Part shown: piece by piece, positions 1 to 33,165 of the stretch
How positions within the stretch are numbered: the stretch's first letter is position 1
Layout of the letters: each line of letters begins with the position of its first letter
DNA from: a virus
Length of the DNA stretch: 33,165 nt
Strand: one strand, 5' to 3'
Virus record (IMG/VR): IMGVR_UViG_3300036985_003581
Coordinates: 1-33,165 of that record
The notes under the pieces: model-generated
Databases searched by the model: none
Seen by the model: only the letters and a program-made list of their open reading frames with translations
What the model was told of the DNA's origin: nothing
Position numbers and translations under genes: made by a program

Positions 1-489
1 AATTTGACATGGGAGTTCGGAGCTTCTAATGTCATGAAAAAAGCCATAGAGGAAGCATTAGACATGGCTAAGAGCTTGTCTCTTTCTTTGGCAAGGCAAC
101 CTACAGGGGAAATGTCAAACTCTTGGGCTTTATACATTAATGGTGTTAAAACAGAAGTTAATTCTGTTGACTTCTCTAAAATTAAAACAGATGATGATGT
201 AAGAATTACATCAGACAAACAATATGCTAGATTCTTGGAATCTGGTAAATGGGCAGGAACAAAAGCTCTTCAAAAAAGACTTAAAAAAGCTCAAGCAAGA
301 ATGAATCGTAAAAGATATCGTGGTGCTGTGAATGTAACAAAGAATATAGCGGTTAAACTTAAGAACAGATACAAATCAATTGTTGTAACAGACAAATGGT
401 ATGAAAGTGGCAAATCTCCTATTCCGATAGCATTCGGAAGAGATCAAAGATGGCCAGCAGTTCTATTCGGATTTAGGAGAGCGAAATAA
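1..489 (+). CDS. Tail-region protein, 5' end at window edge
   Basis: The reading frame is already open at base 1. The first possible start is a TTG at base 4 and the first ATG is at base 34, so the true start may lie outside the window. The visible product (about 161 residues) is basic, with a central stretch of the form RFLESGKWAG and a Lys/Arg-rich middle. It sits directly before the tape measure gene, where siphoviruses encode tail completion proteins or tail chaperones. The stop codon overlaps the next ATG by one base (TAATG), so the two genes are probably coupled. I do not recognise a specific family; a tail-assembly role is inferred from position only. Confidence 0.6.
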   Translation, partial: NLTWEFGASNVMKKAIEEALDMAKSLSLSLARQPTGEMSNSWALYINGVKTEVNSVDFSKIKTDDDVRITSDKQYARFLESGKWAGTKALQKRLKKAQARMNRKRYRGAVNVTKNIAVKLKNRYKSIVVTDKWYESGKSPIPIAFGRDQRWPAVLFGFRRAK

Positions 490-2330
490 TGGCAACTGAA
501 CAAGAAATGTTAATTAGACTTCAGGTTGAAGCTGGCCAAGCTATTAAGCAAATGGAAACAGCTTCCAGATCTGTTGGCGACTTAACTACAGCTGCAAATA
601 ACTCTCAAAGACCGATGCGTCAGTTGCAGCAGAATGTACGAAATGCAAGTTATCAATTAACAGACTTTGCAGTTCAGGTTCAAGGTGGTCAGAGTGCAAT
701 GCTTGCATTCTCACAACAAGCTCCTCAGTTGCTTGCAGGTTTCGGTGCTATTGGTGCTGCTATCGGTTTGATCGCTGCACTTGCACCTGCAGCAATTCAA
801 GGTATTTTAGCATTAACTAAAGATTCAAAAACACTTGAAGAGTCTTTAAAAGGTGCAGAGGAAGCATTTAAAAATCTTAAATCTTCTTTTGACTTTACAG
901 ATAGAAAATCTCTTGATCCTTTAATTGAGCAATATAAAACAGCTAATGAAGAAACAAAGAAACTTATTTTAAGCAATCTTGAACTTAATGTCGCTATTGC
1001 TAAAGTGGCATCAAATGATTTAAAAGTAAGTTTAGGAAATAGTATTAAAGAAGGAATAGATCAGATTGGCTTTTTCAAAAGACAATTCCTTGAATTACAA
1101 GATCTGATTGTAAATAGACCTAAATTTGGTGAATCAAGATCTTATGATATTAAACCAGAAGAATCTTTAAAACTTGGTTTTGGAATAGACCAGCAACAAC
1201 TTGATAATATTAAGCAATTACAGGCTGACTTTAATTCAGCTAAATTGTCTGCTACAGACTTCTTTGCTTCTGTATCTAAAGTTTATCTTGCTACAGAAAA
1301 GCCAACAAAAGACTTTACAGAATGGGTTCAAACTCTTCAGAAAGCAACAAAAGCTCAAAGAGAGCTTGAATTAGCAACGAATCAATATGAAGCAGCACTT
1401 GAAAGATTAAGACAAAACAATACAACAACTGTAAAAGCTGAAGAACAAGCTCAGAAAGAATGGGAAAAATCTACAGATAAAGAAATAGACACGATTTCAA
1501 AACAGTTTGAAGCTCTTGAGAAGTTAAGACAGCAAAGAATAAAAGAAGCTGATGCATTGCGTGCTGCAACAAACCCTTTACAGGCTTATGAGATTGCACT
1601 GGAAAAAGCTCGTGTTCTTTTAAATGACAACATTATTAGTCAGAATGAATATAACAATGCACTTTATAGAGCACAGACTGTTTTAGCTAATTCAAATAAA
1701 TTAGTAAATGGCTTTGGAGATGCATTATCAAACGCATTTGAAGGTGCTATTATCGGTGGAAAATCATTCGGTCAAGTTATGAGCAGTTTAGCACTTGATA
1801 TTGAAGCTGCAATTATTAAGATTATGATTATTGAACCATTGATTCGTCAGCTTAAATTGTCAATGGTTGGCTCTGGTTTCTTTGATTTCGGTCCAGGAAG
1901 CTCAACAACCCCAACATCATCAGGTCCAACTCCAGGGTACGAAGGTTTGTACCTTGGCGGAACAGCTGCAAATGGTAAAGTCATGAGCAGTGGAAGAATG
2001 ACAGCATTTGCTAATGGTGGTATTGTTAATGGACCAACTATATTCCCGATGGCTAATGGTGCTGGTCTTATGGGTGAAGCTGGACCTGAAGCTATTATGC
2101 CGTTGAAGCGTGGTGCTGATGGTAAGCTCGGTGTTTCTGGTGGCGGTACTGTTGTAAATGTATATAACAGCTCAGGAACTCAAGCAGAAGTAAAAGAATC
2201 AACTGGTTCAGATGGCCAGAAGCAAATTGACATTTATATTAAACAAGTTATGGAAAGAATGATTAGCACAGGCTCTATGGATAAGACTATGCAATCAACT
2301 TATGGCTTAAATAGAGTCGGGAGAAGATAA
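489..2330 (+). CDS. Tail tape measure protein
   Basis: The tape measure sets tail length and is ejected ahead of the DNA. The 613-residue product has a helical N-terminus, a hydrophobic stretch near residues 80-115 (Ala/Gly/Ile-rich), a long Lys/Glu/Gln-rich coiled-coil-like middle, and a C-terminal part typical of lambda-like tape measures: FGDALSNAFEGAIIGGKSFG near residue 410, then GEAGPEAIMPLKRG near residue 530. It is much the largest gene before the tail tip genes, as expected. At about 1.5 angstrom per residue it would suit a tail of roughly 90 nm (family rule, not measured). It overlaps the next gene by one base. Confidence 0.93.
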   Translation: MATEQEMLIRLQVEAGQAIKQMETASRSVGDLTTAANNSQRPMRQLQQNVRNASYQLTDFAVQVQGGQSAMLAFSQQAPQLLAGFGAIGAAIGLIAALAPAAIQGILALTKDSKTLEESLKGAEEAFKNLKSSFDFTDRKSLDPLIEQYKTANEETKKLILSNLELNVAIAKVASNDLKVSLGNSIKEGIDQIGFFKRQFLELQDLIVNRPKFGESRSYDIKPEESLKLGFGIDQQQLDNIKQLQADFNSAKLSATDFFASVSKVYLATEKPTKDFTEWVQTLQKATKAQRELELATNQYEAALERLRQNNTTTVKAEEQAQKEWEKSTDKEIDTISKQFEALEKLRQQRIKEADALRAATNPLQAYEIALEKARVLLNDNIISQNEYNNALYRAQTVLANSNKLVNGFGDALSNAFEGAIIGGKSFGQVMSSLALDIEAAIIKIMIIEPLIRQLKLSMVGSGFFDFGPGSSTTPTSSGPTPGYEGLYLGGTAANGKVMSSGRMTAFANGGIVNGPTIFPMANGAGLMGEAGPEAIMPLKRGADGKLGVSGGGTVVNVYNSSGTQAEVKESTGSDGQKQIDIYIKQVMERMISTGSMDKTMQSTYGLNRVGRR

Positions 2331-2677
2331 TGCCTACATGGCCAGCTACATTGCAACAAAATGCAAACTATGATTACAGTGAAAGCTGGGATGATGGTAC
2401 GATAAGAAGTCAGCCAGACCAAGGTCCAGTTATGACTCGTCGTCGTTACACGAAAATTCGTAAAATGGCGAAGATGACAGTTTGGGTTGATAGAACTCAA
2501 TATAGTATTTTTGAGGAATTTTATAATCTTGAATTACAGGGTGGATCACTTCCATTTGATTGGGAAGATCCTGTCACTCAAAATCCAGCAACTTTATTAT
2601 TTTTGTCTCCACCAAGTATTTCAACAGTTGGACCAAACAATTTTAAAATTGACATTAGTGCGGAGGTTACAGAGTGA
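2330..2677 (+). CDS. Minor tail protein, gpM-like
   Basis: This 115-residue protein lies between the tape measure and the DUF1833 gene, the slot of the lambda gpM-like minor tail protein. It starts MPTWPATLQQ, contains a basic central segment (TRRRYTKIRKMAKMTVWVD) and ends in beta-rich sequence, which resembles small tail-tip proteins of siphoviruses. It probably helps join the tail tube to the tip complex. The ATG overlaps the previous stop (TAATG), and its own end overlaps the next gene by four bases. The assignment rests mostly on gene order. Confidence 0.7.
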   Translation: MPTWPATLQQNANYDYSESWDDGTIRSQPDQGPVMTRRRYTKIRKMAKMTVWVDRTQYSIFEEFYNLELQGGSLPFDWEDPVTQNPATLLFLSPPSISTVGPNNFKIDISAEVTE

Positions 2678-3144
2678 CATATTCAGCTAATTTTATTGAT
2701 GCTGTTGTTAATCAGAATACAGATGAGGTATTCTTATTCTTGCTTACATTAAGTCACGACGATTTAGTTAATCCAATTAGAGTTGTAAATAACGTGGAAA
2801 ATATAAATTCAGCTGGTAGAGAATTTACAGCTTTTCCATTTGACCTTATATTACCACAAGACGATGGAGAAACACTTCCTCAAGTTATTATTTCATTGAG
2901 CAACGTAGATCTATCTTTAATTGATGAAATAAGATCTTTAAATAGCTCTTTAGATGTTACACTTGAAGTTGTTCTTGCGAGTGACCCTAGTTATATCGAG
3001 ATGTCTATTGATGGCATGAAGACTATTTCAATTCAATATGATGCTCAGAAAATTGAAGCGACTTGTCAGATTGAAGATGTGCTAAATTTAGCTTTTCCAA
3101 AAGATGCTTATTTGCCCTCTAATTTCCCAGGACTTTTCCAGTAA
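2674..3144 (+). CDS. DUF1833-family tail tip protein
   Basis: The 156-residue product has the character of the DUF1833 family found between gpM-like and NlpC-like genes in many siphoviruses of Proteobacteria: a beta-rich protein with FDLILPQDDGETLPQVIISL and IDGMKTISIQYD. Its place matches lambda gpL, a tail-tip protein, so a structural role in the distal tail is likely. The start is the GTG at 2674, overlapping the previous stop as GTGA. Its stop shares one base with the next ATG (TAATG). No enzymatic motif is visible. Confidence 0.8.
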   Translation: MTYSANFIDAVVNQNTDEVFLFLLTLSHDDLVNPIRVVNNVENINSAGREFTAFPFDLILPQDDGETLPQVIISLSNVDLSLIDEIRSLNSSLDVTLEVVLASDPSYIEMSIDGMKTISIQYDAQKIEATCQIEDVLNLAFPKDAYLPSNFPGLFQ

Positions 3145-3542
3145 TGGACTTATCAAAGTTTATTGGAATTCAGTATGAGTCTCACGGAAGAGAATATGAT
3201 GGATCTGATTGCTGGGGAATACTTTATTTATTCTACAAAGATATTTTTAACATAGAAATACCAAAATACGATATCGGGTATAAAGATGCAGATGATTTTG
3301 ATTCCGTTTCAGGGAAAATAAATTCCCATCTAAATGAATGGAAAGAAGTAAAATCACCTGTATTCGGTGATGTCGTTTTATTCAACATAGCTGGAAAAAC
3401 AGTTCACGCAGGGGTATATTTAAATGAATCAGAATTCCTCCATTCACTCTCAGGACACGATAGTGCCATTGACAGGCTTGACTCCTTTGCGTGGAGAAAA
3501 CGAATTGCAGCATTCTATAGATGGCCACGCAATATTTCGTGA
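3144..3542 (+). CDS. NlpC/P60 peptidase, tail tip
   Basis: This 132-residue protein is a short NlpC/P60 cysteine peptidase, the counterpart of the C-terminal domain of lambda gpK. The catalytic cysteine is Cys23 in SDCWG, the histidine is His88 in HAGVYL, and His100 in LHSLSG is the likely third residue. FGDVVLF before the histidine is typical. Tail-tip peptidases of this kind are thought to cut peptidoglycan peptides locally during DNA entry or to act in tail assembly. Its 3' end overlaps the gpJ-like gene in another frame. Confidence 0.88.
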   Translation: MDLSKFIGIQYESHGREYDGSDCWGILYLFYKDIFNIEIPKYDIGYKDADDFDSVSGKINSHLNEWKEVKSPVFGDVVLFNIAGKTVHAGVYLNESEFLHSLSGHDSAIDRLDSFAWRKRIAAFYRWPRNIS

Positions 3543-6500
3543 CAATCCATTTGCACAAATTGGTAACTATACAGAGATTCAATATCAAGAAGGTGCTTCT
3601 GTTGATGAGCTTGTTAATTTCGTTTGTATAGATAACTCTTGGCTTAAAAATTACATCGTTGTTAAGATAGGAACTGATTACATACCAAAAGAACAATGGT
3701 CAAGAGTTAAACTAAAAAGAAATGCACCTGTTCAGATTCTTGTAGTTCCTCAAGGTGGTGGTGGCGGTGGTAAAAACGTATTAAGAATCGTCGCTCTTAT
3801 TACAATCGCTATTTATGCTCCGCAAATTGCAGCGAGCATGGGTTTTACAACAACCACTGCAGGTGTAACAGCATTAACAACGACAGGTCAATTCGTCGCT
3901 GCTGGTATTGCTCTTGTCGGTGCTCTAGCAGTTAATGCTATTTTCCCTCCACCTAAACTTCCTAATATAAGTGGTCTTGGGACGGGTTTAAGTGATTCAG
4001 CTGTTTTTGGATTTAGTCAAGTAAAGAATGTGACTAAGCCATATTCGCCAATTCCTAGACTTTATGGTAGGAATAAAATGGTTCCAAATTATGCTGCAAA
4101 ACCATTTATTCAATCTAGTGGTGATCAGCAATGGATTTACTTGTTATTTGATTTCGGATATGGACCACTTCAATTAACAGATCTTAAAATTGGTGAGAAC
4201 GACATAAGCACTTATACTGGTATTGAATATTATGTATACCCTTATTTCAATGCAGGAAATACTCTTCAACTTTATAATAAAGACGTAGAGCAAGATGCTT
4301 ATTCATTAAAACTTTTAGATGCAATATATAGAACAGTTACAACAACAGCAGATACAACTCAACTTGTTTTAGATTTTCAATTTCCTTCTGGTTTGAATAA
4401 AGTAAATACATCAACAGGAGATATTGGAAATTTTACAACGTCTTTTTCAGTTGAAGTTAGAAAAGTCGGTGCAGCTTCTTGGTCTAATTATACGACATAC
4501 AGTTATTCTTTAGATAGTCAATATGCAAGTGTTTCTGGTGTAAATGGAATTTCTTGCACAGCTGCAACTGCAAAACCATTTTTTGTAACATTGACTCTTT
4601 CTAATTTAACAGCTGATCAATACGAGATAAGGTGTCGGAGAATTACTCCAGATTCAACAGAGAAATATACATACGATGATGTTTATCTTGCTTCATTAAG
4701 ATCAATTAAAAACTCTTCACCGATTAATGTTACTGAAACTCATACAATTGTTGAAATGAAAATTTTAGCAACTGAACAACTTAATGGTGTTGTGGATGAA
4801 TTTTCCGCTATTGCAACTTCTATTTTAGGAAGATGGAACGGAACAGATTGGATTTACGAGCCAACAAGAAATCCAGCTTGGGTTTACGCTGACATTTTAA
4901 GAGGATCAGCTTCTCCTAATCCTATTGATGATTCTAGAATTGATAAAACAGCATTACTTGAATGGGCTAATTGGTGCGACACTCCAGCTGCAAATGAACC
5001 AACAAAACCAAAAGCACAATGTGATTTTATTATAAATGGACAATCAACTGCTTGGCAAGCTCTTAAACTCGTTGCTGCTACTGGCGATGCATCTCCAACT
5101 GTTCGTTCTGGTAAATATTCTGTAACAATAGATAAAGTTAAATCAACTCCTGTTCAGCTATTTACTCCAAGAAATTGTTTGTCTTTTTCTGCTAATAGGA
5201 TGTTCCATGAACAGCCAGATGCACTAAGAGTTCAATTTGTTGACCCTGACGAGCAATGGTTGCCTAGAGAGATTGTGGTTTATGATGATGGAAAGAATTC
5301 TAGTAATTCTACAAAATTTGAAGTTCTTGAATTAACAGGAATTACGAATTATCATCAAGCTTGGAGAATAGGAAGAAGAGCATTAGCTCAAGGTCGTTTG
5401 CGTCAAGAGATTTATACAATTACAACTGGTGTTGAAAACTTATTAGCAACACGTGGTGATTTAGTTAGATTGTCATATGACGTACCAAAGATTGGTAAAG
5501 GTTGGGGAAGGATATCAAATATATCTGGACAGAACATAACTCTTGATGAAAAATTTACAACAATATCTATTGGCGATTATATTCGTGTTAGGAAAAATTC
5601 AGACGTTCAATCTGATTTTGCAGTGACTGCTGTTATTGATCAATATACAGTTACAGTTTCTGGTAGTTTATCTTCTGTCGCAGTTGGAAATCTATGTGTG
5701 TATGGTCCTGTTGCACAAATGTCTTTAGATTGTTTGGTTAAGAGTGTTACACCACTTTCTGATTTAAAGGCATCTATTGAATTAGTTCCTTATGCACCTG
5801 CTATTTATACTGCAGAAACAGATACTATTCCTGCATATAATCCTTTAATATCTACTGTTGATGATTTAATTCCAGGAGAAGTTGGAAATCTTCAAGCTTC
5901 TCAATATGTAACTTTTATTAACAGATATCCTTATATCGCTATCGCATTAAGTTGGATTGGCTCTCCTCCAGGGAAAATCGCTGTTAATTATGAAGTGTAT
6001 CAAAAGCAGAATGGTGTTTGGGTTATCATCGGAACAACTCAAGATAGATTTTTCTATGCTTATCAAAATGTTAGATTAGTTGATGAATCTGGTAATGTGG
6101 TTTCTTTAATCGGTCAATTATTAGAGTTCTCAGTTGTTGGGGTTGCTTCTAATGGTTCTCGTATTCAGCCAGATCAAGGTGCAAAAGTTAGCATAACACC
6201 TACAAAAGATGATGTCCCACCTGCAGCTCCAATTTATTTAGATCTTGATTTAAAAAACTCAAGCCAATTAACACTTGAATGGGGTCACCCTAGTAACAAT
6301 GACATAGATGGTTATGAGGTTAGATACAGTCCTTTGTTTAGTTCTTTAGCAACTTTTGAAACTGCAACTGTAGCAGCAAAAAAAGTTTCTTATCCTTCTA
6401 ACAGTGTGACTGTCCCTGCAAAGTTCGGGACTTATTTAGTTAAAACAATTGACACTTCTGGTAATTACTCTGTAATACCAGCAATTTCAATTACACCTAC

Positions 6501-7248
6501 AAATACTTTATTTGATTATAAATTCTTACAGACTGTTCAAAATACAACTTGGGCAGGAACTAAAGATGGAATGGAAGTTTTTAGTTCAACGAGAATAAGA
6601 ACTTCATCAACAGGTGCAGCTGGAGAATACAATCAAGAAGGTTATTATTATTTTACAGATACAATAGATTTTGGATCTATCTATCCTGTGCGTCTTTCTA
6701 GTTCAATTGATGCTTATGGCTTTACATTAACTGAAGCTATTTCTAGTAATACAGGTTGGGATGCTTGGCTTGAAGTTAGAACTGGTACAGATATTATCAC
6801 ACTTTCTGATTGGGGAACTTTAAGCACTATTACAACTCTTGCTTATGGTGAAGGAGACTTTAATGAATGGAGAGCTTTCCACGCTGGTGACTTTACAGGT
6901 TATCTACTTCAATTTAGATTAAGAACTTCTAGTGATTTACCAACTATTGGTGTAGCTGTTAAATCTGCGTCAATTGAAATTACTGCACAAAAACGAGTTG
7001 ACAGTAATTATGATGTAGTTTCAGCTGTTGGGGGAAGCAGAATAAATTATGATGAAGAATTCCAGCAAAGACCAGCAATTTCTATTACGCAAGATTCTGT
7101 TCAAGCAGGTGACAGATATACTCTGACAAATCAAAATCTTCAAGGATTTGATATAGAGTTTTTTAATTCTTCTGGAACTTCTGTCTCTAGACAATTTGAT
7201 TGGGTTTCATCTGGTGTCGGAAGAAAAGTTATTTCCATCCCTTCTTAA
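3505..7248 (+). CDS. Tail tip / host specificity protein, gpJ-like
   Basis: This is the central tip protein that carries the receptor-facing end of the tail. It has a poly-Gly stretch, then two hydrophobic segments (LRIVALITIAIYAPQIA and FVAAGIALVGALAVNAIF) as in lambda gpI/gpJ-type N-termini, a long beta-rich body with SVTIDKVKSTPVQLFTPRN, a fibronectin type III-like unit (PPAAPIYLDLDLKNSSQLTL, then DIDGYEVRYSP), and a beta-rich C-terminus. The start is uncertain. I favour the TTG at 3505 because GGAG lies eight bases upstream and the overlap with the NlpC gene is then only 38 nt (1247 residues). An ATG at 3424 also has an AGGGG upstream and would give 1274 residues with a 119-nt overlap. 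Confidence 0.9.
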   Translation: MQHSIDGHAIFRDNPFAQIGNYTEIQYQEGASVDELVNFVCIDNSWLKNYIVVKIGTDYIPKEQWSRVKLKRNAPVQILVVPQGGGGGGKNVLRIVALITIAIYAPQIAASMGFTTTTAGVTALTTTGQFVAAGIALVGALAVNAIFPPPKLPNISGLGTGLSDSAVFGFSQVKNVTKPYSPIPRLYGRNKMVPNYAAKPFIQSSGDQQWIYLLFDFGYGPLQLTDLKIGENDISTYTGIEYYVYPYFNAGNTLQLYNKDVEQDAYSLKLLDAIYRTVTTTADTTQLVLDFQFPSGLNKVNTSTGDIGNFTTSFSVEVRKVGAASWSNYTTYSYSLDSQYASVSGVNGISCTAATAKPFFVTLTLSNLTADQYEIRCRRITPDSTEKYTYDDVYLASLRSIKNSSPINVTETHTIVEMKILATEQLNGVVDEFSAIATSILGRWNGTDWIYEPTRNPAWVYADILRGSASPNPIDDSRIDKTALLEWANWCDTPAANEPTKPKAQCDFIINGQSTAWQALKLVAATGDASPTVRSGKYSVTIDKVKSTPVQLFTPRNCLSFSANRMFHEQPDALRVQFVDPDEQWLPREIVVYDDGKNSSNSTKFEVLELTGITNYHQAWRIGRRALAQGRLRQEIYTITTGVENLLATRGDLVRLSYDVPKIGKGWGRISNISGQNITLDEKFTTISIGDYIRVRKNSDVQSDFAVTAVIDQYTVTVSGSLSSVAVGNLCVYGPVAQMSLDCLVKSVTPLSDLKASIELVPYAPAIYTAETDTIPAYNPLISTVDDLIPGEVGNLQASQYVTFINRYPYIAIALSWIGSPPGKIAVNYEVYQKQNGVWVIIGTTQDRFFYAYQNVRLVDESGNVVSLIGQLLEFSVVGVASNGSRIQPDQGAKVSITPTKDDVPPAAPIYLDLDLKNSSQLTLEWGHPSNNDIDGYEVRYSPLFSSLATFETATVAAKKVSYPSNSVTVPAKFGTYLVKTIDTSGNYSVIPAISITPTNTLFDYKFLQTVQNTTWAGTKDGMEVFSSTRIRTSSTGAAGEYNQEGYYYFTDTIDFGSIYPVRLSSSIDAYGFTLTEAISSNTGWDAWLEVRTGTDIITLSDWGTLSTITTLAYGEGDFNEWRAFHAGDFTGYLLQFRLRTSSDLPTIGVAVKSASIEITAQKRVDSNYDVVSAVGGSRINYDEEFQQRPAISITQDSVQAGDRYTLTNQNLQGFDIEFFNSSGTSVSRQFDWVSSGVGRKVISIPS

Positions 7249-7281
7249 ACAAGTTAAAATCAATAAAAATTTGGAGTAAAA

Positions 7282-7953
7282 ATGTCACAAGCAAACCTAG
7301 TTATTTCACCAACAACTGATACAGGTACGACATTATCAAATAAGCTAAATGCATGGCGTGACGCTGTTTACACTATGCAAAGAGGTGCAACTCGACCTGC
7401 TTATGCTGTCGCTGGATTTCAATGGCTTGATGAAGTTTCCGCATCTCAATGGGATTGGTTTTTATACGACGGAACTTCTGATATAAAAATAGCTGTATTT
7501 AATCCTACAGATCACACAATTACATTTGAAATTTCAACTTTGTCTTTAGCCAAATTACAAGCTGAAACCATAGCTGGTGTTGAAGTAAGATCAGCAAATA
7601 ATACACTTGTAGCAACTTTCGGAGCTGCTAATGCTCCTGATATTTATTGCGAGGGGAATGTTACTGCTTATTCAGATGAGAACTTAAAAACTAATTGGCG
7701 TTCTGTTAAAAGTAATTTCGTAGAAGAGTTATCTCAGGTTAAGTCTGGCATTTACGATCGTACAGACGTTGAATTGATTCAGGCTGGTGTAAGTGCTCAG
7801 TCATTACAAAAACTCTTGCCTGAAGTTGTTTTTAAAGATTTAACCGATAGACTGTCAGTTGCATATGGAAATGCAGCTCTTGTTGCTTCAGTTGAATTAG
7901 CAAAAGAGATTGTTGAGCTTAAAAAGCAAATTAAAGAGTTGAAGGATAGATAA
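7282..7953 (+). CDS. Tail fibre with S74 intramolecular chaperone
   Basis: The 223-residue protein ends in a peptidase S74 (endosialidase-type) intramolecular chaperone. The hallmark is YSDENLKTNW at residues 130-139: Ser131-Asp132 is the predicted self-cleavage site, followed by the conserved Leu-Lys. The C-terminal helix EIVELKKQIKELKD is a typical trimerisation coil. In this family the chaperone helps a trimeric beta-structured fibre fold and then cuts itself off. The mature part would be only about 130 residues, so this is a short fibre or a collar piece. GGAGTAAAA stands before the ATG. Confidence 0.85.
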   Translation: MSQANLVISPTTDTGTTLSNKLNAWRDAVYTMQRGATRPAYAVAGFQWLDEVSASQWDWFLYDGTSDIKIAVFNPTDHTITFEISTLSLAKLQAETIAGVEVRSANNTLVATFGAANAPDIYCEGNVTAYSDENLKTNWRSVKSNFVEELSQVKSGIYDRTDVELIQAGVSAQSLQKLLPEVVFKDLTDRLSVAYGNAALVASVELAKEIVELKKQIKELKDR

Positions 7954-9059
7954 TGACAACTCCTACAGGTACCATATCGCTTAATGATGTGAATGTGGAG
8001 CTTGGATTAGCAGGCACTACAAATATTTCTATGAACCAAGCTAATGTAAGAACACTTGCAGGAGTTGGCGGTTCAGGAACGATTATATCTATGAATGACC
8101 TGCGTGGTAAATCTAATCGTGTAACGATAAATTATACATTCTCTGCTAATACAGCAAATGCTGCATTAAACTTGTCAGCTTTAGGTGGTTATGTCTCTGG
8201 GAAATCAGACATTACAGTTACCATTAATAGTGGTGTTTATCTTTATGCAACTACAACCAGTGGATATGGCTTAAACCTTTCAGGAGCAACTACAGGTGAT
8301 ACAGTAACTATTGTTAATAACGGTTACATTATGGGGATGGGCGGTAATGGTTTTGATGGAAATGGTGCTTTGACAACGGACAGTCGAATGAATGGATTTC
8401 CTGGTGGTCCAGCTTTAAACCTAAATATTGGTGTAAACCCAACAATTAACAACACTGATGCTTCTGCTTATATTGGAGGAGGTGGTGGAGCTGGTGGTGG
8501 TATGCACATTGTTAGTTATGGAATTGTAACTACATGGCCTGGTGGTGGCGGTGCTGGTGGTGGAAAAGGCGGAAATAGTTATGGTTTAAATAGTAGTGGT
8601 GTTGGTGTAATTACAACAGGTGGTGCTGGTGGTGGTATTGGTTCATCAGGTTCAAATGGTCAGTATTTCGAAAATAGAGTTGGAATGGCAGCAGCTGGTG
8701 GGGGCGGAAGAGTATTCCCTTCAACATCAAGAACTCTAATAGGAACTGCAGTTGCTACCGTTTATGCTGGCCTTGGTGGCACAGGTGGTGGAACAGGAAC
8801 AGTATCAAACTCAAACGGTACAGCAAGTTCAATTGGTGGTGGTCCTAATCAAGCAGGTTCTGCTACTGGTGGTGCTGGTATTGGTAATTCAGGGGGAGGT
8901 GCTGGAGGATGGGGAGCATCAGGTTCTGTTGCGGTTCCTGTAAGTGCTACTTATTATGTGGGTTCAGGTGGTGCTGGCGGTAAAGCTGTAAATCTTAACG
9001 GAAGGTCTGTTACATGGGTATTAGGTAATACATCTAGAGTTTATGGGGCAATATCATGA
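7953..9059 (+). CDS. Glycine-rich receptor-binding adhesin, gp38-like
   Basis: The 368-residue product starts with GTISLNDVNVELGLAGTTNI, an N-terminal sequence common in phage fibre proteins, and from about residue 170 has repeated glycine-rich motifs (IGGGGGAGGG, PGGGGAGGGKGG, GGAGGGIGSSG, AAAGGGGRV, GLGGTGGGTG, GNSGGGAGGWG, GSGGAGG) separated by variable loops. This is the pattern of the polyglycine-II sandwich of T4-like gp38 adhesins, where the loops between Gly runs bind the receptor. Placement just after the S74 fibre and before the rest of the fibre block supports a receptor-binding role. It overlaps both neighbours by a few bases. Confidence 0.75.
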   Translation: MTTPTGTISLNDVNVELGLAGTTNISMNQANVRTLAGVGGSGTIISMNDLRGKSNRVTINYTFSANTANAALNLSALGGYVSGKSDITVTINSGVYLYATTTSGYGLNLSGATTGDTVTIVNNGYIMGMGGNGFDGNGALTTDSRMNGFPGGPALNLNIGVNPTINNTDASAYIGGGGGAGGGMHIVSYGIVTTWPGGGGAGGGKGGNSYGLNSSGVGVITTGGAGGGIGSSGSNGQYFENRVGMAAAGGGGRVFPSTSRTLIGTAVATVYAGLGGTGGGTGTVSNSNGTASSIGGGPNQAGSATGGAGIGNSGGGAGGWGASGSVAVPVSATYYVGSGGAGGKAVNLNGRSVTWVLGNTSRVYGAIS

Positions 9060-9301
9060 TAACAAAATATGCTGTTTTTAATCCTCTTACAGGACAATAC
9101 ACAAAAGTTGACACAAAAGAAGAATCCTATAATACTCTTGTTCAAAATGTTCTTGAAATGTATAAAGTAAATTCACACATACATACCATTACTGAATTAC
9201 AAGTAGATGAAAATGGAAATGAAACTTGGATAAGCACAGATAACGGTGCAGAATTGCCTGCTGAATATCTAGAAAAAATTAAATTAGGTATTAACGAGTG
9301 A
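9056..9301 (+). CDS. Small protein in fibre block, unknown
   Basis: An 81-residue acidic protein with no family I recognise. It starts at an ATG overlapping the previous stop (ATGA). Features are an N-terminal FNPLTGQYTKVDT and a C-terminal PAEYLEKIKLGINE. Its location behind the adhesin suggests a fibre-assembly partner, but nothing in the sequence proves this. From here to about 10470 the DNA looks more AT-rich than the tail genes, which fits a later insertion. Confidence 0.7.
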   Translation: MITKYAVFNPLTGQYTKVDTKEESYNTLVQNVLEMYKVNSHIHTITELQVDENGNETWISTDNGAELPAEYLEKIKLGINE

Positions 9302-9840
9302 AAAAATACACTTTGCCAAAATTAAATATCCCTGATACATGGACAAATGTACAAGTATTTTGTGATTGGTATATGGAAAACAATATGCCAATTAGGATTC
9401 CAATTGATGCGGAGATTTTTTGTAGTGATGATGCAACTGCAGTTTGTCTTTTTAGGCATGATCAATTTCAAGTAGAGCTTTATCTTGTTCATCCAGAGCC
9501 AATAGTTCAAGTACATGAACATCCATATGTAGAAGTAATAAAAATGAACATTTATGATGATGTTGCAATAGCTGAAAAAATTTTGCAAATGGGTCAATCT
9601 CATGGTGATGGTATGAGAAGAAAAGGCGATTTAAAAGGATTTCCACTGATAGCTTTTCAACATTGGAAATTTGATAAACCAACTACAGTAGCATCTGCAT
9701 GGAAAGGAAAGACAGTTGGGGTAAAACACGAATCATTAATAAAAAGATTTCACCCAAATGCATTAATTCTTAATGGGTATGCAGATATAACTAAACCAAG
9801 TAACTATTTAGAGGTTTTAAAAAATGGCACGAATTCCTGA
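9298..9840 (+). CDS. Cupin-like protein of unknown function
   Basis: A 180-residue protein starting at GTG 9298, which overlaps the previous stop as GTGA. The segment VHEHPYVEVIKM has the His-x-His-x3-Glu spacing of a cupin metal site, preceded by beta-strand-like sequence (DQFQVELYLVHPEP). A later HWKFDKPTTVASAWKGKTVGVKHESL could hold the second metal-binding His. If it is a cupin it might be a small dioxygenase or isomerase acting on a sugar or amino acid. Neighbours are a methyltransferase and fibre genes, so modification of a phage or host surface part is possible. The assignment is tentative. Confidence 0.6.
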   Translation: MKKYTLPKLNIPDTWTNVQVFCDWYMENNMPIRIPIDAEIFCSDDATAVCLFRHDQFQVELYLVHPEPIVQVHEHPYVEVIKMNIYDDVAIAEKILQMGQSHGDGMRRKGDLKGFPLIAFQHWKFDKPTTVASAWKGKTVGVKHESLIKRFHPNALILNGYADITKPSNYLEVLKNGTNS

Positions 9841-10477
9841 AACAGAGGTAATGAACGACCCAGCTAGTGTTGATGGATATACATTAGCTACACAATCTGG
9901 AGGATTAGCTAATCATTTTTTGCCGTTTTTAGAAAGCAACTCTGCTTATTTACAAATTGCAGATATTGGTTGTGGCAATGTTGGTTATGCTTCAGAAATA
10001 GAAAAAATTTATCCTAATGCTAATTTTTTTGGATATGATGCTTCAGAGTTAATGCTTGAAAAGGCAAAACAATTTGTTTCTCCAAATAGATATACCCTTA
10101 CACAAGTTACTCCAAGTGATATAGAAATTCCATCTAATACATTTGATATTGTTATTAGTTCATTATTATTGCATCAATACTTAGATCCAAGTGTAATGTG
10201 GGATACAATTAAAAGAATTGGAAAACCAGGATCAAAATTTTTTGTTTTTGATTTATTAAGAGTTGAAGATGAAACGATATGTAATGATATTGTTAAAAAC
10301 TTTTCACCTGAAATTTCTACATCTGAATTTCAGAAAGATTATTTCAATACATTAAGAGCTGCATTTACAATTGAAGAGATTCAGCAGCAATTATTAGATT
10401 TTGAATTAGTAGCAACAATTGAAAATAAAGAGCTATATCCTAATTGCTCAGTTGTTTATATTACAGGAACATTATGA
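9824..10477 (+). CDS. Class I SAM-dependent methyltransferase
   Basis: The 217-residue product is a small-molecule-type class I methyltransferase. Motif I is IADIGCGN with following Tyr-Ala, the acidic end of strand 2 is FFGYDAS, and motif IV is FDIVISSLLLHQYLDP, with FFVFDLLR later. The fold matches the Methyltransf_11/25 group. There are no DNA methylase signatures (no DPPY or catalytic PC), so DNA is not the obvious substrate. It overlaps the cupin-like gene by 17 nt and the next gene as ATGA. Position in the fibre block suggests modification of a fibre, glycan or receptor-related compound (inference). Confidence 0.82.
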   Translation: MARIPETEVMNDPASVDGYTLATQSGGLANHFLPFLESNSAYLQIADIGCGNVGYASEIEKIYPNANFFGYDASELMLEKAKQFVSPNRYTLTQVTPSDIEIPSNTFDIVISSLLLHQYLDPSVMWDTIKRIGKPGSKFFVFDLLRVEDETICNDIVKNFSPEISTSEFQKDYFNTLRAAFTIEEIQQQLLDFELVATIENKELYPNCSVVYITGTL

Positions 10478-10815
10478 CCACATATCAAAAAACTTACCCA
10501 TTCAAACGTGGTGATACATTTTCCGCCACTTGTACATATAAAGTCGCTGGAGTTCCTCAGCCACTTTCAACACAACAAATTGCATCTCAGTTAAGAACTG
10601 AAGCTGGTGTTCTTGTGCAAACACTTGTTGTTACAAAAGATCCAAACCAAACATTGAATGTCGGTAAGTTTACACTGACTCTTTCAGTCCCAACAAATTC
10701 ATCGACATTCCCAGCACCAGCTAATTTGTATTGCGACATTCAAGTAACAGATAACAATGTGGTAGTTTCAACATCAACATTTATAATCCCTGTTGTAGTG
10801 GATATTACAAGATGA
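10474..10815 (+). CDS. Ig-like structural protein in fibre block
   Basis: A 113-residue beta-rich protein. I start it at ATG 10474, which overlaps the methyltransferase stop (ATGA), rather than at the upstream in-frame ATG 10444 inside that gene. The sequence [14 protein letters not shown] with alternating hydrophobic strands resembles the small Ig-like or BppU-type N-terminal domains of baseplate and fibre proteins. It overlaps the collagen-like fibre gene by four bases, so it may form the base to which that fibre attaches. Confidence 0.72.
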
Positions 10816-13184
10816 CCACAACCATTGTCATCCAACCAGATTGGAAACAGCTTTCTGTTGATATAGATCCTAATTGGTCACCTGTATCTATTACACTGCA
10901 AGAAGTTTGGACTCCATATTCTTTAGATCTTATGCTTGGTGGTCCTGCTGGTCCAACTGGTCCGACAGGTGCTATTGGCCCAACTGGTCCGACAGGTGCT
11001 CAAGGTATTCAAGGGAATATTGGACAAACAGGTCCACAAGGTGTGCAAGGCATACAAGGTATTCAAGGAATACAAGGTCCAACTGGACCAACAGGTGCTC
11101 AAGGCATACAAGGTCCAACAGGACCAACAGGTGCTCAAGGAATACAAGGAATACAAGGAATACAAGGTCCAACTGGTCCAACAGGTTCTCAAGGAATACA
11201 GGGTATTCAAGGTATTCAAGGTCCAACAGGAGCAACAGGTCCAACAGGTGCTCAAGGAATACAAGGTATTCAAGGAATACAAGGTCCAACAGGACCAACA
11301 GGTGCTCAAGGAATACAGGGTATACAAGGTGAAATAGGTCCAACTGGTCCTCAAGGAATTCAAGGTGTACAAGGTATACAGGGCATTCAAGGTGCTACTG
11401 GTCCGACAGGTGCTCAAGGTATACAAGGCATTCAAGGTATTGAAGGTCCAACAGGACCAACAGGTGCTCAAGGTATACAAGGTATTCAAGGTCCAACAGG
11501 TGCCACTGGTGCTACAGGTGCAACTGGACCAACTGGAGCAACAGGTTTAACAGGTGCAACAGGACCAATAGGTGAAGTTGGACCAACAGGTGCATTAGGA
11601 CCAACAGGTGCTCAAGGCATACAAGGTATTCAGGGCATTCAAGGAATTCAAGGTGATCAGGGAATTCAAGGTGCAACAGGTCCAACTGGTGCCACAGGTT
11701 TAACAGGTGCGACAGGTCCACAAGGAATCCAAGGTATTCAAGGTCCAACAGGACCAACAGGTGCGCAAGGCATACAAGGTCCAACTGGACCAACAGGTGC
11801 GACAGGACCACAGGGTATTGACGGAGTATCTTCAAATCTATACAATTATCAAGCAAGTGAACCACAAACATCTGGTGTTCCGACTCACGGACATTTATAT
11901 TGGAATAACACAACTCAGATCTCTGCTACATCAATAACATTTAGCCATTTAACTCAAGTTGGAAATGATATTGATTTATTCTTATCAGTTTTAAAATCAG
12001 GTGATGGTTTAGTTCTTCAAGATCAAAACAATTCTAATAATTATCAAAGATGGATAGTTTCTGGAAATCCTACTGTTGTTTCCAATAGCTATGTTACAGT
12101 TCCTGTTTCTTTAGACACTTCAGCTGGAACTGGTACAACTGGATTTGCTAATAATCACGATCTTATTGCTGTTATTCAATCTATCGGTGTTGTTGGTCCA
12201 ACAGGTCCACAAGGTAACACTGGTCCAACAGGACCAACAGGTGCTCAAGGTATTCAAGGAGTTCAAGGTCCAACAGGACCAACAGGATCAATTGGCGATA
12301 TCGGTCCAACAGGACCAACAGGTGCTCAAGGAATACAAGGTATCCAAGGTATTCAAGGTCCAACAGGGCCAACAGGTGCTCAAGGAATACAAGGCATTCA
12401 AGGTGTGCAAGGTATTGAAGGTCCAACAGGTCCAACAGGTGCTCAAGGTATTCAAGGTCCAACAGGTCCAACAGGTGCTCAAGGCATACAAGGTATCCAA
12501 GGTATCCAAGGTATCCAAGGTCCAACAGGACCAACAGGTGCTCAAGGAATGCAAGGTATTCAAGGTCCAACAGGTCCAACTGGAGCAACAGGTTTAACAG
12601 GGGATACAGGTGCAATAGGTCCAACAGGACCAACAGGTGCTCAAGGTATTCAAGGTATTCAAGGAATACAAGGTGTCCAAGGTCCAACAGGTCCAACTGG
12701 AGCAACAGGTTTAACAGGAGATACAGGTCCAACAGGAGCAACAGGTGCTCAAGGAATTCAAGGCATTCAAGGAATACAAGGAATACAAGGTCCAACAGGA
12801 CCAACAGGTGCTACTGGTGCTGATTCAACTGTTGTAGGTCCAACAGGAGCAACAGGTGCTCAAGGAATACAAGGTATTCAAGGAATACAAGGTCCAACAG
12901 GACCAACAGGTGCTACTGGTGCTGCTTCAACTGTTGTAGGTCCAACTGGTCCTCAAGGTCCACAAGGAATACAAGGTATTCAAGGCAACACAGGTTCAAC
13001 AGGTGCTACTGGACCAACAGGTCCAACTGGTCCACAGCCAGCTGGCGTGTCATTAGGGTCTTGGACTATTACAGGTAATGGAAGTAAATTGTATTTTGCT
13101 TATGGTGGCTCTAATAAATTCAGCATTGATACTTCTGGAAATACTATTGCTGTTGCAAACGTAACTGCATACGGAACACCATAA
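10812..13184 (+). CDS. Collagen-like tail fibre protein
   Basis: The 790-residue protein has an N-terminal domain of about 43 residues (the probable attachment part), a Gly-X-Y region from residue 44 to about 338, a non-collagen domain of about 120 residues (339-461), a second Gly-X-Y region from 462 to about 742, and a 48-residue C-terminal cap. The triplets are mostly GPT, GAQ, GIQ and GAT, so the rod should be a trimeric collagen helix without hydroxyproline. Phage collagen-like proteins are usually fibres or receptor-binding rods. The long fibre follows the adhesin block and precedes a glycosyltransferase, so Thr residues in GPT triplets may be glycosylated (inference, as for Bacillus BclA). 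Confidence 0.9.
10941..13037 (+). repeat. Collagen-coding tandem repeats (9-nt units)
   Basis: The two Gly-X-Y regions are built from near-identical 9-nt units such as GGTATTCAA, GGTCCAACA and GGTGCTCAA in long runs, broken only by the unique segment 11826-12194. The repetition is so regular that all other frames stay open, giving false open frames on both strands. Such tracts readily change length by slippage or recombination, so fibre length may vary between relatives. Confidence 0.9.
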
Positions 13185-13214
13185 GATTTAACAACTTCAT
13201 GACAGAGAGAAAAT

Positions 13215-14258
13215 ATGAAGATAGCTGTATATGCAATAAATAAAAACGAGTCACATTTTATAAAAAGGTTCTGCGATTCTGCAAAGGACGCAGACCTTAT
13301 TATGATTGCTGATACTGGTTCTACAGATAGCAGTGTTGTAACTGCTAGACTAAATGGAGCAGAGGTTCACAACATTTGTATTTCTCCTTGGAGATTTGAT
13401 AAAGCTCGTGATGCTGCTCTTGCTTTACTTCCTAAAGATATTGACATCTGTATTAGTCTTGATATTGATGAAGTTCTAGAACCAGGATGGCGAGAAGAGA
13501 TAGAAAAACTCTGGAAAGATGGAGTTACAAGACTTCGTTATAAATTTGACTGGAGCTGTGGTATTGTTTTCCACGCAGAAAAGATTCACGCAAGACACGG
13601 ATATTTCTGGCATCACGCTTGTCATGAATACATTCACCCAGAGCCAAGAACTAAAGAGGTCTGGGCATCAACTGATAAATTACTCGTCAGACATTTACCA
13701 GATCCGACAAAGTCAAGAAGTCAATATCTAGATTTGCTTGCTGTTTCTGTACAGGAAGATCCTAATTGCATTAGAAATGCATTCTATTATGCAAGGGAAT
13801 TAGTTTTTAATTACAAATGGCAAGAAGGTGCTGAAGCATTAGAGTCTTATTTAAAACGACCAGACGCCATTTACAAATATGATCGTTGTTATGCTATGAG
13901 GTTGCTTGGTCAATGTTACTCTGAGCTCGGTTTAGATGGTTTGCAATGGTATAGGAAAGCATGTATTGAAGCTCCTGATACACGTGAGCCATGGATTGAT
14001 CTTTCTAAAGCAGCATACAATAATAATGATTGGCATGAGTGTCTTTATGCATCTATGAATGGGTTAAAAATTGTTCACAAATTAGAGATATATACAACAT
14101 CCGCTGAATCTTGGGATTATAGACTTAACGATTTCGCTGCACTTTCTGCATACAATTTAGGGCTGAAAGAAATTGCTATTGAACAAGGTTATTTAGCATT
14201 AAAATTAGATCCTGAAAATGAGAGATTACAAAAGAATTTAGAATTTTACAGGAGTTAG
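13215..14258 (+). CDS. GT-A glycosyltransferase with TPR-like tail
   Basis: The 347-residue product begins like a family 2 glycosyltransferase: INKNESHFIKRFCDSAKDAD, then IADTGSTDSS for the nucleotide site, and a DxD-type motif in SLDIDEVL near residues 78-85 for the metal. The second half (from about residue 180) is helical with TPR-like repeats (QCYSELGLDGLQWYRKACIE). It probably transfers a sugar from a nucleotide donor to a protein or glycan. Adjacent genes are the collagen-like fibre upstream and the lysis cassette downstream, making the fibre the most attractive substrate. An AGAGAG stretch stands before the ATG. Confidence 0.85.
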   Translation: MKIAVYAINKNESHFIKRFCDSAKDADLIMIADTGSTDSSVVTARLNGAEVHNICISPWRFDKARDAALALLPKDIDICISLDIDEVLEPGWREEIEKLWKDGVTRLRYKFDWSCGIVFHAEKIHARHGYFWHHACHEYIHPEPRTKEVWASTDKLLVRHLPDPTKSRSQYLDLLAVSVQEDPNCIRNAFYYARELVFNYKWQEGAEALESYLKRPDAIYKYDRCYAMRLLGQCYSELGLDGLQWYRKACIEAPDTREPWIDLSKAAYNNNDWHECLYASMNGLKIVHKLEIYTTSAESWDYRLNDFAALSAYNLGLKEIAIEQGYLALKLDPENERLQKNLEFYRS

Positions 14259-14260
14259 CG

Positions 14261-14482
14261 ATGAGCAGCATGCACCAAGATTATATGATAGATGAAACAG
14301 CAGCAAGATTAAATACTCACGAAGCTGTTTGTGCTCATAGATATGAAAATATAAATAATCAATTTATAGGTTCAAATGCTCGTCTTAAAAGAATAGAGAG
14401 CTGGCTTGTTATGGCTGCTGTTGGAGTCATTGGTGGTTTTGGTTCAATTATTATGATGCTGTTTCAATTATTGAATAGATAA
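14261..14482 (+). CDS. XhlA-like small membrane protein
   Basis: The 73-residue protein has a polar helical N-terminus (about 45 residues) and one C-terminal membrane helix (WLVMAAVGVIGGFGSIIMMLFQLL). This is the layout of XhlA/hemolysin-type proteins that help holins. It opens the lysis cassette and its stop overlaps the next ATG (TAATG). Confidence 0.7.
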   Translation: MSSMHQDYMIDETAARLNTHEAVCAHRYENINNQFIGSNARLKRIESWLVMAAVGVIGGFGSIIMMLFQLLNR

Positions 14483-15063
14483 TGAAAGACTTACTGCCAC
14501 AAATATTAGCTTATGTTAGTAGTCCATTTAGACTATTTGCTATTGTTATTATGGCAGTGCTGACCTTTACTGGTTACTTTATTTGGCAAAATCAAGGATT
14601 AATGCTTGACGCTTACACAAAGTCTAAACAATTACCTGCAATGAATGCAGCTCGGTATGACGATGCTGCCAAAGTAATATTTAAAGGTACAAATGCTGAC
14701 ATGGTTGTTATATTTTCAGTCAATCCATTGTTAGGCACTCGCATTGTTGAAAGAGCATATTTACCTGATAAACGATACAAAGAATTTGATGGTTACGATG
14801 TTGGTCTTTTTACAGCAAATCTTTCAAATAATAACGACATAATTAAACTAATGGCTAATGAAATACCATGTGGTGAATACAAAACAGCTCAATCAGAAAT
14901 AGGTTTATGGTACAAATCAATAGGAATAAATTACACTTGTCGAATCTCTGTTCCTCCTGATACAAATAAGTTTATCGGTCAAATTACAGTCGGTTGGAAA
15001 GAAGCTCCTGAAAGTCCACAAACCATGATAACAATAGCAAGTTCAATGTTAATGAGGAAATAA
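14482..15063 (+). CDS. Membrane-anchored protein in lysis cassette
   Basis: The 193-residue protein has one N-terminal membrane helix (residues about 17-36, LFAIVIMAVLTFTGYFIW) and a periplasmic-looking domain with two cysteines in its second half (in IPCGEY and NYTCRIS) that may form a disulfide. No known family is recognised. Its position between an XhlA-like protein and a holin suggests a role in lysis or its timing, for example an antiholin or signal sensor, but this is inference. Confidence 0.72.
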   Translation: MKDLLPQILAYVSSPFRLFAIVIMAVLTFTGYFIWQNQGLMLDAYTKSKQLPAMNAARYDDAAKVIFKGTNADMVVIFSVNPLLGTRIVERAYLPDKRYKEFDGYDVGLFTANLSNNNDIIKLMANEIPCGEYKTAQSEIGLWYKSIGINYTCRISVPPDTNKFIGQITVGWKEAPESPQTMITIASSMLMRK

Positions 15064-15064
15064 T

Positions 15065-15466
15065 ATGTTACCTATTGCAGCTCTATTAGATGTCGGAATG
15101 AAAGTGCTAGACAAATTTATCCCTGATCCTGAAGCCAAAGCAAAAGCTCAAGCAGAATTGATAAAAATGCAGCAAGAAGGAAAGATGGCTGAATTACAAG
15201 CAGACCAAGTGGCTATGCAAGAAACAAGCAAGCGTTGGGAAGCTGATATGAGTTCTGATTCTTGGTTGTCTAAGAATATCCGACCAATGGCACTTATAGC
15301 AATTTTTACAGCATACTTTGTATTTACTACAATGAGTGCATTTGGACTTAATGCCCAAGAGAGTTATGTTAATCTTCTTGGTCAATGGGGACAAATTGTA
15401 TTCCTTGCATATTTTGGTGGTCGCACAGTGGAAAAAGTTATGGAGATGAAAAATGCAGCTAAGTGA
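15065..15466 (+). CDS. Holin, GTA three-TM type
   Basis: The 133-residue product has the pattern of the GTA_holin_3TM family: an N-terminal hydrophobic helix followed by IPDPEAKAKAQAELIK, a Gln/Glu-rich amphipathic region, SWLSKNIRPMALIAIF leading into a second membrane helix, and a third helix near VFLAYFGGRTVEK. It should form membrane lesions that release the endolysin. It overlaps the endolysin gene by 14 bases in the next frame. Confidence 0.85.
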   Translation: MLPIAALLDVGMKVLDKFIPDPEAKAKAQAELIKMQQEGKMAELQADQVAMQETSKRWEADMSSDSWLSKNIRPMALIAIFTAYFVFTTMSAFGLNAQESYVNLLGQWGQIVFLAYFGGRTVEKVMEMKNAAK

Positions 15467-15893
15467 AAATTTTACTCTTTCTGAATTAACAGCTAGTGAA
15501 ACTGCCGCTCGTTTAAATTTAGATAACACAGCTCCTGATACTGCTATTGCAAATCTTGAAAGATTAGCAAGATTATTAGAAGATGTTAGGAAAATTCTTG
15601 GTAAGCCAGTAATGATCAATTCCGCTTATCGTGGTCCAGCTGTAAATGAAGCTGTGAAAGGTAAAAAGACAAGCCAGCATTTAATTGGTTGTGCTGCTGA
15701 TATCCGTGTTCCTGGAATGTCACCTGATGAAGTCTGCAGAGCTATTATTAAATCTGATATTCAGTTTGATCAGCTTATAAGAGAATATGATTCTTGGACT
15801 CACATTAGTGTTCCTAATGAAGCTGATGCAAATCCAAGGAATCAGACTTTAATTATTGATAAAGAAAGTCCAAATAGCAGGGCATTTATCTAG
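15453..15893 (+). CDS. Endolysin, peptidase M15
   Basis: The 146-residue protein is a zinc peptidase of family M15 (Peptidase_M15_3 type), which cuts peptide cross-links of peptidoglycan. The metal ligands are His76 and Asp83 in SQHLIGCAADI and His117 in WTHISV; the acidic residue in EYDSW is near the expected catalytic position. SAYRGPAVNEAV is the usual stretch upstream. It has no signal peptide, so it depends on the holin for export. It is the last rightward gene of this block, and its stop overlaps the end of the convergent leftward gene by eight bases. Confidence 0.92.
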   Translation: MQLSENFTLSELTASETAARLNLDNTAPDTAIANLERLARLLEDVRKILGKPVMINSAYRGPAVNEAVKGKKTSQHLIGCAADIRVPGMSPDEVCRAIIKSDIQFDQLIREYDSWTHISVPNEADANPRNQTLIIDKESPNSRAFI

Positions 15894-16203
15894 TTGAGTT
15901 GCATAAGTGCATTTTAGAAAATAGATAATTGTGATAATCTTTTAATGGTTTGATGCTTATAACTTTAGATCCTTGAACGATCTCGCCATTTACTCTTGAT
16001 CTTAATGCATACTTTTTAGGATTGCTTAATCCATTGCCACCTTTGACCATTAGAACTTTCATTCTAATCATGTCATTAATTGCATCATTTATAGCTCCTT
16101 GACCGATTGCAGATAGCTTTTTAAGTTCATTACGAGTGTACCAAACGAATTGACCTTCTGTCATAATTTCAATTAATTGTTCTTTTGGTTTAAATGTAGA
16201 CAT
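15886..16203 (-). CDS. Winged-helix-like DNA-binding protein
   Basis: A 105-residue basic protein. The start is set at ATG 16203, behind a good AAAGGAAA site and overlapping the upstream stop (TAATG); a TTG 21 bases earlier is less likely. Residues 20-70 (FVWYTRNELKKLSAIGQGAI, then IRMKVLMVKGGNGLSNPKKY) read as a winged helix: three helices and a beta wing. It could be a regulator at the end of the replication operon. No clear family name. Confidence 0.6.
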   Translation of the reverse strand: MSTFKPKEQLIEIMTEGQFVWYTRNELKKLSAIGQGAINDAINDMIRMKVLMVKGGNGLSNPKKYALRSRVNGEIVQGSKVISIKPLKDYHNYLFSKMHLCNSTR

Positions 16204-16379
16204 TACACTTTCCTTTCTGAACAATCATAAACTAAATGCTGGTGTCTAAATGATTTCATATGCTTACAATCGACTTCAACATTGTATAAAAAGAAAGCTG
16301 ATTGCAAAATCATACCAAAAAGTCCACCTAAAATAAATGCAATTCCCCATCTTCTAAATGCTTCAATCATATTTGTCAT
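16203..16379 (-). CDS. Small single-pass membrane protein
   Basis: A 58-residue protein with one membrane segment (WGIAFILGGLFGMILQSAFF) and a Cys/His-containing tail (DCKHMKSFRHQHLVYDC). The ATG at 16379 overlaps the polymerase stop (ATGA) and follows AAGGAAA, which fixes the start. Function unknown. Confidence 0.7.
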   Translation of the reverse strand: MTNMIEAFRRWGIAFILGGLFGMILQSAFFLYNVEVDCKHMKSFRHQHLVYDCSERKV

Positions 16380-19090
16380 TTTATTTCCTTCCATTTTTCA
16401 ACATAGATTTTACGGATACCATTACTTCCCTCTCGACCTTTAATCAATAGGGTTGCTCCTGCTGCTATTTCTTCTAACAATTTTCTTCCAATTCTTTCAA
16501 AGTTCTTTCTGTTTATAGTACACATTATAAGACCTTCATCATCACGCACAGTAAAGTTTATCCAATATCTATCAGGTACAACTTCACCTTCTTTTAACTG
16601 AATCCCAAACTTTACTAAGTTACCAGTCTCCATCATGTCACGAATGTTCTTCTCTAATAATTCAGCGAGGATAATTCTTTCATGGCCATCACCTTGAATT
16701 TCAGATGTCTTTGATAAAGGCATTGATATTTTATACTTTTCAGGATTGTCGTAATAATCTTTGTATTTCTTAGTGAATGGATAAATCTCTGCAAATTCAC
16801 TTTCACCAGATAATAATTTTTCAGACCTTGCAGACAATTTACCAGCTTCACGCTCTTTTATGATTTTCTCTGCTGTTTTTGGACCTACACCTTTTAATGC
16901 AGTCAAACCACCAATAATAGCACCATCTTGAACAGACCATGTAGCAAGACTCTTTTTAGGGTCTAGGGGTGTATATTTGTAACCTTCCTTGACTAGCTCA
17001 CGCAATAGCTGCATTGTACCATCTGCATCAGCAAATTTAATGTTTGCACAAGCAAATTCAAGAGGGTGATTAGCTTTAAGCCAAGCAGTCCAAGCAGTGA
17101 TTACAGAATAACTGGCTGAGTGTGCTTTCACGAAAGCATAAGACCCAGCGTGTAACATAGAGTTCCAAACCTTTTCAGCTGAAGCTCTATTTATATCTTG
17201 TTCTTCCGCACCTTTTAAGAAAGCATCGCGGAACTTATCGAAATATTCTTTTCCAAGTGATTTGCTCATAGCTCTACGAAGTGCAGTCAATTCTGGCCAA
17301 CCAAGTTTTCCCATGTCACGACCTAAGAACAAAATCTGCTCTTGGTAAACAACAACACCTTCTGTCTGCTGAGTCCAGTGTTTGTGAATCTCGTGATGAT
17401 ACTCTGGCTCTTCACGACCATCACGCACAGCGATATACTTAGAAGCACCACCTGATTGAAGTGGTCCAGGACGAGCCATAGCAGAAACAGCAACGATATC
17501 ATCAAAGCCACGCATGTTAATCTGACGCATTAATTGCCTTGCTGCATCTCCTTCAAGTTGGAATATCCCTGTCAGCTTTTGAGAGTTTAATAATTCATAG
17601 ACTTCAGTTGCATGAATATCTATATCTTCAACAGTCTTACCAATCATCTTTAAAGTATCAGCCACAATGTCTAAAGTTTTTAGGCCAAGAGCATCTAGCT
17701 TCATAAGGTTAAGAATCTCAGCATCCTTTTTATCTATCTGTGCTACTCCTTCTGAACTAACAGATGCATAATCAGTAATCGGTGTGGCACAAATAAGAAC
17801 TGCTGCTGCATGAACTGATGTATGGGATGCATGACCTTCTAGCTCTGCCATCTTATTAAGACCAGGATATTCAGCCATAAAGTCACGACCAGCTTTTAAA
17901 CTTTCAAGCGAGTCAAGCAAGCACAATCCAGCACGAGCATCTCCCGAGCTGCGTTCAATCATAGAGTCACGAATTTCATATAGCAAATGCTTCATGTGAC
18001 CTTCATATCTTGGCTGACCTTTGTGCAATCTAGCTATCTGAGCTAAAATGCTTTTTGGTTTAAGTCTGCTCACATTACCAAGACGACTGACATTCTGCTT
18101 TCCATATTTATTCTGCAAGTATTCAAAGACCTGCTCACGTTCAGTACCTTGAAAGTCTGTATCAATATCAGGCAAATCAATACGAGTAACGTCTACGAAT
18201 CGTTCAAACAATAAACCCTCTTTGATTGGGTCTAGTTCTGTAATGCCTAATAAATAGCAAACAAGTGAACCAGCAGAAGAGCCACGACCAGGACCAACAA
18301 GCATCCTAGTTTTTGCCCAACTGATTAAATCAGCGACCATTAAGAAATAAGACTGAAACTCTTTTTCAGAAATAACACCCAACTCGGTCTGTAATCTTTC
18401 CTCATATTCAGGCAGTAAGCCATTAGGAAATCTCTTTGGAATTCCTGCTCTAGTAAGTGCCTCAAGATCTCCTTCAAGCTGTAAATTCTTTGCTTGAGGA
18501 ATTTCAACACCTTTGCAAAGCTCATACACTTCATCCCAATAACTCTTAAATGGCATGTATTTAAAAAGATCTTTTTGGGTCATTAAATACTGAGGATGCA
18601 CTCCAAGTCTTACACCTAATAATTCAGCTGTCTCTTCATCTTGTGGTGTTGGGAACTTTACATCTGAGCACAACAATGGCTTTAATCCGCTATCAAGCGA
18701 TCTGTCCATTAAGATCTCATTGCCTAGATAAAGATCTGCATATTTATATTTAGCATTGATCCAGTCAGCTGGTGTGTTATAAATTAAAACAACCACGTCG
18801 TCTGAAAAGAACTGTCCAACCGAGACTTTATCAGTTTTGTTCATCTCTGACAAGCCAGATTGATTTCTGGCTATTAGCTTTATGGATAAGTCATAGCCAT
18901 CTATCTTAATCTCTTTAGCAAACATTGGCTCAATCTCTGCTGCAATGCACTCTTTGTAAAATTGCACGTGTCCAAAAGTATTTGCATCACAAATTGCGAG
19001 ATATTTAAATCCTAAGTCTTTTGCATTAGTAACAACTTTCTTAATTGGACCAAAACAATCTTTAAAACTATATTCAGTTCTAGTTAGCAT
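16376..19090 (-). CDS. DNA polymerase III alpha-type (C family), compact
   Basis: The 904-residue product is a bacterial replicase-type polymerase, shorter than E. coli DnaE (about 1160). GPGRGSSAGS at about 267-275 and the palm motif PDIDTDF at 307-313 (catalytic Asp310 and Asp312) are clear; the third Asp is Asp466 in MKLDALGLKTL. Thumb, fingers and helix-hairpin parts follow, including GGLTALKGVGPKTAEKI, and an OB-like C-terminus. The N-terminal PHP part starts only at TEYSF and lacks the first His-x-His metal motif, so PHP proofreading is doubtful; the separate exonuclease next door probably supplies it. The start overlaps that gene by 11 bases. No obvious beta-clamp motif was identified by eye. 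Confidence 0.93.
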   Translation of the reverse strand: MLTRTEYSFKDCFGPIKKVVTNAKDLGFKYLAICDANTFGHVQFYKECIAAEIEPMFAKEIKIDGYDLSIKLIARNQSGLSEMNKTDKVSVGQFFSDDVVVLIYNTPADWINAKYKYADLYLGNEILMDRSLDSGLKPLLCSDVKFPTPQDEETAELLGVRLGVHPQYLMTQKDLFKYMPFKSYWDEVYELCKGVEIPQAKNLQLEGDLEALTRAGIPKRFPNGLLPEYEERLQTELGVISEKEFQSYFLMVADLISWAKTRMLVGPGRGSSAGSLVCYLLGITELDPIKEGLLFERFVDVTRIDLPDIDTDFQGTEREQVFEYLQNKYGKQNVSRLGNVSRLKPKSILAQIARLHKGQPRYEGHMKHLLYEIRDSMIERSSGDARAGLCLLDSLESLKAGRDFMAEYPGLNKMAELEGHASHTSVHAAAVLICATPITDYASVSSEGVAQIDKKDAEILNLMKLDALGLKTLDIVADTLKMIGKTVEDIDIHATEVYELLNSQKLTGIFQLEGDAARQLMRQINMRGFDDIVAVSAMARPGPLQSGGASKYIAVRDGREEPEYHHEIHKHWTQQTEGVVVYQEQILFLGRDMGKLGWPELTALRRAMSKSLGKEYFDKFRDAFLKGAEEQDINRASAEKVWNSMLHAGSYAFVKAHSASYSVITAWTAWLKANHPLEFACANIKFADADGTMQLLRELVKEGYKYTPLDPKKSLATWSVQDGAIIGGLTALKGVGPKTAEKIIKEREAGKLSARSEKLLSGESEFAEIYPFTKKYKDYYDNPEKYKISMPLSKTSEIQGDGHERIILAELLEKNIRDMMETGNLVKFGIQLKEGEVVPDRYWINFTVRDDEGLIMCTINRKNFERIGRKLLEEIAAGATLLIKGREGSNGIRKIYVEKWKEIK

Positions 19091-19601
19091 TCTTCAGTGC
19101 CTTATATGTTTTGATTAAAATTCGCACATCATCAAGTGCTCTGTGCTTTTGATTTGGTTCTTCTTTTAGCAATTCTCTGTAAAGATTTTCTAGCTTCATT
19201 CTGTAGCCATGCAAATGCATTGACGATGTAACTGTACAAATTAAGTTCTTTGGCCAACTAATTTCTTCGCCAGCTCTTCTGAGTTCGTGCTGAAGCAACT
19301 GTCGGTCAAACCTTAAATTATGAGCAAGCAATGTATCATCAGACTCAAACAGTCGTTTAATTTGTGGTAATACATCTTTAAATTTAGGCTGACCATCTAC
19401 TTGCTCCTGCTTGATGCCAGTGATTTTAGTAATAATAGCTGGCACTGGCATCTCAGGATCTAAGAAAGACTCAAAGTGTTCGATCTCATTTAACTCATCG
19501 TCTGTCTTAACAATAGCGATTTCAATAATTCTTGGCTGGAACTCAAGATTGCTGCAGTATGGCACAGTCAATCCTGTTGTTTCAGTGTCAAAGAATAGCA
19601 T
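19080..19601 (-). CDS. DEDDh 3'-5' exonuclease, DnaQ-like
   Basis: The 173-residue protein is a proofreading exonuclease of the epsilon type. Exo I is FFDTETTG with Asp5 and Glu7, Exo II is AHNLRFD with Asp99, and Exo III is HRALDD with His153 and Asp158, so all five DEDDh residues are present. It is translated just before the C-family polymerase, with an 11-nt overlap, and most likely works with it. Its start overlaps the upstream stop (TAATG). Confidence 0.92.
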   Translation of the reverse strand: MLFFDTETTGLTVPYCSNLEFQPRIIEIAIVKTDDELNEIEHFESFLDPEMPVPAIITKITGIKQEQVDGQPKFKDVLPQIKRLFESDDTLLAHNLRFDRQLLQHELRRAGEEISWPKNLICTVTSSMHLHGYRMKLENLYRELLKEEPNQKHRALDDVRILIKTYKALKNAN

Positions 19602-19888
19602 TATTTTTCTTCCTTGGTCAATTCTGCGAGCATAGCAGCATAAACAGAAAGATCAAGTGCAGAATCAAAGTGTCCACCTTTATCCATGTTCTCAGCATAT
19701 CTAGTCAATTTGCTAAGGCATTGAACAAAAACACCAAGACGATTAAAGCCATCAACTGTAATTTCAGTATCGCTAAACATCTCTTTCATGATACGACCAA
19801 ATTTTAAATAATTGTCGCCATAAAGAGCATTTCGCTCACGATATGTTTTTGCTGCTTCTTCTAGAATTTCTGGTGCTCTTTTATTCAT
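19601..19888 (-). CDS. DUF6378-like helical protein
   Basis: A 95-residue all-helical protein with EEAAKTYRERNALYGDNYLKFGRIM, split as EEAAKTYRERNALYG and DNYLKFG, a pattern I associate with the phage family DUF6378. These resemble MazG-like nucleotide pyrophosphohydrolases in fold, with His/Asp near the C-terminal helix (HFDSALDLSVYAAML). In the middle of a nucleotide and replication operon, a dNTP-related role is plausible but not shown. Overlaps neighbours as ATGA/TAATG. Confidence 0.7.
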   Translation of the reverse strand: MNKRAPEILEEAAKTYRERNALYGDNYLKFGRIMKEMFSDTEITVDGFNRLGVFVQCLSKLTRYAENMDKGGHFDSALDLSVYAAMLAELTKEEK

Positions 19889-20310
19889 TTGATTTCTACC
19901 TTTACTGGTTTAATCCCTAATTTTGAATATGCTTGAAGCACATCATCTCTGTCATCATAAGCCATAGATATTTTTGGATTCATGTAATCTTTGTTCAGCT
20001 TTTTAACAACCATGTCGTGTTTTATTTCTGGTGAAGTTCTCATGTCGTCATTTTCACGCATGTATAGCTCAACATATAAAAAGCCATTCTGTTTTAGCCA
20101 AGCTTCTGTATGAGCTCTAAACTTCTCTGGTCTTGCTGTCATAATGATTGGTATAAACTCATCAAGATTCTTTGGCCAAATTTCCTTATTGACTGGCAAA
20201 TCATTAGCACAAAAGAAATGATAAGTGTCATAGTCAGGCAACAAGTGTAGACGCCATCTGTCGTCTGATACACAACTATCTAAGTCGTAAATAATAACTG
20301 GTTTATTCAT
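19885..20310 (-). CDS. HAD-family phosphatase
   Basis: The 141-residue product has HAD motif I IIYDLDSC (Asp9 nucleophile, Asp11), motif II MTARPE, a Lys in the KHDMVVKKL region, and the acidic motif YDDRDDV. This short cap-less type resembles the phosphatase domain of T4 polynucleotide kinase and small 5'-nucleotidases. In this phage it may act on DNA/RNA 3'-phosphates or on nucleotides next to ThyX. The gene starts one base into the ThyX stop. Confidence 0.82.
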   Translation of the reverse strand: MNKPVIIYDLDSCVSDDRWRLHLLPDYDTYHFFCANDLPVNKEIWPKNLDEFIPIIMTARPEKFRAHTEAWLKQNGFLYVELYMRENDDMRTSPEIKHDMVVKKLNKDYMNPKISMAYDDRDDVLQAYSKLGIKPVKVEIK

Positions 20311-21050
20311 TATGATTTCCTGATTAAATCTACTGCTTTAGCAATTTCCCAACCATGACCCTTACCAGTCGTGATCCCTATATCTTTTGCTGTCTTTTCA
20401 AGCATTTGAATTGCAATATCTAAATCACTCTCAAAGAATGATTTAGCCCATGGCCAAGCGTCAAGAATTAGCTTTTCCATCTGAATAACAATCTCTGTGT
20501 ATTCACCTTGTGCTCTTAAACTCTTGCGAGCTTTAATTAAATCACAAACAGATCTAAAGTTATATTTACAGATTAAATTGCATTCTGTATTTAAAGGCAA
20601 AACACCACGAGCGTCTTCAAGAGAAACTCCAGAGTCAACCAACTCTTTATAACTGTTTCTGCTAAATTCACATGCTTTCCTGTAAATCTCTAGCTCTTCA
20701 GAGGTCATCTTTTTACCTTCAACTACACCAATTTGAGAAGCATCAGTAACACGCATAGACTGCATAGCATAAGAAGCTGTTCTAGTTCTTGTTATTTGCT
20801 GTGCTACTGCTCTGCTGACTCCGCTGATTAAGAAAGTCACATCAGCAAACTCCCAAGAGCTCTTAATGGTTTTTGCCATGTAATCAAGCTCTTCTGTTTT
20901 CTTTTCTGTTGACCATGATTTAATTTCATTCATTAAACCTGCAGAAAGATTAAGTCTGGTCTGCTTTGTAAAAATCATTACATCAGCAGCATGCCATTGT
21001 GAATCTGTCCTACCGATACCTGTATAATCTACTAATTGAACATTTGCCAT
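20310..21050 (-). CDS. thyX: Flavin-dependent thymidylate synthase
   Basis: The 246-residue protein makes dTMP from dUMP using FAD and methylene-tetrahydrofolate. The ThyX motif is present as RTRTASYAMQS (residues 88-98), where the usual RHR is RTR, with Ser98 at the end of the x7 spacing. ARGVLPLNTECNL and FRSVCDLIKARKSLRAQGEY match the substrate and flavin regions. AGGAGT stands before the ATG. The upstream gene encodes another flavoprotein. Confidence 0.9.
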   Translation of the reverse strand: MANVQLVDYTGIGRTDSQWHAADVMIFTKQTRLNLSAGLMNEIKSWSTEKKTEELDYMAKTIKSSWEFADVTFLISGVSRAVAQQITRTRTASYAMQSMRVTDASQIGVVEGKKMTSEELEIYRKACEFSRNSYKELVDSGVSLEDARGVLPLNTECNLICKYNFRSVCDLIKARKSLRAQGEYTEIVIQMEKLILDAWPWAKSFFESDLDIAIQMLEKTAKDIGITTGKGHGWEIAKAVDLIRKS

Positions 21051-21060
21051 TTTGTTACTC

Positions 21061-21957
21061 CTATTTAGTCATTGCACGTAAAATGTTATATGTATCTGTT
21101 GATTGGTTGCTTCTAATAAACTCGATGTCTTTTATAAGGTCATCAAGGAGAATATTCCTCCAAGTTGCGAAACGACCAAGTGACCAAAGATTATGTTTCA
21201 TAGTCAAAGACCCTAGGAAAGCAAGTCGCCATGAATTGTTTTTGAGTGGTTGAATCTTACCATATCGTTGAACATGGTTTAATTTAAGCTCAGAAACATC
21301 AGCATCATCAAGACCAAAAGATCTAAGAATCTGACCAAGATCATTCATACCATCAGGTGTCTTTTCAATGATAAGCATGTCCCCTGTAATTGAAGCTCTA
21401 TATGCATTAATGTCTGGGTCTGGGTAATAGATCGTCTGATAAGCATCACAGTTTTTAATTCTGTATCTATCAACTGTAATCGGAGCATAATTAAACTCTT
21501 CAGACGGATGCTCACCGACTAAATTTGCAATAATATTAAGTGGTGCTGTATTACAAATTGGTCCTAATCCATCTAAAGATCTAACATCATAATTAAACTC
21601 AACTCTATCTTTGACTCGTTCATATAATTGCTCAATAAAATTTTCAGGAGCAACATATCTTTCATCTGTATTGATGTTGTTAATGCTTCTATCTGGTTCA
21701 ATTACACCAAGAACTTTCTTTGAATAAAGATTGCTTGTCATAATTGATGGCTGAACAAAATTCTTCTCCATCCAAATACCTTTCCGCACTTTAATCTTGC
21801 GGAAAGGGATTCCAGTATATTGGCTAACAACATCAGAGCGGAATCGCAGTACAGCTCTATGTACAGATGGCTCTGCACTTCTTTCCAAGATTGTTGCCTT
21901 GCGGAAAGTAAGTGCTGCAAGCATTCCTGCGATCCCTGATCCAATGATTGTTTTCAT
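21061..21957 (-). CDS. FAD-dependent oxidoreductase-like protein
   Basis: The 298-residue product begins with a Rossmann FAD/NAD motif, GSGIAG at residues 6-11 after only five residues, followed by ATILERS whose Glu would bind the ribose. The C-terminal LGRFATWRNILLDDL resembles the FAD-facing end of UDP-galactopyranose mutase and amine-oxidase-like proteins. The family is seen in some phages but the substrate is unknown. It lies directly upstream of ThyX, so supplying reduced flavin or a modified nucleotide is one idea. Start at ATG 21957 after GGAG. Confidence 0.75.
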   Translation of the reverse strand: MKTIIGSGIAGMLAALTFRKATILERSAEPSVHRAVLRFRSDVVSQYTGIPFRKIKVRKGIWMEKNFVQPSIMTSNLYSKKVLGVIEPDRSINNINTDERYVAPENFIEQLYERVKDRVEFNYDVRSLDGLGPICNTAPLNIIANLVGEHPSEEFNYAPITVDRYRIKNCDAYQTIYYPDPDINAYRASITGDMLIIEKTPDGMNDLGQILRSFGLDDADVSELKLNHVQRYGKIQPLKNNSWRLAFLGSLTMKHNLWSLGRFATWRNILLDDLIKDIEFIRSNQSTDTYNILRAMTK

Positions 21958-21959
21958 AA

Positions 21960-22709
21960 TTACTCCGCAAAAGATTCAGCTAAAGACCAAAGTCTTTGGT
22001 TCATAAGCAATTCATTGTCCATCGTGCGGATACCATGAGTTGTGCTGTTGCGTCCATTTGCACGAACATAACTCAAGCCACCACGCATAAGGTTTTCTTG
22101 AATCACATTAAATACAGTGAACACATCATCTTTTTGGTCTTCTGTACGACGACGATTTAAAAGCAATTCTGGTGGCAAACCATCACGTCTCCAAACTGTA
22201 TCAAGAGTTTGTTTTGCAAACTCTAATTGTGCAGCTTTATTCAGCGTAACACTTGCCATCTTTTCAGTGGCTTTTGCAGCTTCACTTGCTTTCTGAATAA
22301 CTGCCAATGACTTTTGAATCACTACATCCATCGTCACATTTCGGTGATAGATGCGATCAGAAGCAAAATGGCTCTGAGGTACGACCAAACCATTAGAGCA
22401 AACAAGACGGAACAACCCTGCTTGAATACGGAAGGCAGAAGTGCCATCATGACTGTTAATGATTACAACTTCAGGAACTAAGCCATTAACAGGCACTGAG
22501 CTATACTGCTCGTGGCGAGCGATGATTGTATGACGAGCCAATTCAGGGTCACGAGTACGTGAACCACGAACCATAGCTTTACGAACTAAGAATCCCTCTG
22601 AACTCAAAGCATCAAGAACTTTTGATGTATTGATTTGTGAGTATCTTTTAAGATTATCAGCTTGACGATCTGTCATGGCTGAACTTGGTAACATAATTGC
22701 TGATTGCAT
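21960..22709 (-). CDS. DUF932-family phage protein
   Basis: The 249-residue protein matches the DUF932 group of phage and plasmid proteins: IINSHDGTSAFRIQAGLFRL and VCSNGLVVPQSHFAS are the hallmark stretches, followed by a helical middle and a C-terminal NVIQENLMRGGLSYV with an Arg-rich end. The function is unknown; such genes are common beside replication and anti-defence genes. AGGAG before the ATG at 22709. Confidence 0.82.
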   Translation of the reverse strand: MQSAIMLPSSAMTDRQADNLKRYSQINTSKVLDALSSEGFLVRKAMVRGSRTRDPELARHTIIARHEQYSSVPVNGLVPEVVIINSHDGTSAFRIQAGLFRLVCSNGLVVPQSHFASDRIYHRNVTMDVVIQKSLAVIQKASEAAKATEKMASVTLNKAAQLEFAKQTLDTVWRRDGLPPELLLNRRRTEDQKDDVFTVFNVIQENLMRGGLSYVRANGRNSTTHGIRTMDNELLMNQRLWSLAESFAE

Positions 22710-22723
22710 TTTGATTCTCCTAA

Positions 22724-23215
22724 TTAAACTGCTTCAAAGTTATAAAACCAGTCAGGTGCATACATAGTATCACCAAACCATTTGGCAAAGGCAGACTTCT
22801 CACCTTTGTAATACGCACGATATGCCTGTACAACGTCTTTCTGCTGATACTGCTCAGGCATACATTGTGGAGGGTCAATCCAGAAAGACTTAATACATTG
22901 CTCAGGAGCAAGTGCAAGCTCGCCATAGATAAGTGCTTCACATTTATGCACTTTACCATAGCGTTTGCGATATTCCATGCAAAGATATACAGCCAACTGC
23001 TGAAGATACAAATAATGCAAGCGAGACTTAGCAACCCACTGAACACAAGGGTGTGATTGATGCGTTGGCTTATAAGTAACACACTCACTGTTACCATACA
23101 TGTGATGAACTGTAGCCATGATCTGAGCTGACTCAAGGATCATCTTAACAACATGCTTATCGCAATGGTATTTTGCAGCTAGAGGAGCGGAACGATGTAA
23201 GAAAAAAATATTCAT
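22724..23215 (-). CDS. Conserved phage protein (CDKHVVKM family)
   Basis: The 163-residue protein has the N-terminus MNIFFLHRSAPLAAKYHCDK followed by HVVKMILESAQIM and a later YKPTHQSHPCVQWV. I recognise this as a widespread but unnamed phage family; conserved Cys, Asp, His and Glu residues could bind metal or act in catalysis. A clean ATG with AAAGGT upstream defines the start. A separate promoter region seems to lie just upstream (23258-23305). Confidence 0.75.
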   Translation of the reverse strand: MNIFFLHRSAPLAAKYHCDKHVVKMILESAQIMATVHHMYGNSECVTYKPTHQSHPCVQWVAKSRLHYLYLQQLAVYLCMEYRKRYGKVHKCEALIYGELALAPEQCIKSFWIDPPQCMPEQYQQKDVVQAYRAYYKGEKSAFAKWFGDTMYAPDWFYNFEAV

Positions 23216-23257
23216 TTATTACCTTTCTAAAAATCTGACATTTGTTGCCAGTAAGAG

Positions 23258-23305
23258 AATTATCTCTAATTCCTGCAAAAAAGAAAACAATTATTTCACA
23301 CTTTT
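23258..23305 (-). promoter_or_regulatory. Candidate activator-dependent promoter
   Basis: Read on the minus strand, a 21-bp element beginning AAAAGTGTGAAATAATTG (23285-23305) is followed after 20 nt by GATAATT (23258-23264), a fair -10 box. The same 21 bp and -10 box, spaced by 21 nt, occur at 32544-32592 upstream of another leftward unit. No good -35 box is seen; the shared element would sit at about -36 to -56, where an activator binds. The -10 box lies about 43 nt before the start codon of the 163-residue gene. Confidence 0.5.
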
Positions 23306-23306
23306 A

Positions 23307-23462
23307 TTAGGTGTTTTCCCTAATTATACGAATTTCCCATATTTCATGGTCTATTTCTGTAATTTTAAGATTTAACTCTTTGCTTAAAATATCTAATTTT
23401 TCCTGTATTTCTTTGTGATTTACAGGAAAAGGCAGATTTAATTGGTTAATGTTTGATTGCAT
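23307..23462 (-). CDS. Small helical protein, 51 residues
   Basis: A short frame beginning MQSNINQLNLPFPVNHKE and continuing as a coiled-coil-like helix (IQEKLDILSKELNLKITEID). It starts at ATG 23462, 17 nt inside the end of the upstream gene, after AAAGAAAG. The heptad-like Leu/Ile pattern and position in a coupled chain support it as real. Function unknown. Confidence 0.55.
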   Translation of the reverse strand: MQSNINQLNLPFPVNHKEIQEKLDILSKELNLKITEIDHEIWEIRIIRENT

Positions 23463-23712
23463 GTTTGCTTTCTTTTACCACATTTTGCAACTTTCCTGAC
23501 TCTTGAATTTCTTTTAACTGAAATACCATGTCGTTAAATACCTCAAGCATCATGATCTCAGGAGAGTTATATCTATTCAAAGTGAACACAACAGATCTAT
23601 AAAGCACATTAAGAATAAAGTCTGTCTGCTCTTTTGAACCATTGATTAGAACAAAAGAAACACTCTTATTTATCTCTTCAATGGCATTATTCATGTCATC
23701 TGTATCAATCAT
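23446..23712 (-). CDS. Small phage protein, unknown
   Basis: An 88-residue mixed helical protein (MIDTDDMNNAIEEINKSVSF and VLYRSVVFTLNRYNSPEIMM). No family recognised. The ATG overlaps the stop of the preceding 31-residue frame by eight bases, so the two may be coupled. An internal ATG at 23694 is an alternative start. Confidence 0.65.
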   Translation of the reverse strand: MIDTDDMNNAIEEINKSVSFVLINGSKEQTDFILNVLYRSVVFTLNRYNSPEIMMLEVFNDMVFQLKEIQESGKLQNVVKESKHAIKH

Positions 23713-23800
23713 TAAAAAATTCTTTCAGCTTTCTAATAAGTTTTTGCCACTTAGTTTCGCACTTCCAGATGCCTGTTGCATAGTCTGCTTTGTTTCTCAT
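23705..23800 (-). CDS. Micro-protein, 31 residues, basic
   Basis: A frame of 31 residues, MRNKADYATGIWKCETKWQK then LIRKLKEFFND. Its ATG overlaps the stop of the 29-residue frame upstream (CTATGA) and its stop overlaps the next start. The aromatic-basic composition with one Cys looks protein-like rather than random. It is supported mainly by this tight chaining. Confidence 0.5.
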   Translation of the reverse strand: MRNKADYATGIWKCETKWQKLIRKLKEFFND

Positions 23801-23886
23801 AGACCACCTGTACGAATAACCCAAACTGTAAGAGGGATAACAAAGAAACAAACACCGAGGAAAACACCTTTAAGAATATCATTCAT
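23797..23886 (-). CDS. Micro-protein, 29 residues, membrane helix
   Basis: A 29-residue frame, MNDILKGVFLGVCFFVIPLT then VWVIRTGGL, almost entirely one membrane helix. It begins two bases after the stop of the previous gene and AAGGG lies in that gene's end. The hydrophobic helix, the good ribosome site and overlap with the next start make it a credible gene. Function unknown; phage micro-proteins of this type often act on the membrane or host factors. Confidence 0.55.
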   Translation of the reverse strand: MNDILKGVFLGVCFFVIPLTVWVIRTGGL

Positions 23887-23888
23887 GA

Positions 23889-24092
23889 TTATGCCCTTAA
23901 ATCGCTATAAAATAATTGGCTGTGCAATTCATCTAATCCGTTGTATTCACCATAAGCGATAACTCTTTGAAAATCAGAGTCTACAACTTGAGCATAGCCA
24001 TTATTAGGATTGAAACCCCATTTATCTTCTAATTGTTTCATTCTTTTTTCAATGTGAATAAGAACATTGTCTTTATTGAATCTTGTTTTCAT
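23889..24092 (-). CDS. Small phage protein, first of leftward operon
   Basis: A 67-residue protein starting MKTRFNKDNVLIHIEKRMKQ, with LEDKWGFNPNNGYAQVVDSD following. I start it at ATG 24092 because AAAGGTAAAAATT precedes it, the same ribosome-site sequence used by the small genes near 32 kb; a longer upstream frame lacks support. Function unknown. Confidence 0.7.
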   Translation of the reverse strand: MKTRFNKDNVLIHIEKRMKQLEDKWGFNPNNGYAQVVDSDFQRVIAYGEYNGLDELHSQLFYSDLRA

Positions 24093-24254
24093 AATTTTTA
24101 CCTTTATATTGGTCAGTCCATCGCTGACTTGCAAGAAATTATGCCTGAAATTTAGGAAATGGAAAGCACTTTTTGTTAAATATTTTTTATATAATAAATT
24201 CAACAAGTTATCAGATAATTTTACAACTTATCATTTTTAAGTAATAATCACCAC
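24093..24254. other. Divergent intergenic region
   Basis: This 162-bp AT-rich gap separates the leftward and rightward replication operons and should hold promoters for both. Several TATAAT-like strings occur (for example TATATAATAAATT near 24189), but none has a convincing -35 partner at 17 bases. GATAAT at 24216 and its neighbours could be a rightward -10 box. No inverted repeat of note and no copy of the 21-bp promoter element were seen. Confidence 0.55.
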
Positions 24255-24821
24255 ATGGAAAAACTGTTTTGGGGAAGACTTCAGAGATATCTAAAAGCCA
24301 ATAAAAAAGGTTTTTGGGTTCGTATTGAGTCACCAGTAAGTCCAGGAGTTCCTGATTTGTTAATTTGTTATGAAGGAAAAAATATTCTTGTAGAGTTAAA
24401 ATGGAGTGAGTCTAAAAAATTATCAAGCAGAGCATTGACTTACAAACTTTCCAAAGAGCAAATTATATGGTTTACAAAAAGTGATATCGAAAAATGCCCT
24501 TCTTTCGTGTTGCTTGGTTCAGATTTTGGAGCGATACTTCTTTCGTCGCATATCGCTAAAAATCTAAATCAGATGAGTTTAGAAGAAGCGAAGAAAGCTG
24601 CAGAGTGGTATGCAATAAGGAGTTTCAGTGGCTTGTTTGAGTCACTATTCAAGAAAGGTAATAATGGAATTATTCGAGTGGCAGAAGAATTGCCTCAACA
24701 AATTAGTACAAAGCAAGGCACCACACGCAATCCTTTCAGATCCAGGAACAGGAAAGACGCTTGTAGCTATGGAGCTTGCTCAAAGGACCAAGACACACCT
24801 TGTTGTCATTGCGCCAAATAG
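24255..24821 (+). CDS. VRR-NUC-like PD-(D/E)xK nuclease
   Basis: The N-terminal 110 residues form a PD-(D/E)xK nuclease of the VRR-NUC/Holliday-resolvase-like type: GVPDLLICYE (Asp34) and VELKW (Glu47, Lys49). Such small nucleases accompany SNF2-like helicases in many phages. The frame runs on to 188 residues, but the last 50 or so overlap the helicase gene in another frame and are Cys- and Arg-rich, unlike the rest. The C-terminus may thus be non-functional overprint, or the true stop may have been lost. Confidence 0.8.
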   Translation: MEKLFWGRLQRYLKANKKGFWVRIESPVSPGVPDLLICYEGKNILVELKWSESKKLSSRALTYKLSKEQIIWFTKSDIEKCPSFVLLGSDFGAILLSSHIAKNLNQMSLEEAKKAAEWYAIRSFSGLFESLFKKGNNGIIRVAEELPQQISTKQGTTRNPFRSRNRKDACSYGACSKDQDTPCCHCAK

Positions 24822-25953
24822 AGTACATACACAATGGAAAAGTGAAGCAAAGAAGTTTTACAACGATGATAAATTCCTTGATACATTTTACTTTGAGCAA
24901 ATAAGAACAGATAAAGGCAAGCAAGAATTAAAAGATGTACTGCTTGCTAAAGATTGCATTCTTGTAATTGACGAGAGTCATCGGATTAAAAATCATAAAA
25001 CAAAAACATTTAAGATCTGTTTAGCTGCAAGCAAAGTAGCCAATAGAAAAATAATAATGACTGGCTCTCCAATTGCTAACAGTCCTGCTGATGTTTGGTC
25101 ACAGTTATGCTTTTTGTTTGGCAAAGAAAACATCGAAAGTTATACAGATTTCTGTAATCGTTATATTGAGTTTTTACCATCGCATCATCCAATGGTTAGA
25201 AATCTTCCAGGAAGACCAAAGATTGCAGCAAGAGATAAGCAAGGGAAAGTAATAACTAAAAATCTTGACGATCTTAAGCAACGCATAGAAGCCATCAGCA
25301 CTCAAGTAACTGCAGCTGAGTGCAGAGATATTCCTGAAGTAACTTATCAAACAATTGAATGCAAACTTTCCTCCGAGCTGCGAACAGCCTACAACTCTAT
25401 GGAGCGAGAGATGATGATGACTATTAAAGAGGAATTGATCACTGCTGATAATGTCATTAGTATGCTAACTCGTTTAAGCATGCTCACTTCTGGTATTGCC
25501 ACTGCTGAACTTGGAACTGTATTTGAAAATCCTAAAAAGCAAGAATTGCTAAGAATTTTAAACACACACGAAGATGTTCCTGCTATTATCTGGACAAGAT
25601 GGAAAGATGAATACAGAGAAGTGCTAGAGTTGTTAATGAGTAATGGTTACAAAGTTACTAAAGATCCTGTTGTATTTCAAGATGGCCATGCAGATATATT
25701 TTTATCTTCACCAGCACAAGGTGGTACAGGCTTAAATCTTACAAGAGCCAAGATACAAATTTGGGTTAGTAGATCTTGGAGTGCTATTGAAAGAACACAA
25801 GCATTGGCTCGAAATAATAGAGCTGGCCAAGATGCTAACCATTTGCATGTGTATGATCTTGTAGCACAGAAAACTATTGATCAAAGAATCATGCAAGCAC
25901 TTCATGACAAAGAAGATTTACTGAATACAATTTTAACAAAGAGAAAGCTATGA
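24664..25953 (+). CDS. SNF2-like DNA helicase
   Basis: The 429-residue protein is an SF2/SNF2-type ATPase. It starts at ATG 24664 (AGAAAGGTAATA upstream) rather than at an earlier in-frame ATG. Motifs in order: Walker A SDPGTGKTL, Ia VIAPNRVHTQW, II VIDESH, III MTGSPI, V GGTGLNLTRA and VI QALARNNRAGQ. It probably remodels DNA during replication or recombination together with the VRR-NUC nuclease. It overlaps the following gene by four bases (ATGA). Confidence 0.92.
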   Translation: MELFEWQKNCLNKLVQSKAPHAILSDPGTGKTLVAMELAQRTKTHLVVIAPNRVHTQWKSEAKKFYNDDKFLDTFYFEQIRTDKGKQELKDVLLAKDCILVIDESHRIKNHKTKTFKICLAASKVANRKIIMTGSPIANSPADVWSQLCFLFGKENIESYTDFCNRYIEFLPSHHPMVRNLPGRPKIAARDKQGKVITKNLDDLKQRIEAISTQVTAAECRDIPEVTYQTIECKLSSELRTAYNSMEREMMMTIKEELITADNVISMLTRLSMLTSGIATAELGTVFENPKKQELLRILNTHEDVPAIIWTRWKDEYREVLELLMSNGYKVTKDPVVFQDGHADIFLSSPAQGGTGLNLTRAKIQIWVSRSWSAIERTQALARNNRAGQDANHLHVYDLVAQKTIDQRIMQALHDKEDLLNTILTKRKL

Positions 25954-26285
25954 ACACAAACCGAGTATTTTTAACACACGAGCCATTGCGAAGTTCTGAG
26001 CATGGTTTGGTTCCATCATTTGATCTATCAGGTGCGATGGAGCATGGAAAATTGGAAGTTCTATTTCCATATAGAGCATTATTTGCACCTGATGCTTATG
26101 AAACTATGAAAGAGAAATTAAATGATTTCGACGAAGACAATGACGTTATTTTCCCTTGTGGCCATCCTGCTTCTATGCTTCTTGTTGGGCATGCTCTTGG
26201 TGAGCTTGGGGTTCGTGCTATTAAGATTTTAATGTATGACAAAAGAGAAAAACGCAATTACCCAATGAGGATTGATTTATGGTAA
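25950..26285 (+). CDS. Conserved small protein in replication operon
   Basis: A 111-residue protein starting MNTNRVFLTHEPLRSSEHGL, with a motif VIFPCGHPASMLLVGHALG. It begins at an ATGA overlap with the helicase and ends inside the start of the DUF2800 gene (7-bp overlap). No named family is recognised. Confidence 0.7.
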   Translation: MNTNRVFLTHEPLRSSEHGLVPSFDLSGAMEHGKLEVLFPYRALFAPDAYETMKEKLNDFDEDNDVIFPCGHPASMLLVGHALGELGVRAIKILMYDKREKRNYPMRIDLW

Positions 26286-27262
26286 ACACACACGCAGTAT
26301 TTTCACCTAGTTCCGCAGAGAGGTTTATGACTTGTCCAGCTTCAGTTTTAAGAAGTGTTGGCATTCCTGATAGACCTAGTAAATATGCGACAGAAGGAAC
26401 TAATGCTCACACGCACGCTGCAGAAGTTTTGCTTAATCGTGTTGCTTATGACAACGAGCAATTTGAAGGTCTTGGGCAGTATATAGATTATTGCACAGAC
26501 TTAATGGCTAGTGCTAAGATCGCTGGTGGGCAGTTCTGGATTGAAGAGCGAGTTTATCTTGACGAAGAAAAACACGGCACTCCTGACTTTGCTGCTATTG
26601 TTGGCGACACTTTATACATTACTGATTTAAAGTATGGTTATGAAGCTGTGCCAGCTAGAGAAAATAAACAGCTTATGTATTACGCTGCAGCTGCGATTAA
26701 GACTCACGGTATAAATCCAAAGGCAATTTGCCTTACTATTGTTCAGCCACGTCTACCAAATTTCCCTATTAGCTCTTGGCTCTGTGATACAGAAATTCTC
26801 TCTAGATTTGTAGAGCAGTTAGAACTATCTGTCCAAATAGCTAAGAGTGATAATGCACCTGCAAAAATAGGTGACCATTGTAAGTATTGCAAAGCAGTAC
26901 CAGTGTGTGCTGAACGAAAGTCTGAAGTAAAACGTCTATTTGAATTAGAGTGTAAAAAGGATCTTATGGAAGAAGACATTATATGGGTGCTTGAAAATAA
27001 ATCTCGCATCACTGATTTTATAGAGAAGGTAGAAGAACTTGCGAAAGCACAACCACCAAGGGGATGGAAATTAGCTCCTGGAGTTGGGCGTCGCTCATGG
27101 AGAAAAGGTGTTGAGATTCCTCAGCAACTTTTAGAGTGGGTGCCAATTAGTTTTGCCAAGGCAGACAAAATTGGTATTGACTTGACACCATTCGTTGAGG
27201 TTAAAGAGGGTGCCCAACGATTAGTGAAAACAGAAGCATCCTCTGAACTGAGTAAGGAGTAA
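26279..27262 (+). CDS. DUF2800 family nuclease (RecB/Cas4-like)
   Basis: The 327-residue product matches DUF2800: it begins HAVFSPSSAERFMTCPAS, has EGTNAHTHAAEVL, the nuclease core GTPDFAAIVGDTLYITDLK (Asp, then Asp-x-Lys) and QLMYYAAAA. The Cys of TCPAS and the three Cys in CKYCKAVPVC could hold a 4Fe-4S cluster, as in Cas4 and AddB. A role in recombination or end processing is likely; in many phages it pairs with the DUF2815 ssDNA-binding protein, as here. Confidence 0.88.
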   Translation: MVNTHAVFSPSSAERFMTCPASVLRSVGIPDRPSKYATEGTNAHTHAAEVLLNRVAYDNEQFEGLGQYIDYCTDLMASAKIAGGQFWIEERVYLDEEKHGTPDFAAIVGDTLYITDLKYGYEAVPARENKQLMYYAAAAIKTHGINPKAICLTIVQPRLPNFPISSWLCDTEILSRFVEQLELSVQIAKSDNAPAKIGDHCKYCKAVPVCAERKSEVKRLFELECKKDLMEEDIIWVLENKSRITDFIEKVEELAKAQPPRGWKLAPGVGRRSWRKGVEIPQQLLEWVPISFAKADKIGIDLTPFVEVKEGAQRLVKTEASSELSKE

Positions 27263-27267
27263 TAAAA

Positions 27268-27804
27268 ATGGCTTTAAGTCCAGTAGGTCGCATTTCATTT
27301 CCAAATCTAAATGGAAAAGCAAATCAACGTGGTGAAGTTCGCCACGACATCGTGTTGGTATTCGATAAGAAGGCACAAGAGTCAGAAAAATTCAAGGCAA
27401 TGGAAGAAGCGATTTCTTCTGCTGCTAAGAGTAAATTTGGCGACAAAGTTCCCACAGGTATCAGCAGAAAATCACTCGCTAAGAAATCAGGATACCCAAT
27501 CACTTCAATTGAAGAATCCCCAGAGTGGTATGGTTGGGCTGATGAGGGTGCTGTGTATGTAGCATTTAGTTCTAAGTACAAGCCAGAAGTATACGACGCT
27601 GACAAAGAAGAAATCATCGACATTAGTAATAATGTTTATGCTGGTTGTTATGGTCGTGTGTCATGGACTGTATATGCTTATGATACAGAAGGCAACAAAG
27701 GTGTTTCGTTTGGTTTGAAACTGTTCCAAAAGACTGATGATGGTGATAAGTTATCAGGTGGCGGATCAGCAGTAAATGAATTAGAAGACGAAGAAGACTT
27801 TTAA
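27268..27804 (+). CDS. ssDNA-binding protein, DUF2815
   Basis: The 178-residue protein has the DUF2815/T7 gp2.5-like OB fold: MALSPVGRISFPNLNGKA at the start, SPEWYGWADEGAVYVAFSSK and YAGCYGRVSWTVYAYD in the core, and a disordered acidic tail ending ELEDEEDF. The tail is the usual protein-interaction handle of phage SSBs. It lies in the expected DUF2800-DUF2815 pair, with a terminator right behind it. Confidence 0.9.
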   Translation: MALSPVGRISFPNLNGKANQRGEVRHDIVLVFDKKAQESEKFKAMEEAISSAAKSKFGDKVPTGISRKSLAKKSGYPITSIEESPEWYGWADEGAVYVAFSSKYKPEVYDADKEEIIDISNNVYAGCYGRVSWTVYAYDTEGNKGVSFGLKLFQKTDDGDKLSGGGSAVNELEDEEDF

Positions 27805-27822
27805 TTTGTAACATAAGATATA

Positions 27823-27858
27823 CCTGTCCAATGCTTTCGAGCTGCGGACAGGCTTTTT
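27823..27858 (+). terminator. Intrinsic terminator
   Basis: The hairpin CCTGTCC (27823-27829) / GGACAGG (27846-27852) encloses a short inner stem GCT-TTCG-AGC and is followed by CTTTTT. It lies just after the ssDNA-binding gene and would cut expression of the downstream primase-helicase relative to it. Confidence 0.85.
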
Positions 27859-27877
27859 AACTTAACTAGAGCAAGCA

Positions 27878-29902
27878 ATGAATCTACCAAAAGAATTAAG
27901 AACAGCCGACAGATGGTTGATCACTAGAAATGACAAGATTCCTCGCTATGTTTCTGGCATTCCACGTTCAGGACAACTAGGAAATGCTGAAGACTTAGCA
28001 CAACTCGCAACTTATGACCTTGCTGCGAGTGCACTTAATAACAATAATCCTTTCCTTGGCTTTGCACTTATTGCTGACGACAATTTAATATTTATTGATC
28101 TTGATGATGTATTAGACGAGAGCGGTTCTTTCTTTAAACAAGAAATTAAACAGTTAGTAGATAAAGCATATGCTGTTGGTGCTTATGTTGAAGTGTCTAT
28201 GAGTGGTACTGGCTTGCATTTATTTGGTCGTGGCCAGCAAAATGCCTTTAAGAAAGATGGCATTGAAGTTTATTCACATTCACGCTATTGTGCCATTACA
28301 GCTAAAGAACATAAAGATTACCCATTCAGAGATAATGAATTCCCTGAGCTTAACGAAATTGCAGATGAATTTAAAGCTCTAGTAAAGCCAGTAGCAGATA
28401 AAAAAGAGAAATCCTCCACGCCAGCTGAAAGAAATTTGACGATTATTCAAGCCACCTTGGAGCACTTAGACCCTGATGATAGAGAAATTTGGGTAAAGGT
28501 TGGCCATGCATTAGGTCGGTCTTATCCTAATGATGCTGGTGTTTTCGAGCTTTACAGAAACTGGGCTTCTGCTTCTTCTAAGTTTAATATGAATCGTGAC
28601 GAAAAAGCCATGCGTGGTTACTTTTTTAAAGATGCTATATTAGATAGAGAAAATGCAGCGACATTTGATACATTAGTAAAATTGGTAAAAGAGCTTGGCC
28701 ACTCTGTTTATGCTTCTGAGCTAGACGAGCTTGAGCCAACAGATAGACCTAAAGCACCTAAATTTGCAGACAAGTTATTTGACGCACTAAGAGTTAATAA
28801 ATGGGAGACAGATAAAGATGTTGAACTTGCACCCCCAAGATTTATTGTCGATGTTATTCACCCTTATGCAGCTCCAACTTTGTTGGTCGGTGCAGGTGGT
28901 ACTTGGAAATCCACAATTGCTCTTTATGAAGCATTCCACATAGCTTGTGGCAAACCACTTTATGGAATGTTCCCTGTTAATGAAGCTGGACCTGTTGTGC
29001 TATTCTTAGCTGAGGATGATTATGATATTACACACTGGCGTCAAAAGAAAATAGCAGAGAAATTATTGGTTGATGAGTTTACTGAAGCTGAAATGAATCT
29101 AGCTTATCAGAACTTAATATTTGTAGATGCTAATGCTCTTATTGAATTTAAGCTAATCACTCAAGAAAAAGTGAATGAGTATGGAATTACAAAACAAGCC
29201 AAAGCATTTGTAGATTATTTTAAGGGTCTATCTGTTAAGCCAAAAGTGTATTATTTCGACCCACTTGTGTATTTTGGTTTATCTGAAGCGATGATGAACG
29301 TATCAGAGCCAGCATTGATGCAAGCAGTTAAGTGGATGGCAAAACAACTAGAAGCATCTATATGTCTTATTCACCATATGAGTAAAATGGCTACACGCAA
29401 CGAAATTGATGATGCTCACGCTGGTCGTGGTGGCTCTGCTCTTGGCGATAACTCACGTGGTGTGCGAGTTATCAATAAAGTAAAAGACCACGATGCTATA
29501 AGAATGGCATTTGCTAAGAACAGTTATGGTAAGATTGACCACAACGAATTGTACATCGAGCGTGATGAGTTTGGATTTAAGGCATTAACTCCAGATGAAT
29601 GGGAAGAGAAACATGGCGAAGACCCAGACTCAATAGCTGCGGTCCAGTCAGACAGGCTTGCAGATTACATTAAAGGCAGAAACGATAAAGGTGAATTCCC
29701 TAGCAAGCGACAATTAAAACAGGATGCCTTGGCTTTAATTAACAAGGGGGCAGATAAGGTCACCAAGATAAGCCAAAGACGTATAGACGAGCTTTTAATA
29801 AGTCTTATGGACTCTGGTGTGGTTAATGGCTTAGACCTTGAGACTAAAAATGGTACAAAGTATGTTGGTTACTCGGTCAATGATGCTGAAAGAACTTTCT
29901 GA
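27878..29902 (+). CDS. Replicative primase-helicase
   Basis: The 674-residue protein fuses a primase and a RepA-like helicase. The N-terminus has archaeo-eukaryotic primase motifs: IDLDD at about 73-77 and SGTGLHLFG near 109-117. A PriCT-2 domain follows (LDPDDREIWVKVGHALGRSY, about 195-260). A RecA-like ATPase begins with Walker A GAGGTWKS at about 338-345 and continues with VVLFLAEDDYD and ICLIHHMSK. It should prime and unwind DNA for the DnaE-type polymerase. The iteron cluster directly downstream suggests that it acts at that origin. Confidence 0.9.
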   Translation: MNLPKELRTADRWLITRNDKIPRYVSGIPRSGQLGNAEDLAQLATYDLAASALNNNNPFLGFALIADDNLIFIDLDDVLDESGSFFKQEIKQLVDKAYAVGAYVEVSMSGTGLHLFGRGQQNAFKKDGIEVYSHSRYCAITAKEHKDYPFRDNEFPELNEIADEFKALVKPVADKKEKSSTPAERNLTIIQATLEHLDPDDREIWVKVGHALGRSYPNDAGVFELYRNWASASSKFNMNRDEKAMRGYFFKDAILDRENAATFDTLVKLVKELGHSVYASELDELEPTDRPKAPKFADKLFDALRVNKWETDKDVELAPPRFIVDVIHPYAAPTLLVGAGGTWKSTIALYEAFHIACGKPLYGMFPVNEAGPVVLFLAEDDYDITHWRQKKIAEKLLVDEFTEAEMNLAYQNLIFVDANALIEFKLITQEKVNEYGITKQAKAFVDYFKGLSVKPKVYYFDPLVYFGLSEAMMNVSEPALMQAVKWMAKQLEASICLIHHMSKMATRNEIDDAHAGRGGSALGDNSRGVRVINKVKDHDAIRMAFAKNSYGKIDHNELYIERDEFGFKALTPDEWEEKHGEDPDSIAAVQSDRLADYIKGRNDKGEFPSKRQLKQDALALINKGADKVTKISQRRIDELLISLMDSGVVNGLDLETKNGTKYVGYSVNDAERTF

Positions 29903-29904
29903 TA

Positions 29905-30262
29905 ATGCGAATCGATAAGTTTACCGATGCGAATCGCCTTCAAGCCCAACAAATGTATGGTGTAGCGGTGAAAGCGATTCGCGATTCGCATTCCGATTCG
30001 CATTGGGTCGGATCAAGGAGTAAGAGTTACCCCTCTTTTGTTGTTAAGACAAAAAGAGGGTACTCTAATCCTCCTGCATTTTGTAATTTTGGATGCGATG
30101 CGAATCGGTTGAATATCCTTATACGATTCGCATTAATCGATTCGCATCTTTTTAATGTAAATGTTGTTAATAATCAAAGAGTTATAGAAGAATTTGATGC
30201 GAATCGCTCTTAACTCGCTGATATGTATAGGAAAATAATATAAAAATGCAGAATGCGAATAG
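29905..30262. other. Candidate replication origin with iterons
   Basis: Directly after the primase-helicase gene, TGCGAATCG occurs forward at 29906, 29928, 30099 and 30198 and inverted (CGATTCGCA) at 29982, 29994, 30124 and 30138. An inverted copy with one change is at 29975 and a forward copy with one change at 30254. The unit is close to the palindrome TGCGAWTCGCA. A 9-bp hairpin CCCTCTTTT/AAAAGAGGG (30031-30060) lies in the middle, and the flanks are AT-rich. This is the architecture of an iteron origin. A 102-residue frame (29905-30213) is present, but its repeats are just translated iterons. Confidence 0.75.
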
Positions 30263-30563
30263 ACCTTGGCGTGTTGGCCAAAACAATTTTTACAATGATA
30301 AGTTATGGCTAAAAACTCGTGCAAAGTTTCTGGCTAAGAATAAGGTGTGCAATTTCTGCGGTGGTAAGGCAACTGTTGTTGACCACATAAAACCTCATCG
30401 TGGGAATTATGCACTTTTTATCAATAGCAATAATTGGCAACCACTATGTAAGTTGTGCCATGACTCAGCTAAACAAAAAGCTGAACGAAGAGGATTAGAT
30501 CACATTGGTGTGGACGAGAATGGATTTCCAATAGACCCAAGCCATCTATGGAATCAAAAGTGA
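30246..30563 (+). CDS. HNH endonuclease
   Basis: The 105-residue product is an HNH nuclease: zinc-binding CNFCGG and CKLCH, catalytic VVDHIKPHRGNY (His in DHI), the Asn in NNWQPL, and the final His in LCHDSAKQK. Such HNH proteins in siphoviruses often lie next to the packaging genes and work with the terminase, though homing-type enzymes look alike. AGGAAA is upstream of the ATG. Unusual tandem repeats follow the gene. Confidence 0.88.
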   Translation: MQNANRPWRVGQNNFYNDKLWLKTRAKFLAKNKVCNFCGGKATVVDHIKPHRGNYALFINSNNWQPLCKLCHDSAKQKAERRGLDHIGVDENGFPIDPSHLWNQK

Positions 30564-30571
30564 ATATTTGA

Positions 30572-30650
30572 TCCGATAATCCTGGATGGGGGTCGCCAAA
30601 TTTCAAAATCCAGAGTCAATTTTTTGTCCGATAATCCTGGATGGGGGGTC
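30572..30650 (+). repeat. Direct repeat pair after HNH gene
   Basis: CCGATAATCCTGGATGG followed by a G run and TC occurs twice, at 30572-30594 and 30627-30650, 55 bp apart. The only difference is one extra G. The stretch is non-coding. The repeat could be a binding site for a phage protein, possibly in packaging given the HNH neighbour (inference). Confidence 0.75.
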
Positions 30651-30656
30651 AAGGAA

Positions 30657-30717
30657 ATGATTATGAAACCAGAAATCTGTTAAAAATCAACGACTTAGAT
30701 AATGATTTCATAATCAT
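30657..30717. repeat. Inverted repeat ATGATTATGAAA
   Basis: ATGATTATGAAA (30657-30668) and its exact reverse complement TTTCATAATCAT (30706-30717) form a 12-bp inverted repeat with a 37-nt gap, in the gap between convergent genes. A similar AATCATTATGAAA is at 33072-33084, on the other side of the small-gene operon. The repeats may be operators. No T-run follows either arm, so it is not an obvious terminator. Confidence 0.65.
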
Positions 30718-30724
30718 GATATAA

Positions 30725-30910
30725 TCAAATTAGACGCAAGCTGGTACGTGGTAAGCTGTTACGAATATCACTCTGGTGTAGCTCGTAACTGGCCACCATA
30801 CGTTTAGCGAAGTTAAGGGGTATATACAACTTGCTAGCTATAAACTCAACAGACCTGCCCTGCTTTACTAAGGTCTCAACGTCAATGGCTAAATCAGACA
30901 TAGCACTCAT
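30725..30910 (-). CDS. Small HTH-like protein
   Basis: A 61-residue protein with GRSVEFIASKLYIPLNFAKR, which fits a helix-turn-helix of the sigma-70 region 4 type. It is the last gene of the leftward operon and may be a regulator. ATG 30910 follows AGAAAGGTAATAAA. There is no ribozyme directly after it; 30564-30724 downstream is non-coding. Confidence 0.65.
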   Translation of the reverse strand: MSAMSDLAIDVETLVKQGRSVEFIASKLYIPLNFAKRMVASYELHQSDIRNSLPRTSLRLI

Positions 30911-31011
30911 TTTATTACCTTTCTAATGTTACCCTATGCTCTGCTATTAAAAACAGCTCCTAGGTGTGTTTAAACACGTTTCTAATGCACTATTTAGTAA
31001 CCCATTATTAA

Positions 31012-31067
31012 GGGTGTGTTTTACCTTTACCCCTATACTTAAATTTGGGTGTGTTTTACCTTTACCC
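31012..31067 (-). repeat. 21-bp direct repeat in operon spacer
   Basis: The 178-bp spacer 30911-31088 has no gene. It holds a perfect 21-bp direct repeat (31012-31032 and 31047-31067) whose minus strand reads GGGTAAAGGTAAAACACACC, a ribosome-site-like purine stretch without a start codon. It also holds the palindrome GTGTTTAAACAC (30966-30977) and CAGCTCCTAGGTG (30954-30966), a fragment similar to the ribozyme stem III in inverse orientation. Confidence 0.6.
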
Positions 31068-31088
31068 TAAAAAGGGGATTTACTAAAT

Positions 31089-31158
31089 ACCTAAGACCAG
31101 TTCCTAGGTGCGTACACCTAGGAGTTGGTTTCGCCCTTTAAGGGCTCATCAGTTAGGT
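31089..31158 (-). ncRNA. Hammerhead ribozyme, type I (copy 4)
   Basis: Minus-strand RNA: stem I ACCUAA / UUAGGU, core CUGAUGA (31146-31152), stem II GCCCU-UAA-AGGGC (31133-31145), GAAA, stem III of about 13 pairs (31096-31129) with loop UACG and one internal loop, then GUC. All invariant bases are present. Cleavage is predicted after the C at 31095. Stem I starts on the last base of the UAA stop of the 72-residue gene, so ribosomes ending there would touch it. The RNA after the cut carries the long spacer to the last gene. Confidence 0.93.
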
Positions 31159-31376
31159 TATACGCTAAACGGCAAATTTGAAATTGAATCAACTCTACTT
31201 ACAACTTCTAAAGTTTCAAGGTTATAAACCTCGCAAACGTCACCATCAATTATTATTAAAAGGTCACCACTTTCAGCTATAAAAGGAACTGGACTTTCAA
31301 CCCCAGCAAAACCTTCAAAATCAAATTTATCAAATTGGCGGTACTGTAAGCTTTTTAAGAATTTACGAGTTATCAT
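31158..31376 (-). CDS. Small protein, ribozyme-flanked
   Basis: A 72-residue beta-rich protein (MITRKFLKSLQYRQFDKFDF and DLLIIIDGDVCEVYNLETLE). No family recognised. Preceded by the constant leader and AAAGGTAAAAATC before the ATG, and followed by a ribozyme whose stem I begins in its stop codon. Confidence 0.72.
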   Translation of the reverse strand: MITRKFLKSLQYRQFDKFDFEGFAGVESPVPFIAESGDLLIIIDGDVCEVYNLETLEVVSRVDSISNLPFSV

Positions 31377-31407
31377 GATTTTTACCTTTATAAAGTTTTT
31401 TAAATTT

Positions 31408-31477
31408 ACCTAAGACCAGTTCCTAGGTGCGTACACCTAGGAGTTGGTTTCGCCCTTTAAGGGCTCATCAGTTAGGT
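31408..31477 (-). ncRNA. Hammerhead ribozyme, type I (copy 3)
   Basis: Identical to copy 4 across all 70 positions: stem I ACCUAA/UUAGGU (31472-31477, 31408-31413), CUGAUGA (31465-31471), stem II (31452-31464), GAAA, stem III (31415-31448), GUC. The predicted cut is after the C at 31414. It begins four nt after the UAG stop of the 61-residue gene. The 3' product starts UUAGGUAAAUUUAAAAAAC and leads directly to the ribosome site of the 72-residue gene. Confidence 0.93.
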
Positions 31478-31481
31478 TGAA

Positions 31482-31667
31482 CTATTCAAACCAATTTATT
31501 TTTATACCCTTTTCAAAACAGGCTTCAATTACCAACTGCTCAAGATTTTCCCATTTGCTACTGCTTATAGAAACTTCTAGGGTATCAGCTAATAAAATAG
31601 CTTTATCCCTAGTGTTGGCGTATTCATTTAAAAGTTCGTTGGTTATATACTTTTCAAGCGAGTCCAT
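31482..31667 (-). CDS. Small protein, ribozyme-flanked
   Basis: A 61-residue acidic helical protein, MDSLEKYITNELLNEYANTR followed by DKAILLADTLEVSISSSKWE. Function unknown. The ATG at 31667 follows AAAGGTAAAAATT and a leader produced by the upstream ribozyme cut. Confidence 0.72.
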   Translation of the reverse strand: MDSLEKYITNELLNEYANTRDKAILLADTLEVSISSSKWENLEQLVIEACFEKGIKINWFE

Positions 31668-31698
31668 AATTTTTACCTTTATAAAGTTATTTGGTACT

Positions 31699-31768
31699 AC
31701 CTAAGACCAACTTCTAGGGCTGCGCACCTAGGAGCTGGTTTCGCCCAATTAGGGCTCATCAGTTAGGT
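31699..31768 (-). ncRNA. Hammerhead ribozyme, type I (copy 2)
   Basis: Stem I ACCUAA/UUAGGU (31763-31768, 31699-31704), CUGAUGA (31756-31762), stem II GCCC-UAAUU-GGGC (31743-31755), GAAA, stem III (31706-31739), GUC; cut after the C at 31705. Stem III differs from copies 3 and 4 but gains G-U and C-G pairs where they have mismatches and loses one pair elsewhere. Stem I starts on the last base of the UAA stop of the 82-residue gene. Confidence 0.92.
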
Positions 31769-32016
31769 TATAAATACATTTCCGTGTTAGTACCAAGCTC
31801 AAACCAAATATCAGCTTGAGCTTGCTCAAATAAATTTTCAATTGAATGGCCACCAGAATATGTACCTCTTAATAAACTTACCCTGCCTAAACAAATTGAG
31901 CGGAATTTATAAATATCAACTATTTTATTTTTTAAATACAACTCAATAATTTCAGCTTTTAATTCAGCTTTATATTCGTTCAATAAGTCATCAGCTTCAC
32001 TTTTATAATTACGCAT
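31768..32016 (-). CDS. Small helical protein, ribozyme-flanked
   Basis: An 82-residue largely helical protein (MRNYKSEADDLLNEYKAELK, later HSIENLFEQAQADIWFELG). No family recognised. It starts at 32016 behind AAAGGTAAAAATT and stops in the first base of the ribozyme. Confidence 0.72.
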   Translation of the reverse strand: MRNYKSEADDLLNEYKAELKAEIIELYLKNKIVDIYKFRSICLGRVSLLRGTYSGGHSIENLFEQAQADIWFELGTNTEMYL

Positions 32017-32047
32017 AATTTTTACCTTTATAAAGTTTTTTAAATTT
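32017..32047 (-). promoter_or_regulatory. Constant ribozyme-to-gene leader with RBS
   Basis: The RNA after each cut reads UUAGGUAAAUUUAAAAAACU then UUAUAAAGGUAAAAAUU and the AUG. It is almost identical at 31377-31407 and, with some changes, at 31668-31698. ACUUU-AUA-AAGGU can form a small hairpin hiding the Shine-Dalgarno AAAGGU. The leader makes each ribozyme, leader and gene a repeated cassette. Confidence 0.7.
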
Positions 32048-32098
32048 ACCTAAGACCAGCTCACGCTGGTTTCGCCCATTAGGGCTCATCAGTTAGGT
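32048..32098 (-). ncRNA. Hammerhead ribozyme, type I, short (copy 1)
   Basis: A minimal 51-nt version: stem I ACCUAA/UUAGGU (32093-32098, 32048-32053), CUGAUGA (32086-32092), stem II GCCC-UAAU-GGGC (32074-32085), GAAA, stem III ACCAGC-GUGA-GCUGGU (32055-32070), a six-pair stem with a GNRA tetraloop, then GUC. The cut is after the C at 32054. It starts on the last base of the UAA stop of the 60-residue gene. Being shorter yet complete, it is good evidence that the fold itself is kept. Confidence 0.93.
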
Positions 32099-32280
32099 TA
32101 TAAAAAATTTACACCAATATAGACCTTTTCAATTTCAATAGTTTCATCAAAATTATCAGGTGCAATCCTTGAGTTACAAACCTCAGCGTAAATTTCAGCC
32201 TGCTCTAAAGTTTCAAAAGCATAAAGGTTTTTGTAACCATCAACTGGGCCAAATTTTTTAACTATGTAAACTTTTTTCAT
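32098..32280 (-). CDS. Small protein upstream of ribozyme
   Basis: A 60-residue protein (MKKVYIVKKFGPVDGYKNLY and AFETLEQAEIYAEVCNSRIA). No family recognised. ATG 32280 follows AAAAAGGAAATT. No ribozyme lies before it; its transcript would start with the gene upstream. Confidence 0.72.
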   Translation of the reverse strand: MKKVYIVKKFGPVDGYKNLYAFETLEQAEIYAEVCNSRIAPDNFDETIEIEKVYIGVNFL

Positions 32281-32297
32281 TTTAATTTCCTTTTTGA

Positions 32298-32498
32298 TTA
32301 GTAAGTAAAACCAGTGAAAACTGGCTTGTTTGCTTTGATGAAAATTTCACGGCAAATATCATCACAATCAATACAACTAAAAGTTTTACTAGCACGGTCG
32401 TAATGGCCACGTTTGTAAACTGTTTTAGCAGTTGGGGTACGTTTAAAGAACTCACCTTTAGGCAAGTCCCTAAGTGTTGTAATAAAAAGCTGTTCCAT
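32298..32498 (-). CDS. Conserved small phage protein (KTVYKRGHYDR type)
   Basis: A 66-residue protein with DLPKGEFFKRTPTAKTVYKR, GHYDRASKTFSCIDCDD and KPVFTGFTY. This resembles a small protein found across phages and plasmids whose function is unknown. It is first in the leftward small-gene operon; AGAAAGGTAAAAATC precedes ATG 32498, and the shared promoter element is about 45 nt upstream. Confidence 0.75.
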   Translation of the reverse strand: MEQLFITTLRDLPKGEFFKRTPTAKTVYKRGHYDRASKTFSCIDCDDICREIFIKANKPVFTGFTY

Positions 32499-32543
32499 GA
32501 TTTTTACCTTTCTAAGTTATAAGCTAAATTGCTTATATGAATA

Positions 32544-32592
32544 AATTATCCCTTAAATAAGTTGCTCAAGTAAACAATTATTTCACACTTTT
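32544..32592 (-). promoter_or_regulatory. Candidate promoter, shared 21-bp element
   Basis: The same 21 bp as at 23285-23305 (AAAAGTGTGAAATAATTG on the minus strand) stand at 32572-32592, with GATAATT at 32544-32550 and 21 nt between. It sits upstream of the ribozyme operon. The repeat of both boxes and spacing supports a common regulator for this operon and the one near 23.2 kb. Confidence 0.55.
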
Positions 32593-32725
32593 TTAATACT
32601 ATATAAATCAAGGACTTATAAGCATATCTCTTGGCCCACCATTTCAATGGGTTTGCGGTGCGTTGTTAGGTCGTTTTTAGGGGTGTTTTTGGGGTTAGTT
32701 AGTACCCTAAAAAGGGCTCAATTTT

Positions 32726-32793
32726 AGGTACTTTTTAGGTGGGTTTTAAGGTACTTTTAAGGTACTTTTAATGTGGCTTTTTAAGGTACTTTT
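32726..32793 (+). repeat. AGGTACTTTT repeats
   Basis: AGGTACTTTT occurs at 32726, 32749, 32760 and 32784, three of them within AAGGTACTTTTAA. They stand at the edge of the AT-rich tract. Iteron-like spacing of 11-24 bp suggests protein binding sites. Confidence 0.65.
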
Positions 32794-32794
32794 A

Positions 32795-33085
32795 ATATGA
32801 TTTTTATTATTAAATTAAATATTAAATGTTATTAAATAAGTAATGGCGGTACTGTTATCATTTTGCTAATCAACTTAATAAACTAATACATATATGAATA
32901 AATAATAAATAAAATTTAATCAATTATTAAATAATAAATATGTATTAACAATATGTATTAAGTTATTTATTAAATAATAAATATAAATAAATTAAACAAT
33001 TTATTAAATAAATAATAATAAATAACATAAGTAAGTTAATCATTAAATAAAAATAAAATGATTATCGACTTAATCATTATGAAAT
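32795..33085. other. AT-rich non-coding tract
   Basis: About 290 bp made nearly entirely of A and T, rich in TTAAATAATAAATA-type strings, with AATCATT/AATGATT boxes at the right end (33057-33063 and 33072-33078 form an inverted repeat with an 8-nt gap). No credible gene. It may be a DNA-unwinding element, a second origin or a regulatory tract. Confidence 0.6.
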
Positions 33086-33165
33086 ATATAACTTATTATC
33101 AAGGGGAAATATTAACTATTAAGGTCGGGGGGGATACGCTTAAAATCAATCTCATTTGGTCCAGC
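33086..33165. other. Window end, G-run
   Basis: The last 80 bp hold no clear gene. A run of seven G at 33127-33133 in GGTCGGGGGGGATACGC stands out in an AT-rich region. G-runs also occur in the repeats after the HNH gene. This could be near a packaging site, but no terminase gene is in view to support that. Confidence 0.35.

Follow-up and report, generated by a model that had tools for sequence, protein, structure and literature searches.

Four tandem type I hammerhead ribozymes at consecutive gene ends of a phage small-gene operon and their predicted role in cutting its mRNA

The window analysed here, meaning the whole stretch of DNA, is a 33,165-base IMG/VR virus record (positions 1–33,165 of IMGVR_UViG_3300036985_003581). 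Near its right end, six small ORFs lie in a row on the minus strand in the order A-B-C-D-E-F (Table 1). None of the six deduced proteins scored above the family cut-offs in family searches, no convincing mutual similarity was detected when they were compared with each other, and PADLOC gave no match. A DNA-level search revealed no homologues in annotated phages. Queries with the polymerase and tail genes retrieved near-identical contigs, but these cover only window positions 1–17943, and queries with the primase, the helicase and the leader pattern (see below) yielded no relatives covering the operon. The promoter scan gave no clear excess over shuffles, and the few terminator-like sites found in the window include none located after a ribozyme. 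Elsewhere in the window, the tail-gene region (10812–13184) encodes a long collagen-like protein made up of GPT/GIQ repeats, and the DNA there is highly repetitive.

Table 1. Genes, hammerhead ribozymes (HH) and leaders of the operon, in window coordinates
Feature	Position	Strand	Description
Gene A	32298..32498	-	66 aa; ORF; no family match; no ribozyme before gene B
Gene B	32098..32280	-	60 aa; weak DUF7336-like match, below cut-off; UAA stop has 1 base in common with HH1 stem I
HH1	32048..32098	-	type I, short stem III with GUGA loop; predicted cut after C 32054; R1 67.1 bits, E 1e-15; MFE z -3.8
Gene C piece leader	32017..32053	-	37 nt, 3' of predicted HH1 cut; AAAGG Shine-Dalgarno-like site
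Gene C	31768..32016	-	82 aa; no family match; UAA stop has 1 base in common with HH2 stem I
HH2	31699..31768	-	type I, long stem III; predicted cut after C 31705; R1 55.8 bits, E 1.2e-12
Gene D piece leader	31668..31704	-	37 nt, 3' of predicted HH2 cut
Gene D	31482..31667	-	61 aa; no family match; UAG stop 4 nt ahead of HH3
HH3	31408..31477	-	type I, long stem III; predicted cut after C 31414; R1 56.4 bits, E 8.1e-13
Gene E piece leader	31377..31413	-	37 nt, 3' of predicted HH3 cut; nearly identical to gene C leader
Gene E	31158..31376	-	72 aa; no family match; UAA stop has 1 base in common with HH4 stem I
HH4	31089..31158	-	type I, long stem III; predicted cut after C 31095; R1 53.0 bits, E 6.6e-12
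Gene F piece leader	30911..31094	-	184 nt, 3' of predicted HH4 cut; two repeated GGGTAAAGGTAAAACACACCC motifs
Gene F	30725..30910	-	61 aa; no family match; last in predicted operon; no ribozyme after it

One hammerhead ribozyme follows each of genes B, C, D and E (HH1 to HH4, respectively), in sense with the operon; the descriptor scan found none at the junction of genes A and B or downstream of F. All four have the pattern ACCUAA-CUGAUGA-GCCC..GGGC-GAAA-CCA..UGG-UC/UUAGGU (the slash marks the predicted cut), with an open stem I of 6 bp (ACCUAA/UUAGGU) and stem II formed by GCCC/GGGC. The invariant core (CUGANGA and GAAA) is present in every copy, as is the NUH cleavage triplet between stems III and I, which is GUC throughout, and the three-helix arrangement around the core, stem I being the open one, was recovered in 4/4 copies by the descriptor scan, by MFE folds and by a covariance model (R1, see below). 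Stem I is identical and stem II nearly so across the four copies, and HH3 and HH4 are 100% identical over the 70-nt ribozyme, both carrying a 2x2 mismatch in stem III. When excised, each copy has the hammerhead as its MFE fold (z -3.3 to -4.5). These data bear out the first-pass annotation of the locus, which had proposed four complete sense-strand type I hammerheads at these places, with all invariant core bases, three stems and an open stem I, and had placed the predicted cleavage positions correctly with respect to the sequence. It had also put each hammerhead 0–4 nt after a stop codon, which is the case for gene D, with its gap of 4 nt, but not for genes B, C and E, in which the last A of the UAA stop is itself the first base of stem I. 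On sequence grounds, the four elements belong to a sub-class of type I hammerheads that is frequent in tailed phages; its traits are a 6-bp open stem I with an A on either side and a stem II of 4 bp carrying a U-N-A-type loop.

The descriptor, comprising the core and three stems, had exactly four matches in the 33 kb window, and 100 dinucleotide shuffles gave no match. In sampled viral contigs it gave 193 forward matches among those listed (window included), against none in 1.28 Mb of reversed control, and 127/145 of the listed matches to a core-only pattern could be extended to full hammerheads. Model R1 was trained on 30 type I hammerheads from other phage contigs with the window excluded; pairing in this descriptor-selected training set is partly by construction, but both strands of every stem vary in sequence. 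In the window it detected the four copies and nothing else (53–67 bits, E 1e-15 to 7e-12). A search with the Rfam models, as the first-pass annotation had advised, gave a divided result: a permissive search of the region returned hammerhead-clan matches (E 3e-4 to 0.02), but no family was reached by the window copies at the gathering cut-offs. Their best scores were 24.5 against a gathering value of 34 for RF00163 (Hammerhead_1), 28 against 52 for RF02275 (Hammerhead_HH9) and 29.9 against 48.5 for RF00008 (Hammerhead_3), so that they resemble these families in the core and three-stem fold and differ in score. Since six control contigs rich in canonical phage type I hammerheads likewise gave no match at gathering with Rfam release 15, the cut-offs reflect the reach of the models and not an absence of the fold in the window copies. 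Rfam thus has a blind spot, and phage arrays of this kind are hidden from routine annotation.

The leaders 3' of HH1, HH2 and HH3 are alike and bear AAAGGTAAAAATYATG; in each case the next ORF starts 37 nt past the predicted cut, with a ribosome-binding-like site ahead of it. Together, ribozyme and leader form a unit of about 105 nt that is repeated between unrelated genes. The AAAGGTAAAAATYATG leader was also observed at 24105 and 32511 (minus strand), in front of genes lacking a ribozyme, and is therefore a genome-wide habit of this phage. A further repeat, TACCCTAAAAAGGG (CCCTTTTTAGGGTA on the minus strand), is located at 31063–31076 and 32703–32716, upstream of genes F and A, and possibly represents control sites. 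Ahead of gene F, a stretch of 22 nt (30948–30969, minus strand) matches the 3' half of HH3/HH4 at 18/22 positions; as a decayed fifth hammerhead it is a weak candidate, with 33–42 of 2000 shuffles being equally good.

Clustered hammerheads in phages are not without precedent. Perreault et al. (2011; PMC3088659) described clusters in prophages in which hammerheads flank single genes or short blocks of genes. All three arrangements tested, from Agrobacterium tumefaciens, Clostridium scindens and Azorhizobium caulinodans, cleaved in vitro, the triple array of A. tumefaciens also doing so in E. coli, and processing of long phage transcripts to gene-length mRNAs was proposed as their role (PMC3088659). 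Those clusters resemble the window array in having several same-sense tandem hammerheads that flank single phage genes and in the role proposed, whereas the window array comes from a different phage, has four type I copies that are almost identical, one behind each of four successive genes, has stops overlapping stem I, and has cleavage that is predicted. In addition, many same-type, same-strand arrays occur among the matches listed in viral contigs, with copy numbers of 4, 5, 6, 7, 8 and 9 all represented; the sample is made up of stretches chosen for hammerhead patterns, two of which duplicate contigs already present in it. The claim that four hammerheads in tandem had no known counterpart therefore has to be given up, and the window array is a sound further example of a kind of arrangement that was known from phages before and is common among them.

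Two other arrays are worth noting: 1) IMGVR_UViG_3300006924_000032 carries nine type I copies (4445–8721), which lie at gene ends and are separated by one gene or by several. It is similar to the window array in type, in the use of one strand, in its position at gene ends of a small-gene operon, in a common stem I and in stops that enter the ribozyme (most of its copies have a stop running into them), and differs in the larger number of copies and in stems II and III; no relation between the genes was detected in a shallow search. 2) Streptomyces phage R4 (NC_019414), a cultured phage, has three tandem copies near one end, which also occupy gaps between small genes but are of type II, with stem II open, in contrast to the type I copies of the window.

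We consider it likely that the four type I hammerheads cut the minus-strand polycistronic mRNA A-F into the pieces A-B, C, D, E and F. We infer cleavage, the chemistry of the ends and an effect on expression as follows. Genes A to F would be transcribed together from the minus strand, with every ribozyme folding locally and co-transcriptionally and cleaving 3' of its C17, at predicted distances of 349, 291 and 319 nt from cut to cut. The products would be a bicistronic A-B message, single messages for C, D and E, and an F message with a leader of 184 nt. The first four pieces would end about 44–67 nt past their stop codons with the stem II/III body of the ribozyme and a 2',3'-cyclic phosphate, and the later pieces would start with a 5'-OH, followed by a leader and ribosome-binding site of their own; the end chemistry of hammerhead cleavage is established. 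Cutting would probably uncouple the expression and decay of adjacent genes. When the full 1.8-kb transcript is folded at equilibrium, all four copies retain stem II, but HH2, HH3 and HH4 lose stem I because they pair elsewhere along the RNA, in part with each other's near-identical arms; efficient cutting would thus need each ribozyme to fold locally before the next copy is made. Cutting of the mRNA, for which the prophage clusters offer an experimental precedent (PMC3088659) and which had been suggested to leave single-gene pieces, is the best explanation of the array, except that the first piece would be bicistronic. A 2017 review calls it an open question what hammerheads do biologically in bacteria and phages (PMC6155905). 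With near-identical ribozymes at consecutive gene ends, the mRNA-processing idea becomes directly testable within one operon, and the survey adds two further testable points, the ribozyme-fused stop codons and the blind spot of Rfam for arrays.

The position of stop codons was surveyed in 91 unique type I hammerheads from outside the window, each with a 6-bp stem I and all among the matches listed, the stop being that of the longest upstream ORF. An upstream stop was found within -13 to +4 nt of stem I in 54/91, a proportion (59%) that is approximate because the upstream genes are mechanical, uncurated ORFs, versus 5% in each of two controls, the opposite strand and shifted positions. In this set, stop positions peaked at 0, -1, -6 and -10 relative to stem I, the peak types being a UAA just ahead of stem I, a UAG using the first G of stem I, a UAA made of the final three bases of stem I, and a stop supplied by U4-G5-A6 of the core. 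An ORF starts at most 80 nt downstream in 60/91 of these listed hammerheads. Copies of type II likewise abut stops. The fusion of stop and ribozyme in phage type I hammerheads is new at the family level, and 3/4 window copies have it; neither the fusion nor the Rfam blind spot is mentioned in the accessible papers that were consulted, most subscription papers lying outside this set. It could have arisen through compactness, or the fusion could mark a genuine link with translation termination.

With the stop codon merged into stem I and the core in this way, the ribozyme would be covered by a ribosome that is terminating. This might block folding, so that the RNA would be cut only where ribosomes are not actively finishing, or after their release; the array would then serve to monitor or adjust the translation of each gene separately. 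Clustering of stops at exact positions of the ribozyme, with use of A(-1), G1, stem I bases and core bases, is in keeping with such gating, as is the base common to stop and ribozyme in three of the four window copies. In type III hammerheads, where a different stem is open, the stop typically lies 19–34 nt upstream instead. However, the ribozyme itself supplies stops in two of three frames, and genes running into it end there, so that genome compactness may account for the fusion. HH3, moreover, lies 4 nt from its stop, and the argument for gating is drawn from sequence. We therefore regard gating of the window array by translation as unlikely, and the broader proposal, that phage type I hammerheads would be stop-site-embedded, ribosome-gated, gene-by-gene switches, found widely among tailed phages and overlooked by routine RNA annotation, is put forward as a tentative one that we would not favour.

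A different view would make the ribozyme plus leader a spreading or recombining cassette, the copies of which are kept mainly because identical repeats between genes let small genes shuffle, with cutting being secondary. Gene shuffling has been proposed for intergenic cassettes of phages, namely the mobile regulatory cassettes of T4-type phages. The identity of HH3 and HH4, the units of about 105 nt between unrelated genes, the stem I common to all four copies and the possible 3' remnant before gene F would fit this view, but a selfish repeat need not keep a full catalytic core, nor be placed only in sense and directly after stops. Moreover, in the arrays of other phages the copies differ in stems II and III, yet pairing is preserved. 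The cassette explanation is accordingly quite improbable to us. Even less can be said for stable 3' hairpins or RNase III/RNase E processing sites with an inactive hammerhead, which the long stem III hairpins of HH2 to HH4 might suggest but which we hold to be very improbable, given that every invariant core base is kept in 4/4 copies, that no T-run terminator lies 3' of the hammerheads and that stem III of HH1 is short.

Among the matches listed, hammerheads with a loop II starting with U have A as the 5' flank of stem I (A(-1)) in 66/68 and as the 3' flank (A(+1)) in 65/68; those with other loop II sequences have U(-1) in 14/18 and U(+1) in 13/18. The flanking bases thus belong to the ribozyme in phage type I hammerheads, and the window copies fall into the class with a loop II U and flanking A. 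A tertiary contact between loop II and stem I is needed for fast hammerhead cleavage. The correlation of loop II with the flanks suggests such a contact, to which pattern shared ancestry could contribute.

A few further observations were made on hammerheads outside the window. In phage R4, gp79 and gp77 are annotated as starting at the AUG within a hammerhead CUGAUGA core. As a general rule, supply of start codons by the type II core was discarded, since 74/179 gave open frames of at least 40 aa compared with 47% of control AUGs. Agrobacterium phage OLIVR1 has a single type I copy, and a class-pattern search of bacterial genomes gave one match, of type III, in a Flavobacteriales MAG contig. 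Hammerheads are unmentioned in the paper on HDV-like theta ribozymes. A distinct hammerhead class, with CTGTCT/AGACAG as stem I followed by CGA, adjoins tRNA-like sequence in several viral contigs.
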